From Rhizobium sp. NZLR1 (GTDB lineage: Bacteria; Pseudomonadota; Alphaproteobacteria; Rhizobiales; Rhizobiaceae), in the NCBI RefSeq assembly GCF_017357385.1, contig NZ_CP071637.1:186001-250000 (forward strand): 64,000 bases of DNA, read 5' to 3'. This document shows, piece after piece, positions 1-64,000 of the stretch (position 1 is its first letter; each line of letters begins with the position of its first letter). The notes under the pieces are model-generated. The model did not search any database, was not told where the DNA came from, and saw only the letters and a program-made list of their open reading frames with translations. The position numbers and the translations under genes are program-made.

Positions 1-72
1 CAGGGCCGGGAAGGGTCGAAATATGGGATCGATGACTATGTCGAAATCAAATATCTCTGCCTCAGCATCTGA
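1..72 (+). CDS. NAD-dependent aldehyde dehydrogenase, C-terminal end (partial)
   Basis: The first 23 codons of the window, reading GREGSKYGIDDYVEIKYLCL near the end and stopping at 70-72, match the C-terminal tail of NAD(P)-dependent aldehyde or succinate-semialdehyde dehydrogenases. In that family the Gly-Arg-Glu-Gly turn, the YGIDDY/YGIEEY stretch and the EIKY strand close the oligomerisation domain. The rest of the gene lies outside the window. It is on the same strand as the operon that starts at 580 but is separated by about 500 bases, so membership in that regulon is open. The subfamily cannot be decided from so short a piece. Confidence 0.75.
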   Translation, partial: QGREGSKYGIDDYVEIKYLCLSI

Positions 73-579
73 CTGGGCGAAGGCCGCCCTTGAGCTGCCT
101 TTTTCCTTTTTTGAGCGGCCGGTCCGCCCAGCATACCTTGACGTCAAAATGTTTGACCAGCACGACCGAAGTGGTATCGTCTGCCGATAAGAACAAAAAA
201 AGGGGCTCGCATGCAGACCGACGAGAACAAAACGCAGGCTGTCCATGGCCGCGGAATGATATGGCCCTGGAGCTCCGGCTCACCCGATGACATTCGCTGG
301 GCGACTTTGCTCCTAAAGGCTCTCAGCTTTCTCCTTCGAAGGACCGCCGCTGCCGGGCGCTTTGCCTCCGACCCTGTACGGGCTGCCTCTTCGGCGGCTT
401 GGTGGGCAGCGTCTCGGTCGTAGACATTCGCGTTTAACAGCGCGATTTCGTTCCAAAGCCAGCTCGCTCGAAAAACTGACGATCAAGTATTTTTATTTGT
501 ACTATCAGTCAGATTTGCTGTACATCTGGGACTAACGGAATTATCGTCAGGATAACACCGACAGGCTTGAAGGAGTTGC
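73..579. other. Long intergenic region with no convincing gene
   Basis: Several short open frames overlap here on both strands, but none has a recognisable domain or a good ribosome-binding site. A short GC-rich inverted repeat (GGGCG-AAGG-CGCCC type) lies at about 77-92, just after the aldehyde dehydrogenase stop, and could help end transcription. The last 100 bases hold the operator-like site at 498-511 and the leader of the next operon. Confidence 0.5.
498..511. promoter_or_regulatory. TetR operator-like site upstream of the ridA-like operon
   Basis: The 14 bases TGTACTATCAGTCA match the core of the palindrome before the tetR gene (TGACCAATCAGTCA) at 11 of 14 positions. The right half-site is perfect and the left half-site is degenerate. 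It lies about 70-85 bases before the first start codon of the operon, where a repressor could block the promoter. Binding by the TetR protein encoded at 8441-9046 is inferred. Confidence 0.5.
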
Positions 580-969
580 ATGATGTTGACCGCAGTGAAC
601 CCGCCAGGAAGCGCGTGGCCCGGCGTTTCGCAAGGCGTTATCCTTAAGGGTAGCGGCGTTTTCGTTTCGACAGGGCATGTTGGAACCGACGCGGCCGGCG
701 AGATCATCGTATCTTCGCCGGAAGATCAGATCGTCGCGTTGTTCGACAACCTAAGGGCGACGCTGACCGCCGCTGGCCTGGAGTTTGGCAACGTTGCGCG
801 GATGACCTGCTATGTCAAAAGCTTCGACGAGACGACGATGGCGACCTTGCGTTCCGTCAGAGCCCGTTACTGGAACCAGGACTGCCCGCCCTCAAGCGTG
901 ATTGTTCAGGCGGCCCTCTACGATCCCCGCCTGCTGGTCGAAGCCGAAGTGCTCGCGGTCGTCCCGTAA
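580..969 (+). CDS. RidA/YjgF/YER057c/UK114 family protein, Rid subgroup without the catalytic Arg
   Basis: This 129-residue protein has the small trimeric Rid fold: the VFVSTGHVGTDAAG strand region, the IVALFDNLRATLTAAG helix and the C-terminal LVEAEVLAVV strand. Family members hydrolyse reactive imines and enamines to carbonyls plus ammonia. The usual PARS motif holding the catalytic Arg (Arg105 in E. coli RidA) reads PPSS here, so it fits the Rid4-7 type rather than true RidA. The start at 580 or 583 is not settled; the GGAG at 572-575 favours 583. It is the first gene of a packed operon, and its stop codon overlaps a possible ATG of the FAD oxidoreductase that follows. A role in clearing imines made by that flavoenzyme is inferred. 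Confidence 0.85.
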   Translation: MMLTAVNPPGSAWPGVSQGVILKGSGVFVSTGHVGTDAAGEIIVSSPEDQIVALFDNLRATLTAAGLEFGNVARMTCYVKSFDETTMATLRSVRARYWNQDCPPSSVIVQAALYDPRLLVEAEVLAVVP

Positions 970-983
970 TGCCGGAGGTCTCG

Positions 984-2597
984 ATGAGAAAGTTCGATGT
1001 AATCGTCATCGGCGGTGGCCATAATGGTCTCGTCTGTGCGTGCTATCTCGCAAAGGCCGGACTGAAGGTTTGCGTCGTGGAACGGCAGCCGTTCGTCGGC
1101 GGGGCTGCGATCTCCCGCGAGGTCTGGCCGGGCTTTACGATCTCTGTCGCGTCCTACTGGATGAGCATGCTGCAGCCGAAGATCATGCTCGACCTCGGGC
1201 TCCAGGAAAATGGCGTTGAAGTCATTTCTGTCCCTCCGAGCTTTCATCCGTTCGACAGTGGAAAGAGCATTGTCTATTGGCCCGATGAGCAGCGCTTCGT
1301 CGAGGAACTCGCACAGTTCTCGAAAAAGGACGCCGAGAACTATCCGAAGTTTGCCGCCCATATGGCCGACATCATTCCCTATATCCGCCGGCTGATGTTT
1401 GAGACTCCGGTGGACCCGATGACCGGCAAGATCAAGGACATCACAAAGGCCATGTCGCTTGCCTGGCGGCTACGCGACATCGGTGCCCGCGTCTATGACA
1501 TCTGGGACCTGCTCACCCTCAGCGCTGACGATTATCTGCGCCGCTGGTTCGAAAGCGATGAGGTTTTGACGGCATTCGGCAGTTATGCATCGGGTTCGGC
1601 AGGTCTGATCAGCCCGAAGACCCAAGGCTCAGCCTACGTGCTCGCGAGACCTTACCTGCGCGACAACTCGACATCTGCTGGCGGAGGCGGGCTGATCAAA
1701 GGCGGCATGGGTTCGATATCTGAAGCGCTTCTGCGTGTCGCCAAGGCTCACGGCGTCGAGGTCTTGACCGGTGAGAAGGTTAGGAAAGTCGCTATCAGTA
1801 ACGGCAAAGCCGTTGGCGTCGAACTCGAAAGCGGCCCGCATCTTATAGCCAAGACGGTCGTCTCAAACGCTGGCGCGAAGATGACCTACTTCGACCTGAT
1901 CGGCACAGAACACCTTTCGGACGCCGTCAAGGGCCAGGTCGAGCGCCATCGCACCAAGTCGATTGCCTTTAAGATCAACCTCGCCTGCAATGCATTACCG
2001 CGATGGACGGCCTACGACAGCCGCAGACTAAACGAGCCGAACCCAGGCTCTGTCACACTTGCTGAAAATTCCGACGAGCTGGAAGATGCGTTTCACACCG
2101 CTCAAAACGGTGAGATGGCCAAGCATCCCTATCTCTGGATCACCACGCCGAGCGCCTTTGACGAGACCGTCGCCCCTGAGGGCAAGCATGTGGTTCAGAT
2201 CATGGGCGGACACGTCCCCTACAAACTCAACGGACGTGAGTGGGACGAGGTAACGAAAAAGGAATTGCTCGATATCGTTGTCGCTCAGATTTGTCGCTAC
2301 GCGCCCGGTTTCGAAAAAGAAGTCCTGCACGCCCAGATCCTGACGCCAAAGGACATCGAGGAGATGTTTGCCATGGTTGACGGGCATGTTCACCATGGTG
2401 AGATGAGCCTCGACCAAGTGTTCTTCCGCCGACCGATCCAGCACTACGCCGACTATCGTACACCGATTTCTGGGATGTACATGTGCGGCGCAGCCTGCCA
2501 CCCGGGCGGCGGCGTTAACGGCGTGCCCGGTCACAATGCGGCACGTGAAATTCTCCGGGACCTCGGCAAGGCGTTTCCGGCCAAGGTTCGCCCATAG
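984..2597 (+). CDS. FAD-dependent oxidoreductase, phytoene desaturase/amine oxidase-like (PYROXD2 type)
   Basis: The N terminus carries the dinucleotide-binding motif GGGHNGLVCACYLAKAG followed by the acidic end of strand 2 (VVERQ) and the GGAA motif of the flavin amine oxidase/phytoene desaturase superfamily. The C terminus has the second FAD contact, MYMCGAACHPGGGVNGVPG. Length (537 residues) fits the COG1233/PYROXD2 group. The start at 984 is chosen because GGAGG at 974-978 lies 5 bases upstream; the ATG at 969 would place that Shine-Dalgarno sequence inside the gene. The enzyme likely desaturates or oxidises an amine or ring substrate. The following genes suggest that the product enters CoA-linked degradation. 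The substrate cannot be read from the sequence. Confidence 0.85.
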   Translation: MRKFDVIVIGGGHNGLVCACYLAKAGLKVCVVERQPFVGGAAISREVWPGFTISVASYWMSMLQPKIMLDLGLQENGVEVISVPPSFHPFDSGKSIVYWPDEQRFVEELAQFSKKDAENYPKFAAHMADIIPYIRRLMFETPVDPMTGKIKDITKAMSLAWRLRDIGARVYDIWDLLTLSADDYLRRWFESDEVLTAFGSYASGSAGLISPKTQGSAYVLARPYLRDNSTSAGGGGLIKGGMGSISEALLRVAKAHGVEVLTGEKVRKVAISNGKAVGVELESGPHLIAKTVVSNAGAKMTYFDLIGTEHLSDAVKGQVERHRTKSIAFKINLACNALPRWTAYDSRRLNEPNPGSVTLAENSDELEDAFHTAQNGEMAKHPYLWITTPSAFDETVAPEGKHVVQIMGGHVPYKLNGREWDEVTKKELLDIVVAQICRYAPGFEKEVLHAQILTPKDIEEMFAMVDGHVHHGEMSLDQVFFRRPIQHYADYRTPISGMYMCGAACHPGGGVNGVPGHNAAREILRDLGKAFPAKVRP

Positions 2598-2615
2598 GGA
2601 GGCAGTGGACGGCAG

Positions 2616-3797
2616 ATGAACTACGAGCAATTTACGCCCGAAGAAAACGAAATCGTCTCCACCGTGGAGCGGTTCATCGAAGAGCGCGTCCGGCCAGATG
2701 TCATGGTCTTTGAGAGAGACGGCATCTACCCGCAGGCCATTGTCGAGGAGATGAAAGAGCTTGGTCTCTTCGGGATCGCGGTTCCAGAAGAGTTTGGGGG
2801 CCTCGGCCTCAGGGTTCCGGTCTTTGCCGCCGTTATGGAGATTGTCGCGCGCGGCTGGACCACACTTGCAGCCTATATCAACAGCCATTCGACAGTGGCC
2901 TATGCGATAGCGTCGCACGGAACCGGCGAGCAAAAGGAAAAATACCTACCGGGTCTAGCGACGGGCGATTTCAGGGGCTCGCTTTGCTTGACCGAACCGG
3001 GCTGCGGATCTGATCTCCAGGCCATTCGCGCGAACGCGGTCGACCGGGGAGGGGCCTACGATCTGACGGCGAGCAAAACCTACGTTACAAATGGCGACAA
3101 GGCGACGCTCCTGCTGACGCTGGTCAAGCATCCAAAGGAGAGCCCGGAGGCAAAACAGAAGTTCAGCCTGCTTCTCGTCGATAAAGCCGCCGCCGGCGTG
3201 ACCGTGACCACAACGTTCCACAAGATGGCCTTTGGCTTGGTCGATACCGTGCAAATCGAAATGGACAACGTCGCCGTTCCCAAAGCGAACCTGCTCGGTG
3301 CTGCCGAAGGCAAGGGTTTCCATCAATTGTTCGATTCTCTTGAGATCGGCCGGATTGCGATTGCCATCAGCGCGGTCGGTCTTGCTGCAAATTCACTCTC
3401 TGAAGCAAAGCGCTACGCATCGGAGCGCGTCACCTTCGGTGTGACGATCGACAAGCACCAGGCAATCCAGTTCAAGCTGGCGGACATGGCGACGAAACTC
3501 GTGACCGCGCGTTTGATCACCATGGAAGCAGCCTGGATGAAGGAACGCGGCGGGCGTTGCGACATGATCAGCGCAATGGCGAAAATGTACGCCAGCGACG
3601 CGGCGGTGGAGATCGTTCACGACGCCGTCAAGGTTCACGGGGGCGCCGGCTACATCCAGGAATATGCAGTCGAAAGGCTTTACCGCGAGGCGTTACTTTA
3701 TACGATCGGGGAAGGCACGAACGACATCAACCGGATCGTCATCTCTCGCCGCATCAATGGCGACGAAGAGCAGACCTATCTCGGACTTGTGCCATGA
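2616..3797 (+). CDS. Acyl-CoA dehydrogenase
   Basis: This is a full-length 393-residue acyl-CoA dehydrogenase. The N-terminal helical domain reads LGLFGIAVPEEFGGLGL. The middle domain carries the family signature LTEPGCGSDLQAIRANA, and the C-terminal domain carries KVHGGAGYIQEYAVERLYRE. The catalytic base is present as Glu366 in the GEGTNDINR motif. It introduces an alpha,beta double bond into an acyl-CoA and passes electrons to ETF. It sits between an FAD oxidoreductase and an adenylate-forming ligase, and the stop codon overlaps the next start (ATGA), which indicates translational coupling. The natural acyl group is unknown. Confidence 0.93.
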   Translation: MNYEQFTPEENEIVSTVERFIEERVRPDVMVFERDGIYPQAIVEEMKELGLFGIAVPEEFGGLGLRVPVFAAVMEIVARGWTTLAAYINSHSTVAYAIASHGTGEQKEKYLPGLATGDFRGSLCLTEPGCGSDLQAIRANAVDRGGAYDLTASKTYVTNGDKATLLLTLVKHPKESPEAKQKFSLLLVDKAAAGVTVTTTFHKMAFGLVDTVQIEMDNVAVPKANLLGAAEGKGFHQLFDSLEIGRIAIAISAVGLAANSLSEAKRYASERVTFGVTIDKHQAIQFKLADMATKLVTARLITMEAAWMKERGGRCDMISAMAKMYASDAAVEIVHDAVKVHGGAGYIQEYAVERLYREALLYTIGEGTNDINRIVISRRINGDEEQTYLGLVP

Positions 3798-4621
3798 CCA
3801 CCGTTTGCCTCACCTTCGATTTCGATGCAGTCTCGCTATGGATCAGTTCGCTGAAGCAGACCACGGCCAATCCGATGTCTCGCGGCGAGTTTGCCCCGAG
3901 GGTCGGGTTGCCCAGGGTCTTGGCGCTCCTGTTGGAAAAGGGCGTGAAGGCAACCTTTTTCGTGCCGGCACACACTGCGGTCTCGTTCAACGCCGAGACG
4001 AGGCGCATTCTGGACGACGGCCATGAGATCGGGATCCACGGATACTGTCACGAAACGCCGGTTGGCTTGAGTAAGACCGATGAGGCATCCCTCCTGGATA
4101 AAGCGATCGCCAAACTACGCAATGCGCTCGGCCAGGATTTTACGCCGGTCGGATACCGCTCGCCCGCCTGGGATCTGTCGGAGAATTCGATCGCGCTGCT
4201 CGAAGAGCGGGGCATTGTCTACGACAGCAGCCTGATGGCCGACGACTACAAGCCATATTGGGCCTCGAGAGGCTTTCAAGTCTCGGAAGAAGCATACCAG
4301 GCAGGTCCAGCGTCCAAGGTGGTCGAGATTCCGGTTGCCTGGGAGCTCGACGACTTTCCGCACTTCATGTTTTTGAACAAGCCGCTCTATCTCGGCATGC
4401 GAACCCCGGCTGAGGTCTACGAGCTCTGGCGCGAAGAATTCGATTTCTCGGCCACGATCGAAGGTTCGGTATTCACCTTGACCATGCATCCCGAAATCAT
4501 CGGCCGCGGCCCGCGCATGGCAATGCTGTCGCGCCTGATAGACCACATGAAATCGACATCGGGCACGACGTTCTCGACGGTTGCAGATGCGGCCCGACAT
4601 TGGCGGGTGCGATCTCATTAG
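3794..4621 (+). CDS. Polysaccharide deacetylase (NodB-homology) family hydrolase
   Basis: The 275-residue protein has the NodB-fold motifs: TFDFDA with Asp9 (base) and Asp11 (metal), HGYCH with metal ligands His82 and His86, the Arg-bearing GYRSPAWD motif, and TMHPEIIGR near the C terminus. This arrangement resembles the cytosolic branch with PuuE-type allantoinases, cyclic imidases and HpPgdA rather than secreted chitin deacetylases, and there is no signal peptide. The ATG at 3794 overlaps the acyl-CoA dehydrogenase stop. A longer in-frame extension to 3557 runs inside that gene and is not used. In this operon a carbon-nitrogen bond hydrolysis, such as opening a cyclic amide or removing an N-acyl group, is more likely than polysaccharide work. 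That is inference. Confidence 0.85.
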   Translation: MTTVCLTFDFDAVSLWISSLKQTTANPMSRGEFAPRVGLPRVLALLLEKGVKATFFVPAHTAVSFNAETRRILDDGHEIGIHGYCHETPVGLSKTDEASLLDKAIAKLRNALGQDFTPVGYRSPAWDLSENSIALLEERGIVYDSSLMADDYKPYWASRGFQVSEEAYQAGPASKVVEIPVAWELDDFPHFMFLNKPLYLGMRTPAEVYELWREEFDFSATIEGSVFTLTMHPEIIGRGPRMAMLSRLIDHMKSTSGTTFSTVADAARHWRVRSH

Positions 4622-4742
4622 CCTGCCTAAGGGCCAGTTGCGCCCGCCGAATTGGGCGCGACGGGACAGTCTTTCTTCTGACAGGTCCTCAGGGCCAGTG
4701 ACAAAAAGCGATATGGCCGTTATCGCAAACGAGGGTTTGAAC

Positions 4743-6266
4743 GTGACAGACAATTCCGCAGCGCCATTTCCATCCGTCTTTGCAGCCCTTGAGGCTTCGG
4801 TTCGGACAAACCCTGACAAGGTGGCTGTTATTTTTGAAGATCAGTCCCTGAGCTACCGGCAATTGCTCGAGAAGGTCGACAACACGGCGCGCCATCTGCT
4901 GGCGCTTGGTATAGGCAAAGGCGAAACCGTTGCCGCATTTGCGCAAAACCGCCCTGAGCTGATTTATTGTTACTATGCTGCGGCCAGATTGGGAGCAATC
5001 TTCGTGCCGCTCAATCCAAACCTGACGCAAAGCGAAGTCAAATACAGCTTCCGACACAGCGACGCAAAAATCCTGTTCTACGACGACTTGGTCGCCGATA
5101 CCGCCAAGGGCGCAGTCGCTGCAGAGGCGCTCGTCCCCATGAGCCGGTTAGGAAACGTTCTGCCCGCAACGGAAATCGCCGCGCCATCGGTCGAGCCGGA
5201 CGACGACTTCCTGATCATTTACACGTCCGGCTCAACAGGAGCGCCGAAAGCAATCATTCTTGATCACAAGGCGCAGATCAATTGCCCGATCGCCCTGGCA
5301 AGGCTATGGGGCGTGACGTCGGCCGACAGGACGCTTGTCGCGCTGCCGCTCGGCTATCTGTATGGACTCTCGACCGCCGCTGCAGCGGGACTGCAGGCAG
5401 GCGGGACGGTAATCATTCTTCGCCGCTTCCACCCGCGCGACGTCCTGGAAGCCTTCATCGAACACAAGGTTTCGGTATTCCACGGTGTGCCGACTATGTT
5501 TTCCATGATGCTTGAATATTGCGAGCAACGTGATCTCAAGTTCGATCTGAGCAGCGTGCGCAAATTGATCTGCGCCGGCGCCCCCCTCTCGGACGAAATG
5601 GCCCGCCGTTTCGAGGGCAAGTTTGCGAGATCGCTGGAAAATTACTACGCGCTGACCGAATGCACCCCGGTCTTCGGACGGTATTTTGATGACGCACACG
5701 CTCTCCCTGATGGCTCGATCGGTCGGGCGGCGCCCGGCGCGATCGTCAAGATTATTCGCTCAGATGGAAGCGAGTGCGCCGTGGATGAGGACGGCGAGCT
5801 CCTTGTACAGGCAGCCGCCACGATGAAGCGGTATTTGAAAAATCCTGAGATGACGCAGGCCTCTATGACCGATGGCCTCTTTAGAACAGGGGATCTCGTC
5901 AAGCGCGACGAAGACGGCTTCTTCTACATCACCGGCCGCATTAAGGAGATCATCATTCGCGGCGGGGCGAATATCTCGCCCTCCGAGGTCGAAAAGGTAT
6001 TGATCGCTCATCCAGGTGTCCAGGATGCGGCCGTCATTGGCGCAACTGACCGCATCTTCGGGGAGATCCCAGTCGCAATTGTCGTGCGCCGTCACGGATC
6101 GGAGGTGACGCAGGACGAGCTCATTGCGCATGTCGAAGCCACTTTGTCCGACTTCAAAGTGCCACGCACGATCTTCTTCGAGCCAGTCCTGCCCCAGGGA
6201 AAGACTGGAAAGACCGACAAGAAGCTTCTGAAAGAGCGTTTCGAGCCGCTTTTGGCAGCTCGCTGA
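4743..6266 (+). CDS. AMP-dependent acyl-CoA synthetase/ligase (class I adenylate-forming enzyme)
   Basis: It activates a carboxylic acid to its CoA thioester via an acyl-adenylate. The P-loop-like A3 motif YTSGSTGAPKAI, the A5 region ENYYALTECTPVFGR, the A7 motif FRTGDLVKRDEDGFFYITGR with the hinge RIKEIIIRGGANISP, and the A10 lysine region GKTGKTDKK are all present. The GTG at 4743 is preferred because GAGGG (4731-4735) lies 7 bases upstream; an ATG at 4713 is possible and would add 10 residues. The 507-residue length is typical. It probably supplies the CoA ester used by the acyl-CoA dehydrogenase and the MaoC hydratase of the same cluster. Substrate specificity is not decided. Confidence 0.9.
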   Translation: MTDNSAAPFPSVFAALEASVRTNPDKVAVIFEDQSLSYRQLLEKVDNTARHLLALGIGKGETVAAFAQNRPELIYCYYAAARLGAIFVPLNPNLTQSEVKYSFRHSDAKILFYDDLVADTAKGAVAAEALVPMSRLGNVLPATEIAAPSVEPDDDFLIIYTSGSTGAPKAIILDHKAQINCPIALARLWGVTSADRTLVALPLGYLYGLSTAAAAGLQAGGTVIILRRFHPRDVLEAFIEHKVSVFHGVPTMFSMMLEYCEQRDLKFDLSSVRKLICAGAPLSDEMARRFEGKFARSLENYYALTECTPVFGRYFDDAHALPDGSIGRAAPGAIVKIIRSDGSECAVDEDGELLVQAAATMKRYLKNPEMTQASMTDGLFRTGDLVKRDEDGFFYITGRIKEIIIRGGANISPSEVEKVLIAHPGVQDAAVIGATDRIFGEIPVAIVVRRHGSEVTQDELIAHVEATLSDFKVPRTIFFEPVLPQGKTGKTDKKLLKERFEPLLAAR

Positions 6267-6298
6267 CTAGCCAGTGATCAACCTCTTGGAGTGATGCG

Positions 6299-7735
6299 AT
6301 GGACCGTTCGCAATATCGATCCCTTGATGGCCTGAGCCTTGCCTCTTTGCTTCATTCCCGGCAAGTCTCTTCTGCAGAACTGATGCGCTGTGCGCTGGTC
6401 CTGGCCGAAGACTGCGACAACGAGTTTAATGCGCTTTGCTATGTCAGGCCGGAAGAAGCCTTAGCTCAGGCGGAAACGTCCGAGCTTAGGGGGCAGTTTG
6501 GTGCCCTGCCGTTCCTGTTGAAGGATTCCGGGCTTGCTTCGACGACCTTGCCGTCCAGTGTCGGCTCCCGCCTGTTTGCTGGGCTCAAATCACCGATCAA
6601 CGCGACGCTGAACGAGCGGTTCATTTCCGATGGGTTTATCTCCTTCGGCCGCACGACAGTTCCGGAATTCTGCATGGCGCCGACAACGGAGGCCGTGCAG
6701 AACTCGGGTCCCACGCTCAACCCCTGGGACAAGACGCGGTCGGCGGGTGGATCGAGCGGTGGTGCTGCGGTCGCAGTCAGCACGGGTGTTGTTCCGATCG
6801 CCCATGGCAGTGACGGGGGCGGTTCGATCCGCATTCCTGCCGCCTGCTGCGGTGTCTTTGGTCTGAAGCCGTCACGCGGGCTGGTGCCGCTCGGACCATC
6901 CCGCGGGGAGGCCTGGGGCGGCCTTGCTGCCGACGGCGTCCTGACCAGGACGGTGCGCGATACAGCAGCCGCTTTGGACGGCATTGTTGGTATGGAGATC
7001 GGCGCACCCTATGCTGCCCCGAAGGTTCCGGGAAAGTATCTGGACCTGCTTGATGTCGCGTTCGACCGGCCGCTGAGGATCGCCACGTGGACGCAAGCTT
7101 TCGACGACATCCCCGTCGCGAATGAATGCATTGCGGCCGTCGATCAAGCCGCCCGGCTCTTGGCGTCCATGGGGCACGAGGTGGTGTCGGCTCCGCTTCC
7201 GGATCTCAAATACAAGAGCTTTCTTCGCGCCCATCAGGACGTCCTTGCCGCAAGTGTTACATTGACCGTCAACGGCAAGCTGCGGTCGAGCCCGGACGCG
7301 GCCTGGCGCGAAAAGCTTGAGCCGGCGATCGTCGACGCCTACGACATCGGCACCACCTTGAGCGCGGAGACATACGCGCTTGCCATCAACCGCTTTCATG
7401 CGCTTGCCCGGCAAATGGAAGTCTACATGTCCTGTTACGATTTCGTATTGTCGCCGACGCTGACGCAACTTCCCGCCAAGCTCGGCATAATGACGATGGA
7501 GAGCGACTTCAGGACGTTCCGCAACCGTGTCGGTGAATACACGACGTTCCTGGCGATCATCAACGCCTCCGGTCAGCCGGCCACCAATGTTCCTCTATAC
7601 TGGACAGAGGACGGTATTCCTGTCGGCATCCAGTTCATCGGTCATTTCGGCAAGGAATCCGAGCTCCTTCGCCTCTCGGCCCGGCTGGAAGAGGCCGCGC
7701 CCTGGATAGATCGCTATCGAGGTCGGGTTTCATAA
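6299..7735 (+). CDS. Amidase (amidase signature family)
   Basis: This 478-residue protein has the amidase-signature core. Lys75 sits in LPFLLKDSG, the cis-Ser is Ser152 in AGGSSGG, and the nucleophile is Ser176 in GSDGGGSIR. The 24-residue spacing between the two serines matches fatty acid amide hydrolase. It hydrolyses an amide to acid plus ammonia or amine in the cytosol. It ends the first operon, 32 bases after the ligase gene, so the freed acid could be the substrate of the neighbouring ligase. Homologues include AtzF, GatA-like and 6-aminohexanoate-cyclic-dimer hydrolases. The absence of a GatB/GatC partner argues against tRNA amidation. Confidence 0.92.
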   Translation: MDRSQYRSLDGLSLASLLHSRQVSSAELMRCALVLAEDCDNEFNALCYVRPEEALAQAETSELRGQFGALPFLLKDSGLASTTLPSSVGSRLFAGLKSPINATLNERFISDGFISFGRTTVPEFCMAPTTEAVQNSGPTLNPWDKTRSAGGSSGGAAVAVSTGVVPIAHGSDGGGSIRIPAACCGVFGLKPSRGLVPLGPSRGEAWGGLAADGVLTRTVRDTAAALDGIVGMEIGAPYAAPKVPGKYLDLLDVAFDRPLRIATWTQAFDDIPVANECIAAVDQAARLLASMGHEVVSAPLPDLKYKSFLRAHQDVLAASVTLTVNGKLRSSPDAAWREKLEPAIVDAYDIGTTLSAETYALAINRFHALARQMEVYMSCYDFVLSPTLTQLPAKLGIMTMESDFRTFRNRVGEYTTFLAIINASGQPATNVPLYWTEDGIPVGIQFIGHFGKESELLRLSARLEEAAPWIDRYRGRVS

Positions 7736-7763
7736 ACCAAATCAGAACAATAGCTTGACTATT

Positions 7764-7780
7764 TTGACCAATAGGTCGAA
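7764..7780. promoter_or_regulatory. TetR operator-like palindrome before the maoC gene
   Basis: TTGACCAATAGGTCGAA at 7764-7780 has inverted half-sites (TTGACC/GGTCGAA) and shares TTGACCAAT with the site before tetR. It lies 38 bases upstream of the maoC start, next to a TTGACT sequence that could be a -35 element. Control by the TetR protein at 8441-9046 is inferred from the shared motif. Confidence 0.65.
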
Positions 7781-7818
7781 AAAAAGACTAACAAGTATTC
7801 TAATCTTAAGGAGAGGTT

Positions 7819-8292
7819 ATGACTGGCGAACTCAAGGTAGGGCCGAACGCAAAATTCTTCGATGATTTCGAGGTCGATCAGAACTGGATCACGCCGCGTC
7901 GCACGATTACCGAAGCCGACATCGTCATGTTCGCGGGTATGACGGGTGACTTTAACCCGGTCCACACAGACGAGGAATTTGCAAAGACAACACCGTTCGG
8001 CACACGCATTCTGCATGGGCCCGCAGTCTTCGCGATCGCGACCGGCCTTGAATTTCGTCTGGGCTTGAAGGAAGGAACCGCAATCGCCTTCCTCGGCATG
8101 ACCTGGAACCTAAAGGCTCCCGTCAAGATCGGTGACACCATTCATGTCTATCAAAAGGTCGCCGGCGTTCGCGCCACCAGCAACCCGGCGCGTGGCATCG
8201 TCAACTTCTGGGTCGAGGTCCGCAATCAGGAAGGCACCGTTTGCCAAGAAGGCGAGTGGAAGGTCATGTTCCACTCAAAGGCTGCTGCTTGA
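7819..8292 (+). CDS. MaoC family (R)-specific enoyl-CoA hydratase/dehydratase
   Basis: This 157-residue hot-dog-fold protein has the hydratase 2 motif GDFNPVHTDEEFAKTTPFG, with the Asp44/His49 dyad and the following LHGPAVFAIATG helix. MaoC-type enzymes add water to an enoyl-CoA or handle other acyl-CoA double bonds, and so complement the acyl-CoA dehydrogenase of the preceding operon. A clear GGAGAGG precedes the ATG. It has its own operator-like palindrome and faces the tetR gene, with a hairpin between the two ends. Confidence 0.9.
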   Translation: MTGELKVGPNAKFFDDFEVDQNWITPRRTITEADIVMFAGMTGDFNPVHTDEEFAKTTPFGTRILHGPAVFAIATGLEFRLGLKEGTAIAFLGMTWNLKAPVKIGDTIHVYQKVAGVRATSNPARGIVNFWVEVRNQEGTVCQEGEWKVMFHSKAAA

Positions 8293-8303
8293 TCTGACAA
8301 TCG

Positions 8304-8335
8304 AGGCTCCGCTTTCGTCGTTCGAAGCGGAGCCT
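8304..8335. terminator. Hairpin between convergent maoC and tetR genes
   Basis: An 11-base perfect stem (AGGCTCCGCTT and AAGCGGAGCCT) with a 10-base loop lies just after the maoC stop, and outer bases AATCG/CGATT extend the pairing. There is no long T-run on either side, so it is a terminator by position and stem strength only. It could serve both directions. Confidence 0.6.
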
Positions 8336-8440
8336 GTTCGATTGTGAGCCATCAGAACCCAAGCATATGCAGTGACGCGGGCCGGCCAAAGATATGCTGC
8401 TTCAGGGCGTTGAACAAAGCTTGGCTAGTTGGATTGGCTG

Positions 8441-9046
8441 CTACGCCTTGCAGCCGTTTAGAATGATCTCGACATAATGGTTGGCGATGTCGTTCGGTGA
8501 AAGCTGTCCCTTCGGCTTGAACCATGCGTGCGTGAAATTGCACATGCCGATGATCGAACTGACGATCAGATAGGTCGGGATGTCGCGGAAGATGCCTGCT
8601 TCCACGCCTTTGACGTAAGCGTTCTTGAAAAGCTGGTCATATTCCCGCTTGCGCTTGACGATGATTTTCTGCTGATCATCGGTCAGTTCACCCTGATCAC
8701 GGAAATAGATCGCAGTCCAGGCCGCGCGACCCATGACGTTCAGCGCATGTTTGCGGATCATTGCACCCAGAAGCTCGTCAGCGGGCAAGTCCGTCTCGAT
8801 GATGGCGACCATATCCTGCCACCAGGCTTCATGGATACGCTGGAAGATCTCCCACAGGACCTGATTCTTGTTCTTGAAATAATAGTAGACGACGGACTTT
8901 GTGTAGCCCAGGCTTTTTGCGATATCGTCGATGGTGACAGCGCGAATGCCGGTCTCCGCAAAAAGTGTAGCAGCAGCAGTCAGGATTTCCTCCTGAACAT
9001 AGGCTTGCTTTTTCGCCTTCAGCTCTTCCCGCACTTTCAAATTCAT
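8441..9046 (-). CDS. TetR/AcrR family transcriptional regulator
   Basis: The 201-residue protein has a TetR N-terminal domain: ILTAAATLFAETGIRAVTIDDIAKSLGYTKSVVYYYFKNKNQ covers helices 1-4 at about residues 21-62, in the form usual for FadR/KstR-like repressors of acyl-CoA pathways. The start at 9046 gives the normal spacing before helix 1. A longer frame to 9181 would cross the operator and is rejected. A palindrome 128 bases upstream fits autoregulation. Similar sites before maoC and before the ridA-like operon suggest that it represses the whole cluster until a pathway acyl-CoA binds. Confidence 0.9.
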   Translation of the reverse strand: MNLKVREELKAKKQAYVQEEILTAAATLFAETGIRAVTIDDIAKSLGYTKSVVYYYFKNKNQVLWEIFQRIHEAWWQDMVAIIETDLPADELLGAMIRKHALNVMGRAAWTAIYFRDQGELTDDQQKIIVKRKREYDQLFKNAYVKGVEAGIFRDIPTYLIVSSIIGMCNFTHAWFKPKGQLSPNDIANHYVEIILNGCKA

Positions 9047-9173
9047 CTTTGCCTCGTGCTCAATGTCTAACGATCGTCGCCAGCTCAAATGGTTTCGGAT
9101 GGGTTGGCTTGATTCCGGCAGTCGCGGCAGTGGCGTGATTGACCACTTAGCGCAACGCAAACTTACAAAATTT

Positions 9174-9189
9174 TTGACCAATCAGTCAA
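9174..9189. promoter_or_regulatory. TetR autoregulatory operator
   Basis: TTGACCAATCAGTCAA is a near-perfect 16-base palindrome (TTGAC and GTCAA ends, AT centre) upstream of tetR. Size and layout fit TetR-family operators. The core recurs with changes at 7764-7780 and 498-511. Confidence 0.7.
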
Positions 9190-9337
9190 TTGATTCGGAC
9201 TGATCGGATTAAAAATTGGGCGGATTGCATGTGGCAACGAACGCAAAAGCAACATATTCGATATCCCGGCGGTCTTGGAGCCCGTTTGGACTCGTCGCCG
9301 AGAAGCGAAGGCCACCTCGAGTGGAGGTTCCCAGGGT

Positions 9338-9997
9338 CTAGGCCGTATGCCGGCCAAGCCGCCTTTCAAGCGACGACACGAGAATTGTTGCCGGAATACA
9401 GATGGACGCATAAAGCAGGCCCGCAAGTAGAAGGATCGGCAGATACTGGAACGTGGTGGTGCCGATCATATAGGCCTGCGACAGCAGTTCCGGCAGAGCG
9501 ATCGCAAAGCAAAGCGACGTGGCCTGGAGCATAAGTATCGCAAAGCCCAGCAGGGCAGGGGCCGCTACGCGAAGTCCTTGCGGGACGATCACATAGCGAA
9601 GCGCATCGAGTGATGTGAAACCCACGGCCACGGCGGCTTCCTTCTGGCCGTGGGGAACGGCCTGCAGTCCGGCCCGAATGATCTCGCTGGTATAGGCCGC
9701 GGTCGTCCAGGATAAGGCAGCGGCGGCAGCGGCAAAGGATGTCAGACTGATACCAGTGCTTGGAAGGCCGTAATAGGCAAATTGCAGCAGGATGAGTGCT
9801 GGTGCACCGCGGCCGATCTCGACCACGAAAATCGATATCGCGCGAGCGAACATTGATTTTGCCTGAACGCCCAATGCCAGTATTAATCCCAGCGGAATGC
9901 CGATGAACAGGGCGACCCCCGTCACCTCAAGGCTCACAAGAAGCCCGTCGACCATCGTTGGCAGGTTTTCTTGCCAGAAATCGATAAGATCGCTCAT
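9338..9997 (-). CDS. Polar amino acid ABC transporter permease (HisM/GlnP type)
   Basis: This 219-residue inner-membrane permease has the N-terminal signature LLVSLEVTGVALFIGIPLGLILALG and the EAA loop EAAVAVGFTSLDALRYVIVPQGLR that docks the ATPase. It overlaps the next permease by four bases (ATGA). Together with the following two genes it forms an ATPase-permease-permease importer of the histidine/glutamine/opine type. No periplasmic binding protein is encoded beside it. Confidence 0.93.
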   Translation of the reverse strand: MSDLIDFWQENLPTMVDGLLVSLEVTGVALFIGIPLGLILALGVQAKSMFARAISIFVVEIGRGAPALILLQFAYYGLPSTGISLTSFAAAAAALSWTTAAYTSEIIRAGLQAVPHGQKEAAVAVGFTSLDALRYVIVPQGLRVAAPALLGFAILMLQATSLCFAIALPELLSQAYMIGTTTFQYLPILLLAGLLYASICIPATILVSSLERRLGRHTA

Positions 9998-10638
9998 CGG
10001 GCCACCTTTGCACGCATGACGCCGTCACTGTAGCGGGCGAGAGCCGCAACAGGCAGACTGATGAGAATGTAAAGCAGGCCGGCGACCGCAAAGACCTCGA
10101 GACCTTCGAAATTGCGGCGCGACACGAAACTGGCCTGGAAGGCGACTTCTGTGACGCCGACCGTCGAGGCAATGGCTGAATCCTTCAGGAGCCCAATAAT
10201 GTAGCTCGTCGCTGACGGAAGGATGACCCGGATCAGCTGTGGGGCCATGATGTCGAAAAATACCGACCAACCCGGCATGTTCAGCGCGCGTGAGGCTTCC
10301 CACTGCCCGACATGGATGCTCTTCAACGCGCCGCGATAGATCTCGGCCATGTTCGCGCCAGTGATGACGCCCAGCGCAACGATCGCAGACTCGACCGGGC
10401 CGACCTGAAGGTATCCAGAGCCAATTCCGAAATAGAGGAAGAACAGGCATACGATGGGCGGAATCGACCGAAAGGTCAAAATGAGTGCAGTTGCAAGCGC
10501 GCGAAGCAACCACGACCGCGACACTTTCATGGCACAGAGTGGGAGCCCAAGCAGCGCTCCGAACACGAACGCCCCGATCGTGATGGCGATCGTCCAGGGA
10601 ATGCCACTCAAAATGATAGCGAATGATTCTGCGTTCAT
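9994..10638 (-). CDS. Polar amino acid ABC transporter permease (HisQ type)
   Basis: This 214-residue permease starts at [20 protein letters not shown] and carries the [15 protein letters not shown] segment and the EAA-type loop [24 protein letters not shown]. The start at 10638 overlaps the ATPase stop by four bases; the longer frame to 10956 only re-reads the ATPase gene in another phase. It pairs with the permease at 9338-9997 to form the membrane channel. Confidence 0.92.
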
Positions 10639-11429
10639 CGGTTCTTGACCGCCTGTAGAAAGCGTTGCGCCCGCTCCGTCTGAGGGTTGCGCATTAGCGA
10701 TTCGCTCGGACCCTCTTCGAGGATGCGGCCATCGGCCATGATGATCACACGATCGGAGACGGTTTCCGCGAAGTGCATCTCGTGGGTGACGACGATCATG
10801 GTCATTCCACCCTCGGCAAGCTCCTTCATGACGGCGAGGACTTCCAGACCGAGTTCCGGGTCGAGTGCGGAGGTCGGCTCGTCGAACAGCATGATTTTCG
10901 GGTCGAGAGCAAGCGCGCGCGCAATCGCGATACGCTGCTGCTGACCACCCGAACACCGCACGGGATACTGATCGCCTTTGTTCTCCAGCCCGACACGTTT
11001 GAGAAGGGCAAGCGAGCGCCTGTCGGCTTCGGCCTTGCTACGGCCGAGCACACGCTGCTGCGGCAGGCTGACATTGGCCAGCACCGACATGTGCGGGAAA
11101 AGATTGAACGATTGAAATACCATGCCGGCGGCGCGCCGAAGTTCGGTCAGTTGCTTTTTCGTGGCAGGACGCTTGGCATCAACGCTGATGCCGGCGATGC
11201 GGATCGAGCCCTGTGTCGGCGGCTCGAGCTGATTGAGGCATCGTAGAAGCGTGCTTTTGCCAGAGCCACTCGGCCCGATGATGGCAACGACCTCACCCGT
11301 CTTCATGGTAAAGTTAATATCTTCCAGGACCCGATGTGTTCCAAAGGACTTTTCGACGTTCGAAACACGAAGGATTTCCTCTGCCTGTTGCGATTGCTCG
11401 GTCCGGGATTGCTCATTCATCGAGGACAT
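10635..11429 (-). CDS. Amino acid ABC transporter ATP-binding protein (GlnQ/HisP type)
   Basis: Walker A is GPSGSGKST, the Q-loop is [17 protein letters not shown], the signature is [15 protein letters not shown], Walker B is [14 protein letters not shown] and the H-loop is VVTHEM. This is the complete layout of polar amino acid importer ATPases. The chosen ATG at 11429 has a weak AGG upstream. A TTG at 11516 has a much better AAGGGAG seven bases ahead and would add 29 polar residues. It is the first gene of the three-gene operon. Confidence 0.93.
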
Positions 11430-11516
11430 TCTTTCGACCTGCCGGTTTCGATTAGGCCCTGGCTGATCTGATCCACGAGAGCGGGAACTGCCTTCGAGGC
11501 GGATGATTTCGGACAA

Positions 11517-12339
11517 AGTTCAACTCCCTTCAGTCACTCCCCATTCGTCCCGATTATTCTTTTCTGATCGGAGAGTTTTAAAAACTGACGTACGAGTATA
11601 AATACATATCCAGCTAGGGTTTGCAACGCACATTTTCCAAAATACTCTGTCGCATTCTCGACAGTCAAAAGGGGGAGCATAAGGAGTTGTGGGGCGCTCA
11701 GAGGCTACTGAGAGATACTAGGCCTTCGAGCGGAAGACATCAGGGCTCCTTTCGCTGCATTGAATTCACTTCCGTTACCTGTTGCCCCATGAACCCTCAT
11801 GCTCCCCAAAATATGAATGGCCTCCCCCAGCGTAAGCAGCTCGACATCATCTTTCATGGAAACGAGAAAATTAGAGCGAGCCTGGACAGCGATTACGGTA
11901 TTCGGAACGACATCGCGCACAATAATCAGCGTCCTCCCGCAAAGGCTATGGATATAGCCACGTGGTTGGAAGACTTGGAGGACCTCGTAGACAATTTCTG
12001 ATGCGGAGAAATGTGCCAGATCCCTAAACGTTCCGTGACATCGCGGATGGCCTACTCGCGCAGCAGCTGCTCGAATTAAGCTTCTTTGCCCTTGGCTCAC
12101 TGGAGGTATTTCTTCCGGCATTGCGGTGCAGCTCAGGTCAATGACCTGCAGTCAAGGCCAAGCTTCGCCTCGGCCAATGTCACCGTTCCCTCAACTATCT
12201 GTTAAGTATCGAGGAATGCCATTGATGGCCGATCAATTCATCGGGATCAAGGTAACGTGAGATCGTGTAGGTATTTCGGGTGGATAGTACTGCATCGTGC
12301 GATTCGTTCGGTTCACGCCATTCGGACTCGCAATTGCGA
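11517..12339. other. Gene-poor region before the IS66 remnant
   Basis: No reliable gene is seen in about 800 bases. Two long overlapping frames (11621-12001 plus strand, 11705-12121 minus strand) cover the same DNA, and neither has a known motif or a good ribosome-binding site. The stretch is richer in A+T near 11560-11640, which may hold the promoter of the amino-acid importer operon. Decayed mobile DNA is likely, given the IS66 remnant at its edge. Confidence 0.4.
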
Positions 12340-12490
12340 GTTTGGATTTGCCGGAGATGCGCTGCAGCGTGTCCTGCCAGAGTTTGTAGAGATCTGCGAC
12401 AATCGCGGTCGAGGCCTCGTGGCGCGCCGCACGGCGCCCATCCGGGCTCTGTCCACGCACTTTCTCTTCAATTGCCCAGAGCCGAGCCAT
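12340..12490 (-). mobile_element. IS66-family transposase remnant
   Basis: The minus-strand translation contains LYKLWQDTLQRISGKSKL preceded by an Arg/Ala-rich linker. This is typical of the C-terminal part of IS66 TnpC transposases from rhizobia. Homology stops abruptly near 12340, and no terminal repeats or TnpA/TnpB genes are seen. It is a fragment with no capacity to move. Confidence 0.6.
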
Positions 12491-12662
12491 CTTTTTGATC
12501 GTAACTGTTGCTACTTTCGTGCTGCCGCTATTGCTATTTCCGATCGGCCAGCGGCCTTGGCAGGGACAGTTTTTCCTTCAATACTCTACAAAAGAGATCG
12601 ATTTAGTTAGTCAATTTCCTTGGCTACGAATATTCTGTCGGAGTTGATGGGGAATCATACGC

Positions 12663-13589
12663 ATGCTCGATAAATCTGATGCCGTGACCGGAAGCCGGTT
12701 TTCCGCGCGCTTGACGGAGTGGCCGACCGTCGTGCTTTCAATAGCCATATATGGCGGGTTTCTCGCCGTGACCTATTGGTGGCAATCGCTGCCGCCAGCG
12801 CTTGTCATCTTCACCGGCGGATGGCTCATCGCCTGGCACGGCTCGCTGCAACATGAGGTCATACACGGCCACCCGACCAGGTTTGATCGGGTGAATGACG
12901 CTATTGGGGCGGTGCCGCTGTCGCTCTGGCTTCCCTTTGCGATCTACAAGGAAAGTCACCTTGAGCATCACCGCGACGAACATCTGACGGATCCAATCGA
13001 AGATCCGGAATCCTCTTATTTCACGCGCGCCGCTTGGGAGCAGCTGGGGGCGGCGGGCAGGCTTTTAGCTCTCTGGAATACCACGTTGTTTGGCAGGCTG
13101 ACGCTCGGGCCAGCAGTGATGATCCTGAGCTTTCTTGCGCAGGAATGGCGCTTGGTCCGTGCGAACGAGCCGGGACGCCGCCGCATCTGGGCGGTCCATG
13201 GAATCGGTGTCGCCGTTGTCGTCTTCTGGGTAACGGCGATTTGCGGCATACCAATTTGGCTTTATCTTTTCGGCTTCGTCTATGTCGGCGCGGCAATGAC
13301 GCGGCTCAGATCCTATGCTGAGCACCGCTATGCGGACAGCCACGAGGAGCGCACGGCTATTGTCGAGAACAGTTATCTCTTCGGCCTATTGTTTCTCTAC
13401 AACAACCTGCACGTCCTTCACCATCGCCGTCCCGGCGTACCGTGGTATCGTTTGCCGAAGGTGTATCGTCGCAATCGAGAAGAGCTCATCCGGTCGAATG
13501 GCGGGCTTGTCTATGACGGATATTGGGAGATCGCTCGCCGGTTTTTTCTGAAACCCCACGACGATCCGACGCATCCTCGTCACTCGTAA
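12663..13589 (+). CDS. Fatty acid desaturase family membrane protein
   Basis: This 308-residue membrane protein has the three histidine boxes of di-iron desaturases and hydroxylases: HEVIHGH (residues 64-70), HLEHH (99-103) and HVLHH (250-254). Hydrophobic segments lie before box 1 (about 22-58) and between boxes 2 and 3 (about 178-212). It may desaturate or hydroxylate a lipid or carotenoid at the membrane using O2 and ferredoxin or a similar donor. It stands alone, with no operon partner on its strand for about 200 bases. The substrate is unknown. Confidence 0.85.
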   Translation: MLDKSDAVTGSRFSARLTEWPTVVLSIAIYGGFLAVTYWWQSLPPALVIFTGGWLIAWHGSLQHEVIHGHPTRFDRVNDAIGAVPLSLWLPFAIYKESHLEHHRDEHLTDPIEDPESSYFTRAAWEQLGAAGRLLALWNTTLFGRLTLGPAVMILSFLAQEWRLVRANEPGRRRIWAVHGIGVAVVVFWVTAICGIPIWLYLFGFVYVGAAMTRLRSYAEHRYADSHEERTAIVENSYLFGLLFLYNNLHVLHHRRPGVPWYRLPKVYRRNREELIRSNGGLVYDGYWEIARRFFLKPHDDPTHPRHS

Positions 13590-13791
13590 GGGGATCAGCT
13601 CGATACTTTCCCTAATGCTGAACGACCATCCGTGCTGCGTTGCTGGCGTCTGAAGCGTCAAGACCGTTAGGATTCTTTGGCAGACGAGCGCTGCCTAGCA
13701 GCGCATCTGTTCTTGCCCGATGACGCCGAACCCAACCAGTTCCATTCCTTATCTAATTTTAGCTACTGTTCTGAAACGAAAAGAGTTTGAA

Positions 13792-14601
13792 ATGCGCCTT
13801 GCAAGCCTCGCGATGTACATCAGCCCACCCCCAGTTGCCGAAGCCACCACCATGTTCTGGAGCTTCCTTCGGAACACGCTGCGCGACGAGGGGGTCGAAG
13901 ACGTTCCGGAGGCTTTGGACGAGCAGGTGCGATACGATGAGGCCTGGCGTCATCCCGACTTGTTGCTGGCCCAGACCTGTGGCTATCCCTACGTAAAACA
14001 TCTGCGCGGCAAGGTCCGGCTGGTGGCAACGCCAATCTATGGCCACCCCGGCTGTGACGGTCCCGACAAATGCAGTTTTATCATCGTTGGCCGGGACGCG
14101 GACGCGCGTTCGCTCGAAGACCTGCGCGGCGCCAAGGCGGCGATCAACGAGCCGGACAGCAATTCCGGCGTCAACCTGCTGCGTGCGTCGGTCGCGCCGC
14201 TTTCCAGAGACGGCCGGTTCTTCTCCTCGGTCGTCGAAACCGGCGGACATCGCAACAGCATCGACGCCGTTGCGTCCGGCATCGCGGATGTGGCGGCGAT
14301 CGATTGCGTCACCTACGGAAATACGCTGCGTTTCGACCCGGAACGGCTCTCCGGCGTGCGGGTGCTGGCCGAGACTGTCAAGGGGCCGGGACTGCCGTTC
14401 ATCACCCGCGCGAGCGCTACGGACGCGGAAGTCGGTGTTCTCTGCCGCGCGCTCGAAAGGGCTGCTGCGGAGCCGGCGCTTGCTAAGGCGCGTGATGCGC
14501 TTTCCCTTAAAGGCTTTGAGGTCCTTTCCGATACCGACTATCAGCCTTTGGCCGATCTTGAGCGTGATGCGCATGACCTGAACTATTCCGTTATCGCCTG
14601 A
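13792..14601 (+). CDS. PhnD-like phosphate/phosphonate-type substrate-binding protein without signal peptide
   Basis: The 269-residue protein aligns by motif with PhnD/PtxB-like solute-binding proteins: LLAQTCGYPYV, the SLEDLRGAKAAINEPDSNSGVNLLR region that closes over the ligand, and ASGIADVAAIDCVTYG. The mature N terminus begins at once with MRLASLAMYISPPPV, and no signal peptide or lipobox is visible, even in the longer frame from 13720. It may therefore act inside the cell as a sensor or ligand-binding partner. No phosphonate permease or ATPase gene is adjacent. Confidence 0.8.
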   Translation: MRLASLAMYISPPPVAEATTMFWSFLRNTLRDEGVEDVPEALDEQVRYDEAWRHPDLLLAQTCGYPYVKHLRGKVRLVATPIYGHPGCDGPDKCSFIIVGRDADARSLEDLRGAKAAINEPDSNSGVNLLRASVAPLSRDGRFFSSVVETGGHRNSIDAVASGIADVAAIDCVTYGNTLRFDPERLSGVRVLAETVKGPGLPFITRASATDAEVGVLCRALERAAAEPALAKARDALSLKGFEVLSDTDYQPLADLERDAHDLNYSVIA

Positions 14602-14679
14602 GGAGCAGTCAACGGAAAATGGCAGGCGACCGAACGGCCATCCGCCATGGATGCCAATTGTGGCGGGATGTTTCTGATA

Positions 14680-15513
14680 TCAGACATCCGAGGCAAAGGC
14701 CTTGGAGATAAGATTTACGCTTGCGACCAAGGATACAATAGCAGCAGAGTTGAAGGCAACGATCCACCAATACCCACTGGTCAGAAAGCCGTAGCTGTCG
14801 GCGATTGACAAGCCCCAGTCGGCAGACGGTGGTTGTATGCCTAAGCCTAGGAAACTAAGTGTGGCCACCGAAAAGAATGCAAAGCCTAGTCTTAACGTAA
14901 ATTCGATTAAGACAGTGTCGCGGATGTTCGGAAGAATTTCGAAGAACACGATGCCGAAGCCGCTTTGGCCAGACAGCCGCGCCGCCTGGACGTAGTCCCG
15001 TGCTAGTTGTTCTCTGGTGGCGGCCCTAACAGTTTTCGCGACAAGCGGGGTATAGGCGAGGCCAATCACAACGATGACGGTAGAATTCGCTGGTCCGAGA
15101 GCGACGATCGCCATCGTCACCAAGACGACAAACGGTAGTGACATGAATGCATCGAGAAGCCTGCCGGCGATCATGTCGAGAATTCCGCCAAAGTAGCCGA
15201 TCAGCATTCCAACGACCGTTCCAAGCGCCACGCCAAGCGCCGTCGCTACGGGGGCGACCATAAGAATGTCACGCGATCCGACGAGAATCCGGGAAAAGAC
15301 GTCGCGGCCCAGCTGATCGGTCCCAAACCAATGCACAACGTCAGGCGGTGACAGACCCGTGAGTATGTCATCGGCCATTGGGTCAAACGGCACAAGCCAG
15401 GCGCCGAAGAGAGCGCAGCCGATCCAGAACGCCAGGATAGTGACGCCGATAGTCGATGCCCAGTTCATTTGCCTCCAGCCGCTGAGGCGTAGATTGGCCG
15501 CGATAGCCCTCAT
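14680..15513 (-). CDS. Peptide/nickel-type ABC transporter permease (DppC-like)
   Basis: This 277-residue permease has the DppC/OppC features: an N-terminal membrane helix (TIGVTILAFWIGCALFGAWL), the FGTDQLGRDVFSRIL motif after it, and the C-terminal SFLGLGIQPPSADWG motif. It overlaps the DppB-like gene upstream by four bases. With the DppB-like permease, the family 5 binding protein and the double ATPase at 20419-22260 it makes a complete importer. Confidence 0.93.
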   Translation of the reverse strand: MRAIAANLRLSGWRQMNWASTIGVTILAFWIGCALFGAWLVPFDPMADDILTGLSPPDVVHWFGTDQLGRDVFSRILVGSRDILMVAPVATALGVALGTVVGMLIGYFGGILDMIAGRLLDAFMSLPFVVLVTMAIVALGPANSTVIVVIGLAYTPLVAKTVRAATREQLARDYVQAARLSGQSGFGIVFFEILPNIRDTVLIEFTLRLGFAFFSVATLSFLGLGIQPPSADWGLSIADSYGFLTSGYWWIVAFNSAAIVSLVASVNLISKAFASDV

Positions 15514-16469
15514 CGTCCTGTCCTTACTCTCTGGCGAGGGTCCAGCAGCGTCTGAAGCAAGTCGCCTAACGCTGCAGCCAAGACATAAATTGTCGCCATC
15601 GCCAGGACACCACCTTCGAGCAAAGGAAAGTCTCTGGCCTTTGCAGCACTCAGTATGAGATTGCCAAGACCCTGGATACCGAAGAGCGTTTCGATGACGA
15701 CCAGACCGCCGAAAAGATAGCCGGTCTGTGTTGCTATTACGGCAACGGTCGGCACCAGGGCATTGCGCAAAATATGCCGGGTGATGACCGTTCGTCTGGT
15801 GAGGCCCTTAAGGACAGCTGTTCGAGTGTAGTCGGCAGCAGACGCTTCGATGAAACCTGCACGCGTCGTTCGAGCGACATAGCAGGAAAGATTTAAAACC
15901 AGGGGCAGGGCTGGCAGAATTAGATACTGAAGCTCCTGTAGAAGATTGGAGCCTTCCGGAGCCGAGCCTGACAACGGCAACCATCCCACCCAAAGACCGA
16001 AGACCATCATCAGAAGTAGGCCTGACACGAAGTCCGGCACGGTCGCAATGGCGATGCCAAAGAAAAGGATGCTCCGGTCGACCAAAGAACCTGGTCTCAG
16101 ACCGCAGAGAACCCCACCGCCTATGCCGAGTGGCAGAAGCAAAGCCATGATGATCGCCGCAAGCAACGCAGAATGGCCAAGGCTGTAGACGATGAGTGGG
16201 CCTGCGTCTGACTGGAATGACAGCGACAGCCCAAAGTCACCTCTGAGAGCGTGACCGAGCCAACGTATGTATTGCAGCAGAGCCGGTTGATCGGTTCCAA
16301 GTCTGTGGTTCAAAGCCGCAACCGCATCAGCGTCAGCAAAAGGTCCGAGCATGACCCTTCCCACATCACCGGGAAGGATCTGCCCGCACATAAAGACAAT
16401 GACGCTGACCAGCCAAAGCGTTAGGCCCAGAAGGCCAAGCCGGGCAGCAACTTTGACTATGACATTCAT
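15510..16469 (-). CDS. Peptide/nickel-type ABC transporter permease (DppB-like)
   Basis: This 319-residue permease carries the DppB N-terminal pattern (LGLTLWLVSVIVFMCGQILPGD), the RLGTDQPALLQYIRWLGHALRGDFG segment and the EAA-like LKGLTRRTVITRHILRNALVP loop. Its stop overlaps the start of the DppC-like gene, and it begins 14 bases after the binding-protein gene, so all three are co-transcribed. Confidence 0.93.
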   Translation of the reverse strand: MNVIVKVAARLGLLGLTLWLVSVIVFMCGQILPGDVGRVMLGPFADADAVAALNHRLGTDQPALLQYIRWLGHALRGDFGLSLSFQSDAGPLIVYSLGHSALLAAIIMALLLPLGIGGGVLCGLRPGSLVDRSILFFGIAIATVPDFVSGLLLMMVFGLWVGWLPLSGSAPEGSNLLQELQYLILPALPLVLNLSCYVARTTRAGFIEASAADYTRTAVLKGLTRRTVITRHILRNALVPTVAVIATQTGYLFGGLVVIETLFGIQGLGNLILSAAKARDFPLLEGGVLAMATIYVLAAALGDLLQTLLDPRQRVRTGR

Positions 16470-16483
16470 ATTTTTGTGCCCGG

Positions 16484-18127
16484 TCAGACGAATGAGGCTT
16501 TGTCCAGAAGGAGTTGCGAGATTGCCGTAAATCTGACCCCCTGTACCTTGGCGCTGGTGATGCGGCTGTACTGAGAGAAGTAAGGGATGATCACCGGAGT
16601 CTCATCGAGGAGGATGTTCTGAATTTTTCCGGCAGCTAGACGCTGGCTTTGAAGGTCTCGTGCCTTGCTATAATCGAGCAGAAGCCCGTCGTACTGTGGA
16701 TTCTTGAAGTGAGCTGCATTCCAGGCGCCATCGCTCTTGAGGGTGGCGTTCAGGAAAATGTCGGGCGTGCCTCGATGACCGTAGTCGGTGATACCCAGTG
16801 TGGAGTCAAGCCAGTTCGAATTCCCGAAGGTCGCGGCACCATAATAGGCGTCCTGCGGCAGGATGTTCAGTTTGATCGCAATTCCGACCTGTTTCGCGAA
16901 ATTTTGAACGAGAACTGCATAGTCAGGAATGCTGTAAGCGCGTTCCGTCGTCAGGGTGACCTCGAAGCCGTTCGGCACGCCAGCTTCTGCAAGAAGCTTT
17001 TTGGCCTGAGCGATGTCCTGCTTACGCTGGGGCACCGATGGGTCGGACGATGGAAAAATCGGAGCAAAGGGTGTGTCGTTGCCGACAATCGCTCTGCCTT
17101 TGAAGAGGCCCTTGACCAAGGCATCACGGTCGATCGTCAGCGCCAAGGCCTGGCGGACGCGTTTGTCCTGGAAGGGCGACTGGTCGACGCGAAGATGCAA
17201 CTCTTCGTGCGTGCTTGCTTGGACGCTGATGATCTTGAACGCAGGGTTCTTCTCTACGGCCAGGATCGTTCGCGACGTTTCGGGGATGACGTCCACCTGA
17301 CCGGCCTGCAACGCGAGGAGCTGCGCCTGTGGATCATCGAAGAACTTGATGTCGACTTGATCAGGAAGGGCTTTTTCTCCCCAGTAGTCGGGATTGCGGA
17401 CGAAAGTTGCGCCCTGCTTGGGGCGGAAAGACTGCAACTTGAATGGGCCCGTTGCATTGAAGTGGTTCTGGAAGTCGCCTTTGTAGTCCGCAGGCAGGAT
17501 GATCGCATTGAAGACGTCCGACGAGACGTAGAAGGGGAAGTTGCTGTTAGGCTGAGCCAATGTGAAGGAGACCGTCAAATCATCCTTCGCCTTGATCGAG
17601 CCCGGAAGGATCAAGCCTTTGTACGCTGAAAGCGCGGAAGATCCCGAAGATGGGTTGACCAGTCGTTCGAACGTGGCAACGACGTCCTTCGCAGACAGAA
17701 CCTGGCCGTCGTGAAACTTAACGCCGGAGCGAAGCTTGAATGTCCATTCGGTGGCATCGTCATTGCCGGACCAGGACACGGCCAACGACGGTTGGAGGCC
17801 ATGCTCGGAGTCGTCAAAGAGCAGATACTCGCCGACTTGGCTGATAACACCGATGCTCGCTGGGTCGGTGACCGACACGGGATCGATAGCGCCGGTCGGC
17901 TGATCCAAAGCCACCCGAATTTTCCCGCCTGGCTTTCCTGTCGCGGCTCGTGCCGACGACGGCATGCCCAAGCCTTGCGACGCGGCGAGGCCGGTCAGGC
18001 CCAGCAGTGAGGCATATTTGAATAGATCACGTCTGGACAGGAAACCTGCCTGGTGTTCATCGACGGCTACGTTCCACAGGTCACCAGACATATTGCGTAT
18101 GCCATTGAGGTCGTCTCGGCTTGTCAT
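16484..18127 (-). CDS. ABC transporter substrate-binding protein, family 5 (DppA/OppA type), Tat-exported
   Basis: This 547-residue periplasmic protein has the SBP_bac_5 layout: LAVSWSGNDDATEWTFKLRSGVKFHDG near residue 110, then RVRQALALTIDRDALVKG. The N terminus has a twin-arginine motif SRRDLFKYAS (Arg32-Arg33) before a hydrophobic stretch and an Ala-rich cleavage region, so export by Tat is likely. The cargo could be a peptide, opine, sugar or sulfur/nitrogen compound. The monooxygenase next door suggests a xenobiotic-like molecule. Confidence 0.92.
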   Translation of the reverse strand: MTSRDDLNGIRNMSGDLWNVAVDEHQAGFLSRRDLFKYASLLGLTGLAASQGLGMPSSARAATGKPGGKIRVALDQPTGAIDPVSVTDPASIGVISQVGEYLLFDDSEHGLQPSLAVSWSGNDDATEWTFKLRSGVKFHDGQVLSAKDVVATFERLVNPSSGSSALSAYKGLILPGSIKAKDDLTVSFTLAQPNSNFPFYVSSDVFNAIILPADYKGDFQNHFNATGPFKLQSFRPKQGATFVRNPDYWGEKALPDQVDIKFFDDPQAQLLALQAGQVDVIPETSRTILAVEKNPAFKIISVQASTHEELHLRVDQSPFQDKRVRQALALTIDRDALVKGLFKGRAIVGNDTPFAPIFPSSDPSVPQRKQDIAQAKKLLAEAGVPNGFEVTLTTERAYSIPDYAVLVQNFAKQVGIAIKLNILPQDAYYGAATFGNSNWLDSTLGITDYGHRGTPDIFLNATLKSDGAWNAAHFKNPQYDGLLLDYSKARDLQSQRLAAGKIQNILLDETPVIIPYFSQYSRITSAKVQGVRFTAISQLLLDKASFV

Positions 18128-18148
18128 TGTTTGGCTCTCTCTAAAAAA

Positions 18149-18928
18149 TCAGGAAACTGGTTTGCCGTCGACGCGGATTTCGTCGACCGCCTGTGGGTAA
18201 AAGGCGATCAGACCCTTGATCTTCGGAATTTCGGGAAGCGGGGCCTCGTAGCTCCAGGCGACATCTGCCCCATCCTCACCGATTTCAGGGGAATAAGACC
18301 AATAGGATGCGATCCCCTTATAGGGGCAGCGCGACGTGCTGGAGGACACTGTCAGCGTATCCATCCGGATATCCGACGGCGGGATGTAGTAGCGGGTTGG
18401 AAGGTGCGTCTCGAAAAGGAAGACAGCATTTGTCGTGTCCGCGATGACCTCGCCATTGAGCTTGACCTGCAAATGGCTCGAGCTGGATATTGTGTCTACG
18501 CGGGCGTAAGGGTCGCGAGGGTGGACGAAAATCTCTTCGTCTTCTTCGAACCACTGGTCCACGCTCTTCCAGCGGAACGCTATATGGTCTTTCAGGATCT
18601 GCAGCGCCGGGTCATCAATTTCCACAGGCGACCATGCTGCTTCCAAAGATGTCCGATCCCCGATCGTCAATCCCCAGTTCAAAACTTCAAATCCCAGTTC
18701 ATGCTTCGAACGGGTTGGCTCCGTATCAAGCAGACCGGTCCTGACCGACGATTTCGGGAAAAAATAGATCGGCAAAAACTGATTGCTTCTGAGGATCAGA
18801 GCTTCCCGACTGTCAGCCACCGTCTCGCCAGCAAATTTAACCCGGACGCGTTTCGGGCTGTGCAGGACGTTCGTCAACACAGGCGTGTTTGGTTCGCGCG
18901 GCTGCAATTTTATCGCTCCATTGCTCAT
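18149..18928 (-). CDS. Tandem DUF427 domain protein
   Basis: The 259-residue cytosolic protein has two DUF427 (NTP_transf_9) repeats. The first, around residues 28-115, has the pattern KRVRVKFAGETVADSREALIL and then PIYFFP. The second, around 148-240, has LQVKLNGEVIADTTNAVFLFE, then RYYIPPSDI and CPYKGIASYWS. The biochemical role of DUF427 is not established. The gene sits 21 bases after the binding-protein start, inside the same minus-strand run as the monooxygenase, with AGGAAAGG before its ATG. It may be an accessory factor of this metabolic operon. Confidence 0.85.
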   Translation of the reverse strand: MSNGAIKLQPREPNTPVLTNVLHSPKRVRVKFAGETVADSREALILRSNQFLPIYFFPKSSVRTGLLDTEPTRSKHELGFEVLNWGLTIGDRTSLEAAWSPVEIDDPALQILKDHIAFRWKSVDQWFEEDEEIFVHPRDPYARVDTISSSSHLQVKLNGEVIADTTNAVFLFETHLPTRYYIPPSDIRMDTLTVSSSTSRCPYKGIASYWSYSPEIGEDGADVAWSYEAPLPEIPKIKGLIAFYPQAVDEIRVDGKPVS

Positions 18929-18946
18929 GGGATGACCTTTCCTGGA

Positions 18947-20305
18947 TCAAGAGGCGGCGCGGGAGATGGATGGTGTCGCAGCGAACCGGTTGGTAGGCTT
19001 TTCGAGTCCCAACCGATCGCGGAAGGTGCCGGGTTCGTATTCGGTCCTGAACAAGCGGCGTTTTTGCAGTTCCGGCACGACCTGCTGGGTAAAGTTGAAC
19101 CAATCGTCGGGGAGGAGAGGGAACATCAGGTTGAACCCATCGGCTGCTCCAGACGTGTAAAGGTCTTCCAGTTGATCCGCGACTTGTGACGCGGTTCCTG
19201 CCACGGTCGGCACGGCGCCGGAATTTGCCAGCTTGCGTGCAATTTCACCCAGCGTCAGGTTTTGTTGACCCCAGACTTTGACGCGATTGAGAGCCGTGTG
19301 GCCGCCATTGTATCCGGCTTCTTCCGGCAACGGCGGAAGCGGGCCATCAAGTGGGTAAGCAGAAACATCAACACCGCTCCAGCTGGACAGGAGATCGAGG
19401 CCGACCTGAACTGGCATCAACGTTTGCAAATATTCTTGCCGCTCTTCGGCTTCGGAAACGGAAGAAGCAACGACCGGCATCACGCCAGGCAAGATTTTGA
19501 AGCTATCGGGGTGACGGCCAAACTTCCTCAGTCGGGCGTTGATGTCCTCGCGATAGCGGAGACCCTCTTCCTTGTCCCGCACGATTGCGAAATGGAGATC
19601 GGCGTGCTTCGTGGCGAAGTTTTTGCCGTCCTCGGAGGAGCCAGCCTGGACGATGATGGGATGACCCTGGGGCGGTCGGGGAACATTCAGCGGACCACGG
19701 ACACTGAAATGCTCACCCCTGTGATTAAGGGGATGAACGCGGGTGGTGTTGGCATAAATCCCAGACTCCTTGTCCAGCAGAATAGCGTCATCTTCCCAGC
19801 TGTCCCAAAGAGCCTTGACGATGTCGAGATATTCGGCGGCGCGTTCATACCGGTGCGCATGGTCAATATTACCGTCCCTCCCAAAGTTTTGCGCTTCCTC
19901 GTCCATTGCAGAGGTCACGACATTCCAGGAAGCGCGGCCTTTGCTGATATGGTCGAGCGACGCGAACATCCGAGCGATGTTGTAGGGTTCGCTATAGGAA
20001 CTCGATGCTGTCGAAATAAGACCAATATTCTTCGTCACCGCAGCCAGCGCTGACAGAAGTGTAATCGGTTCCAGGCGGGCGTTCGCATAGTGAGCTACCC
20101 CACTTTGGACGGAGTCCCAGATCGCTACGTGATCGGCAACGAACAATGTGTCCAGCTTTGCTCGCTCAGCTTCTTCCAGCAAGCCTCGATAAAAATCGAA
20201 GTCGAAAACCTCATACGTCGGGGCCTGTGGATGCCGCCACGACATGCGATGATCGCCCTGCGGATTGAAAAAGAACGCGCTTAGAATCATGTTTTTACGT
20301 GGCAC
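18947..20305 (-). CDS. LLM-class flavin-dependent monooxygenase, NtaA/SnaA/DszA/SoxA family
   Basis: This 452-residue protein has the NtaA-family features: ILSAFFFNPQGDHRMSWRHP at the N terminus, DTLFVADHVAIWDS, the SKGRASWNVVTS motif, and HPIIVQAGSSEDGKNFA near residue 230. Members use FMNH2 and O2 to attack nitrilotriacetate, dibenzothiophene sulfone, pristinamycin precursors and similar molecules, and need a separate flavin reductase. None is seen nearby. The GTG at 20305 has GAGGAA upstream; an in-frame ATG follows at 20290. It is the first gene of a minus-strand operon with DUF427 and ABC genes, divergent from the ATPase gene. Confidence 0.92.
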   Translation of the reverse strand: MPRKNMILSAFFFNPQGDHRMSWRHPQAPTYEVFDFDFYRGLLEEAERAKLDTLFVADHVAIWDSVQSGVAHYANARLEPITLLSALAAVTKNIGLISTASSSYSEPYNIARMFASLDHISKGRASWNVVTSAMDEEAQNFGRDGNIDHAHRYERAAEYLDIVKALWDSWEDDAILLDKESGIYANTTRVHPLNHRGEHFSVRGPLNVPRPPQGHPIIVQAGSSEDGKNFATKHADLHFAIVRDKEEGLRYREDINARLRKFGRHPDSFKILPGVMPVVASSVSEAEERQEYLQTLMPVQVGLDLLSSWSGVDVSAYPLDGPLPPLPEEAGYNGGHTALNRVKVWGQQNLTLGEIARKLANSGAVPTVAGTASQVADQLEDLYTSGAADGFNLMFPLLPDDWFNFTQQVVPELQKRRLFRTEYEPGTFRDRLGLEKPTNRFAATPSISRAAS

Positions 20306-20418
20306 GGTTATTCCTCGTGATCGCCTTAATGAGCGATTTCATCTCCTGACATTGACGGCTAGCGTCTGCTAAATTCTTAGTCTAGTAAAACCATAGATTT
20401 TTGTTCTGGAGCTCACAG

Positions 20419-22260
20419 ATGGAATTTTTGCCCAGAGATCGTGTTTTGGAGGTCTCGGCGCTCTCAGTGTTTTACCGAGGTCGGGAGACCGTCAGAGCGG
20501 TTGATGACATCTCCTTCACGATTGATCGCGGCGAAGCCTTTGGCTTGCTCGGAGAATCCGGCTCAGGGAAAAGTTCGGTTGCGCTCAGTGTGTTACAGTA
20601 CCTGCCAAAGACAGCCTCGCTTGAAGCGAAAAAGATGTTTTTGGAAGGGCGCGATCTCAGAGATCTGTCCGCCGCACAGCTTCGCGAAGTTCGCCGGAAA
20701 AAGCTTTCGGCTGTCTATCAGCACCCGGGGAGCGCTCTCAATCCTTCGATGACGATTGCTCGCCAAGTGACGGAGCAGCTGAGGGGGACCTCAGTCAGCG
20801 ACGCACAGCGGAAGGCGACCGATATCCTGGATCGCGTGCGGGTCAGAAGGGTGGATAGAGTTCTCAGTTCTTATCCGCATGAACTGTCCGGCGGAATGCA
20901 ACAACGGGTGGTCCTGGCGATGGCGCTGCTGGCAAATCCAGCGTTGATCGTGCTTGATGAGCCAACGACGGCATTGGACGCCAATGTGAAGGCGGAGATT
21001 GTCAGCCTGCTCAACGAGCTCAGGCGGGATCAGCGTACCAGCTTCTTGATCATTAGCCATGATGTCGATCTGATCGCGGCGACATGCGAGCGCGTTGCCG
21101 TCATGAATTCCGGATCGATAGTGGAGACCGGCTCCATTTCGTCGGTATTACACCATCCCTCCCATGGCTATACGCGCGACCTGATTTTGAGCAGTCCCCG
21201 AGATGGCTTCACAAAACGAGACGGCCTGCTGGGAGTATCGACAGTGCAGCCATTCGATTCCCGACGCCAGCACAGGGCCGCTGAAGATCAGAGGGACGAC
21301 GGTTTGAATGTAGCACTTCGATGTGCCGACATTTCCCACAGCTTCGGTAAGCACCGCGTCCTGAGCGGCATCAATCTTGACATTGCAGCCGGCGAAACAT
21401 TTGGTCTCATCGGCGAGTCGGGATCCGGCAAGTCTACATTGGCGCGGATCATCGCGGGGCTACAACGTCCGGACCAGGGCGCTGTCAGTATATTCGGTGC
21501 TGAGACGGCTAAAACGGTCGAACGCCGAACGAAGGACCATCGAGCAGCGTTGCAGTTGGTCTTCCAGTCTCCAGACATGACCCTTAATCCCCGACATCGC
21601 ATCAGAAGGATCCTAGCGGGACCAATGAAAAGGCTCACCCGCGTCAGCCGCGCAGAGATCGCCGAAAAAATCGGCTCACTCATATCCTCCGTTCGGATGC
21701 CTAGCGAAGTTGTCGCCCGACTGCCGAAAATGCTGTCGGGTGGGCAACGGCAACGAATAGCGATCGCCCGCGCGTTCGCGGCTCAACCTAAGATCGTCAT
21801 ATTAGACGAACCCACATCCGCACTCGACGTATCCGTGCAGGCAACGGTGCTTAACCTGCTCAACGACCTGCAAAATCAGAACCAAACTGCCTATCTGCTC
21901 GTCAGCCATGATCTGAAGGTTATCCGGTATATGGCAGACAGGATCGGCGTGTTGTTTCGTGGTCGGCTCGTCGAGATGGGAACGGCCGATGAGATATTCG
22001 AAGGTCCCAATCACCCATATACGCAAAGCCTCCTGCGTCCACAGGGATTGGCACGCGCTGTTTCAGACGACGTCTCCTCCCATCAGGATAGAGGCTGCGT
22101 ATTTGCAAAAGACTGCCAGCTTGTTTCAGATCAATGTTTCGCCGAAACACCACAAGAGCAAAAATTCGGATCGACACATAGCATCAGTTGCTGGCGCGGG
22201 GCGCGTGAGTTGCTACCTGCCCGTCGATCACCGATTGGGAAGATCCCCTTCAACATCTAG
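20419..22260 (+). CDS. Double ATPase of a peptide/nickel-type ABC transporter (DppD-DppF fusion type)
   Basis: The 613-residue protein has two complete nucleotide-binding domains. The first has GESGSGKSS, LSGGMQQRV and LIVLDEPTTALD. The second, from about residue 305, has [18 protein letters not shown] and [12 protein letters not shown]. Each resembles one of the paired DppD/DppF ATPases, and a C-terminal oligopeptide-transporter tail with Cys residues (CVFAKDC, ISCW) is present. The ATG at 20419 has GGAG 8 bases upstream. It is transcribed divergently from the monooxygenase operon whose permeases it probably powers. Confidence 0.92.
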   Translation: MEFLPRDRVLEVSALSVFYRGRETVRAVDDISFTIDRGEAFGLLGESGSGKSSVALSVLQYLPKTASLEAKKMFLEGRDLRDLSAAQLREVRRKKLSAVYQHPGSALNPSMTIARQVTEQLRGTSVSDAQRKATDILDRVRVRRVDRVLSSYPHELSGGMQQRVVLAMALLANPALIVLDEPTTALDANVKAEIVSLLNELRRDQRTSFLIISHDVDLIAATCERVAVMNSGSIVETGSISSVLHHPSHGYTRDLILSSPRDGFTKRDGLLGVSTVQPFDSRRQHRAAEDQRDDGLNVALRCADISHSFGKHRVLSGINLDIAAGETFGLIGESGSGKSTLARIIAGLQRPDQGAVSIFGAETAKTVERRTKDHRAALQLVFQSPDMTLNPRHRIRRILAGPMKRLTRVSRAEIAEKIGSLISSVRMPSEVVARLPKMLSGGQRQRIAIARAFAAQPKIVILDEPTSALDVSVQATVLNLLNDLQNQNQTAYLLVSHDLKVIRYMADRIGVLFRGRLVEMGTADEIFEGPNHPYTQSLLRPQGLARAVSDDVSSHQDRGCVFAKDCQLVSDQCFAETPQEQKFGSTHSISCWRGARELLPARRSPIGKIPFNI

Positions 22261-22267
22261 GAAGCGC

Positions 22268-23641
22268 GTGGTTAAGTCCATCAAATGGGTTCTGCCGGTC
22301 ACCGTGCTGGGCAGCGGGCTGGGCTTCATCGACAGCTCGGTCGTCAATGTCGCTTTGCCGACAATGCAAGACAACCTCCAGGTTACTCTCAGCTCGATCC
22401 AGTGGGTGACGAATGGGTACCTACTGACGCTCTCAAGCCTGGTTCTCCTCGGGGGCACCGTAGGAGATAGATACGGAGTGCTTCGCATTTTCGTTGTCGG
22501 CCTTTGCTTGTTCGCGATCGCCTCCATCGCCTGTGGCTTCGCGCCATCTATAACGGTTTTGATTATTGCCCGCGTCTTGCAGGGCGCAGCGGCTGCATTT
22601 TTGATGCCATCGAGTCTGGCTCTCCTCAGTATGTCTTATCGAAGGGAAGAGCGCGGCAAGGCGGTCGGGACCTGGGCAGCTGCCGGCGGGGCTCTGATGG
22701 CAGCCGGGCCGCCGGTCGGCGGATGGTTGGTCGGGATTGCAGGCTGGCGGTCGATATTTTTTATCAACATCCCGATCGCCGCGATCGCGTTGGCCCTTTG
22801 CTTTTTCATTTCATCCCGCGAGCGCAAAGTTTCGACGTCTTCGATCGATTTTTCCGGTGCGGCGTTGGCAACGGCTACCTTGGGATTGCTGACGTATGGA
22901 TTGATTACCCTGGGCCGAGGCGATTTTGTAGGTTGGGTTTACATTGTCGCGGCGTTTCTTGCGGGCATTGTGTTCATCGTGATCGAGCATAAAATCGACA
23001 ATCCGATGCTCCCGCTGGAGCTATTTCGAAACAGAACTTTTGCCGGAACAAATATTCTCACCGTAACGCTTTATGGTGCTTTGAGCGGGGCGATCTTTCT
23101 CCTGCCCTACGCTCTCATAAGGGTCCACAATTTCAGTCCAGCGCAAGTTGGGCTTGCGATGCTTCCCCTGTCCGTTATTCTCGGACTGGGCTCGCGATTG
23201 GCCGGAAATATGATCGGGCGAATCGGGAGTAGGGGGCCGCTCATCATCGGCCCGTTGATCACGGCAGGGGGTTTTGCGATTCTGGCAACCAGTTTGGGTT
23301 TCGCTGGTTATGCACGGGCCTTCCTTCCAGGACTGGTGTTGATATCAGTTGGGATGACGCTCGTGGTCCCGGCGTTGACGACTGCCGTGCTTGACGCCGC
23401 ACCAGACGAAAAGAGTGGTGCCGCTTCCGGGATAAGCAATGCGGCCGCGCGATGTGGCGGCCTGCTTGCGGTCGCAACGCTTGGGATAGCTTTTGGCGAC
23501 GACAACGGAATTGCGCTCACGGCCGATCATGTGGCAAACGCGTATGTCGCAGTGATGTCGGCAGCGGCATTGGCAGCGGTTCTAAGTGCGGCAATAGCTG
23601 GCTTGACGATCACCAATCTACCAAGCGAAAGCGGGAAGTGA
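22268..23641 (+). CDS. MFS transporter, DHA2 family drug exporter
   Basis: This 457-residue integral membrane protein begins LPVTVLGSGLGFIDSSVVNVALP, the DHA2 D1 motif. It also carries GGTVGDRYGVLRIFVVG (motif A) and VLQGAAAAFLMPSSLALLS (motif C region). It exports drugs or metabolites by proton antiport. The GTG start at 22268 lies 8 bases after the ATPase stop with AGGAAG ahead of it. The longer frame from 21959 overlaps the ATPase gene and is rejected. Co-transcription with the ATPase suggests removal of a by-product of the imported compound. Confidence 0.9.
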   Translation: MVKSIKWVLPVTVLGSGLGFIDSSVVNVALPTMQDNLQVTLSSIQWVTNGYLLTLSSLVLLGGTVGDRYGVLRIFVVGLCLFAIASIACGFAPSITVLIIARVLQGAAAAFLMPSSLALLSMSYRREERGKAVGTWAAAGGALMAAGPPVGGWLVGIAGWRSIFFINIPIAAIALALCFFISSRERKVSTSSIDFSGAALATATLGLLTYGLITLGRGDFVGWVYIVAAFLAGIVFIVIEHKIDNPMLPLELFRNRTFAGTNILTVTLYGALSGAIFLLPYALIRVHNFSPAQVGLAMLPLSVILGLGSRLAGNMIGRIGSRGPLIIGPLITAGGFAILATSLGFAGYARAFLPGLVLISVGMTLVVPALTTAVLDAAPDEKSGAASGISNAAARCGGLLAVATLGIAFGDDNGIALTADHVANAYVAVMSAAALAAVLSAAIAGLTITNLPSESGK

Positions 23642-23746
23642 TCGGGTACTAAGGAAGCATCGATAAATAGCTGAATCGTATAATGTCTGGCGGAGGGATT
23701 CCCTTTTCTTGCGTTACTTTATAGCTTGATGGGGTGATTTATTTGG

Positions 23747-23815
23747 CCGCATCAATTTGTGCTATGAGACGCTCAGCCCAGTTCTGGACGAGCGGGGTCG
23801 TCGTCGTTTTGCTGC
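23747..23815 (+). mobile_element. Possible ISAzo13-like transposase remnant
   Basis: A short plus-strand stretch reads YETLSPVLDERGRRRFAA, which resembles the N-terminal start of ISAzo13-type transposases. The similarity ends after about 22 residues, and the rest of 23642-23999 shows no clear gene. The call rests on one motif only. Confidence 0.35.
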
Positions 23816-23999
23816 ATCTGTGTTGATTTCCACTGAGAAGTTCCCCGGGCATTTCCAACGAGATTTGGCACGGCAATCACGTGCTCGAAAATTGTCAGCG
23901 CTTCATGCTTCGACGACGTCGATATTATCCGGGATATTCCATCGTCTGTATAGGTGGATTGATCGAGCTTGGGGTGGCGGCCATAGATAACGTAGGCGC

Positions 24000-24833
24000 T
24001 TACTGACCGAAGAACGATCGCTCTTTTGACCCGGGGCTATCGATTGCCTCCAAAAGCAGCTGGCAGGTACGCCAGTAGTGTTCCGCGATCAGCCTGGATG
24101 CTGCCTCGGCGTTTCGCGCAAGAGCGGCGTCCATCAGATCCTTGTGTTCCTTCATTGTGTCTCGTTTGTTGACACCGGCAATCAACCCCGACAGGTTTCG
24201 ATAACGCTCCGCGTGATCAAGCAGCGTATTGCGCAGCGACAGTAGGCGCGGCGACCCGCATGCAGACACCAAGGCGAAATGGAACGAATTATGCACCTCG
24301 TCCCAGTGGAGTTTTTCCGCATCAATAATGTTCATGGCGTGCGGCTGCAGTTTGGACAGCTGGTGAAATGCCGAAACAATACGGCCCTCCCAGGCAACGT
24401 CACCATTTTCGATCGATTTGCTCAACGCAAGGCCATCGATTTCCCCACGAGTGATGGTCAGATCAATGAGATCAGAACGCGACACATGCGAAACGCGAAA
24501 TCCTTTGTGATCCGTCGCAACGACAAGCCCTTCCGAGATAAGTCTCGAAAGGGCTTCACGAATAGAGGCGCCACCGCAATTGTATTGGGCTTTCAAGGCT
24601 ACGACACCAAGCCGCTTACCCGGTTTCAGCCGCGCAAGAAGGATATCCTTGCGAATGGCGGCTGTGGCAACCGACGTCAAGCTTGGGGTCGGATTATCGT
24701 CTTCTGTTTCGATGACGAAAGCCGGAGACGGTTTCGTTGTCGGGCGTGCCGCCATTCCTGTTCTCAACCTCTCCAATTCGGTTGGCCGTTTCTCCGACCG
24801 GCCGTCAATTTCCGATATATAGCCGTTGGACAT
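24000..24833 (-). CDS. GntR family transcriptional regulator with FCD ligand domain
   Basis: The 277-residue protein has an atypical polar N-terminal stretch of about 50 residues. A winged helix follows (AAIRKDILLARLKPGKRLG and SIREALSRLISEGLV), then an FCD effector domain with candidate metal ligands in LHWDEVHNSFHFALVSACGS and SRLIAEHYWRTC. FCD regulators sense organic acids or metal-bound pathway intermediates. Its gene lies just after the extradiol enzyme gene on the same strand and next to the ring-degradation cluster, so it most likely controls the divergent promoter at 25768-26018. The start is uncertain (ATG 24833, or TTG 24875). Confidence 0.85.
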   Translation of the reverse strand: MSNGYISEIDGRSEKRPTELERLRTGMAARPTTKPSPAFVIETEDDNPTPSLTSVATAAIRKDILLARLKPGKRLGVVALKAQYNCGGASIREALSRLISEGLVVATDHKGFRVSHVSRSDLIDLTITRGEIDGLALSKSIENGDVAWEGRIVSAFHQLSKLQPHAMNIIDAEKLHWDEVHNSFHFALVSACGSPRLLSLRNTLLDHAERYRNLSGLIAGVNKRDTMKEHKDLMDAALARNAEAASRLIAEHYWRTCQLLLEAIDSPGSKERSFFGQ

Positions 24834-24879
24834 TAAACCGGCAAACGGTTCAGAAATATCGGTCGGAATGCACAATCAA

Positions 24880-25767
24880 TCACTTGGCGATGAAGTCATG
24901 CGGCAGGTCCGGCCCCCAGATGTGCGATTCGGCAAAGGTCCATCTTTTCGGATATTGCGGGCAATCCTTGTGATGAGGTCGAGGATCCCAGTAGCCCTGG
25001 GCGTCGTTGGACATGCGGTCGAGATCGCAAAAGAGCTCGACGATATTGCCGTCAGGATCGCGGTGATAGGTGAATATGTTGTGGCCAGCGCCGTGGCGGC
25101 CAGGGCCCCAGATGACGCGTTGGCGGTTTTCTCCGAGGATTTCGCAAGCCCGACCGATATGGTTCCAGTCACGGAGCTCGAAAGCGAAATGAAACAGACC
25201 TGGACGGTCCGAGTTCAAAAAATTCAGCACATGGTGATCGGCATTGCATCGCATGAACACGAATACATCCTCGATCCAGTCCGAGCTCTTGAATCCGAGG
25301 GCATCTCCGAAAAATTGCTCTTGTCTGCGATAGTCGGTGCAAAAGGTGGCTACATGACCGATCTTGTCCGGCCGCACGCCGTGGCTTGCGTAAGGACGGT
25401 GATTTTGGTCCTCCTCGTCATAGAGATAGAGAAGGAACCCGTCAGGGTCTTGAAGCGAGATCGCTTGCCTGACGCCGGGAAACGCGTCGCTGACGAGCTC
25501 TGCCTTGAAGCCGTCGCCTGAAAGGCTTTTGGCCTCTGCCGCCAGACTGTCATCAGCTGTTACCTGGAGCCCGACGTGGCGGTAGCCTTTGGCAGGGCTT
25601 GCGTGGATGCCAAGGGCATGGCTGCCGATGCCACAGGCGAGATAAGCCGCTTCCGATGAGATGCCGGCAATCGGCAATCCGAGGACACGATCATAATGAT
25701 CTTTCATCGCCGAGACGTCCGGCGTGTTCAATCCCAAAAACCCCAACCTGTATGCTCGAACGCTCAT
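24880..25767 (-). CDS. VOC family extradiol-type dioxygenase, first copy
   Basis: This 295-residue protein has two VOC modules, as in catechol 2,3-dioxygenase and 2,3-dihydroxybiphenyl dioxygenase. The C-terminal module keeps the Fe(II) triad: His138 (KIGHVATF), His193 (LFHFAFEL) and Glu244 (NIVELFCD). It should cleave a catechol or related ring next to the hydroxyl groups. GGAGGAG precedes the ATG at 25767; the longer frame to 25869 is rejected. It is transcribed with the GntR gene, divergently from the FAH-M24-cupin-hydroxylase operon. Confidence 0.9.
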   Translation of the reverse strand: MSVRAYRLGFLGLNTPDVSAMKDHYDRVLGLPIAGISSEAAYLACGIGSHALGIHASPAKGYRHVGLQVTADDSLAAEAKSLSGDGFKAELVSDAFPGVRQAISLQDPDGFLLYLYDEEDQNHRPYASHGVRPDKIGHVATFCTDYRRQEQFFGDALGFKSSDWIEDVFVFMRCNADHHVLNFLNSDRPGLFHFAFELRDWNHIGRACEILGENRQRVIWGPGRHGAGHNIFTYHRDPDGNIVELFCDLDRMSNDAQGYWDPRPHHKDCPQYPKRWTFAESHIWGPDLPHDFIAK

Positions 25768-25862
25768 TTCTCTTTCTCCTCCCGCAAGCGGTTTCATCTG
25801 GGCGCCAAGGTCGTCCATAGGCGACGATGCGCTGATCGGCATCAAACGCCAACGCGAAACTC

Positions 25863-25900
25863 TCGTCAATTATTTTATCGACAAAAATAGTTATTGACGA
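25863..25900. promoter_or_regulatory. Palindromic operator candidate in the divergent promoter of the ring-degradation cluster
   Basis: Inverted arms TCGTCAAT (25863-25870) and ATTGACGA (25893-25900) are separated by 22 A/T-rich bases. The octamer CGACAAAA also repeats directly at 25879 and 25898. The element lies between the divergent VOC and FAH genes. A GntR dimer pair is the likely binder, given the adjacent regulator gene. This is inference. Confidence 0.5.
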
Positions 25901-26018
25901 CAAAACATGCTTATGTCAGTTTTTCGACATCAAGCAGTTCTTGCGATCGGCGTACCGGACCTAACGACGCCCACATAGACATCGCAAACGTGTCGATCTT
26001 TTTTTGGAGGAGAAAAGT

Positions 26019-27017
26019 ATGAGGTTCGTCAGGCATTCCGGCGGTAGGACGGGCTTGGTCATCGGCTCTGAAGCGACGAAGGTACTCGATGTCTTCGACA
26101 ATCTGTCCATCTTTGCGAGGAAGGAGGCCGGCGCTGCCAGCAGGATCCGTTCGGTTCTAGCTGAGAAGGGTTTTCAGTCCTGGGTAGAGATGATCGGGAA
26201 TTGGGACGACCTCCGCGATGCGTTCCAGGCGCTTGAACGCTCCGCGATTGTCTCTGACGGCAACACCTATGTCCTGCGTGATCTTGGTGACGTGGCGCTC
26301 GAGGCTCCGGTCGCGTCACCGACTAACAATATCTACGCCTTGGGAAGCAATACCGTCGATCATATTATTCGCGCCTTCAAGGCGATGGCCGATCTTGATC
26401 TGACCGCGGATCAGGCAGCCGCCGCCAAGCGAAGCGGTCGTCCACCGTTTGGCTTTACGGTTTGGCCATCGACCGTTGTTGGGCCGGGCGCCGTGGTTGC
26501 TCCTCCGACCGGCAGCCTCAAATTCGATTACGAGGCCGAATGCGCCGTTTTCGTCAAGCAAGGCGGCAGGTACCTCGATTCTGTCGACATCTGGGGATAC
26601 ACCGCCTTCAACGACTTCGGCGTGCGCGATACGCATCTTGGGCTCGCGCCACAGGCCGATTTTGGTCCGTTTTCGTTCAACATGCCAAAGAATTTTGATA
26701 CCGGAAAGTCGTGTGGTCCCTGGGTCGTGGTTGACGAGGGGGCGGATGCGGAAACGCTGCGCTGCACGTTGCGCGTCAACGGCGTGCTGCGCCAAGACTG
26801 GCATCTTTCCGAGATGATCTACAGCTTCAACGATGCCCTTTCATACCTCTCCAAGGGCATCACCCTGCGTCCAGGCGATATGTTGGCCTCCGGAACGGGT
26901 GCTGGTGTTGCACTGGAGGATGGCAAGGATGGTGCCTCCTGGCTGAAGCCGGGAGATGTGGTCGAGGTAGGCCTTGGGGCGATGGAACCGCTCCGCAACA
27001 TCGTGGGGCAGTGGTAA
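26019..27017 (+). CDS. Fumarylacetoacetate hydrolase (FAH) family protein, first copy
   Basis: The 332-residue protein has the FAH fold with the metal-binding Glu pair in KFDYEAECAVFVKQGG, the GYTAFNDFGVRDTH segment and the C-terminal MLASGTGAGVALEDG motif. Members hydrolyse carbon-carbon bonds in ring-cleavage products, or hydrate or decarboxylate 2-oxo dienoates. GGAGGAG (26005-26011) sets the ATG at 26019. The stop overlaps the start of the next gene (TAATG). It probably acts after one of the extradiol enzymes. Confidence 0.9.
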   Translation: MRFVRHSGGRTGLVIGSEATKVLDVFDNLSIFARKEAGAASRIRSVLAEKGFQSWVEMIGNWDDLRDAFQALERSAIVSDGNTYVLRDLGDVALEAPVASPTNNIYALGSNTVDHIIRAFKAMADLDLTADQAAAAKRSGRPPFGFTVWPSTVVGPGAVVAPPTGSLKFDYEAECAVFVKQGGRYLDSVDIWGYTAFNDFGVRDTHLGLAPQADFGPFSFNMPKNFDTGKSCGPWVVVDEGADAETLRCTLRVNGVLRQDWHLSEMIYSFNDALSYLSKGITLRPGDMLASGTGAGVALEDGKDGASWLKPGDVVEVGLGAMEPLRNIVGQW

Positions 27018-28222
27018 TGCGGCAACAGGCGATCAATGCCGGGGGTTCGACGAGGATCTGGCGGGTTTCGGACGAAGAGCTTCAGCGGCGCTGGAACCTG
27101 GTACGCGATCATTTGCGCCAACAGGGTCTACAGGCGCTGATCGTTCAAGGCTACGAAGAGAAGATTGGAGGAAATGTCCGCTGGCTGACCGATGTGCCGC
27201 CCGGGTACCCTCGCACCATCATCTTTCACGTCGATGATTTGATGACGATGATCGATCATGGACCCGAGGGCCAATCCCGACAGCTTGGCGGGTCGGACGT
27301 CAATCGGCCGGGCGTCGGTGAGCTGATCACCACCTGGGCATTGCATGGTGGGCACTTCACCGCAGGGCTCACGGCGCGCGCGGCAGCCGGCGTATTGCGG
27401 GGGCGGGACTACAAAAAGGTCGGTCTCGTCAATTCAGGCGCAATTCCTCACGGCTTTGTCTCAGGCCTAAATGACGCGCTGGACGGTGCGGTTGCTTTTA
27501 CCGATGAGACGGACTTCTTCGATCATGTGAAGGCATGCAAAAGCGCTGAAGAGATCGAACTCATTCGCGGTACTGCTGCGATCCAGGACCAGGTCTTCTC
27601 CAAGTTGCTGAACTGGATCACGCCAGGCAAGCGTGATTTTGAGATCAACGCCTTTCTGGACTACCAGTTGCAGCTTCTGGGAGCCGATCGCGGGGTCTAT
27701 ATCGCCACTTCAGCCCCTCCCGGCAGCCCATCACTCTTCGGATATCGGGCAGTTCAGGGTCGCTTGATGGAGCGCGGTGACCACATCAACGTGCTTTTGG
27801 AAAGCAACGGGCTCGGCGGGGAGTGGACCGAACTTGGAAGGCTGATCGCATTCGGGAAAGTCGATGGCCGAACGAGGGAGGCTCACGAGATTTGCCTTGA
27901 GGCTCAGAGGCTGACGGCGCGACGGCTTGTTCCGGGTGCAGATCCAGTCGAGATTTGGGTCGCTCATAACGATTTCATGGCAAGCCATGGGAGTGAACCC
28001 GAACGTCGTATCCATTCGCATGGACAAGGCTATGACGCCGTCGAAAGGCCTTTCATACGCGCGGACGAAACAATGAAGCTTGCGTCCGGCATGAACCTCG
28101 CCGTTCACCCCTGTTTTGTGGGAGGGCAGGTTTTTGCGACAGTCTGCGACAACGTGATCGTCGGCGATCAGCGCGGCGCGAACTTCCTCCATGCGACACC
28201 GAAGGAAATTTTCGAACTCTAA
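27017..28222 (+). CDS. M24 peptidase/creatinase family protein with altered metal site
   Basis: The 401-residue protein has the creatinase N-terminal domain (about 1-170) and the pita-bread catalytic domain (about 175-395). The metal ligands of true aminopeptidase P enzymes are changed by motif alignment: Asp to Glu262 and Glu272, Glu to His364 (LAVHP) and Glu to Cys377 (CDNVIV). Only His335 in the HSHGQGYD motif is kept. This resembles metal-free creatinase more than a peptidase, so a carbon-nitrogen hydrolase or lyase on a small molecule is likely. The ATG at 27017 overlaps the FAH stop. Confidence 0.85.
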   Translation: MRQQAINAGGSTRIWRVSDEELQRRWNLVRDHLRQQGLQALIVQGYEEKIGGNVRWLTDVPPGYPRTIIFHVDDLMTMIDHGPEGQSRQLGGSDVNRPGVGELITTWALHGGHFTAGLTARAAAGVLRGRDYKKVGLVNSGAIPHGFVSGLNDALDGAVAFTDETDFFDHVKACKSAEEIELIRGTAAIQDQVFSKLLNWITPGKRDFEINAFLDYQLQLLGADRGVYIATSAPPGSPSLFGYRAVQGRLMERGDHINVLLESNGLGGEWTELGRLIAFGKVDGRTREAHEICLEAQRLTARRLVPGADPVEIWVAHNDFMASHGSEPERRIHSHGQGYDAVERPFIRADETMKLASGMNLAVHPCFVGGQVFATVCDNVIVGDQRGANFLHATPKEIFEL

Positions 28223-28257
28223 CCGTATTCATCTATCTTAAGTACCGGAGGACGGAC

Positions 28258-28818
28258 ATGAACAACGGAACGTTTCTTCTCGACAGCCCGGACGTTGCCA
28301 AGGACAGACCCTTTTCGGCTAAGAAAGTTGCGGTGTCGCACGGCGCTGATCCTGACTATGTCCCGGGCCGGCGCGCCTGGGTGAAGTACAGGGAGCTGGG
28401 GGTAACCGCAGCAACAGACGGTGCCATGCGAGCCCAAGTGATCATTGCCGAGGAGGGCGACAATCAGCCGACCGGTTGGCATCTACATCGCTGTGACATG
28501 CAGTTTCTCTTCGGGATAAAAGGCGAGATCCACATCGCCTTCAGCCCAACGCACATCGTCACCCTTGGCGAGGGTGACGCATTGATGATTCCTGGCGGCG
28601 TCATCCACATGGAGCTTGGTGAGCCGTCCGGCGCCCAGATACTTGAAGTGACGGTTCCAGCCGAGATGACTACTGAGAATGTCGAATCTCCCTGGGAGGG
28701 GTGGACGTTGACTTTCTCCGGGCGCGGCGAGCCGGGGCACCGAAATAACGGACGAGGGGCCGCAGGTCAGCAAAAGCGAAGACGATGGAGGCGGGCCGAC
28801 CGACAGTCGGACCCGTGA
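28258..28818 (+). CDS. Cupin domain protein
   Basis: This 186-residue protein has a single cupin core. Motif 1 is TGWHLHRCDMQFLFGIKGEIHI, with the two early His and a Gln in place of the usual Glu, and motif 2 is PGGVIHMELGE. The C-terminal 35 residues are Arg/Gly-rich and unstructured, and overlap the start region of the next gene's longer frame. It could be a small ring-modifying dioxygenase, isomerase or sensor in the cluster. GGAGG precedes the ATG. Confidence 0.8.
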   Translation: MNNGTFLLDSPDVAKDRPFSAKKVAVSHGADPDYVPGRRAWVKYRELGVTAATDGAMRAQVIIAEEGDNQPTGWHLHRCDMQFLFGIKGEIHIAFSPTHIVTLGEGDALMIPGGVIHMELGEPSGAQILEVTVPAEMTTENVESPWEGWTLTFSGRGEPGHRNNGRGAAGQQKRRRWRRADRQSDP

Positions 28819-28880
28819 GGATTATTGTCGTCCGTCGCGTTGACGGAGGGAGTGGTAGTGCCAGGCACAGGGAGGAGAAT

Positions 28881-30752
28881 ATGGAAGAGGTCGATGTGCT
28901 TATAATTGGAGGAGGGGCGACCGGTCTTGTGGCGTCGATGCTGTTGTCGACCTATGGTGTCGACACCCTGCTCGTCAGCAAGTATCCCGAGACGTCGCGT
29001 TTGCCCAAGGCCCATCTCCTGTCGATGAAGACGATGGAGATATTTCGCGAACTGGGCCTGGAACCCATGATCCGGGCTCAGGCGACACCGCCAGCGAATA
29101 TGCAATATGTGGGATGGTATGCGGGCTTGGGCGGACCCTCCCCTGACCATGGACGAGAGATCGCACGATTGGGAGCGTGGGGACGCGGCCACGAGGACAT
29201 CGACTGGCGGCGAGCAAGTTCGACGCCCTATGCCAACCTCACTCAGAGCCGTCTGGAACCGCTTCTTCGACGCCACGCCGAGGAATTGGCCGCCGATAGG
29301 GTCCGATTCAACAACAGTTTTGTCAGCCTGAAGCAGGACGATGATGGTGTCATCGCCACGTTGAAGGACGGGCTGACCTCTCAGCTTTACCAGGTCAGGG
29401 CGCGCTATTTGCTTGCGTGCGACGGGGGGAGGGCGGTTGGCCCACAAATTGGGGTAACGATGGATGGCGACCTTGCCGTAGCCACGAATGTCACCGTTCA
29501 CTTCAGCGCCGATCTGTCCAGCTGGGCTCGCGATCCCGAGGTTCTCATCAGGACCATATTCAATCCCGATGCGGGACGGCCTTGCGTTCTGGTGCCAGTT
29601 GGGCCGGACCGCTGGGGACCTCAGTCGGAAGAGTGGGTTCTCCACTTCATCTCGTTTCCTGGAGATCACAAGCAGTACGATGAGCAAACCTGTCTTGCAC
29701 TGATGCGAGAGAGCTTGGGCATTCCGGATCTCGAGCCTGAGATTCATGTCATCAATCATTGGCCCCTGGACGCCGTCGTCGCTTCGCGGCTGCGGGTAGG
29801 ACGCTGTTTCATCCTTGGCGATGCAGCTCATCGAATGCCGCCGTCGGGAGGCCACGGCCTGAACACGGCGGTCCAGGATGCCTATAACCTTTGCTGGAAA
29901 ATAGCCGCCGTGCTGCAAGGTGCCGCAAGTGATGCCTTGCTCGATAGCTATGCTGCCGAGCGGCGTCCGGTTGCGGAACGTACGGTCGCCTCCGCATTCT
30001 CGAATTGGCAAAATGCGCGGCTCATGGGTGCCGCACTCGAATATGGCGGTGGACGCAGCAAAGAGGAAATGTGGGAGAGCCTGCATTTGCTGTGGTCCGG
30101 CGAGGGGCAGGAAGCCGGTCGGTTGCGCGCAAATTTGTCCACCGCGCTCGTCGCAAGCCTGACTACATACAACCATCTCAATGTCAATTTCGGCTATGCC
30201 TATCAAGCAGGCGCCGTCGTTGGAGCTGGTTCGTCAGAGCCAGAATCTCTCGACGAGATTCAGATCTATCGTCCCTCGACCCAACCCGGTCATAGCGTTC
30301 CCAACGCGATCGTCGAAGACGCGCATGGATCGAGCTTGCTCGCAGACGAATTGGGCGGCGGCCATTTCACGTTGATTGCGGGAGAGGAAGGCCGGGCGTG
30401 GTGCGAGGCCGCGAGCGTTGTGGCGGCAAGACGGGGGCTGAAGCTCAAAGCTTTCACTTTGGGAGCAACCAGCGGCGATCGCCTTGATATGCGACGGGAA
30501 TGGGAGCGCCAGCGGGAATTTGGAAAAACCGGCGCCGTGCTGGTACGGCCGGACCGGTTCGTTGCCTGGCGCTGCCTGGAGGGAGCGGCTGAACCGGAGA
30601 AGGTGCTGGAGGATGCGCTTAATCTGATCTTAGGCGGCAACCGGACCAATCTCACGAGCGGGGAGACGCCCGCAGGTGTCATGGTCGAAAACGGTAAGAA
30701 TCGAACGGCGCTTCGGTCCGAAATCCCAGTCGGCGGAATGATCGATGGCTAG
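28881..30752 (+). CDS. FAD-dependent aromatic ring hydroxylase, first copy (PheA/TfdB/MhpA-like)
   Basis: This 623-residue flavoprotein monooxygenase has GGGATG near the N terminus (residues 10-15), the DG motif region LLACDGGRAVG, and the GD motif GDAAHRMPPSGGHGLNTAVQDAYNL, followed by a C-terminal thioredoxin-like domain typical of phenol hydroxylases. It would use NADPH and O2 to hydroxylate a phenolic ring and feed an extradiol dioxygenase. GGAGGAGAAT precedes the ATG at 28881. The stop overlaps the start of the dehydrogenase gene by 8 bases. Confidence 0.92.
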   Translation: MEEVDVLIIGGGATGLVASMLLSTYGVDTLLVSKYPETSRLPKAHLLSMKTMEIFRELGLEPMIRAQATPPANMQYVGWYAGLGGPSPDHGREIARLGAWGRGHEDIDWRRASSTPYANLTQSRLEPLLRRHAEELAADRVRFNNSFVSLKQDDDGVIATLKDGLTSQLYQVRARYLLACDGGRAVGPQIGVTMDGDLAVATNVTVHFSADLSSWARDPEVLIRTIFNPDAGRPCVLVPVGPDRWGPQSEEWVLHFISFPGDHKQYDEQTCLALMRESLGIPDLEPEIHVINHWPLDAVVASRLRVGRCFILGDAAHRMPPSGGHGLNTAVQDAYNLCWKIAAVLQGAASDALLDSYAAERRPVAERTVASAFSNWQNARLMGAALEYGGGRSKEEMWESLHLLWSGEGQEAGRLRANLSTALVASLTTYNHLNVNFGYAYQAGAVVGAGSSEPESLDEIQIYRPSTQPGHSVPNAIVEDAHGSSLLADELGGGHFTLIAGEEGRAWCEAASVVAARRGLKLKAFTLGATSGDRLDMRREWERQREFGKTGAVLVRPDRFVAWRCLEGAAEPEKVLEDALNLILGGNRTNLTSGETPAGVMVENGKNRTALRSEIPVGGMIDG

Positions 30753-31782
30753 GATATTCATTTGCGGAGATACCGGGCAGACCGATCTGCTCGAACGTGT
30801 GTCGCAAGTCTTGACCGCGAAAGGGCATTGCATTGTCCGGGGGCCGCCGGATGACTGCGGAGCGATCAAACGATATTCCAGGCAAGAACAGGACGCCCTT
30901 TTCAAAGAGGCAGACGTTGCGGTTCTAACCACGCGTCACGAATGTTCCCGTACGCTGATGAGCGCCGCGCCGCGATTGCGGGGAATCTGTTTTCCCGTGA
31001 CTGGGGTTGAAACCTTGGATGTTCGGGCCGCCACAGATCTCGGAATCATCGTTGGCCACGGCGCCGTTCAGGAGAACACCGTCGGAATGGCAGAAGCGAC
31101 TGTGATGCTGATGCTGATGTCGCTTTACGACGTCCAAAGAAGCTTGGGCTTGATGGCGCGCGGAGAGTGGCGCGGTGCCGTTCCATTTGCACGACAGATC
31201 GCACGTAAGACCGTCGGCATGATCGGGTTTGGGCGCATTGCACGCGAGGTTGCTTCCAGGCTCAAGCCATTCGGTGCCCGGATCATCACCTGTTCGCCGC
31301 GCACCAGCGAAAGCGACCTGCCGCAATTCGTTCAGAAGGTCGAACTTGCTGATCTGATGCGAGAGAGTGACGTGGTCGCGGTGCTGACAGGGTTGACCGA
31401 CGAGACACGCGGCATGATCGGGGCACAGCAACTTTCGCTGATGAAGGAGGACGCCTTCCTGATCAACACGGCACGCGGAGCCATCGTTGACGAGCCGGCA
31501 TTGATTGAGGCTTTGCGCGAGCGTCGCATAGCAGGCGCAGCGCTGGACGCTTTCGCCACCGAACCCCTGCCGCTCGACAGTCCTTTGCGACGGTTAGACA
31601 ACGTTCTGCTCACACCGCACAGCATTGGTCACACGAAAGAGGGCGTCTCGGCATTGTGCCCTGCGCTTGTAGAGAACGTCACCCGGATCCTGCAGGGCGA
31701 GCTTCCGCTCATCTGCAAAAACCCGGAAGCAGAGCCGCTGTGGCGCGCGAGGCTGGTGACACTCAACGGCAAGTCAGACTGA
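30745..31782 (+). CDS. D-isomer-specific 2-hydroxyacid dehydrogenase
   Basis: The 345-residue protein has the nucleotide-binding motif GMIGFGRIAREVASRL and the catalytic trio of the family: Arg in INTARGAIVDEPAL, Glu in FATEPLP and His in LTPHSIGHT. It reduces a 2-oxo acid or oxidises a D-2-hydroxy acid with NAD(P). In this cluster it may process a 2-oxo acid released from ring cleavage. Overlapping ends with both neighbours indicate one transcript. Confidence 0.9.
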   Translation: MARIFICGDTGQTDLLERVSQVLTAKGHCIVRGPPDDCGAIKRYSRQEQDALFKEADVAVLTTRHECSRTLMSAAPRLRGICFPVTGVETLDVRAATDLGIIVGHGAVQENTVGMAEATVMLMLMSLYDVQRSLGLMARGEWRGAVPFARQIARKTVGMIGFGRIAREVASRLKPFGARIITCSPRTSESDLPQFVQKVELADLMRESDVVAVLTGLTDETRGMIGAQQLSLMKEDAFLINTARGAIVDEPALIEALRERRIAGAALDAFATEPLPLDSPLRRLDNVLLTPHSIGHTKEGVSALCPALVENVTRILQGELPLICKNPEAEPLWRARLVTLNGKSD

Positions 31783-31811
31783 AAAAAGAGAGCAGCGGTG
31801 GGAGAAAAGCC

Positions 31812-33458
31812 GTGACTGAACATGATGTCATTGTTGTCGGAGCTGGTCCCGTCGGGTTGGCGGCAGCGTGCCTCCTTGCCGACGCGGGCGCAAGGGTTGT
31901 GGTCGTGGAACAGGCTGCTGGCCCGAGCGATCTGCCCCGCGCCATCAGCATGGTTGACGAGACATTCCGGACTTTGTCCAGGATCGGCATTGCGGATCGG
32001 CTGGCCGCGGAAGCCAATCTCGATACCGGGTCACGCTACTATGGCGTGGGTCAGCGCCTGCTATTGAGTTCCAAACCCGCATCGTCGAGGACCGGCTTTC
32101 CGAGCAAGTCTCAATTCGATCAGCCGGTGATGGAGCAGGAACTCTATCGTGCTGCCCGCATGCGTGCCGGGATAACGCTCCTGAACGCGACGGAGGCGAC
32201 TGGGCTGCGGCAGGACGCTGGAACCGTGACACTGGCGATCTCGGGCGAGGATGGGCCTTCTGAGCTCAAGGCCCCATGGCTCATCGGCGCGGATGGCGGC
32301 CGAAGCTTCACGCGCGAAGCGCTCGGTATCAAACTCGAGGGCTCTACCCAGGTCGAGAGATGGATCGTCATCGATCTCCTCAATGAGCGCAGTCGGTATG
32401 AAAAGGCTGCCGAATTTCATTGCGACGGAAAGCGTCCGCATGTGATCGTACCGGGCGTTGGAGGGCGGCTGCGTATCGAGTTCATGTTGTTTGCGCATGA
32501 AGATGCGAACGAAATGACCAAGCCTGATATGATCCGGAGCCTGGCGAAGCCTTTTCGGCCAGACCTTCAAGATCGCGACGTCAGGCGAGCAAGCGTTTAT
32601 GTCGCGCATAGAAGAATTGCCGAACGATACCGGGTCGGGCGCGCCTTTCTGATCGGCGATGCCGCCCATTTGATGCCGCCCTTCGCAGGCCAAGGCCTGA
32701 ATACGGGCATCCGCGACGCGTCCAATCTTGCCTGGAAATTGGCCGAGGTCATCGCTGGCCGCGGTTCAGACCAACTCCTCGATACTTATGAGGTTGAGCG
32801 GCGCTCTCACGCGCTCGACATGATCAGGATCTCGGGTCGTATCGGCAAGGTGGTGATGATGAGAGGCCGTCTTACCCGCCTCCGCGACGTAGTCATCCGT
32901 GCTTTGTCGCTTCATCCCTCCGTGCGGAACTGGTTGGCCGGCATGCGTTTCATCAAGGTGGTCGACTATTCGAATGGGGTCGCCCAAGTTCCCGAACCCG
33001 ATGTCGAGCCACATCTTCGACGGCTGGTCGGCAGCCAATTGCCTCAACCGCGTGTCCTACTTGAAAGCGGCGAAAGGGTGCCTCTTGATGCAGCGCTTGG
33101 TGCCAGATGGGCGATCCTATGCCTTGCCTGCGACGGATCGCGGCCGTTCGAGGGGCTCGATCCCTTCTGGGCCGCGATCGGAGCAAAGAGGGTGGTGCTT
33201 GGCACCGCCAATCAAAGCCAGGCTGAGGGAGAAATCCGCGACTTGGACGGCTGGCTGGCCGAACCGGTCGCCCGGCAGCCGACCTTCCTTCTCGTAAGGC
33301 CGGATCGCTATGTTGCCGCAGCCTTCACCGCGGCCGGGCAGGCGGACTTGGTAAAGAGGTTTGCCCTCTTCCTGCATGCGCCCGTTCAAACCCTTCAAAC
33401 TCACGGGCGACCGGCGCTTGCCCCTTCTTTGCCCATTTATGGAGGCCACGATGCCTGA
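31812..33458 (+). CDS. FAD-dependent aromatic ring hydroxylase, second copy
   Basis: This 548-residue monooxygenase has VVGAGPVGLAAACLLADAG at the N terminus, LIGADGGRSFTREALG and GDAAHLMPPFAGQGLNTGIRD. It resembles 3-(3-hydroxyphenyl)propionate hydroxylase MhpA-type enzymes and is shorter than the first copy. The GTG at 31812 has GGGAG a few bases ahead; the longer frame from 31656 runs inside the dehydrogenase gene. The stop codon overlaps the next cupin gene. Its presence beside a second FAH and VOC enzyme suggests a parallel branch for a related ring. Confidence 0.92.
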   Translation: MTEHDVIVVGAGPVGLAAACLLADAGARVVVVEQAAGPSDLPRAISMVDETFRTLSRIGIADRLAAEANLDTGSRYYGVGQRLLLSSKPASSRTGFPSKSQFDQPVMEQELYRAARMRAGITLLNATEATGLRQDAGTVTLAISGEDGPSELKAPWLIGADGGRSFTREALGIKLEGSTQVERWIVIDLLNERSRYEKAAEFHCDGKRPHVIVPGVGGRLRIEFMLFAHEDANEMTKPDMIRSLAKPFRPDLQDRDVRRASVYVAHRRIAERYRVGRAFLIGDAAHLMPPFAGQGLNTGIRDASNLAWKLAEVIAGRGSDQLLDTYEVERRSHALDMIRISGRIGKVVMMRGRLTRLRDVVIRALSLHPSVRNWLAGMRFIKVVDYSNGVAQVPEPDVEPHLRRLVGSQLPQPRVLLESGERVPLDAALGARWAILCLACDGSRPFEGLDPFWAAIGAKRVVLGTANQSQAEGEIRDLDGWLAEPVARQPTFLLVRPDRYVAAAFTAAGQADLVKRFALFLHAPVQTLQTHGRPALAPSLPIYGGHDA

Positions 33459-33849
33459 ACAGCACGCCCGCGTCTTTGAGCTTGAGAGCATGCGGCTTGA
33501 TATCGTGCGGGACGGACTTTCGCGGACGGGAATTCGCGCCGAGAACGCCCTGATAACGATCAATTGGCTCGAGGCTGGCTATAAATCCATTGGGCAACAT
33601 TCCCATCCGTTCGATCAGGTGAGCCTCGTCCTCTCGGGAAGGATGCGGTTCTTTCTCGGTAGCGAGATCAAAGATGTCGCGGCGCCGGCAGCTGTCTACA
33701 TACCCGGCGGATTGCCGCATGGCGGCGAGCCCCTTGGAAGCGAGAGGGTGCTGAACATCGACGTGTTCGCGCCGCTTCGAAAAGACTATCTGCCTCATTG
33801 CATCAACCGCGACGACTTCGAGGCCTCCGGCGATGCGGAAGCGACCTGA
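33451..33849 (+). CDS. Small cupin domain protein
   Basis: The 132-residue cupin has motif 1 as GQHSHPFDQVSLVLSGRMRF and motif 2 as PGGLPHGGEPLG, with His residues positioned for metal. The ATG at 33451 follows GGAGG (33441-33445) and overlaps the hydroxylase stop. An in-frame ATG at 33439 would put that sequence inside the gene. The function is unknown; cupins of this size in aromatic clusters act as small dioxygenases or binding proteins. Confidence 0.8.
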   Translation: MPEQHARVFELESMRLDIVRDGLSRTGIRAENALITINWLEAGYKSIGQHSHPFDQVSLVLSGRMRFFLGSEIKDVAAPAAVYIPGGLPHGGEPLGSERVLNIDVFAPLRKDYLPHCINRDDFEASGDAEAT

Positions 33850-33948
33850 AATGCCCTAGCCGGACCAACCCGCGCGCTGTCGCCATCGGGCGAGCAGACG
33901 CGCTGGTGGCGCCTTTTCCATCCTTATGAACAATCGGGAGATATCCTC

Positions 33949-34851
33949 ATGAAGTTGACTTCCTTTGAGATTGCCGGGCGCACAAGTTACGGGCTCGTCG
34001 TTGAGGGCGGCCTTGTCGATCTTGGCCGCCGTTTTCCGGAAGCCCCGACGCTCCGTGACTTCCTCGCTGCCGGCTTTCTGGATCGGCTTGGCCCGCTGGC
34101 GAGCAGCGAGGCAGACATCTCAACCGATGACGTCGCCTTTGCGCCGGTTATCCCCAATCCCGATAAAATCATCTGTGTGGGTTTGAACTATCATGATCAT
34201 GTCGTTGAAAGCGGGCGCAGCGTGACGGCCAGGCCGGTTTTGTTCGCGAGATATAGCGGAAGCCAGGTCGGACAGGGGCAGCCGTTGGTAAAACCCCATG
34301 AATCGGATGAGTTTGACTATGAGGGAGAGCTCGCCGTCATCATCGGCAAGGGCGGTCGTCGCATTGAGGAGGCGCAGGCGCTGAGACACGTCGCCGGATA
34401 TGCCTGCTACAATGATGGATCGGTTCGCGACTGGCAAAAACATACAAGCCAATTCATGCCGGGTAAGACCTTTGCATCCACCGGTGCCTTCGGTCCCTGG
34501 ATGGTGACGACGGACGAGATCCCGGATCCCACCAGGCTGACACTGACAACGCGGCTCAACGGACAGACGGTCCAACACACGTCGCTTGATCTGATGATTA
34601 CCTCGATACCTTCGTTGATCGCCTATTGCTCCACAATCCTTCCGCTTGTTCCTGGCGATGTCATCGTTTCCGGCACGCCAGGCGGTGTCGGTTCCAAGCG
34701 AACGCCGCCCCTGTGGATGCGGGACGGCGACCGCGTCGAGGTGGAAATTTCGGGCATCGGTATCCTCAGCAATAGGGTGACCGACGAAAGACGCTTGTCC
34801 GGCGTTGGCAAGGAGTATCCGATTTCTGCTGTTGCCAATCGGTCGCCATAG
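33949..34851 (+). CDS. Fumarylacetoacetate hydrolase (FAH) family protein, second copy
   Basis: This 300-residue protein is close to 2-hydroxyhepta-2,4-diene-1,7-dioate isomerase/5-oxopent-3-ene-tricarboxylate decarboxylase and ureidoglycolate lyase-like FAH proteins. Metal ligands lie in FDYEGELAVIIGKGG, with CYNDGSVRDWQ and the motif VSGTPGGVGSKRTPP. It would act on a ring-cleavage product. GGGAGATATCCTC precedes the ATG. The first FAH copy at 26019 is longer and more divergent. Confidence 0.92.
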   Translation: MKLTSFEIAGRTSYGLVVEGGLVDLGRRFPEAPTLRDFLAAGFLDRLGPLASSEADISTDDVAFAPVIPNPDKIICVGLNYHDHVVESGRSVTARPVLFARYSGSQVGQGQPLVKPHESDEFDYEGELAVIIGKGGRRIEEAQALRHVAGYACYNDGSVRDWQKHTSQFMPGKTFASTGAFGPWMVTTDEIPDPTRLTLTTRLNGQTVQHTSLDLMITSIPSLIAYCSTILPLVPGDVIVSGTPGGVGSKRTPPLWMRDGDRVEVEISGIGILSNRVTDERRLSGVGKEYPISAVANRSP

Positions 34852-34986
34852 ACAAATCCGGCTCCGGGTCGTGAAGACGAAGGACGTATTCGGAAAATCG
34901 CCACGCGGTCAGTCAGGGATTTGGCGACCGAGAAACCCGGGTGCGCTGGGCGAAAATGATTTCAGCTACAAAGAAGGAGAACTGAT

Positions 34987-35880
34987 ATGTCATGGGGAGC
35001 GATCGCGCGTATGGGATATGTGTGCCTGCACTCGCAGGATCTAACCGCTGCTGGAGACCATGCGAAGAGCATTCTCGGACTGACAGAGACCCTTCGTACG
35101 GGAAACGGCATTTTCCTGTCGTCAGCTGCACGTCTGCATCATGAGCTCGTTTATCTGGATGCTCCGTCAAATGCGGTCGGTCACTTCGGACTGGTCGCCG
35201 CGGACCTGAACGGGCTCGATTCCATCCGCCTGCGGGTCCGGGAAGCGGGATTGCGGGTGGTGGCCGAAACCCCGTTATTACCGGGGGTGGCGGACGGGTT
35301 CAGTTTTGAAGGACCGGAGGGCTTTGTCTACGAAATCTATGTCGACATGCTGAGCCAGTCATACGTGCCGTTGCCTCACCGGCCGGAGCGCTACGGCCAT
35401 ATCAACCTCCACCCCAAAAATCCGACGGCTTATGCGGAATTTCTGGTCAAGATTCTCGATTTCAAGATCAGTGATGTCATCGGCGATGGCTTTGGCTACT
35501 TTCTGCGGTGCAACTCCGAACACCATGGAATAGCGCTCATCACAGGGCGAGGAACCTTACATCATCATGCCTGGCAAGTTCAGAGCCTCGTGCAACTCGG
35601 CGAACTGGGCGACCGCCTTTGGGAGGCGGGCTCGCGACTACTGATGGGGCCCGTACGCCATGGTGAAAGCGGCCGCAATATCGCGGCTTATTATGTGGAG
35701 CCGACAGGCGCCGTTGTCGAACTCTATGCCGATATGCGTCACATCTATGACGACAATGCACCGGTCAACCATATGTCGTCGGCAACGATCGATTGGGCAA
35801 CGCAATGGTCCAAATATGATGCGACAGAGTTCCGTTCCCACGGAGTATTGCCGACGACGGAGATTATCACTTCCCGATAG
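34987..35880 (+). CDS. VOC family extradiol-type dioxygenase, second copy
   Basis: This 297-residue, two-module VOC protein has a candidate Fe(II) triad at His138 (RYGHINLHP), one of His192-194 (LHHHAWQV) and Glu245 (AVVELYAD). Its length and ligand spacing match the first copy at 24880-25767, but the sequences differ widely. AAGGAGA precedes the ATG. It closes the plus-strand run of intact ring-degradation genes. Confidence 0.88.
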   Translation: MSWGAIARMGYVCLHSQDLTAAGDHAKSILGLTETLRTGNGIFLSSAARLHHELVYLDAPSNAVGHFGLVAADLNGLDSIRLRVREAGLRVVAETPLLPGVADGFSFEGPEGFVYEIYVDMLSQSYVPLPHRPERYGHINLHPKNPTAYAEFLVKILDFKISDVIGDGFGYFLRCNSEHHGIALITGRGTLHHHAWQVQSLVQLGELGDRLWEAGSRLLMGPVRHGESGRNIAAYYVEPTGAVVELYADMRHIYDDNAPVNHMSSATIDWATQWSKYDATEFRSHGVLPTTEIITSR

Positions 35881-36049
35881 GATGATCTGCTAGCGCCGGG
35901 CTGCGAATTCCAAGTCCAACTGCTGTCGGGAGACAGGGTATCCTTTATTTGGGAAATGACATTCTTGCAGACGTCATTGGCTCTCAGTTGCAGTTGACGG
36001 GCGACATTTTTGGTCCGGATCACCTCAGTGGGTTGATGCACAAGTCTCC

Positions 36050-37446
36050 TGACATGTATTAGCGTTCGATTGGTGCCGGTCTGCCGGTCGTCATGGCCAA
36101 TCGTGATATTCTGCAGCAAGTTGACCAGTGTTGTCAGCACCGCTCCTGCGGAGCTGGCGATAGCGGCCCGGCGGTATCCGGCCCGGGTGAGCGGCGCGCG
36201 TTTCTGACGAAAGCAGCAGACATCCTGGCCTCCAAGTCTGAAGAGGTTGCCAGGATTATGATCGAAGAGACCGGCGGAACGGCGCCGTGGGCCGGTTTCA
36301 ATACGATGCTTGCCGCGGGGATCCTGCGCGAGGCGGCCGCCATGACGACTCAGATCCAGGGAGAGGTCATTCCGTCCGACAAACCGGTACTCTGTCGATG
36401 GCCGTCCGCCAGCCGGCAGGCGTCTGCGTCTGGATAGCACCGTGGAACGCACCCAACATCCCGGGAACCCGTGCGATCGCGGTGGCGCTCGCCTGCGGTA
36501 ACACAGTGATCTTGAAAGCGTCTGAGGTCTGCCCCGGTTTGCATGTTCTCACTGGGCAGGCACTCGTTGAAGAGGGATTGTCGGCCGGTGTGGTCAACGT
36601 TATCACCAATGCACCCGAAGATGCCGCCAGGGTAGTGAAAGCGCTGATCGTTGTGCGTGAGGTCAAGCGGGTGAATTTCACCGGCTCGACCAAGATTGGT
36701 CGCATCATCGGCGAACTCTGCGGGCGCTATCTTAAACCCGCGCTGCTTGAGCTTGGCGGAAAGGCCCCACTTATCGTTCTGGACGACGCGGATATCGATG
36801 CGGCCGTCAATGGCGCCATCTTCGGCTCGTTTGCGAATGCCGGTCAGATCTGCATGTCAACCGAACGCATCATCGTCGACGAAAAGGTAGCAGATGAGTT
36901 CATCGCGAAGCTTTCGGCGCGGCGGCGACGCTTGCTGCCGGCGACCCCCGCGGGCATGTCGTTCTTGGATCGCTCGTATCGTCTGAGGCCGCGGATAAAA
37001 TGGAAGAGTTTATTGCCGACGGCGTCAAGAAGGGCGCGAAAGTGATCGCTGGCGGCAAGCGGACCGGCTCCGTCGTGCAAGCGACGCTGCTCGACCACGT
37101 AAAACCCGGAATGCGCAGTTTCGACGAGGAGTCCTTCGGTCCCGTCAAACCGATTATTCGCGTGAAGGACGAAGACGAGGCCGTTCGGGTTGCCAATGAT
37201 ACCGAATACGGGTTGTCCGCGTCGGTTTACAGCCGTGACGTCCAACGAGCGATGGCTATTGCGACGCGGATCGATTCCGGCATCTGCCACATCAACGGTC
37301 CCACGGTCCATGACGAAGCGCAGATGCCCTTCGGCGGAATGAAGAATTCCGGTTATGGGCGCTTTGGTGGCAAGGCAGCAATCAACGAATTTACCGATCT
37401 ACGCTGGATCACGATTGAGGACCCGAACCAGCATTATCCCTTCTAG
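36050..37446 (+). pseudogene. Aldehyde dehydrogenase pseudogene (salicylaldehyde/vanillin dehydrogenase type)
   Basis: Three reading frames together spell one aldehyde dehydrogenase. Frame 36093-36437 gives the ERRAFLTKAADILASK segment. Frame 36287-37045 gives IAPWNAPNIPGTRAIAVALA, the catalytic Glu in ELGGKAPLIVLDDAD and the catalytic Cys in NAGQICMSTERI. Frame 37000-37446 gives the C terminus, EESFGPVKPIIRVKDEDEA. Shifts fall near 36393 and 36920, and the first 50 or so residues also look damaged. Conserved protein sequence on both sides of each shift argues for recent inactivation or sequencing error. It would have oxidised an aromatic aldehyde for the adjoining cluster. Confidence 0.85.
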
Positions 37447-37702
37447 ACTGGTGAGGATTTCGATGCCAGGCGGGTGGTATAGTGCTCGTCTGGCTCGATT
37501 TGATCCTCGATCATTGCCTGAGAGGCAGGAGAGGGTCTGGCCTAAGTGATCCAAAAAAGCGTGTGCGTCCAACGGTGAAAGCAAGAGGCGGCGCGCTCGA
37601 AAAACTGCCGGTCTTTGCAAAAGCGCGCATTGCGAACCAAACACTTCAGAATGTTCTCTGCAGGTCCTGAGGATCCGGCTATCAAACAGGGCGAAACGCG
37701 CA

Positions 37703-38725
37703 CTAATCGACACGGATTTCAGGAACGACGGACATTCCAACTCTTAGACTGTCGGCCCCCTTCTGCCCAGGCTCAAGGTGAATGCGAACTGGCAGACGCT
37801 GTGCAATCTTGGTGAAGTTCCCAGTCGCGTTTTGCGATGCGACGGCTGAATAAGTGGATCCGCTTGCTGGCCCAATGCTGTCGACGGCACCCTTGAATTC
37901 GAGATTGGGAAGAGCGTCCACGGTGATAATGACACTCTGCCCCGAACGCACACGCGCCAACTGGGTTTCACGAAAATTGGCACGCACGTATATCTGATCC
38001 AGCGGCACAATGGACAGGAGCGAAGTGCCGACGCCGATATAGGCGCCAGTTCGGACCGATTTCTGACCGACCGTACCGGAAATCGGCGCGGTGATTGTGG
38101 CATATGAGAGCTGTAGCCTAGCGTCTGCGAGTTTGGTACGGGCCTGGGCGAGAGCTGCGTGCGAGCCTTCGAGTTGACTATTGAGGATATCGATTTGCGC
38201 CTTGGCCGCATCCAACGCTGCCACGTCGCTCGCATGGGTCGCAACGGCTGTCGCAAGGTCGGCCACGGCCTTGTCATAGCCTTGCTGGGCGGTCGCATTG
38301 TTTTCTATCAGTGACTTTGCCCGCAACTCGTTCGTTTGCGCCAGGGCGAGCATGGCATCGTCGGCCTCGACTTTGGCAGAGGCCTGCGCGATTATCGCAC
38401 CTTGCTGCCGAATCTGAGCCTCGGTGGTTCTTGTGCTGGCTTCGCCCGCTGTCAAAGCCGCTTCCGCATTCTGCAACGCGATTCTCAGATCGCGGTCGTC
38501 GAGCACAACCACCGTGTCGCCTGCGGATACGAGCTTGTTCTCCTCGACGAGCACTTTAGAAACGACGCCTCCGATACGCGAGGCGACATTGGTGAAATCT
38601 GCTTGAACATAGGCATCGTCGGTGGATTGTGTGGCAGAAGACGACTCCGCACGATTGAAATAGACATAAAAGCCGGCGGAAGCGGCGAGAGCGACAGCTA
38701 TAAGAAATGGCCCGGGGATACGCAT
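37703..38725 (-). CDS. emrA: HlyD/EmrA-type membrane fusion protein
   Basis: The 340-residue protein has one N-terminal membrane helix (about residues 5-22), the DDAYVQADFTNVASRIGGVV biotinyl-lipoyl half motif, a long helical hairpin at about 85-190 rich in Ala/Gln, and the second lipoyl half ITAPISGTVGQKSVRTGAYIG. It spans the periplasm and links an inner-membrane pump to an outer-membrane channel. The ATG at 38725 is 5 bases from the stop of the pump gene. The 781-residue frame that runs on to 40048 re-reads the pump gene out of phase and is rejected. Confidence 0.92.
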   Translation of the reverse strand: MRIPGPFLIAVALAASAGFYVYFNRAESSSATQSTDDAYVQADFTNVASRIGGVVSKVLVEENKLVSAGDTVVVLDDRDLRIALQNAEAALTAGEASTRTTEAQIRQQGAIIAQASAKVEADDAMLALAQTNELRAKSLIENNATAQQGYDKAVADLATAVATHASDVAALDAAKAQIDILNSQLEGSHAALAQARTKLADARLQLSYATITAPISGTVGQKSVRTGAYIGVGTSLLSIVPLDQIYVRANFRETQLARVRSGQSVIITVDALPNLEFKGAVDSIGPASGSTYSAVASQNATGNFTKIAQRLPVRIHLEPGQKGADSLRVGMSVVPEIRVD

Positions 38726-38730
38726 GGGTT

Positions 38731-40323
38731 TTATCCGTTGTTCTTGGATCCGAGCGCCTTGGAAGGCAAATTCGGCGCGGGGATGTATTGCATTGCAAGC
38801 GTGAGAGGCACGAGCAGGAAGGCGAGGAGGCCGAGGACGCGATAGACATCGGCTGTGGCCAGCGTCAGCGCCTGCGTATCGAATATGCTGCTGACGTCGG
38901 CGGCATTCGCCGCTTGCGGGAGTATTTGAGCGATCATTCCAAATCGATCTGTCAAAAGCCAGGAGTGAAAATGCTCGCGGATCTCGAGGAGGTGATTGAC
39001 GAACGCCCCGCCCATGACCGTTGCGAGCGACCGCGAGACATTGACGAAGCCCGAGATGTATTGGCCCTCCATCGGCTGCACGACGGACGTCGCAAGGAAC
39101 AGCATGGAGACCACCGCCATAGGCTGGCCAATCGCATGAAGGATCTGGACCGGAATGAGCTGCTCCCACGTCCACAGTGCATCGAGTTGCGCCGCTCGCA
39201 GGCATGCAAGACCGACTAATGTGAGGCCTGCGGCCATGACGTAACGGGCATCCACCCATTTGCGGTAAAGCAGTAGCGCCACAAGAGAGCCTGCGATCAG
39301 TTGCGGCAGCCCGATGATCAAGCCGATCGGCGCGTTTTGTAGTGCACGATAGCCCCAGTTCGAAGTCATGAACGAAGTTGGCAGCACCGTACCCGATAGA
39401 AATGTCGTGAGGAGGAATATGAAGATCGTGAAACCGACTGCCAGGTTCCGCCGCGCCAGCAGCTGGAACTTGATAAAGGGAGCAGGATGCGACCATTCGG
39501 ATATGGCAAATGCCACGAGGCAGATTGCGCCTGCGGTCAACGCGCTGCTGACAAGCGGCGAATTGAACCAGTCGAGACGGTTCGCCTGATCGAGAGCCAC
39601 GACCATCAGGAACAGACCGGGCAGCCCGACAGCGAGCGAAGTCCAATTGATTGAAGAGAATCGCTTCCATTGTACCGGCACTTTCGGCAGAGCCCAGGCG
39701 ACCAGTCCACCTGAGATCAGGGCGACAGGGATGAACTGCCAGTAAAGCCAGCGCCAATCGATGACGATATCTGTCCATTGTCCGACAATCCAGATGGCGA
39801 CATTTGGTGCGAAGGTCGCGGTCATCGCATATAGCGCAAGCCCATGGAGGCGGATCGGTGGTGGCAACATACTGAGCGCCATCATCATAAGGATCGGGAT
39901 AAGCGCACCGGCGGTAATGCCTTGTACGAGGCGCAGGGTGAGAAGCAGGTTCAGGTTCACCGTCAATGGCACGACTGCCGCGATCAGCGCGGAAGCCGTC
40001 AGCATGGTCAGATGAAACCGCCGCACAGTGAAGGTAATCGCAAACCAAGTGGTGAACGGCATCGCCATCAGCTCACCGGCCGAATAGAAGGTGTTGAGCC
40101 ACGATGCGTCGTCCGTGCCAAAGCCGAGAGCGCCACGGACGTCTGCCAATCCCAGAGCGCCACTTCGGCTGTTGAGCCCCGCCATCATCGCCGAGACGAA
40201 GATGCCAAGCAAAGCGGACGAAGACCGCAGCGTCAGCGGCGGCGGACCGGCAGGCACCGGCGTCTCGGAAGATCCAGACATGACAAACGCCTCCGAGCCA
40301 GGCGAAATTCCCAGGCCAGCCAT
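38731..40323 (-). CDS. emrB: MFS transporter, DHA2/EmrB family
   Basis: This 530-residue, 14-helix-type exporter has LLGIFVSAMMAGLNSRSGALGLADVRG at the N terminus and LRLVQGITAGALIPILMMMALS (motif C region). The usual acidic residue of motif D1 is replaced in this divergent EmrB subgroup. It works with the EmrA-like protein encoded directly downstream to expel hydrophobic compounds. The ATG at 40323 follows AGGTG; ATGs at 40377 and 40281 are alternatives. No TolC gene is nearby. Confidence 0.9.
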   Translation of the reverse strand: MAGLGISPGSEAFVMSGSSETPVPAGPPPLTLRSSSALLGIFVSAMMAGLNSRSGALGLADVRGALGFGTDDASWLNTFYSAGELMAMPFTTWFAITFTVRRFHLTMLTASALIAAVVPLTVNLNLLLTLRLVQGITAGALIPILMMMALSMLPPPIRLHGLALYAMTATFAPNVAIWIVGQWTDIVIDWRWLYWQFIPVALISGGLVAWALPKVPVQWKRFSSINWTSLAVGLPGLFLMVVALDQANRLDWFNSPLVSSALTAGAICLVAFAISEWSHPAPFIKFQLLARRNLAVGFTIFIFLLTTFLSGTVLPTSFMTSNWGYRALQNAPIGLIIGLPQLIAGSLVALLLYRKWVDARYVMAAGLTLVGLACLRAAQLDALWTWEQLIPVQILHAIGQPMAVVSMLFLATSVVQPMEGQYISGFVNVSRSLATVMGGAFVNHLLEIREHFHSWLLTDRFGMIAQILPQAANAADVSSIFDTQALTLATADVYRVLGLLAFLLVPLTLAMQYIPAPNLPSKALGSKNNG

Positions 40324-40491
40324 TGAAACACCTATTGAACCCGATTCAGATCCTGGCTTGGAGCACCGGATCAGCAACGCCGAAATTTTTAGAGTCTGCT
40401 TGTGTTTTCGAGCACAAATCTTCGAGCCTATCCCGCGGCCGCCATCGGTGATGTCCCGATACTCTTGCGTGGCGGGATAGGCGATCGATTG

Positions 40492-41256
40492 TTACTTCGA
40501 AGGGGCAGCGGAAGCCGTGGCCACAGCTTCGGCTTTGAGCCCTTCGGGCTTGGACAGATCCGGATAGAGATCGAACAAGACGCCATAGGCGGTGGTGACC
40601 GTTGCGCCGAGATCTCGCAGCAAATCATAGGTCACAGCGTCAGCGAGCGGCGTGGTGGTTCCACTGGCGTCGGCGACAACTTCGACGTGGTAGCCGGCAG
40701 CAAGCGCCGACTTCACTGAATGCGCCAGGCAAACATCCGTCAGAATGCCGGCGATGATGAGGTTCTTACGGCCTGTCGCCTTAACCGCCGCGACAAAGGC
40801 CGGATCAGAGAAGGCATCGAGGGAGCCACCGCGACGGATACGCTTCTCGTAGGCTGTCGGCGCGGCTTCACGCACTTCCTTGAGCGTCGTGCCAAGGAAC
40901 TCGATCGTTTCCCGGGTAGAGGTGATCACCAACGGAATCCCAAGTTGGTCACCGAGGCGTGCCAGCATCGAAGTGTTGCGAATGACCACATCATGCGGAA
41001 GGCTACCGACCATGCCAAGGACGCCCGGCTGGTGATCGACGAGGAGGATAGCGGAGTTTTCCGGCGTGAAGTGAACTTTACCCGAGCTCATGGTACTTTC
41101 CTTGGTGGTGGGACTATTTGACTTGATTGCTTCTGCATTGGATGGTGTCGGAGCGACGATGCTCAGGGCAGCGGCTCCGGCGATCGTTGAAAGAAGCGCG
41201 CGGCGCGAGATATCCGTGTGCAACTCAGCGCCATTTGGGTTTGGCGTGTCTGTCAT
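40492..41256 (-). CDS. Isochorismatase family (YcaC-like) hydrolase with Tat-like leader
   Basis: The 254-residue protein has a cysteine-hydrolase core with Asp74 (LLVDHQPG) and the nucleophile Cys176 in GILTDVCLAHS, and the DASGTTTPLADAVTYDLL segment typical of YcaC-like proteins. Residues 1-42 form a leader with ISRRALLSTIAGAAALSIV, a twin-arginine motif plus hydrophobic core. An internal ATG at 41091 (residue 56) has AAGGAAAG just upstream and would give a leaderless cytosolic form. It is the last gene of the azoR operon. The substrate is unknown. Confidence 0.87.
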   Translation of the reverse strand: MTDTPNPNGAELHTDISRRALLSTIAGAAALSIVAPTPSNAEAIKSNSPTTKESTMSSGKVHFTPENSAILLVDHQPGVLGMVGSLPHDVVIRNTSMLARLGDQLGIPLVITSTRETIEFLGTTLKEVREAAPTAYEKRIRRGGSLDAFSDPAFVAAVKATGRKNLIIAGILTDVCLAHSVKSALAAGYHVEVVADASGTTTPLADAVTYDLLRDLGATVTTAYGVLFDLYPDLSKPEGLKAEAVATASAAPSK

Positions 41257-41393
41257 CTTAGTTGTCCTGTTTGATGGGTCCGGACGATGTGTCCCAGTAC
41301 GGGATTGCTGTCCGGCATTGCGTTAGGCGTTCGATTGCTCATGTCACCGCTGGTTTCCTCCTTAATGAGGATCCTTGAGGCATCGGGCGCTAC

Positions 41394-42509
41394 TCAAAGG
41401 CCCAATGCCTTCCGCGACATACCAACGAGCATGTCGTGGGCTTTGATCTTCTTGGCGAGGAACGATGCGCGGAATTGACCGAAGGGTAGCGAAGTCAGCC
41501 CATCCGTTCGGCCAAGCGTGACCACCATCATCCTGCCCATACCCTTTCCGGGTCGGGCCGGCTTGTAGGGCTTAAGCCGCATATCTGACCCCTCTCTTGC
41601 CGAGAGCAGCTTCTTGATATTGGCGACGACAGACTTGGCGTGAAGGCCGGCGATAATGGCAAGCCGGTTTTCCGGAAGGTTGGTGATATCGCCGACAGCA
41701 AACACTCTCGGATGGCCAGGGACACGCAAATGTTCGTCGACCTTCACGTGCCCGTTCCTGTCGACCGCTCCCGGCCAGGAGGAGGCCACAAAATCGGTGA
41801 CGGGCTGCGTCCCGGCCGCCCAGATGATGACATCGGCCGCGACGGCGCGACCAGCACGCGTCACAACCTTGCGGTCCTTAGGCTGTTCACCAAGGGTCGG
41901 GGTGACGACGAGATCATTGACGATGATCTCGACATCTTTCGAGCGCAGATATTGCTGCGCCCATGCAGGAAATTTGCTCGGTGCCTTGTCGAGGACGGTC
42001 CGGCCAGCGTGAATGAGTGTCACTTTCGCACCCGGCAGCGTCTCTCGCAATTCCGCCGCGGTCTCGATCCCGACTGGACCACCGCCAACGACTGCTATCG
42101 ACCGGGCAGCCTTCAGGCGCTGGTTCATATCCTGCAGTTCCGCCGCGCGCTCCTGTTCGCTTGGAGCCTGCGCCTTGATCAAGGGATCGAGATAACGTGA
42201 TCCCGTGGCAATGACCGCGTAGTCGAAGTCCAAGGTCTCTTCGCCGCCATCGGTAAGGGCGACGCGTGCGGCCGCTTCACCGAGCTGCACAACCTTGCCC
42301 TGCACGTGCCGCCCGCTACCGAGAAACGTGCCATATCCAATTCGAGCGCTGAGTGCGGCCGGATCAACGAGGAGCCGTGGCACCGCCATTGGCACCTCCC
42401 AATAGGTCTTAGGATCGACAAGGGTAACGCTGGCAACATCGCGCAATTGATAGGCGATCTGATGCCCGGCAGCCCCTCCGCCAATGACGAGGATGGCTTT
42501 CTTGTGCAT
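41394..42509 (-). CDS. FAD-dependent NAD(P)H oxidoreductase, NDH-2/AIFM2 (FSP1)-like
   Basis: The 371-residue protein has two dinucleotide-binding motifs, VIGGGAAGHQIAYQL (residues 7-21) and VAVVGGGPVGIETAAEL, and the FAD-binding VFAVGDITNLPENRLAII. This layout is that of type II NADH:quinone reductases and of AIFM2-like quinone reductases. It would reduce a quinone or similar acceptor, which fits the azoreductase, pirin and DoxX genes in the same operon. AAGGAAG precedes the ATG. Confidence 0.9.
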   Translation of the reverse strand: MHKKAILVIGGGAAGHQIAYQLRDVASVTLVDPKTYWEVPMAVPRLLVDPAALSARIGYGTFLGSGRHVQGKVVQLGEAAARVALTDGGEETLDFDYAVIATGSRYLDPLIKAQAPSEQERAAELQDMNQRLKAARSIAVVGGGPVGIETAAELRETLPGAKVTLIHAGRTVLDKAPSKFPAWAQQYLRSKDVEIIVNDLVVTPTLGEQPKDRKVVTRAGRAVAADVIIWAAGTQPVTDFVASSWPGAVDRNGHVKVDEHLRVPGHPRVFAVGDITNLPENRLAIIAGLHAKSVVANIKKLLSAREGSDMRLKPYKPARPGKGMGRMMVVTLGRTDGLTSLPFGQFRASFLAKKIKAHDMLVGMSRKALGL

Positions 42510-42548
42510 GATATACTTCCTTTTAGGGGGCGCAAAAAACCGCGCTGT

Positions 42549-43376
42549 TCAGCGCACGGATAGTGCCGCGAACTGGGCACTGCGCTGCAGGTCGGCTATG
42601 GTGCGCTCTCCCACGAGCAAATTTTCCCTGCTCGTGTGGACCGACGAGGAACCGGTCACTAACGCATATGGATGCTTGGCGGCCGATGCTATGACGAGCT
42701 CTGTATCACCTTCCGCCAACAGCTTTATCGCCTCATTTCCCTGGGCAAAGACGGCGACCTCGCGCTCGAGAACAGTTCCCGCCGTATGGACCTTCCCGGC
42801 ATTTGTGGCCAGCCAGGCCACGTTATGATCGGCAGACGGCTCATAAGTCCATGTCTCTCCGTCCTTCAGTCGAACATACAGGTAGGTAAGCGCGACAGGA
42901 TAAGCGATCGGACTTGACGTGCCATGGTAGCTTCCAAGAATGACGCGCGCCGGACCGACTTGCGCAATTCGATCGGCATCGAGATAGAGGCTTTCGGCAG
43001 GGCTCAGTTCGAGTTCGGGTGGAAGGGCGACCCACAGCTGGAAACCACGAGCGGGCTGACCGGGCGCCGGTTCACCGCCATGCCATACGCCGCTTCCGGC
43101 GCGCATCCATTCAACCGCACCGCTCGCCAGCGAACCGCTTTTGCCGGTCGTGTCGCGATAGGTCATGCTCCCCTCCAGAAATACCGTCAAAGTGGCGATG
43201 CCAGAATGGGGATGAGGCACGAAACCCCGCCGTTGTGCCGTCGTGATTTCAAACAAATCCAGGAATACGAACGGCTTGACGAGCTGACCAATATCGCTTG
43301 GATTGATCAGGCGGATGATTGGCCCGTGGGACTGACCAGCGCTACGATAAACGATCTGACGTGACTGGGAGGTCAT
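42549..43376 (-). CDS. Pirin family protein
   Basis: The 275-residue bicupin has the pirin N-terminal metal site HPHSGIATLTVFLEG with the following WMRAGSGVWHGG. Conserved His/Glu ligands suggest Fe binding. Bacterial pirins include quercetin 2,3-dioxygenases and redox-state modulators. It sits between an LLM flavoenzyme gene and the FAD reductase gene in a redox-defence operon; AAGGAA precedes the ATG. Confidence 0.92.
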   Translation of the reverse strand: MTSQSRQIVYRSAGQSHGPIIRLINPSDIGQLVKPFVFLDLFEITTAQRRGFVPHPHSGIATLTVFLEGSMTYRDTTGKSGSLASGAVEWMRAGSGVWHGGEPAPGQPARGFQLWVALPPELELSPAESLYLDADRIAQVGPARVILGSYHGTSSPIAYPVALTYLYVRLKDGETWTYEPSADHNVAWLATNAGKVHTAGTVLEREVAVFAQGNEAIKLLAEGDTELVIASAAKHPYALVTGSSSVHTSRENLLVGERTIADLQRSAQFAALSVR

Positions 43377-43391
43377 GACGGTTTCCTTCTG

Positions 43392-44462
43392 TCAGGCTGA
43401 CACGGACGTCGCCGCAGGAAGCTGGATGATTGTCGATGGCTGACGAAGGGCAGGGGCAACGACACGACCGATCAGTTCGATCGAGCGGGCCATCTTCACC
43501 GGCCCGCAGGTGGCAGCACTCATCTGAAACGACAGACGCGAGATGCCGCCGAGCGTCGCAGACGCCTTCCTGACCTTCTCGATGACCGTACGGGGATCAC
43601 CGATCAGAAAGCTACCGCCCGACCCGCACGAGGCGTCAAATTGATCCCGTGTGACCGGTCCCCAGCCGCGCTCTTTTCCGACGTGGGAAAAGGCGTATGC
43701 CCAGCCCGGAAAGAAGGCATCCCTCGCTTCGGCCACGCTATCTGCGAGGAAGCCGGTCACGTGAATTCCGACCTTAAGACGATCGGGGGGATGCCCCGCC
43801 GCCATGCCGGCGCGTCGATAAAGATCGATGAGGGGACGGAAGCGCTCAAACGATCCACCGATAATGGCAATCATCAGCGGCACCCCAAGCATCCCCGCTC
43901 GGGCGAACGAGGCTGGCGTGCCTCCGACGCCGACCCAGACCGGTATCTCGTCCTGAACGGGGCGCGGATAGACGCCCTGTCCGGTCAAGGGCGCGCGAAA
44001 ACGACCGGACCAATTGACATGCGTTGTTCCGCGAAGGGCCAGAAGCAGATCGAGCTTCTCGGCAAAGAGCCCATCGTAATCCTGTGGCTGATAGCCGAAC
44101 AGCGGGTAGGCTTCTCCGAACGAGCCACGCCCGACGACAAGCTCGGCCCGACCTTTCGACAACAGGTCGAGGGTTGCAAAATCCTGGAAAAGCCGAACCG
44201 GGTCCGCAGTACTTAGCACCGACACGGCGCTGGTTAGGCGGATGCGATGAGTGCGGGTCGCGGCAGCCGCCAGAATGACGGCTGGAGAAGCGTCCGCAAA
44301 GTCCGGCCGGTGATGCTCTCCCACGCCGAATACGTCGATACCAACTTGATCAGCCAGCGCGATTTCTTCGATTAGGTCACCGAGTTTCTCGCAAGACGTG
44401 GGCACGCGGCCTGTCTCGCTGTCCGGATTAAGGGCCGCAAAGCTGTTGATGCCGATTTGCAT
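43392..44462 (-). CDS. LLM-class flavin-dependent oxidoreductase, first copy
   Basis: This 356-residue luciferase-like protein has GVGEHHRPDFADASPAVILAAA, TSAVSVLSTADPVRLFQDFATLDLLSKGRAELVVGRGSF and VPVWVGVGGTPASF-type motifs of group 1 LLM enzymes. It is a clear paralogue of the protein at 47207-48265, sharing the EAYPLFG and FAEKLDLLL segments. It may reduce or oxidise quinone-like or xenobiotic substrates with flavin. It is part of the operon that starts at azoR. Confidence 0.92.
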   Translation of the reverse strand: MQIGINSFAALNPDSETGRVPTSCEKLGDLIEEIALADQVGIDVFGVGEHHRPDFADASPAVILAAAATRTHRIRLTSAVSVLSTADPVRLFQDFATLDLLSKGRAELVVGRGSFGEAYPLFGYQPQDYDGLFAEKLDLLLALRGTTHVNWSGRFRAPLTGQGVYPRPVQDEIPVWVGVGGTPASFARAGMLGVPLMIAIIGGSFERFRPLIDLYRRAGMAAGHPPDRLKVGIHVTGFLADSVAEARDAFFPGWAYAFSHVGKERGWGPVTRDQFDASCGSGGSFLIGDPRTVIEKVRKASATLGGISRLSFQMSAATCGPVKMARSIELIGRVVAPALRQPSTIIQLPAATSVSA

Positions 44463-44522
44463 GATCGTCGTCCTTTTGGTGGCCCCGCCATCGCGCCGCT
44501 TGAAGGCTGGCGGGGCTCTATG

Positions 44523-44924
44523 TCACCTGCCGCCGAGCAGCTTGCTGAGGCTGGCGCGCCGCAGATACGCGACCGTGCCGGTGATCAACAGGAGAACGAT
44601 CGCCGGGCCAGGGTTCCCGCCAATCACCAGCAAATGGGTGAGCACGCCGAACGCCATGGTGGTCGCAAGAAGCAGGCCGCCGAGGCCGGCGATGGCCGGG
44701 ACCAGCAGGGCAATGGCCCCGGTTATCTCGACAAGGCCGGTGACGATCCGGAACCACTGGCCGATCCCGATCTGGTCGAAAATAGCCACCATCATCGGCA
44801 CACCGGCAAGCTTGGCGCTACCGGAGGCGATGAACGCTGCTGCCGCCAGGATCTGCAAGACCCAGGAGGCAATCCTGATCTTCTTGTTGGGGATGGCCGA
44901 AGTGGCCAAAAGTGTCGCACTCAT
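44523..44924 (-). CDS. DoxX family membrane protein
   Basis: The 133-residue protein has four predicted membrane helices, with the typical SGSAKLAGVPMMVAIFDQIGIGQWFR loop between helices 1 and 2 and GLVEITGAIALLVPAIAGLGG. DoxX-like proteins accompany azoreductases and ring-cleavage enzymes in quinone-stress systems, such as CatD in Bacillus. AAGGATAAAGAC precedes the ATG, and azoR lies 36 bases upstream. Confidence 0.88.
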   Translation of the reverse strand: MSATLLATSAIPNKKIRIASWVLQILAAAAFIASGSAKLAGVPMMVAIFDQIGIGQWFRIVTGLVEITGAIALLVPAIAGLGGLLLATTMAFGVLTHLLVIGGNPGPAIVLLLITGTVAYLRRASLSKLLGGR

Positions 44925-44960
44925 TGTCTTTATCCTTCGTGATGGAGTCGCTGAGCTGGC

Positions 44961-45572
44961 TCAGGCAGCAAGCGCGTTGATTTCGGTCTTAGCGGCGGCT
45001 ATTGCGGCAGCCTTCGCTTCCTCGCCGAGCGCCAGACCTTCGGCGCGAATGACGGTGACATCCGAGAGACCGATGAAGTTCAAGGTCGCGATGAGATAGC
45101 TTTCCTGATGGTCGAGCGCCGCAGCCGGGCTCTCGCCGGTGTAGACGCCGCCACGGGCCGAGGCGATGAACACCTTCTTGTTTTTGGGCAGGAGGCCTTC
45201 CGGGCCCTTTTCGGTATAGCGGAAGGTGCGGCCTGCAACGAGGACACGGTCCACCCAGCCCTTGAGCTGCGTCGGGATGGAGAAGTTGTACATCGGGGCG
45301 CCAATGACGATGATGTCGGCAGCGAAAAGATCATCGATATACGAACCACCGAGGGCGACGTCCTGACCGATAGCGGGCGTAGATGGTGAAGCGCCCTGGA
45401 AGACCGCCAGATGATCCGGCGCAAGGTGCAGGGCTGCATCGATCACGAGATCGCGGCGGATCACCGAGGCGCCCGGATGAAGCGCAAGCTGCTTGGTGAC
45501 GATGTCTGCGGAGAGAGTGCGGCTGACGGAATAGCCACCGAGAATGCTGGAGTCGATATGAAGAATGGTCAT
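44961..45572 (-). CDS. azoR: FMN-dependent NADH azoreductase/quinone reductase
   Basis: This 203-residue flavodoxin-fold protein has the FMN phosphate loop DSSILGGYSVSRTLS at residues 7-21, the APMYNFSIPTQLKGWVDRVL segment and the SARGGVYTGESPAA loop. AzoR enzymes reduce quinones and azo dyes by two electrons. AGGAG precedes the ATG at 45572; the longer frame to 45635 is rejected. It is the first gene of the minus-strand operon, divergent from the LysR gene at 45726. Confidence 0.92.
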   Translation of the reverse strand: MTILHIDSSILGGYSVSRTLSADIVTKQLALHPGASVIRRDLVIDAALHLAPDHLAVFQGASPSTPAIGQDVALGGSYIDDLFAADIIVIGAPMYNFSIPTQLKGWVDRVLVAGRTFRYTEKGPEGLLPKNKKVFIASARGGVYTGESPAAALDHQESYLIATLNFIGLSDVTVIRAEGLALGEEAKAAAIAAAKTEINALAA

Positions 45573-45725
45573 AGAGGGAACTCCTGACGGTTTGGGCGCT
45601 CGAGGCGCGAACAGGGCGATAATTTTGTTCAACATGGCCCGTATTGATTGCCATGCTTGGCGAGCATCTGAATACCCGTTATATTCCGAGACGAACCATC
45701 CCTGAGAGAGATAGAAAGGTCATTC

Positions 45726-46634
45726 ATGCTGGACGGTTTGTCGTTGGATCAGGTGCGAACATTCATTGCCGCGGTAGACGAGGGCAGTTTCTCGGCTGCC
45801 GGGCGCAAACTGAACCGCGCCCAGTCCGCCGTCAGCGACATGGTCCGCGCCCTGGAGATCCAGCTTGGTGTCGCTCTGTTCGATCGAAGCGGCCGATACC
45901 CACAGCTGACGGAAGCAGGGCGGGCGCTGCTTACGAATGCACGCGAGATCGTCGCCAATGTCGATGCGATTAAGTCGCGAGCCAAGGGCATCTCCAGCGG
46001 CGTGGAGCCGGAGTTATCGGTCGTGATAGACGTGTTGTTTCCAATCCGCGTGATCGCGGAGGTCGCCAGCGAGTTCAGACAGCGGTTTCCCTTGGTGCCG
46101 TTGAGATTGTATGTCGAGGTGCTTGGCGGCACGTTTCTGCCACTTCTCGATAGAAGGGCGAGCGTTGGCATCGTTGGATCACTACCAATGATGCCGGCCG
46201 GCATTGCTTCCGAGGCACTGGGTGGCATTGCCTTTGCGGCCGTTACGGCTGCCAGTCATCCGCTTGCGAGTTGGAACGGTGTCATTCCGAAAAGCGAGCT
46301 CGCGCGTCACGTCCAGATCGTGCTCACCGATCGCAGCGATCTGTCCAATGGAAGAGAGTTCGGTGTCATGTCGACCCAGACATGGCGGCTGGCCGACCTG
46401 TTCGCCAAACACGCATTCCTGCTAAACGGCCTGGGGTGGGGCGGAATGCCTCTGCACGCGGTCGAGGACGACCTGAAGGCCGGAAGGCTGGTGGAGTTGC
46501 AGATCGATGAGTTTCCTGGCGCCGGGTTCCGCATGCCGATGTCGGCCGCCTATCTCACGGACGATCCGCCGGGCCCTGCGGGCAGATGGTTGATCGAGCG
46601 ACTAAAGGATTGTTCGTCACGCCGTGGCGATTAG
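45726..46634 (+). CDS. LysR family transcriptional regulator
   Basis: The 302-residue protein has a standard LysR winged helix (LSLDQVRTFIAAVDEGSFSAAGRKLNRAQSAVSDMVRALE, about residues 4-43) and a substrate-binding domain. It is divergent from azoR with about 150 bases between starts, the usual setting for a LysR activator that responds to an electrophile or quinone and switches on the operon. AAGG precedes the ATG. Confidence 0.92.
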   Translation: MLDGLSLDQVRTFIAAVDEGSFSAAGRKLNRAQSAVSDMVRALEIQLGVALFDRSGRYPQLTEAGRALLTNAREIVANVDAIKSRAKGISSGVEPELSVVIDVLFPIRVIAEVASEFRQRFPLVPLRLYVEVLGGTFLPLLDRRASVGIVGSLPMMPAGIASEALGGIAFAAVTAASHPLASWNGVIPKSELARHVQIVLTDRSDLSNGREFGVMSTQTWRLADLFAKHAFLLNGLGWGGMPLHAVEDDLKAGRLVELQIDEFPGAGFRMPMSAAYLTDDPPGPAGRWLIERLKDCSSRRGD

Positions 46635-47136
46635 GCCGGTGATCTCCATGACGGCGATGCAGCCGGCCGAGGCTATAGAAAGCCCCAGCAGGTATCCGCG
46701 GGGCAGTAAGACCGCGAGCGAACGACAGCCGATACGCTCGAAACGTCTCCATTCATCGCCAGGGGAGATGGATAGTCCCGGAATATAGCGGCTAGTTCGA
46801 TAGCGTTTGCTTATGGCAAGAAGACTGAGTGAGAGCCGGCCCACCTGCAGTGCAGCCGGTTGTTGCCGCTGGGCTGCACCTGACAGATAGTAAGTCCGCG
46901 TCTGAACCCGGGGGAGCCAACATGACTTTACGTCTCGCAACGCTTCTCACCCTCGCTGTCCTCGGTCGCCGGAAGTCACACGACTGACTTCAGCCGCTCG
47001 ACCGGCTGGCCGGAGGAGCCTCAACGGAGCACGCCGTCCACCGGGTACTGAAAACAGCCAGCGTTCGTCTTTTCATCCGGGATCACGCTTGTCGGTTTCC
47101 GAGACCGTCTGTCCCGTCGCTGCGAAATCGGCAAGG
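46635..47136. other. Region with no clear gene between LysR and the second LLM gene
   Basis: A minus-strand frame at 46617-46940 contains a hydrophobic end but overlaps the LysR end and has no recognisable family. A plus-strand 21-codon frame from 46922 starts like a secretion signal (MTLRLATLLTLAVLG) and then stops, suggesting a broken gene for an exported protein. Nothing else can be supported. Confidence 0.4.
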
Positions 47137-47182
47137 CTGTGGCCACAGACAAAAGCCGTCTTCGGTGGCCGCAGTCTTTTTT
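47137..47182 (+). terminator. Hairpin with T-run just before the second LLM gene
   Basis: CTGTGGCCAC (47137-47146) pairs with GTGGCCGCAG (47165-47174), with one G-T pair and an 18-base loop, and TTTTTT follows at 47177-47182. This is the form of an intrinsic terminator. It lies only 25 bases before the LLM start, so it either ends an upstream transcript or works as an attenuator in the leader. Confidence 0.65.
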
Positions 47183-47206
47183 AATATAAGTTCGAAAGGA
47201 AACCGC

Positions 47207-48265
47207 ATGGAAATCGGAGTCGATAGTTTTGCGATGGTGGTCGCCAGCCCCCAAGGCGGTCACCTTCCGTCACCCGCAGACCGCATCGCCAATATTCTGG
47301 GTGATGTCGAGATGGCCGACAGGGTGGGGCTCGATATTTTTGGCATGGGCGAGCATCATCGTGAAAGCGCGCTGGATTCTGCTCCTGCCGTTATTCTCTC
47401 TGCAGCCGCTGCCCGGACAAAAACCATCCGGTTGACGAGCGCCGTTACGGTTTTGAGCGCAGCCGATCCGGTGCGGGTTTTTCAGGAGTTCGCCACTCTC
47501 GATCTGATTTCGAAAGGCCGTGCCGAAATTATCGTCGGTCGCGGATCGTTCATCGAGGCCTATCCACTATTCGGGTTTGCACTCGAAAACTATGATGAAC
47601 TTTTCGCCGAGAAGCTGGACCTTCTCCTGAAGCTTAACGAGGCCCCGCGGATCGCATGGAAAGGTCGCTTTCGTCCTGAGCTCAACGGGGAAGGAGTGTT
47701 TCCCCGTCCACATCAGAACATGTTACCGATCTGGCTTGGCGTCGGAGGCACACCTGAATCCTTCGTCCGCGCCGGCACACTCGGCTTGCCGCTGATGCTT
47801 GCCGTCATCGGCGGCACATTCGAGCATTTCCGCCCGCTCGTCGATCTTTACCGGCGCGCCTGGCAGGTCGCGGGTCATCCAATCGGGCAGGAAAAAGTCG
47901 GGTTGCATGCGATGGGCTTCGTTGGGAATACCGACGAGGATGCCAGGGAAGGGTTCTTTCCCGGTTGGTTCCAGATGTTTACTCAAGGTGCGAAGGAACG
48001 TGGCAGACCACCGGTCAGCCGAGCTCAGTTCGACACGCTGTGCGGTCCGCGGGGTGCGTTCCTTGTCGGAAGTCCACAAACCGTTGCCGCCAAAATGCTG
48101 GAGGCAAGCCAAACGCTTGGCGGGCTATCACGTATAAGCTTTCAGATGAGCCCGGCGGCGCTTGAAGTCGATGCCATGCGACGTTCGATCGAACTTTTGG
48201 GAACCGCTGTTGCTCCTGAAATCCGGCGCACGCTTCGCGTCAGCGGAGAGGCCACGCATGGGTGA
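47207..48265 (+). CDS. LLM-class flavin-dependent oxidoreductase, second copy
   Basis: This 352-residue paralogue of the protein at 43392-44462 shares TSAVTVLSAADPVRVFQEFATLDLISKGRAE, VGRGSF, EAYPLFG, the PIWLGVGGTPESF stretch and a C-terminal SRISFQMSP motif. AAAGGAAA precedes the ATG at 47207. It overlaps the remains of a glutathionyl-hydroquinone reductase gene by 8 bases, so the two were once probably an operon for quinone handling. Confidence 0.92.
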   Translation: MEIGVDSFAMVVASPQGGHLPSPADRIANILGDVEMADRVGLDIFGMGEHHRESALDSAPAVILSAAAARTKTIRLTSAVTVLSAADPVRVFQEFATLDLISKGRAEIIVGRGSFIEAYPLFGFALENYDELFAEKLDLLLKLNEAPRIAWKGRFRPELNGEGVFPRPHQNMLPIWLGVGGTPESFVRAGTLGLPLMLAVIGGTFEHFRPLVDLYRRAWQVAGHPIGQEKVGLHAMGFVGNTDEDAREGFFPGWFQMFTQGAKERGRPPVSRAQFDTLCGPRGAFLVGSPQTVAAKMLEASQTLGGLSRISFQMSPAALEVDAMRRSIELLGTAVAPEIRRTLRVSGEATHG

Positions 48266-48630
48266 ACTAATCAACGGCAAGTGGCTTTGCGTGTCGCTTG
48301 CCTGCCCTGGGTACATCGCACCCGATTACGCGCAACCTGAAAGACCTTGACGAGATCGTCAACATCTCGATTGTCCATTGGTATGCGGGTGAAGATGGTT
48401 GGTTATTCGATTTGAAATGTCCGAAATAGACTGGATAGAAGCGTAGCAGGGTTGGAAAGAGATATCCGCTCTGTCGGGCGCTCGCTCTTTCAGCATCCCG
48501 ATATCCGACCGTCGATTTCGACCACATCAAAGCGCATTACGACTGCAGCCATACTTGATTGAACCCAAGCGGTATCGTCCCGGTCGGACCTGAGCACAAT
48601 TTCGATGCACCATTTGGAGACCATCGTAAG
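48258..48630 (+). pseudogene. Glutathionyl-hydroquinone reductase (YqjG/PcpF type) pseudogene
   Basis: The start codon and MGELINGKW match the N terminus of glutathionyl-hydroquinone reductases. In a second frame PWVHRT and then KDLDEIVNISIVHWYAGEDG match the active-site Cys-Pro-Trp region and beyond. Near 48518 VDFDHIKAHY and, after an in-frame stop, LNPSGIVPVGPEHNFDAPFG match the C terminus. About 200 central residues are missing, and shifts and stops interrupt the rest. The gene is dead. It adjoins an LLM flavoenzyme in the quinone-defence region. Confidence 0.75.
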
Positions 48631-48771
48631 GATACGCGCACTCCGACCGCTTAGCATAACCAGCTTGCGGAATGCTCAACTTAGCTAGGGCACCGCTTCA
48701 CCGGTGAGCTGTCGAGTTTAAGAAGGTCGTCGCTGGTCGCGCATCAGCCCCTTAATCTTGCGCTTTACGTA

Positions 48772-49911
48772 TCAGGTGCCAGCATCAATTCGGATGATCG
48801 GCTTAAGGGTTACGCCCTTCTCGCTGTCCTCCGCGGCCTCATTGATTTGCTCGAACGGATAGAACTTGACGAGCTTGTCGAATGGAAAATGACCGGCGAG
48901 ATAAAGGTCGATCAGGCGCGGAATAAAAATGTCCGGAACGCTGTCGCCTTCGATCACACCGCGAACGGCCTTGGAATTCTGAAGCAGGTCTAGTGCATCC
49001 AGATCGAGCACCGAATCGGGCTTGGAAGCCCCGACCACCGCGGCGGTGCCACGCGGGCGCAACGCCAAAACCGCGTTACGTATGACGGCAGGAATGCCGG
49101 TCGAATCCATGGCGAAATCGACTCCCCCACCGGTGACCTCTCGAATAACGGCAACCGCATCCTGCTCCTTGCTGTTGATGACGTGCGTGGCGCCAAGCGT
49201 CAGGGCAAGGTCGAGCCGAGAAGGAACGACATCAACGACAAAAATTGTCGTTGCGCGAACAGCCGCCGCCGCCATCACGGCCGAAAGGCCGACTGCGCCA
49301 CCGCCAAATGCTGCGAAGGACTGGCCGGCCGACACCTGCAACGCATTGAGGACTGTGCCGGCGCCGGTCTGGACGCCGCAACCGAGTGGACCGAGCAGTT
49401 CCAGCGGCGCGTCCTTGCGCACCTTCACGACGTTGCGCTCATTGGCGATGGCGTAGGCGCCGAAAGAAGACTGCCCGAAGAAACGATCGTTCAAGAGGCT
49501 ATGATCGTGGCCGCAGAGCGCGTGTGAGCCGTCCTCGGCGCGCTGTCCAGAGAAGTTATGGGCATTGAAGTTTTCGCAATAGGCGGGATGCCCTTCCTGG
49601 CACGCACGGCAATGGCGGCAGGACAGGAAAGTGAGCACGACATGATCTCCTGGCTGCACCTTGGTGACGTGCGCCCCAACAGCCTCGACAACGCCTGAGC
49701 CTTCATGGCCGAGCACGATCGGATGTGGGACCGGGAAGACCTGGTCGCGGGCGATCATGTCGGTGTGGCACATGCCCGTGGCAACGATCCTGACGACCAC
49801 CTCGTATTCGCGCGGCGGCGTCAGCGTCACCGACTCCAGTTGAAAGGGTCCGCCCTTTTGGCGGACGACGGCGGCCTGAAAATTATCGAATGAACGTAGC
49901 TGATCGGACAT
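48772..49911 (-). CDS. Zinc-dependent NAD(P) alcohol dehydrogenase (aryl-alcohol type)
   Basis: The 379-residue medium-chain dehydrogenase has the catalytic zinc ligands Cys48 and His69-Glu70 (GHEGSGVVEAVG) and Cys near 177 (LGCGVQTG). The structural zinc cysteines are 98, 101, 104 and 112, and the Rossmann motif is AAFGGGAVGLSAVMAA. It resembles XylB-like benzyl alcohol dehydrogenases. GGGAGGG precedes the ATG. It oxidises an alcohol or reduces an aldehyde and may serve detoxification of aldehydes. Confidence 0.92.
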   Translation of the reverse strand: MSDQLRSFDNFQAAVVRQKGGPFQLESVTLTPPREYEVVVRIVATGMCHTDMIARDQVFPVPHPIVLGHEGSGVVEAVGAHVTKVQPGDHVVLTFLSCRHCRACQEGHPAYCENFNAHNFSGQRAEDGSHALCGHDHSLLNDRFFGQSSFGAYAIANERNVVKVRKDAPLELLGPLGCGVQTGAGTVLNALQVSAGQSFAAFGGGAVGLSAVMAAAAVRATTIFVVDVVPSRLDLALTLGATHVINSKEQDAVAVIREVTGGGVDFAMDSTGIPAVIRNAVLALRPRGTAAVVGASKPDSVLDLDALDLLQNSKAVRGVIEGDSVPDIFIPRLIDLYLAGHFPFDKLVKFYPFEQINEAAEDSEKGVTLKPIIRIDAGT

Positions 49912-50106
49912 ATTGCCCTCCCTGAAACAGGTTTGGTCTTTCTAGGTTTGCCGGCTCCCCTGGGGCGTCGACAAGGATATGAAGCTGTGCCTCGCTGATG
50001 TTTCAGGGCCGGTATGATATCCGACAGTTCATCGATCACAGCGGCCCCTTTGCGAAAATCCCCGCCAGCGCAAGGCTGGCGAGGATTTCCCGTCCTGGGA
50101 GGACGA

Positions 50107-50946
50107 TCAGGCGAACTTGGCAGCGTGGTCCGACACGTAGGTGGCGAGCGACCGAGGCACAGTGCCGGTTAGCGTCTTAACGTCCTCGGTAACCGCAGCG
50201 GTCCAGCCCTGACGAACCGGATAGAAGATGGTCGCCAGAAAGGCGGCATAGTCCTTTGGGACGCCCGCGCCGGTGAGGATGTCGATGAAGGCTTCGTCGG
50301 TCACCGGCGTGTAGGCGATCGTCTTGCCAGCCGCTGGCGTGATCAGCGTGGCGGCGTCCGCGTAGCTCAACGCTTCGGGGCCGGTCAGATTGAATGCCTT
50401 GCCGTTGAACGCATCCGAGGTGAGCGCAGCAGCCGCGCTCGCCGCGATATCACGCACATCGATGAAGGAGGACTTTCCGTCATCGGCCGGAACACCGATG
50501 ACGCCATGCTCCTTGATGCCGACCAGCCAGAAGGTGTGGAAATTGTCTGCAAACCAGTTCGGGCGCAGAATGACGTAGGGCGTGCCGACCTTTTCGAGAA
50601 ACAGTTCGACTTGGCGGTAGGGTATGCTGTCGTCGGCGTCGACGCCGAACACCGTTTGCAGGACGACCTTCACCTTCCGGTCGGCCGCGAACTGGATGAG
50701 AGGCTTCAAAAGTGTGTCAACGCCCAGATATCCGGTTGGCACCATGACATAAGCGCGGTCGACACCGTCGAAGGCTGCCGGGAAGGTCGAGGCGTCGGCA
50801 AGATCGAACGCGACGCTCTCGGCTCCGTCAACCGCCTTGCCGCCGCGTGACGCGGCTTTCACCTGCTCACCCTTCGTGACGAGTTCAGCAACAAGCGGCG
50901 TACCGATATTGCCGGTGGCACCGATAACGAGGATTTTTCCAGTCAT
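50107..50946 (-). CDS. NmrA/SDR-type NAD(P)H-binding protein
   Basis: The 279-residue protein begins MTGKILVIGATGNIGTPLVAE, the GxxGxxG motif of NmrA-like atypical short-chain dehydrogenases, and lacks the usual YxxxK active site in the expected position. Such proteins act as redox sensors or quinone reductases (QorB-like). GGAG precedes the ATG at 50946; the longer frame to 51126 overlaps the next gene. It likely shares a transcript with the NTF2-like gene 52 bases upstream. Confidence 0.88.
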   Translation of the reverse strand: MTGKILVIGATGNIGTPLVAELVTKGEQVKAASRGGKAVDGAESVAFDLADASTFPAAFDGVDRAYVMVPTGYLGVDTLLKPLIQFAADRKVKVVLQTVFGVDADDSIPYRQVELFLEKVGTPYVILRPNWFADNFHTFWLVGIKEHGVIGVPADDGKSSFIDVRDIAASAAAALTSDAFNGKAFNLTGPEALSYADAATLITPAAGKTIAYTPVTDEAFIDILTGAGVPKDYAAFLATIFYPVRQGWTAAVTEDVKTLTGTVPRSLATYVSDHAAKFA

Positions 50947-50998
50947 TGTAATCTCCGAATGCTGTAGAAACTGAAAGAGCGAGAACGTCGGCCCCGGA

Positions 50999-51862
50999 TC
51001 AGAACTTGCCATTTTTGTTCTTCCACTCCGACTTAGCCGGAATGGTCTCGATGGCGTCCCAATGCTCGGCGATTTTGCCGTTCTCGACCCGGAACAAGTC
51101 GTAGAACGAGGTGTGCTTGCCAGCAAAGCTGCCTTCGGAAACCGTTAGTACAAAGTTGCCTTCGCCGAGCACATGGTGGACACGGTCGTACTTCATGGTG
51201 ACGCCGGCTTTGGCCATTGCCTGAAGCGCCGCGCCGAGCCCCGAGAGGCCGTCAGCAATCTGCGGATTGTGCTGAATATAGTTTTCGCCGTCGAAATAGC
51301 CGGCGAGCTTGCCCATCTTGCCGGCGACCAGGATGTCGCTGACGAAGTTCTTCACCAGTTTCTTGTTAGCTGCGGTCTTGTCGAGATCCACGGCCTCGGT
51401 CGGCCCATCGGTCATGCTATGCTTGCTGGGGTTCGGGCCGGCCGTTTCCTGGAGATTGTCCCAATGCTCGACGATCTTGCCCTTCTCGAAACGGAAAATG
51501 TCGAAACCGATCTTCGGGCCGAAGAAGTTGTAGTCCGTATGCGCAAAGACATAGTCGCCATCCTGGAAGACCCGCACGGTGTTAACGTGCGCGGAGCCCT
51601 TCGGAACGGCCGCAAGAAGTTCGCCAAAACCCTTCAGCCCGTCCGCGGCGCCGAGATTGTGCTGGATGTACTTCTTGGGATTGATGACCGCGACGGGCGC
51701 GCTTTCGCCGGTCTCGATGGCCTTCAGGAGTGCGGTGACCTCCTGCTTTTTTTGGGTGGCGTCGGCGCTCCCCGCAGAAGAAGCGGCCATTGCCGGCTGA
51801 GCGAGAGCGATGATCGTCATCGCGGCGGCCGTGAGGAGACTACGGCGGTTGAGAGCTTTCAT
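50999..51862 (-). CDS. Exported tandem NTF2/SnoaL-like protein
   Basis: The 287-residue protein has a signal peptide (residues 1-26, basic NRR, hydrophobic core, cleavage after AMAA). Two SnoaL-like domains follow; each contains a YIQHN...ADGL motif and ends with a GKI-EHWD motif, which points to internal duplication. The function of such secreted SnoaL proteins is not known. A TGTATCTA half-site lies upstream at 51893. The start is the ATG at 51862; its ribosome site is weak. Confidence 0.85.
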   Translation of the reverse strand: MKALNRRSLLTAAAMTIIALAQPAMAASSAGSADATQKKQEVTALLKAIETGESAPVAVINPKKYIQHNLGAADGLKGFGELLAAVPKGSAHVNTVRVFQDGDYVFAHTDYNFFGPKIGFDIFRFEKGKIVEHWDNLQETAGPNPSKHSMTDGPTEAVDLDKTAANKKLVKNFVSDILVAGKMGKLAGYFDGENYIQHNPQIADGLSGLGAALQAMAKAGVTMKYDRVHHVLGEGNFVLTVSEGSFAGKHTSFYDLFRVENGKIAEHWDAIETIPAKSEWKNKNGKF

Positions 51863-52168
51863 TTTCTGTATCCATTCTGGTGACACTTTAAGTGTATCTA
51901 CTGCGAATACATATTTATGTAAAGAGCCAACGTCACCAATCAAGCAATCAAGCCGCCGCGATGCCTCTATCGACCGAAGTTTTCACCGGTTCATTATTTG
52001 GGGAGGGGATAGGCGCGTTGTTCGTGCCAGCTGGGGCGTGAGTTTACTCAAGGTCTTGCGGAAGCCCTGTGGTGGCAATGGTGAAGCGGACAATCTGTTC
52101 AGCCGAGCGTGGGGCTTCCCAAATACGCGCGTTAACTTCCTGAAGGGACGCCATGCGCTCCGTCATTA
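51863..52168. other. Intergenic promoter region of the NTF2-like operon
   Basis: No gene is seen. TGTATCTA at 51893-51900 with ATACA at 51907-51911 makes an imperfect inverted repeat similar to the one before the Rrf2 gene at 61560-61584. The remainder of the interval carries only short overlapping frames. Confidence 0.45.
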
Positions 52169-52489
52169 TTACTGGGATGGGGCGATCTCGACCACGAATG
52201 GAGGAAAGCCGGCGGCAATCTTAATCTGACACGATAGTCGGCTGTTCGATCTTCTTTCGGCCGAGGCGAAATCCAGCATGTCAGATTCCATCCGCTCAGG
52301 TTCGCCTAGCAGTCGAAAGGCGATATCGTCGACATACACGTGACATGTCGCGCAAGCGCAAGCGCCACCGCATTCGGCGGCGATCCCGTCCACCCCTTCG
52401 CGTACGGCGATCTCCATCAGACTGAAGCCCACTGGGACCTCGACATCCTTACGAGCACCAGAGCTTTCAACGAAAGTTACAATCACCAT
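52169..52489 (-). CDS. [2Fe-2S] ferredoxin (adrenodoxin type)
   Basis: This 106-residue ferredoxin has cysteines 40, 46, 49 and 87 in the CX5CX2C...C pattern of vertebrate-type and P450-linked ferredoxins (GGACACATCHVYV), plus an extra Cys44. It would pass electrons to the P450 encoded just upstream. GGAG lies 7 bases before the ATG. A ferredoxin reductase gene is not present here. Confidence 0.93.
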   Translation of the reverse strand: MVIVTFVESSGARKDVEVPVGFSLMEIAVREGVDGIAAECGGACACATCHVYVDDIAFRLLGEPERMESDMLDFASAERRSNSRLSCQIKIAAGFPPFVVEIAPSQ

Positions 52490-52512
52490 TCCATTACTCC
52501 AATTGTATCAAG

Positions 52513-53709
52513 TTAGCGCCGCAGATCCAGTTTCAGCTCGAGCGCTGTCGCAGCGAACGGGTTATGTTCCTTTCGGAACGAGGAGACACTGGCGTTTGGA
52601 AAACGAGTTGCAATAGCTGAAATTGTCTCCTGGATTTCGATCTCAGCGATATGCTGACCGAGGCACGAAAAAGCACCGCCGCCAAACGTTAAGGTTCTCG
52701 ACACATCTCGGCGATGGATATCAAAGACGTCGGGATGCATGAACGCAGCCGGATCATTGTGAGCCGCCCAGACCACGACATTGATTGCCGTTCCGTTGGG
52801 CACCGTTACACCGTCGATTTCGAAGTCCTCGGCGCCATAACGTTGGTTCGTGATCGTTCGTGAGCACATCCGCACGGACTCTTGTACTGCGGTCGGAATA
52901 AGCGTTGCGTCAGATTTCACGCCTTCCCAAGCGCCTGGCGAACCGATCACGAGTGCGAGCGTGAGGGCCAGCTGGTTGGCCGTATTGTCAGTGCTGGCCT
53001 CAAGGAGCATTGTCACGAAGTCGAACAGTTCATCGTCGCTGAGTTCACCGTTAGCATGGTCTGAAATCAAGGCGGAAAGGATGTTGTCGCCAGGATGTCC
53101 GCGCCCGTAGGCAATTCTTTCAGCCACATAGGGAAAGAGTTCCGAGTACCCCGACACGATCGATGCGGTCGACCCCGGATTGTGGTTGAATATCTCCAAT
53201 ACCTGATCGGACAGCCGTGATACGAACGGCGCGTCCTGCTTCGGTGCGCCGATCCATTCGCAATAGAGCCTCGCGGGAAGGATCATGCACAGCTTGCCAA
53301 GGATATCGGCCGCAGGAGTGGGACCGATATCGTCGAGGAGCTCGTCGACCAGGCGGCGGACGGTGGCGCGCATTGCGGCCACTTGGCCTGCACCGAAGTA
53401 GCGGACCATGATTCGTCTAATTCTGGTGCGCCGTTCGTTGTGTTCCTGGCCGAGTAGCATCCGGCGTTTGAAGTCGAGTACGGGTCCTTCGGGTATACCG
53501 ATGTGTTCGACCAGGCGAAGGTGGTCAGCACCAAGCCGACGGTCCCGCAGCACCATTTGGCCGAGCCTGTGCGACAGTATCTCGATGCCGCGGTCACTGC
53601 GAATGATTGGCGATACCTTCCGCGCGGCATTCAACGTTGCTACCGGGTCGGCGGTGTAGTGCTCAGATGCCGTGACGTTGATGAAGGGCAACTCATCTAG
53701 CGAGCTCAT
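52513..53709 (-). CDS. Cytochrome P450
   Basis: The 398-residue soluble P450 has the ExxR motif (Glu277-Arg280) and the heme loop TFGGGAFSCLG with Cys349. The I-helix motif reads LLEASTDNTANQ, so Asn242 replaces the Thr that normally follows the Asp, as described for P450cin (CYP176A). The ferredoxin gene lies 23 bases downstream. AGGA precedes the ATG at 53709; a longer frame to 53853 overlaps the binding-protein gene. It hydroxylates a small molecule, probably the one imported by the adjacent ABC transporter. Confidence 0.93.
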   Translation of the reverse strand: MSSLDELPFINVTASEHYTADPVATLNAARKVSPIIRSDRGIEILSHRLGQMVLRDRRLGADHLRLVEHIGIPEGPVLDFKRRMLLGQEHNERRTRIRRIMVRYFGAGQVAAMRATVRRLVDELLDDIGPTPAADILGKLCMILPARLYCEWIGAPKQDAPFVSRLSDQVLEIFNHNPGSTASIVSGYSELFPYVAERIAYGRGHPGDNILSALISDHANGELSDDELFDFVTMLLEASTDNTANQLALTLALVIGSPGAWEGVKSDATLIPTAVQESVRMCSRTITNQRYGAEDFEIDGVTVPNGTAINVVVWAAHNDPAAFMHPDVFDIHRRDVSRTLTFGGGAFSCLGQHIAEIEIQETISAIATRFPNASVSSFRKEHNPFAATALELKLDLRR

Positions 53710-53758
53710 GGCTTTTCCATTCCTGTCTTGATGTCGAGGTCGCGCCCGAGTGGGATGC

Positions 53759-54799
53759 TCACACGAGCTTTGCTGCGTCATGAAGCAGGGACATGTCGAA
53801 CAGGTCCTCCTTGGCCGGCACTTTGTCCTGTCCACTCTTTTTGGCGAACTCAACCATCCTTTCCTGCTGGCTGACAGGAAGCTCGAAATAGATGTCGGAG
53901 TCGGGTGACTTGATTAGATCAAGCGTTGCCTTCAGCACTTTTAGTTGGTTGTCTTTTTCAAGACCCAGATCGCGACCGTACTTGTCTACGGTGAGATCGA
54001 CAGCAAACTGAGGGTCCTTGATCGTGTCCTTCCAGCCTTTCATGAGAGCAGCCAGAAAATGGACGAGGTCTTCGCGATGGTTCGTTATGAGGTCGCGTTG
54101 GACGGTGAACATGGTGGTTGGGACGGGATAGCCAAGGTCCGCCAGACGTGTGACGACATAGTCTTTCCCGGCGATTTTTCCTTCAGCCGCCAGTGCGATC
54201 GGTTCGTTCGTGATAAAAGCGAGGTAGCCATCTCCGTCGCCGCCAAAGAGGGCGTCCGCCGAGAACCCTGTGGGGGCGGTTTTGAAATCAGGCTCGATGT
54301 TGTTGACCCGCGAGATGCCCTTCAGTTCCACCTCGAGCGAGGGATACTGGATGAGGAAAGTCTTTCCCTGCATGTCTTCCACGGTGCGGATCGGCTTCGC
54401 GGGGAGAGACAGGATGCCGCCCGGGTTAACGGGGTAACCAGCTCCGATGACGACGAAATCGTTGCCTTGCGCGCGGGCATCGAGATAAGGGAGCCAAAGG
54501 GCCTGGGCGAGCTGAGCTCTGCCTGCTGAAAGAGAGACAAGTGGCTCAGGGGCATTCGGGCCGCCAGGGAAATAGGTGACATCCAGCCCGCTGTCCTTGA
54601 AGTAGCCGCGCTCCATCGCGACGAACAAGCCTGCGCCACCGACGTCCGCTACCCAGTCCAACGCAACCGCGATACCGGAGTTCGTCTGGGCAAACGCCGT
54701 GCGGAAAAACAAGGTCGAACTGGCAACCCCAATGGCAGCTGTCGACGAGGTCTTTAGGAATCCACGGCGGGATAGCCGGAAAAGGTCATTAGTCTTCAT
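53759..54799 (-). CDS. NitT/TauT-type ABC transporter substrate-binding protein, Tat-exported
   Basis: The 346-residue periplasmic protein has a twin-arginine leader (LSRRGFLKTSS) and then the ligand-binding core typical of SsuA/ThiY/NMT1-like proteins: VALDWVADVGGAGLFVAMERGYFKDSGLDV, and GKTFLIQYPSLEVELKG. GGGG precedes the ATG at 54799. The repeat at 54838-54855 lies in its promoter region. The cargo may be a sulfonate, pyrimidine-like or aromatic compound used by the P450. Confidence 0.9.
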   Translation of the reverse strand: MKTNDLFRLSRRGFLKTSSTAAIGVASSTLFFRTAFAQTNSGIAVALDWVADVGGAGLFVAMERGYFKDSGLDVTYFPGGPNAPEPLVSLSAGRAQLAQALWLPYLDARAQGNDFVVIGAGYPVNPGGILSLPAKPIRTVEDMQGKTFLIQYPSLEVELKGISRVNNIEPDFKTAPTGFSADALFGGDGDGYLAFITNEPIALAAEGKIAGKDYVVTRLADLGYPVPTTMFTVQRDLITNHREDLVHFLAALMKGWKDTIKDPQFAVDLTVDKYGRDLGLEKDNQLKVLKATLDLIKSPDSDIYFELPVSQQERMVEFAKKSGQDKVPAKEDLFDMSLLHDAAKLV

Positions 54800-54837
54800 T
54801 TGAATTCCCCATTCTATGTTTTGAAAGGAAGGATTAT

Positions 54838-54855
54838 TCGTCAATAACTTGACAA
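54838..54855. promoter_or_regulatory. MarR operator candidate before the binding-protein/P450 genes
   Basis: TCGTCAA-N4-TTGACAA (54838-54855) differs at one arm base from the perfect repeat TTGTCAA-N4-TTGACAA near the ABC ATPase gene at 57255-57272. It lies about 40 bases upstream of the binding-protein start. Regulation by the MarR protein at 57286-57861 is inferred. Confidence 0.6.
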
Positions 54856-54892
54856 AATACGCCGTCGTTTTGCGTATCGAGCATAGGTCACG

Positions 54893-55654
54893 TTACTTCC
54901 AACGTCGTAGCGCCTCACGTTCTAGGGCCTGCGTGGCACCCACCATCATCAACGCAAAGACCGTTGACAGGAGAGCCGCACCAATTACGCGGCTAGTTTG
55001 GAAATTTGAGCTTGAAACTCTCAGAAGGTAACCAAGGCCGGAACTGCCTATAAGGAACTCACCGGTCATTGCAGCGAGCATCGCAAGAGGAGCGCTTGTT
55101 CTCAGCGACACTAGCCAATGGGGAACCGCTGCGGGCAGAGCGAGCCTCGTCAGCAAGTCAACCTTCCGCGCGCCGAGTACCTGAAAAAGGTCCTTGCTAC
55201 CTAATGGAACTGACTGCATCCCCGAAGACGTCAAAACGAAAGCCGGAAAGAATGTGATGATTGCCACTATCGACAGAATGCTGGGCGTCCCCGCGCCGAT
55301 TAGTCTGGCAATGATCGGAATTAGCGCCACTACGGGTACCGACCCGAGAACGAGAGCCAGTGGCGTCAGCATCCCTCGCAGGGTTGTTGACAACCAGGAA
55401 ACGACGGCAAGTGCAGTGCCTGCTGCAATGCCCAGAAGCAATCCTACCGATGCGATCAGCAACGTGCGGAGACCCTGCATCACATAAAGTTCCGGATTGC
55501 CCACAACATCCATTGCCACCATCGCCGGAGACGGTAGGACAATTGAATTTAAATTTGATAGGTGGATTGAGCTGGCCCATACCAGTAATAGAACAATGAT
55601 ACCCCAGTAGTTGGAAATAAAGCGGGTTTGCAAGCCGGCCATCCTCGTCCTCAT
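54893..55654 (-). CDS. NitT/TauT-type ABC transporter permease (SsuC-like), first
   Basis: The 253-residue permease has WGIIVLLLVWASSIHLSN, VLPSPAMVAMDVV, VLGSVPVVALIPIIARLIG and the EAA-type loop QVLGARKVDLLTRLALPAAVPHWL. The start at 55654 overlaps the stop of the second permease gene (ATGA); the longer frame to 55957 is rejected. It forms the membrane channel with that protein. Confidence 0.9.
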   Translation of the reverse strand: MRTRMAGLQTRFISNYWGIIVLLLVWASSIHLSNLNSIVLPSPAMVAMDVVGNPELYVMQGLRTLLIASVGLLLGIAAGTALAVVSWLSTTLRGMLTPLALVLGSVPVVALIPIIARLIGAGTPSILSIVAIITFFPAFVLTSSGMQSVPLGSKDLFQVLGARKVDLLTRLALPAAVPHWLVSLRTSAPLAMLAAMTGEFLIGSSGLGYLLRVSSSNFQTSRVIGAALLSTVFALMMVGATQALEREALRRWK

Positions 55655-56400
55655 ATCTTGTAGGTTGAGCGGGCCTTGCTCTCCAGCAGGCCGACGAGTG
55701 CGAATAAAACCAGCGACGTCACGGATGCTAATAGCATTGCGCTCCAAAGGAGCGGAATTTGAAGGTTTCGCATTGCGCTTATTATCAGAACACCGATACC
55801 GCCCTGACCGCTGAACCATTCGGCGAGAATTGCGCCGACCATAGCGGCTGGGACCGCTTGTTTTAGGCCATTGATGAACAACGGGAGGCAGGCTCGACAG
55901 TCCAGGTGAATGAGCCGTTGACGCTTGCTTGCTCCAAGCGTGGCGAACAGATCGCAATAGCTTTGGGGGACATGGTCGAATGCCGATGTCATCGACACGT
56001 AAACGATAAAAAATACGTACAACGCCGCAAGGCCCACTCCGGCTATGTAGCTGGTCGTTAGGATTATGAAGATGGGGGCGATCGCCACTGGCGGAACCGC
56101 ATTCACGAAGACCGCTAGTCGATCAAGGCCGCGTCTGAGTGACGGTAGAAGGTGCACGATGACCGCCGCGATGAGTGCAGCTCCCACGCCCGTGAAATAG
56201 GCCACAATTACGGTGAAGAATGTTGAACTCAAAGCTCGAAGGAGAAGAGCTTGGTGCTGGCCGTTTGCCATGAATAGTAGCACGGCCGACATCGGGGGCC
56301 ACGTCGAACCTGCTAGGCGATAACGGCCCACAACTTCTACAACCGTGAAAAATATGACGAAACCGAGCAGCCCGAACGTCCATGAAGCGCATTTGTTCAT
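55651..56400 (-). CDS. NitT/TauT-type ABC transporter permease (SsuC-like), second
   Basis: The 249-residue permease starts MNKCASWTFGLLGFVIFFTVVE and has the EAA-type loop ATLGASKRQRLIHLDCRACLPLFINGL. Having two different permeases gives a heterodimeric channel, less common than the homodimer of SsuC/TauC systems. It overlaps the ATPase gene by four bases. Confidence 0.9.
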   Translation of the reverse strand: MNKCASWTFGLLGFVIFFTVVEVVGRYRLAGSTWPPMSAVLLFMANGQHQALLLRALSSTFFTVIVAYFTGVGAALIAAVIVHLLPSLRRGLDRLAVFVNAVPPVAIAPIFIILTTSYIAGVGLAALYVFFIVYVSMTSAFDHVPQSYCDLFATLGASKRQRLIHLDCRACLPLFINGLKQAVPAAMVGAILAEWFSGQGGIGVLIISAMRNLQIPLLWSAMLLASVTSLVLFALVGLLESKARSTYKI

Positions 56401-57179
56401 GCTGCCTCCGTGACTTCAAGCATCTCGGTAAGCTCGTCCACCAGTTCATGAAACCTTGGATCGCGAAGGAGTTTGGGACCGCGGGGTCTTTCAAACGGCA
56501 CCTCAACAACGCGTTTGATCCGACCCGGCCTTGCGTCCATTACCATGACTCTGTCGGCCAGAAACAATGCTTCATCTACGCCATGCGTGACGAGCAGTGT
56601 CGTGATTTTCTGGGCTGCCCAAATCTTCTGTAGCTCGATATTCATTTGTCGGCGCGTGACCGCATCCAGAGCTCCGAACGGTTCATCGAGAAGGAGCAAC
56701 GTCGGGCTTAGTGCCAACGCCCGGGCTATGGAGACACGCTGACGCATGCCCCCAGATAGTTGTGCTGGCTTTGCTCGCTCGAAGCCTGTCAAACCAACTA
56801 GATCGATGAGCATCTGCACGCGTCGTTTGTCGATGGGGCGACGGGCAATCGAAAAGGGAAGCGAGATGTTGGCCGCGACATTCATCCAAGGGAGGAGTGC
56901 GTGGTCCTGGAACGCCACTCCGAGGGAGTGCTCCTTTGCCACGCGCCCCGGCTCATGGTTGCCGACCAAAACGCGCCCACTCGAAGGGGTCTCAAGAGAG
57001 GCTATCATGCGGAGCAACGTGCTTTTCCCACATCCCGAAGGTCCGATAAGTGCGACAAACTCTCCGGCGTTCACGCTGAAGCTTACGTCATTCAGTACGG
57101 TCAATGCGCTCCTGCCAGTGCCGAAGACCTTGGTCACGCTGCTCACCGAAACCGAGACGTCGGAATAGCTTGGCTTCAT
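56397..57179 (-). CDS. NitT/TauT-type ABC transporter ATP-binding protein (SsuB-like)
   Basis: The 260-residue ATPase has Walker A GPSGCGKST, the Q-loop VAFQDHALLPWMNV, signature LSGGMRQRVSIARALAL, Walker B LLLLDEPFGALD and the H-loop VTHGVDEALFLADR, all typical of nitrate/sulfonate/taurine importers. AGGCGACAA precedes the ATG at 57179. It is the first gene of the importer operon. Confidence 0.93.
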   Translation of the reverse strand: MKPSYSDVSVSVSSVTKVFGTGRSALTVLNDVSFSVNAGEFVALIGPSGCGKSTLLRMIASLETPSSGRVLVGNHEPGRVAKEHSLGVAFQDHALLPWMNVAANISLPFSIARRPIDKRRVQMLIDLVGLTGFERAKPAQLSGGMRQRVSIARALALSPTLLLLDEPFGALDAVTRRQMNIELQKIWAAQKITTLLVTHGVDEALFLADRVMVMDARPGRIKRVVEVPFERPRGPKLLRDPRFHELVDELTEMLEVTEAA

Positions 57180-57245
57180 TTGTCGCCTGCCTGTACTTGA
57201 TGAAAAAGAAGGCAATTAAGCCTGCCGCATAATCGATAGGCGTTG

Positions 57246-57281
57246 GCGCGATGATTGTCAAGTCATTGACAATCATCGCGC
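57246..57281. promoter_or_regulatory. Perfect inverted repeat before the importer operon (MarR operator candidate)
   Basis: A 16-base arm (57246-57261) and its exact complement (57266-57281) flank a 4-base centre; the core is TTGTCAA-GTCA-TTGACAA. It lies just after the MarR stop and 67 bases before the ATPase start. There is no T-run on the coding side, so an operator is more likely than a terminator. The core recurs at 54838-54855. Confidence 0.65.
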
Positions 57282-57285
57282 TGAG

Positions 57286-57861
57286 TTAACCTCGCTTCTT
57301 GACGGCGCTATCGCTCCGGCTCGATAGCTTGCCCAACAGTGCAACAAGCTGTTTTCGCTCAGTATTTGTAAGGCGGGAACTCCAGACTTGCTCGCGTTTG
57401 TTCACCTCAGCCCAGGCGGCGATGACTCGGTCGTGGCCGAAGTCAGTTATTTTTATGAGCATCACGCGGCCATCCCTAGCGGATGGATGTTTTGTAATAA
57501 TTCCGTTCTTTTCCAAGGTCTTAACAATGCCGGATATGTTGGCGCGACTCATTCCCGTAATGCCCGGAAGTTTCGAGCCTTCTATCGTCGAGACGAGCGC
57601 GATGACGAAGGCTAGATGGAAGCTTCCAGTGGTGAAGCCGAAGCTTCTCAGCGTGGCGGATTCCAGATCGTAGTTAATCATCCCGGTCGTCTGCATCAGC
57701 GTTAGGCTCAGTTCCATCGCGCTGGCATCGAGGCCGGGGATCATATGCTCGCCCGCCTTCACCGACAAGGCGACGTAGGCCTTGCGATCAGAACGCTCAG
57801 CGGCTTGCTGGAACAGCTCTCTGTCGAATGCAGAATGTTTGGGAGTTTTCAGTGACGTCAT
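57286..57861 (-). CDS. MarR family transcriptional regulator
   Basis: The 191-residue winged-helix protein has the recognition region LPGITGMSRANISGIVKTLEKNGIITKHPSARDGRVMLIKITDFG at about residues 100-145 and a helical dimer domain. It is transcribed towards the importer-P450 genes and probably represses them until the substrate is present. The ATG at 57861 overlaps the stop of the 75-codon frame upstream. Confidence 0.88.
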   Translation of the reverse strand: MTSLKTPKHSAFDRELFQQAAERSDRKAYVALSVKAGEHMIPGLDASAMELSLTLMQTTGMINYDLESATLRSFGFTTGSFHLAFVIALVSTIEGSKLPGITGMSRANISGIVKTLEKNGIITKHPSARDGRVMLIKITDFGHDRVIAAWAEVNKREQVWSSRLTNTERKQLVALLGKLSSRSDSAVKKRG

Positions 57862-58085
57862 ACGTTGGTGATCCAATCTGTTTCCTCGCGCGCTCCGGAA
57901 AATACCGCCTCACTAGCACTTGTGCCATCGGCGGCGCCATTCACTCGACATGCCGTTGCCAAAAATCTCAGAAACGCACTCGATAGCCCTTCGAACTTTA
58001 GGGCTATGTGTTTCCTGGTCGGGTTAATGACCTGGACCGATTGCTCGGGCGATGCCAAACCGGGAGGGATCTCAACCCGTACCAT
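57858..58085 (-). CDS. Possible small ORF coupled to marR (unsupported by family)
   Basis: A 75-codon frame ends in an ATGA overlap with the MarR start, the form of translational coupling. The product (LKFEGLSSAFLRFLATACR near the middle) has no recognised domain, and the ATG lacks a good ribosome-binding site. It could be a leader or a real small protein. Confidence 0.3.
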   Translation of the reverse strand: MVRVEIPPGLASPEQSVQVINPTRKHIALKFEGLSSAFLRFLATACRVNGAADGTSASEAVFSGAREETDWITNV

Positions 58086-58447
58086 TTTGCATCGATTCTA
58101 AAGCATGCGAGGTGTTTTATGCCGACGGACTAGAGATTCATGAAGATTCCAATCTCCGCCACTTGGGATAGCAATTTCCGCTCGACTATGCATTTTCTGT
58201 CAAACTCCTCACGCCACCGCACGAGGAGTGGTGCCCACTTTGATTCCAGGTGACTAGATGTTCCCTGCTCTCAAGGCCCCCTTCGTTCGCGATCGTCAAC
58301 TTCTTCGCCGTCAGGAATTGCCATTTGTTTTGCGATTGAACGATGAGGCCAGCTAAGGTAGACGCAGCAGGGTTGTCTCGTGATCGCTGATCCGCACGAG
58401 CTAAGCCAACCCGCCCTGTAATCGGATGTAGCCTTTCCACCGGAAAT
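58086..58447. other. Intergenic region with no supported gene
   Basis: About 360 bases between the MarR leader and the chemoreceptor gene end. Only frames overlapping the chemoreceptor end in other phases are seen; no motif, repeat or RNA gene could be supported. Confidence 0.45.
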
Positions 58448-60619
58448 TTATGCCGCAAGGCCCTGCACCAACTGGTGCTGATTTCTTTGTCCGCCTGAAT
58501 GGTTCGCCAGTTGAAATTGATCCAGCAGTTCGGAAAGATGAGCGGCCTCCTGCGCCAGTCCAGCAGAGGCGGCATTCATCTCCTGAACCATTGCGGCATT
58601 TTGTTGTGTCGCTTGGTCCATATGATTCACAGCGGTGTTGACTTCACTGAGACCTACAGACTGCTCCTGTGCGGCATATGCTATGGCGTCCATGTGCGAA
58701 TTTATTAACTGGACCAAGGCAGCGATCGCGGTTAGGCCATCGCCGGTATCCTTTACAAGCTTGACACCGTCGCCCACCGCATTCGCTGAATTTTTGACTA
58801 GATTCTTGATCTCTTTTGCAGCGGTAGCTGATCGTTGCGCGAGTTCGCGAACTTCTTGAGCGACAACGGCGAATCCCTTTCCAGCTTCGCCTGCGCGCGC
58901 AGCTTCAACGCCCGCATTTAACGCTAGCAAATTCGTCTGAAAGGCGATTTCGTCTATCACACCAATGATCTGGTCAATTTGATTTGAGGACTGTTCAATT
59001 TTATTCATCGCGAGAACCGCATTGCCGACGACAGTACTAGATCTCTCAGCTTTGTTGCGAGCATCGCGTACTAAATCTCGGGCCTCGCCGCTCCGCGCCG
59101 ACGTCGACCGAACGTTGGAAGTAATTTGTTCAAGGGCGGCTGCCGTTTCTTCCAATGAAGCAGCTTGCTGCTCTGTCCTCTTTGCAAGGTTATCTGATGC
59201 TTTAGAAATCTCATAGCTTCCAGCGCTGACCGCCGACCCGGCTTGCCCCACAGAAAGCAGGACAGATCTTAGCTGGACGACCGAGACGTTGAAATCATGG
59301 CGCAAAGGCTCGAATTGAAGGGCAAACGGTTCTTCGATTTCAGACGACATATCGCCGGAAGCAAGCTTTTGAAGGCCCTCGGCTAATGCACTGGTTGCTT
59401 TCCGCAAACGCTCCTCCGCCTGTATTTCGGAGCTGCGTTGAATTTCCAGCCGCTCCCGCTCTGCCCGTTGGCGGTTTATTTCTGCCGCATTTTCAAGCTC
59501 CTCGCTACGGATGGCCCCCAATCGGAAGATCTCGATGGATCTCGCTATCTCACCAATCTGGTCCCTTCGGTCGATGAAAGGGATTGCAGTGTTAGTTTCC
59601 CCTTCAGCGAGCGAGCGCATGCGCTGCTGTATCGTAAGGATTGTGCCCGACACGCTTCGAAGGACAAGATAACACAAACCGAGTACAAGAAAGGTAATCA
59701 GTGCGGTCGAAACGCCACTAAAGATGAATTCTTCTTTTAATTTCCGGAGTCGGCCTTCAGCTGCAGCCATGAGCTCCATGTCAGTGGCGGCTATTAATTT
59801 CGACATGACACCCGCTTGTATTCGCTTCGCGTCACTCCATTTCTGTATCCACTGCGACTGCCCGGCCGTCGGTTCGTTCCGATAGATTGTTGCTAGTGTT
59901 TCAGTCAAAAACCGTCCGTCGTCGGTTGAAGAAAATCGGTTATACTCCGACACAGTTTCGTCGGGCAGGAATTCAAGCATTTGCGCGGTAAAATGGTTCC
60001 TCAATTCTTTGGCATGCAACAGGAAAGCATATTCCTCTGTGGTCAATTTGCTCCCACTAAGATATTTTTCACCAAATTTGATTTCTATAAGGCCGGCGTC
60101 GTTGACTTGCATAAGCGCGTGGTAGCCTTCGATGAGATGCGCGAGACGAAGGTCTCCGATTGTAGCTGCCGAACGGCGAACCAGTTCGAGCCCGGCTGCC
60201 GACCCTGGTTGCAAGATAAACGTGGATTCATTCATACCGACTGTGCCGGCATCGACGTGCTGTCGATATCCGGGCAAGGCCGCAAACTTTTCCATTGCCG
60301 CTCCAAAAGCGCGTGCGATCGGTTCATCTGAATAGCCCCGGGATTTCCATTGATCGTATGCATACTGCAGGTTGGAGAAAGCGCTATCGACAGCGTTTCG
60401 GCGCTCGCTTCTGTTTTCCGCCGTGGCGAAAGCTTCCGCCGGCAATGCCTGGGCAATCGCCGCGCCGGCGTTGGCCAACCGCTGTACCACAATCTGCCTA
60501 CTGAGGTACTGGTATTCAGCGTAGCTGTTTAGCACCGATAGAGTACTGAGCCAAAGGAAGGCAAGCAGCGGCGCTGCAGCAATTAAATAGAGGAGATTGC
60601 GCAAAGACAAGCGTGCCAT
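58448..60619 (-). CDS. Methyl-accepting chemotaxis protein with NIT-like sensor
   Basis: This 723-residue receptor has a membrane helix at about 8-30 and a long periplasmic sensor (about 31-302), whose [21 protein letters not shown] and FGEKYLSG segments resemble nitrate/nitrite-sensing NIT domains. A second helix lies at about 303-325, then a HAMP domain, a second HAMP-like region near 400-450, and the signalling tip [28 protein letters not shown]. The CheR-tethering pentapeptide is absent. It senses a small molecule and signals to CheA. It stands alone on its strand; a weak Shine-Dalgarno GGG precedes the ATG. Confidence 0.92.
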
Positions 60620-60829
60620 TCGAGTTCCCTTCAGCAGTCACAGGCGTTCGGACTGATCCTAAAAAATGATATGCGCGAGAAATTAATAAAGGATTTGACA
60701 AATTTTGTGAGGCGCCGGACGGCAGAGGCCTGGAGCTTCTCTTTGGAGGTTCCGGCCCGTTCTCGCGATGAACAAAGTTTTTCGAAAGTTAATCTGGGCT
60801 TGTCGCAAACCTCCGCAGAGGTTGCGGCT

Positions 60830-61010
60830 AGCTCAATACCCAGTCGTTGATCGTACTATGATCGACCTCGAAGTCGCGCTCTTCGAACATCTCTTCGAGA
60901 TCTCGATAGCTCAACGGATATCTCAAATGCTAGGCGACCGCTTGGACGATCAGCTATGCGTCAAAATGCCTGCGTTTGAAGTCATCCTTCGACTGACGCT
61001 TCAGCTTTTC
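60830..61010 (-). mobile_element. IS6-family transposase remnant
   Basis: The minus-strand translation contains LRYPLSYRDLEEMFEERDF and then VDHSTINDWV, the N-terminal helix-turn-helix region of IS6/IS26-type transposases. Two in-frame stops precede it (after HFDA and after QAVA), and the catalytic DDE region is missing. It is a dead fragment lying between the chemoreceptor and Rrf2 genes. Confidence 0.7.
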
Positions 61011-61113
61011 GCTAATCCCATCCAGAATCATCGCTACGCTCGACATGATCCGGAGCGCGAAGATGGTCAACATGCCGTCGAGCGCAGAAATTTGCGACAG
61101 GCCCGCGATGCCT

Positions 61114-61542
61114 TTAGCGACCTATGCGGTTTGCCTCAGCAACGCCGGTCGCCATGTCTTTGATGGTGGTTCGCGCCAGCTCTTCCCGGAGCGCGACCTC
61201 GGCGGCCGTTAGACGATTCTTGAGGACACCTCCAATGCTGCGGCCGACTTCGCAGAGCGAGCTGCTATCCTCATGAACGGGAAGCAATGCACCCTCATCG
61301 TTTACAGCGTCGTAGACGTCGAGCAAGCTGATCTTCTCCGCCGACCGGGCTAACAGAGCCCCGCCGCCCGCTCCGAGCTGCGATGTCGTGAGCCCCGCCT
61401 TTGCAAGCTGTGCGAGAAGGCGCCGGATGAAGGAGGGGTTGGTGTTGACGCTCGACGCGATGAGTTCCGACGTCGCAGCTCGCCCGCCCTGCGTTTGCAG
61501 AAACGTGAGGATGTGGGTGGCAACGGCGAGTCGGGTGTTCAT
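61114..61542 (-). CDS. Rrf2 family transcriptional regulator (no Fe-S cysteines)
   Basis: The 142-residue protein has the Rrf2 winged helix (TSELIASSVNTNPSFIRRLLAQLAKAGL at about 25-52, wing GAGGGALLAR) and a single cysteine, Cys97, instead of the three that bind a cluster. It resembles YwnA-type or thiol-sensing Rrf2 proteins. An inverted repeat at 61560-61584 fits autoregulation. The ATG at 61542 follows GAGTGAAG; a GTG at 61548 would add two residues. Confidence 0.9.
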   Translation of the reverse strand: MNTRLAVATHILTFLQTQGGRAATSELIASSVNTNPSFIRRLLAQLAKAGLTTSQLGAGGGALLARSAEKISLLDVYDAVNDEGALLPVHEDSSSLCEVGRSIGGVLKNRLTAAEVALREELARTTIKDMATGVAEANRIGR

Positions 61543-61559
61543 CTTCACTCTTTCGGATA

Positions 61560-61584
61560 TGTATCTAACTTAGTTTCAGATACA
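61560..61584. promoter_or_regulatory. Rrf2 operator candidate
   Basis: Perfect arms TGTATCT (61560-61566) and AGATACA (61578-61584) are separated by 11 bases, 18 bases upstream of the Rrf2 start. A related TGTATCTA...ATACA element precedes the NTF2-like/NmrA operon at 51893-51911. Confidence 0.65.
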
Positions 61585-61628
61585 CTTCTGTGCAATGGGC
61601 GTGGATGTCTTTCCCGTCGGCAGCGATC

Positions 61629-62528
61629 CTAAAGAGCCAGCAAATCACCGGAAAAGACATCGCTCATGAAATCGATGAAGAAGCGAACCTTGGCCGGAAG
61701 ATGTTTTCGGGTGGGATAAACGATGTAGACGTTTCGCACGGGAGAAGGGAAATCCGGCATGACTTCCAATAATCTGCCGGTTCTGAGGTCCTCGGCCACG
61801 ACAAAGTGGGGCTCCAGGACAAGCGCCTGATGGCCCAAGGCTGCGGAGCGGGAGATCTCACCACTGGAGGCTCGGATCCGCGGATGAATTTCGAACTTGG
61901 CCGCCGCGCTATCGACGATAAATTCCCAGCTGTAGCTCTCCTGGCTCCGCGAGACCGCCGCCACCTCATATCGCTTCAGTTCTCGCGGATGCATTGGCGC
62001 GCCGTGACGGTCGATGAACTCCGGGGATGCGCAAAGCACCATTTTCATCATCGAGATCCGACGCCTGATCAGGTTTGCGGAGCGTGTCTCCCCGATCCGG
62101 AGCGCGGCATCGAAACCTTCTTCAATGAGATCGACCGGTCGGTCGCTTAGATCGATGTCGAGACTCAAATTCGGAGCGCTCGTCAAAAACCGTGGCCAGA
62201 CGTGAGCGAGGTAACGCAGTCCGAAAGTCGAGGGAATCGAAACCCGCAGTACCCCCGTCGCGGAAAGGGCATTCCCGATCAGATCCTGTTCCGCTTCCTG
62301 GATGATCGTCAGCGCCTCGGTGCAGCGTTCAAGAAACGCCTGTCCTTCGAGTGTCAGCGCGACGTGTCGTGTGGATCGTTGAAGCAGACGCGTTCCGAGG
62401 CGCGCTTCGAGGGCGGCGATAAGGCGGGACATAGCTGGGCGAGAAGCCTCCAGAGCTTCTGCCGCCTTCGTGAAGCTCCCCAAGGTGGCGACGCTATGAA
62501 AGGCCGTCATCTCGCTAAAGCGATCCAT
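61629..62528 (-). CDS. LysR family transcriptional regulator
   Basis: The 299-residue protein has the LysR winged helix (SEMTAFHSVATLGSFTKAAEALEASRPAMSRLIAALEARLG) and a substrate-binding domain resembling the large group next to NAD(P)H-linked genes. It is divergent from the exported monooxygenase-fold gene at 62728, with 199 bases between starts, so that gene is a likely target. Its start matches the usual length. Confidence 0.92.
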   Translation of the reverse strand: MDRFSEMTAFHSVATLGSFTKAAEALEASRPAMSRLIAALEARLGTRLLQRSTRHVALTLEGQAFLERCTEALTIIQEAEQDLIGNALSATGVLRVSIPSTFGLRYLAHVWPRFLTSAPNLSLDIDLSDRPVDLIEEGFDAALRIGETRSANLIRRRISMMKMVLCASPEFIDRHGAPMHPRELKRYEVAAVSRSQESYSWEFIVDSAAAKFEIHPRIRASSGEISRSAALGHQALVLEPHFVVAEDLRTGRLLEVMPDFPSPVRNVYIVYPTRKHLPAKVRFFIDFMSDVFSGDLLAL

Positions 62529-62727
62529 TGTTCCGCTCCTTGTAACAAATACGTTCGATCTGTGGATCTAACGCCCCCTAGTGAAACAAATTAGACTTCT
62601 TGTGAAGAACGAAGGCACTCCCGGGCTGGTCGGGTTGAAGTACCGAAGCCGTGGCGATCGTACAGACGCACGATCGGATTGGGTCGCTCTTGGTGAATTC
62701 ACTGCCAACCTTAATAAGGATAAATAC

Positions 62728-63084
62728 ATGAAAAATATGATGAGAACGGTTCTGATCGCTGCGGCAATGCTTGCCGGCGTATCCGCTGCCCGCGCCGAAG
62801 TCGTCGAGGTCGTGACCTTCAATTTGAAGCCCGGTGTAACCGAAAAGGAATTCGCGCCTTTGGATAAGGCGGTCGGCAAGGATCATGTTTCCAGGCAGCC
62901 GGGCTTTATCTCGCGTGAATCGGCGTCAGGACAAAACGGCAGTTGGCTGGTCGTCGTCCATTGGAAATCTGTCAGTGACGCCAATGCATCCATGAACAGT
63001 TTCACCTCGGCTCCAGCCGCACAGCCCTTCATGGATAAGCTTCAGGCAGACACCATGAAAATGGTACGTTACGACAAACAGTGA
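62728..63084 (+). CDS. Exported ABM-fold (antibiotic biosynthesis monooxygenase-like) small protein
   Basis: The 118-residue protein has a signal peptide (residues 1-22, MRTVLIAAAMLAGVSAARA core) and then an ABM-type alpha/beta fold (VVEVVTFNLKPGVTEKEF, GFISRES and LVVVHWKS). ABM proteins bind heme or small aromatics, but no catalytic residues can be assigned here. AAGGAT precedes the ATG at 62728; the longer frame from 62581 is rejected. It is likely controlled by the divergent LysR. Confidence 0.8.
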   Translation: MKNMMRTVLIAAAMLAGVSAARAEVVEVVTFNLKPGVTEKEFAPLDKAVGKDHVSRQPGFISRESASGQNGSWLVVVHWKSVSDANASMNSFTSAPAAQPFMDKLQADTMKMVRYDKQ

Positions 63085-63861
63085 GGACTGATCAAATGGA
63101 GTTGCCCAGTCGCAAGACTGGGCAAAACAAGCCGTTAACGCGAAGCCTATGTTCATCGGCCAGCCACTTAAGCTATGCAGCCACCTCGACTAACATCGCA
63201 CAGCTTTGGCATGCATGGTCGGATCCGAATCTCGTTCTCGGACGCCTGGCATGTCAATCTGCAAATTCCGAGGCAATCCGCCCCTCATTCCGGATGAGGC
63301 CGCTCCCTTTGGTAGGCAACTGGTTTGTTCCGCAGGCGGTGAAGTTCCTTCCCGCGACGGTGACGAGGAAGGAACGGTGTGCCAGTGGAGAGACTGGAGA
63401 TGCGGCGTGTCCACGAGATATTGAGATATCGCTTTGGGCACGGACTTAGCTACCACGCATCTCTATCACCGATAGGACCTGTCGCAATATTCCACCTAGA
63501 ACGCGTGAGGGATCCTAACAATTATCGTTGAAGAGAATCGTCAGCGTCGTTGTTGGAGGTCTTGTGCACATAAAAGTTCCATAAAAAGCATTATGCGATT
63601 TTCGCTATCTAGGATTGTCGCATTAATGGTGGCCTTCTCCGCACTGATGCGAGTGAATGGAGCGCGCCGCCGTTTTTCCGAAACTACCAAACCATTGCAA
63701 ATACGAAAAAACATTCGGCCTTTCCCTTTGAACGAAGGCTTTAATTCTTTACCAATCCGAAGCAGATAGATATACTTCAGGTAGATTGCCTGCGCCCAGG
63801 TCGCAGCGGGATGCGACCTCTCGGGTCAATAAAGCGAAACTAAATTTGAGCATTTGAGCCA
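63085..63861. other. Long region without a clear gene
   Basis: Over 750 bases carry only short overlapping frames (63081-63449, 63190-63456, 63206-63424) with no recognisable family; the DNA may be a decayed gene. The part after 63500 is A+T-rich, as in a promoter. The hairpin at 63798-63819 is listed separately. Confidence 0.4.
63798..63819. promoter_or_regulatory. Hairpin in the leader of the RcgA-like gene
   Basis: AGGTCGCA (63798-63805) pairs perfectly with TGCGACCT (63812-63819) around a 6-base loop, about 43 bases before the TTG start of the following gene. No T-run follows. It may be an RNA hairpin that affects translation or a regulator-binding site. Confidence 0.45.
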
Positions 63862-64000
63862 TTGGAAAAGAACGGGAAGATTTTTGTCCCCCCTCCGAAG
63901 GACGGGCGCGATTTTAAAGAACTGTTCAAGCAGTTAGCCGCCGTTGGAGCGGGCCGGCCTCTGGGTCGTGACGGGTTTCCGCAAGGCCCATGGACGCCGG
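63862..64000 (+). CDS. RcgA-like protein, N-terminal part (runs off the window)
   Basis: The last 139 bases read without a stop: LEKNGKIFVPPPKDGRDFK near the start, then LFKQLAAVGAGRPLGRDGF. I recognise this N terminus as that of RcgA-family proteins common on rhizobial plasmids, named for genes affecting conjugative transfer. The first codon is a TTG with GAG a few bases upstream. No more of the protein is present, so the family call rests on 46 residues. Confidence 0.55.
   Translation, partial: MEKNGKIFVPPPKDGRDFKELFKQLAAVGAGRPLGRDGFPQGPWTP

Follow-up and report, generated by a model that had tools for sequence, protein, structure and literature searches.

The window analysed here, a stretch of 64,000 nucleotides from Rhizobium sp. 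NZLR1, carries close to its start seven open reading frames on the forward strand, all of them present and each scoring above the Pfam cut-off for its stated superfamily. The gene set itself is confirmed, and it lies among the following features:

1..72, + strand: 3' end of the gene for a GabD-like succinate-semialdehyde dehydrogenase (whole gene C6:184594-186072)
580..969, + strand: Rid-family protein without the catalytic arginine (PF01042, 63 bits)
969..2597, + strand: FAD-dependent oxidoreductase of the phytoene-dehydrogenase/CrtO-like group, FADox (PF01593, 65 bits)
2616..3797, + strand: acyl-CoA dehydrogenase, ACAD (N-terminal, middle and C-terminal acyl-CoA dehydrogenase domains)
3794..4621, + strand: polysaccharide-deacetylase-fold hydrolase closest to HP0310, PDAC (PF01522)
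4713..6266, + strand: AMP-forming acyl-CoA ligase (PF00501, 278 bits; PF13193, 67 bits)
6299..7735, + strand: amidase-signature (AS) family amidase (PF01425, 278 bits)
7819..8292, + strand: MaoC-type hydratase (PF01575, 89 bits)
about 8441..9046, - strand: TetR-family regulator (PF00440, PF17932)
9338..9997, - strand: ABC transporter permease, polar amino acid type (85% homologue at the same place in locus L031)
9994..10638, - strand: second ABC transporter permease (88% homologue in L031)
10635..11420, - strand: ABC transporter ATP-binding protein (called amino acid ABC transporter ATP-binding protein in plasmid records of similar DNA)

Start codons were set from the translations at 3794 for PDAC and 4713 for the ligase. 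The first-pass annotation had described several ATGA overlaps; there is one, between ACAD and PDAC (3794-3797), together with one TAATG overlap between Rid and FADox (967-971), and the remaining intergenic gaps are of 18, 91 (before the ligase start at 4713), 32 and 83 bases.

Using PDAC as the query, homologous clusters were found at 21 loci, window included, in alpha-, beta- and gammaproteobacteria (PDAC 52-87% identical), and because gene content and often gene order recur at these loci the association is more than chance. The seven-enzyme set stands as real genes that recur as a conserved unit, but its occurrence is patchy across the taxonomic order, with close PDAC copies in 3 of the 397 genomes drawn from it, the window's own among them. 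The ligase is found at 20 of the 21 loci (one copy partial), and ligase and MaoC together accompany PDAC at 20; L051, which belongs to the same MAG as L040 and has its PDAC cut at a contig end, is outside this count and was included in the Rid and racemase alignments. FADox homologues in the clusters are 54-89% identical; a search of plasmids for ACAD at E 1e-100 gave no match. In the DNA examined around L035, L036, L066, L102, L103, L039, L042 and L044 neither FADox nor ACAD was found, the first five having FAD proteins of other kinds alongside an ETF; the oxidative front end is thus either variable or located elsewhere, which counts against the route proposed below. In favour of that route, L041 has PDAC and the AS amidase without other cluster genes within 19 kb. 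It is very probable that the cluster encodes one conserved catabolic pathway, and the statement that this gene combination matches no nameable pathway agrees with searches of open-access papers aimed at it, which listed neither a description of the cluster nor a pathway with such a set.

Comparison of the loci adds to the operon an SDR, a citryl-CoA-lyase-like protein, an Asp/Glu/hydantoin-racemase-family protein, a thioesterase, an ETF and an amino-acid-type ABC transporter. The boundaries drawn at first are too narrow, because L031-L034 carry the SDR gene between FADox and ACAD, where the window operon has none; the conserved unit is larger than 580-8292, and taking the seven genes for the whole pathway is not supported, since the cluster is repeatedly accompanied by genes for an SDR, a lyase-like protein, a racemase-family protein, a thioesterase and a transporter. 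In the window genome the SDR and lyase genes sit 13-19 kb upstream of the operon and belong to a gene lineage other than that of the operon, so that the set is a mosaic (the SDR tree did not include L074, for which only part of the gene was available). The lyase-like protein (C6:172567-173385) passes the citryl-CoA lyase subfamily model NF004869 with 315.6 bits (cut-off 212), which speaks for the proposed route, and matches the citryl-CoA lyase of PDB entry 6hxp at E 9e-37. The racemase-family protein (PF01177, 92.5 bits) belongs to a family that holds other activities too; of the 20 loci besides the window, 8 have a gene of 46-79% identity in the DNA examined. Residues C78 and C183, which we take to be the two catalytic cysteines of hydantoin/allantoin racemase, are invariant in 11 rows (10 distinct sequences), and both findings are counted in favour of the proposed route. 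A further PDB match of this protein, OpaE, gave no lead, being a fungal biosynthetic enzyme as far as its partial description goes. Both genes are present at part of the loci only: in the flanks examined of the closest relatives, L031-L034, we found neither the lyase-like gene nor a close racemase, the one candidate being a 35% homologue in L033, and these gaps count against the route.

ACAD has its best PDB match in 4iv6 (E 3e-94), D44 and H49 of MaoC are invariant in 20 of 20 sequences, and ETF and ETF-QO are encoded upstream of the operon. The GabD-like protein scores 714 bits against the succinate-semialdehyde dehydrogenase subfamily model (cut-off 646) and is preceded by a GabT-like gene (C6:183310-184590) scoring 849 bits against the GABA transaminase model (cut-off 724); both also occur in the DNA around L032, L102 and L103, and GabD alone at L038. 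After the operon, on the reverse strand, come the TetR gene, which has orthologues (51-94%) at nine other loci, and then the amino-acid-type ABC transporter. A substrate-binding protein gene lies between TetR and permease in L031 and L034 and is absent from that place in the window, where a homologue is encoded upstream (about C6:170581-171399); this protein has general amino-acid-type matches and may, we presume, keep the family's amino-acid-contacting Arg and Asp.

The label "NodB-type" given to PDAC holds at the level of the superfamily (PF01522) but not for NodB itself: the score against the NCBIfam NodB model TIGR04243 is 24 bits (cut-off 240), which together with the gene context rules out a NodB deacetylase, and peptidoglycan deacetylase models lie far under their cut-offs. 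Allantoinase PuuE shares the fold and acts on a small cyclic substrate, but PDAC reaches only 59.8 bits against its model TIGR03212 (cut-off 424.6) and matches its structure 3cl6 (E 9e-12) far more weakly than HP0310 (3qbu, E 4e-47, the best of 16 PDB matches). D10, H81 and H85 of PDAC, which presumably form the Asp-His-His metal site motif, are invariant in 21 of 21 cluster sequences, recur in every row of a second, 16-row alignment that contains the window sequence, and are aligned with the same residues in 3qbu. We know of no close homologue with an established activity, and this weighs against the proposed route. For the Aspergillus cyclic imidase HxnM, too, Helicobacter pylori HP0310 is named as the structurally closest protein (PMC9304392). 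In the paper on HP0310 the protein showed no activity on any compound tested, allantoin included, which again counts against the route; the paper adds that others had reported it to be a peptidoglycan deacetylase on the strength of a crude test (PMC3084791).

The AS amidase, whose family also includes fatty acid amide hydrolase, passes the PF01425 cut-off, and its residues K75, S152, S153 and S176, invariant in 15 of 15 sequences, contain what we take to be the Lys-Ser-Ser triad of the family. Its best PDB match is 6-aminohexanoate-cyclic-dimer hydrolase (3a2p, E 4e-62); a nylon-oligomer pathway was nevertheless rejected, because the AS family is a broad one and there is no place in that pathway for PDAC, MaoC or the lyase. 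The second amide hydrolase of the cluster belongs to the AS family at 15 of the 21 loci and to the nitrilase family at three (L042, L043 and L045, with a PF00795 gene directly 3' of the ligase); neither type was found at the other three (L027, L044 and L074, one of them only 3.8 kb long), which is a point against the route. Among wider PDAC relatives on plasmids, another C-N hydrolase lies within three genes in 13 of 17 annotated regions (an eighteenth, L112, was unannotated and excluded), compared with about 16% of 165 control genes. They fall into the AS, nitrilase, M20, C45, hydantoinase, asparaginase and amidohydrolase families, and hydantoinase-type genes stand within five genes in 5 of the 17 regions; these neighbours speak for the proposed route. 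Of the other four regions, L111 and L117 have a C-N hydrolase at four genes' distance and L113 and L116 have none, which speaks against it.

From gene content, conservation, protein families and active-site residues, which are the basis on which reactions, step order and substrate are predicted, we consider imide or hydantoin chemistry to have slightly less than an even chance of being what the cluster performs. The substrate would be a ring-bearing, probably amino-acid-like nitrogen compound imported by the adjoining ABC transporter; a nitrogen-containing carboxylate, cyclic amine or N-acyl compound, as first suggested, is possible, and tricarballylate-, biotin-, pantothenate-, mimosine- and opine-like substrates came into consideration but were set aside. 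FADox and SDR may convert it (for example a cyclic amine or hydroxylactam) into a cyclic imide or hydantoin, the stereoisomers of which the racemase-family protein could interconvert, and PDAC, to judge from its family, would open the ring. Because unrelated amidases exchange at one place, we infer that the AS amidase, or the nitrilase-family protein in beta- and gammaproteobacterial relatives, removes nitrogen and leaves a dicarboxylate. On family grounds the AMP-forming ligase would then make the CoA thioester, ACAD desaturate it and MaoC hydrate it, the citryl-CoA-lyase-like enzyme encoded upstream presumably cleaving the product into acetyl-CoA and an oxo-acid; reduced flavin would be reoxidised through ETF and ETF-QO, and the last steps for a C4 product may fall to GabT and GabD. 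That the order of steps is taken from the chemistry counts against the scheme.

The nearest known parallel is the lower nicotinate pathway of Aspergillus nidulans, in which HxnW forms a cyclic imide whose ring is opened by HxnM; the product is then deamidated to a hydroxy-dicarboxylate by HxnN, an amide hydrolase closest in structure to fatty acid amide hydrolase (PMC9304392). These three enzymes resemble the SDR, PDAC and amidase of the cluster, HxnM and PDAC both being nearest to HP0310, and this is counted in favour of the imide route, although the likeness is one of description and shared nearest structure, the system is fungal, and CoA ligase, ACAD, MaoC and a citryl-CoA-lyase-like enzyme do not figure in the part of its description at hand. 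The same paper cites an imidase from Pseudomonas putida YZ-26, a cyclic imide hydrolase 64.2% identical to HxnM (PMC9304392); it is linked to PDAC through the HxnM/HP0310 likeness and differs in being a single enzyme.

A rather unlikely alternative is hydantoin salvage, in which the racemase, PDAC acting as hydantoinase and the AS or nitrilase-type enzyme acting as carbamoylase would turn a 5-substituted hydantoin or ureide into a free amino acid. FADox would then deaminate this amino acid, and its side chain would be degraded by the CoA enzymes. The best PDB matches of the racemase, allantoin racemase and hydantoin racemase, suit this scheme, as do the hydantoinase/oxoprolinase genes within five genes of the PDAC relative in 5 of the 17 plasmid regions (L106, L114, L115, L119 and L104, where the gene adjoins that of the PDAC relative and a racemase-family gene is present too). 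The iprodione route ipaH-ddaH-duaH likewise combines an amide step with hydantoin-ring opening, with no CoA-dependent part in the section describing it, and the degraders YJN-5 and YJN-D are there both credited with the ring-opening gene ddaH (PMC9869045). Both strains have a PDAC homologue (43% identical to the window's, 98.9% between strains) on the only segment, about 1.3 kb, common to two compared 14.8-kb regions; this homologue is, however, only a candidate for ddaH. No N-carbamoylase model was passed (the nitrilase-type protein of L045 scores 59 bits against the N-carbamoylputrescine amidase model, cut-off 410), and the conserved ligase, MaoC and lyase-like protein require a further assumption about the side chain.

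The route first suggested we hold to be improbable; in it a cyclic amine acid or lactam would be oxidised, Rid would deal with the imine, and hydrolysis of the amide, activation with CoA and steps resembling beta-oxidation would follow. It is favoured by the adjacency of Rid and FADox in the window, L031-L034, L037, L038, L043 and L045, and by the class III aminotransferase genes that L022 and L026 have next to or close to their FADox homologues (46% and 35%; one of the five FADox regions, L023, was unannotated and excluded from the count). FADox itself is only family-like to CrtO (277 bits against the NCBIfam model, cut-off 1000) and remains below the crtI family cut-off (119 bits against 238). 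All 17 cluster Rid sequences (three are identical), aligned with two arginine-bearing Rid proteins of the window genome, lack the catalytic arginine (Arg105 of RidA) and carry Pro-Pro-Ser/Ala at the Pro-Ala-Arg position of RidA; with a score of 41 bits against TIGR00004 (cut-off 106) this excludes an archetypal RidA. The arginine is needed for imine hydrolysis, and Rid subfamilies without it are reported to be apparently inactive on imines (PMC4433059), which speaks against imine handling here; nor does this reading account for the PDAC family or the racemase. What survives of the first-pass interpretation is the conserved catabolic-type set with regulator and transporter, but not imine handling by Rid, NodB or the completeness of the seven genes. 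Lastly, a role for PDAC in deacetylating N-acetyl sugars or peptidoglycan (as NodB or PgdA), with its place in the operon due to another reason, would suit its superfamily and what others reported of HP0310 but is very unlikely given its model scores and its conservation with ligase and MaoC.

Returning to the imide/hydantoin reading, its extension to a general bacterial route, with imide oxidation, a deacetylase-fold imidase, an exchangeable amidase, CoA steps, citryl-CoA-lyase-type cleavage and an arginine-less Rid as regular partner, is tentative and somewhat doubtful. If true, two groups without a settled function, the HP0310-like cytoplasmic "polysaccharide deacetylases" and the arginine-less Rid proteins, would gain one, and bacteria of soil and plants would seem to use a source of nitrogen and carbon that has been overlooked; unrelated amidases swapping beside one ring-opening enzyme would then make imide and hydantoin pathways recognisable in genomes.

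Pfam agreed with the first-pass annotation on the enzyme superfamilies of all seven proteins, and the seven ORFs were found at the positions and on the strand claimed for them. The genes at 580..8292, with the TetR gene that follows them, are, in order:

forward strand: Rid protein (PF01042)
forward strand: FAD oxidoreductase (FADox; PF01593, amine-oxidase/phytoene-dehydrogenase group)
forward strand: acyl-CoA dehydrogenase (ACAD)
forward strand: PDAC (PF01522, polysaccharide-deacetylase fold)
forward strand: AMP-forming ligase
forward strand: amidase of the amidase-signature (AS) family (PF01425)
forward strand: MaoC
reverse strand: TetR, after MaoC

The genes had been described as tightly packed with several ATGA overlaps, of which one ATGA stands, together with one TAATG; the remaining junctions are gaps of 18, 94 (91 if the ligase starts at 4713), 32 and 83 bases. 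At 58.2% GC the operon resembles the window as a whole (57.1%) and two stretches upstream of it (56.8 and 57.7%).

Elsewhere in the window, the stretch 14680-20305 begins with peptide-type ABC transporter genes (from translations), followed by a luciferase-like monooxygenase gene (PF00296; 18947-20305). A second catabolic-looking set, at 24880-30752, comprises dioxygenase-like, fumarylacetoacetase-like, M24-like and cupin genes (from translations only) and ends with an aromatic-ring-hydroxylase-type FAD monooxygenase gene (PF01494).

Using an alignment of two PDAC proteins, from the window and from genome G040, we scanned named genomes and collected 40 loci. Conservation of gene order across Rhizobiales had been suggested as a check. 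Related clusters recur at 21 loci whose PDAC shares 52% identity or more with the window's; these include the window itself, G040 (L027), G122 (L074) and the annotated Rhizobium plasmids L102 and L103. The loci are not all independent because L036, L066 and L103 are nearly identical in sequence. Counting the window and excluding L051 (same MAG as L040), the DNA examined around PDAC contains the ligase in 20/21 loci (one partial), MaoC in 20/21, Rid in 16, the AS amidase in 15, ACAD in 11 plus one fragment, and FADox in 10. Carriers include Rhizobium, Ensifer, Ancylobacter, Shinella, Fuscovulum and Rhodobacteraceae MAGs, and also Paraburkholderia oxyphila, Ralstonia soli and a Pseudomonas. The latter, Pseudomonas sp. 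URMO17WK12:I11 (L045), has the most compact complete version (about 15 kb), with transporter genes, a racemase-family (Asp/Glu/hydantoin) protein, a short-chain dehydrogenase-type protein (SDR), ACAD, PDAC, MaoC, ligase, a nitrilase-family protein, Rid, FADox, a thioesterase, TetR and a citryl-CoA-lyase-like protein. The cluster is real, conserved and of catabolic type; searches of the open-access PMC literature found no paper on it and, as far as those searches reach, it is undescribed.

Some loci show variants. FADox and ACAD were not found in L102, L103, L035 and L036, which carry two other FAD proteins and a FixAB-type ETF beside MaoC, lyase and Rid. An isocitrate/isopropylmalate-dehydrogenase-family gene adjoins the cluster in L039 (PF00180), with homologues in L035 and L044. 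A Gammaproteobacteria MAG (L041) encodes a divergent pair of PDAC (56%) and AS amidase (60%), and CoA genes were not found in the 19 kb examined there.

The cluster is rare. A PDAC match exceeding 400 bits is present in 3/397 genomes drawn from the order (the window's own, G000, with G040 and G122), G000 and G040 themselves supplying the query alignment, and 112/397 contain at least one match with an E-value of 1e-30 or lower. Among 385 genomes drawn from the class, no ACAD match at 1e-130 or better was found outside the window's own genome, with at most four candidates per genome among the matches listed and a cut-off that may overlook orthologues of about 50% identity. The best near full-length FADox match in 36 same-genus genomes has 37% identity (G025).

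The window operon lacks two genes seen in close relatives: the SDR gene that separates FADox from ACAD in L031-L034, and the substrate-binding protein gene that L031 and L034 have between TetR and a permease gene. In the window genome, the genes for the SDR, the lyase-like protein and the racemase are located upstream, beyond the window, on the same contig (C6). The genome's best SDR homologue sits some 18 kb upstream at C6:167543-168322, next to a racemase-family gene; it is 64% identical to the G040 SDR, the next-best in the genome reaching 42%, and only 50% identical to that of L031. The single good lyase-like match is at C6:172567-173385, and the DNA examined around the L031-L034 clusters yielded no such gene. 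In trees, the window PDAC groups with L031 and L032 (0.997) and its MaoC with L032 (0.941); its lyase-like protein clusters with those of L042, L045 and L027 (1.000), and its SDR is placed close to L043, L042 and L044, apart from L031-L034. The pathway genes of this genome therefore form a mosaic, in which two lineages seem to be joined.

Further catabolic-looking genes occupy the upstream region C6:150001-168000. They include two GMC oxidoreductases, another racemase-family gene with 53% identity to the first, and a second substrate-binding protein; translations alone suggest an aldehyde dehydrogenase and a branched-chain-type ABC transporter as well. An adenylate-kinase gene (PF00406; C6:182570-183274, or 14570-15274 of region L001) adjoins ETF genes, and apparently the same gene occupies that place in L032 and L033 (from translations).

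PDAC had been labelled NodB-type, which holds at superfamily level only: with 24 bits against a cut-off of 240 it is not NodB, nor is it PuuE (60 bits, cut-off 425). Its nearest solved structures are HP0310 of Helicobacter pylori (3qbu, E 4e-47) and 3rxz (E 3e-38), the PuuE structure 3cl6 giving E 9e-12. Residues D10, H81 and H85 are invariant in 21/21 cluster sequences and in 16/16 rows of a second alignment. HP0310 is also reported as the closest structural homologue of the Aspergillus cyclic imidase HxnM, itself 64.2% identical to a cyclic imide hydrolase homologue of P. putida, in a pathway where HxnW makes an imide, HxnM opens it and HxnN deamidates (PMC9304392). A hydantoin-ring-opening gene, ddaH, is described in PMC9869045, citing Zhang et al. 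2021; the PDAC homologues of YJN-5 and YJN-D, 98.9% identical to each other in protein and located on the sole DNA segment common to both regions compared, are candidates for ddaH.

A second amide hydrolase accompanies PDAC in most loci and is exchangeable: a nitrilase-family gene (PF00795) lies directly 3' of the ligase in L042, L043 and L045 (57% identity between the L042 and L045 proteins), the place occupied by the AS amidase in alphaproteobacterial relatives. We also inspected the surroundings of PDAC homologues in 17 annotated plasmid regions, hand-picked, mostly one per genus, among the 40 entries listed from a total of 117 records. In 13/17 a C-N hydrolase from a different family lies within three listed genes of the PDAC homologue, and in two more (L111, L117) at four genes; none was found nearby in L113 and L116. 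Among 165 control genes from four of those plasmids, judged by eye from product names and excluding peptidases, HypF, fumarylacetoacetase, glucosamine-6-phosphate deaminase and a polysaccharide deacetylase, 5 are such hydrolases and 26 (16%) lie within three genes of one. With background rates of 16% and 20%, the binomial chance of 13/17 comes to 5e-8 and 9e-7, and that of 11/15, with the two cluster plasmids removed, to 1e-6 and 1e-5. These figures are rough, given the non-random choice of regions and the gaps in the plasmid gene tables. Hydantoinase-type genes lie within five genes in 5/17 regions and SDR-type genes within four in 8/17 (a raw count, without control). The window genome has seven AS amidase matches in 6.86 Mb, including one broken fragment; an amidase gene fragment with three stop codons lies at C4:185144-185515.

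In 17 cluster Rid sequences (L051 counted, three identical), aligned with two Rid proteins of the window's own genome, Pro-Pro followed by Ser or Ala stands at the Pro-Ala-Arg position of RidA. According to Niehaus et al. (PMC4433059), imine hydrolysis requires the arginine, subfamilies without it seem to be inactive on imines, and Ser occupies the position in about 10% of RidA proteins.

The lyase-like protein scores 316 bits on NF004869, above its cut-off of 212, and matches the citryl-CoA lyase structure 6hxp. MaoC keeps the hydratase dyad, Asp44 and His49, in 20/20 cluster sequences. Ligase, ACAD, MaoC and the lyase-like protein would respectively activate, desaturate, hydrate and cleave an acid probably bearing another carboxyl group close to the thioester, and the set fits such a sequence. 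Between plain amine oxidation and a pathway in which PDAC would open an imide or hydantoin ring, a second amidase would remove nitrogen and the CoA enzymes would degrade the acid, the imide/hydantoin reading is the better supported.
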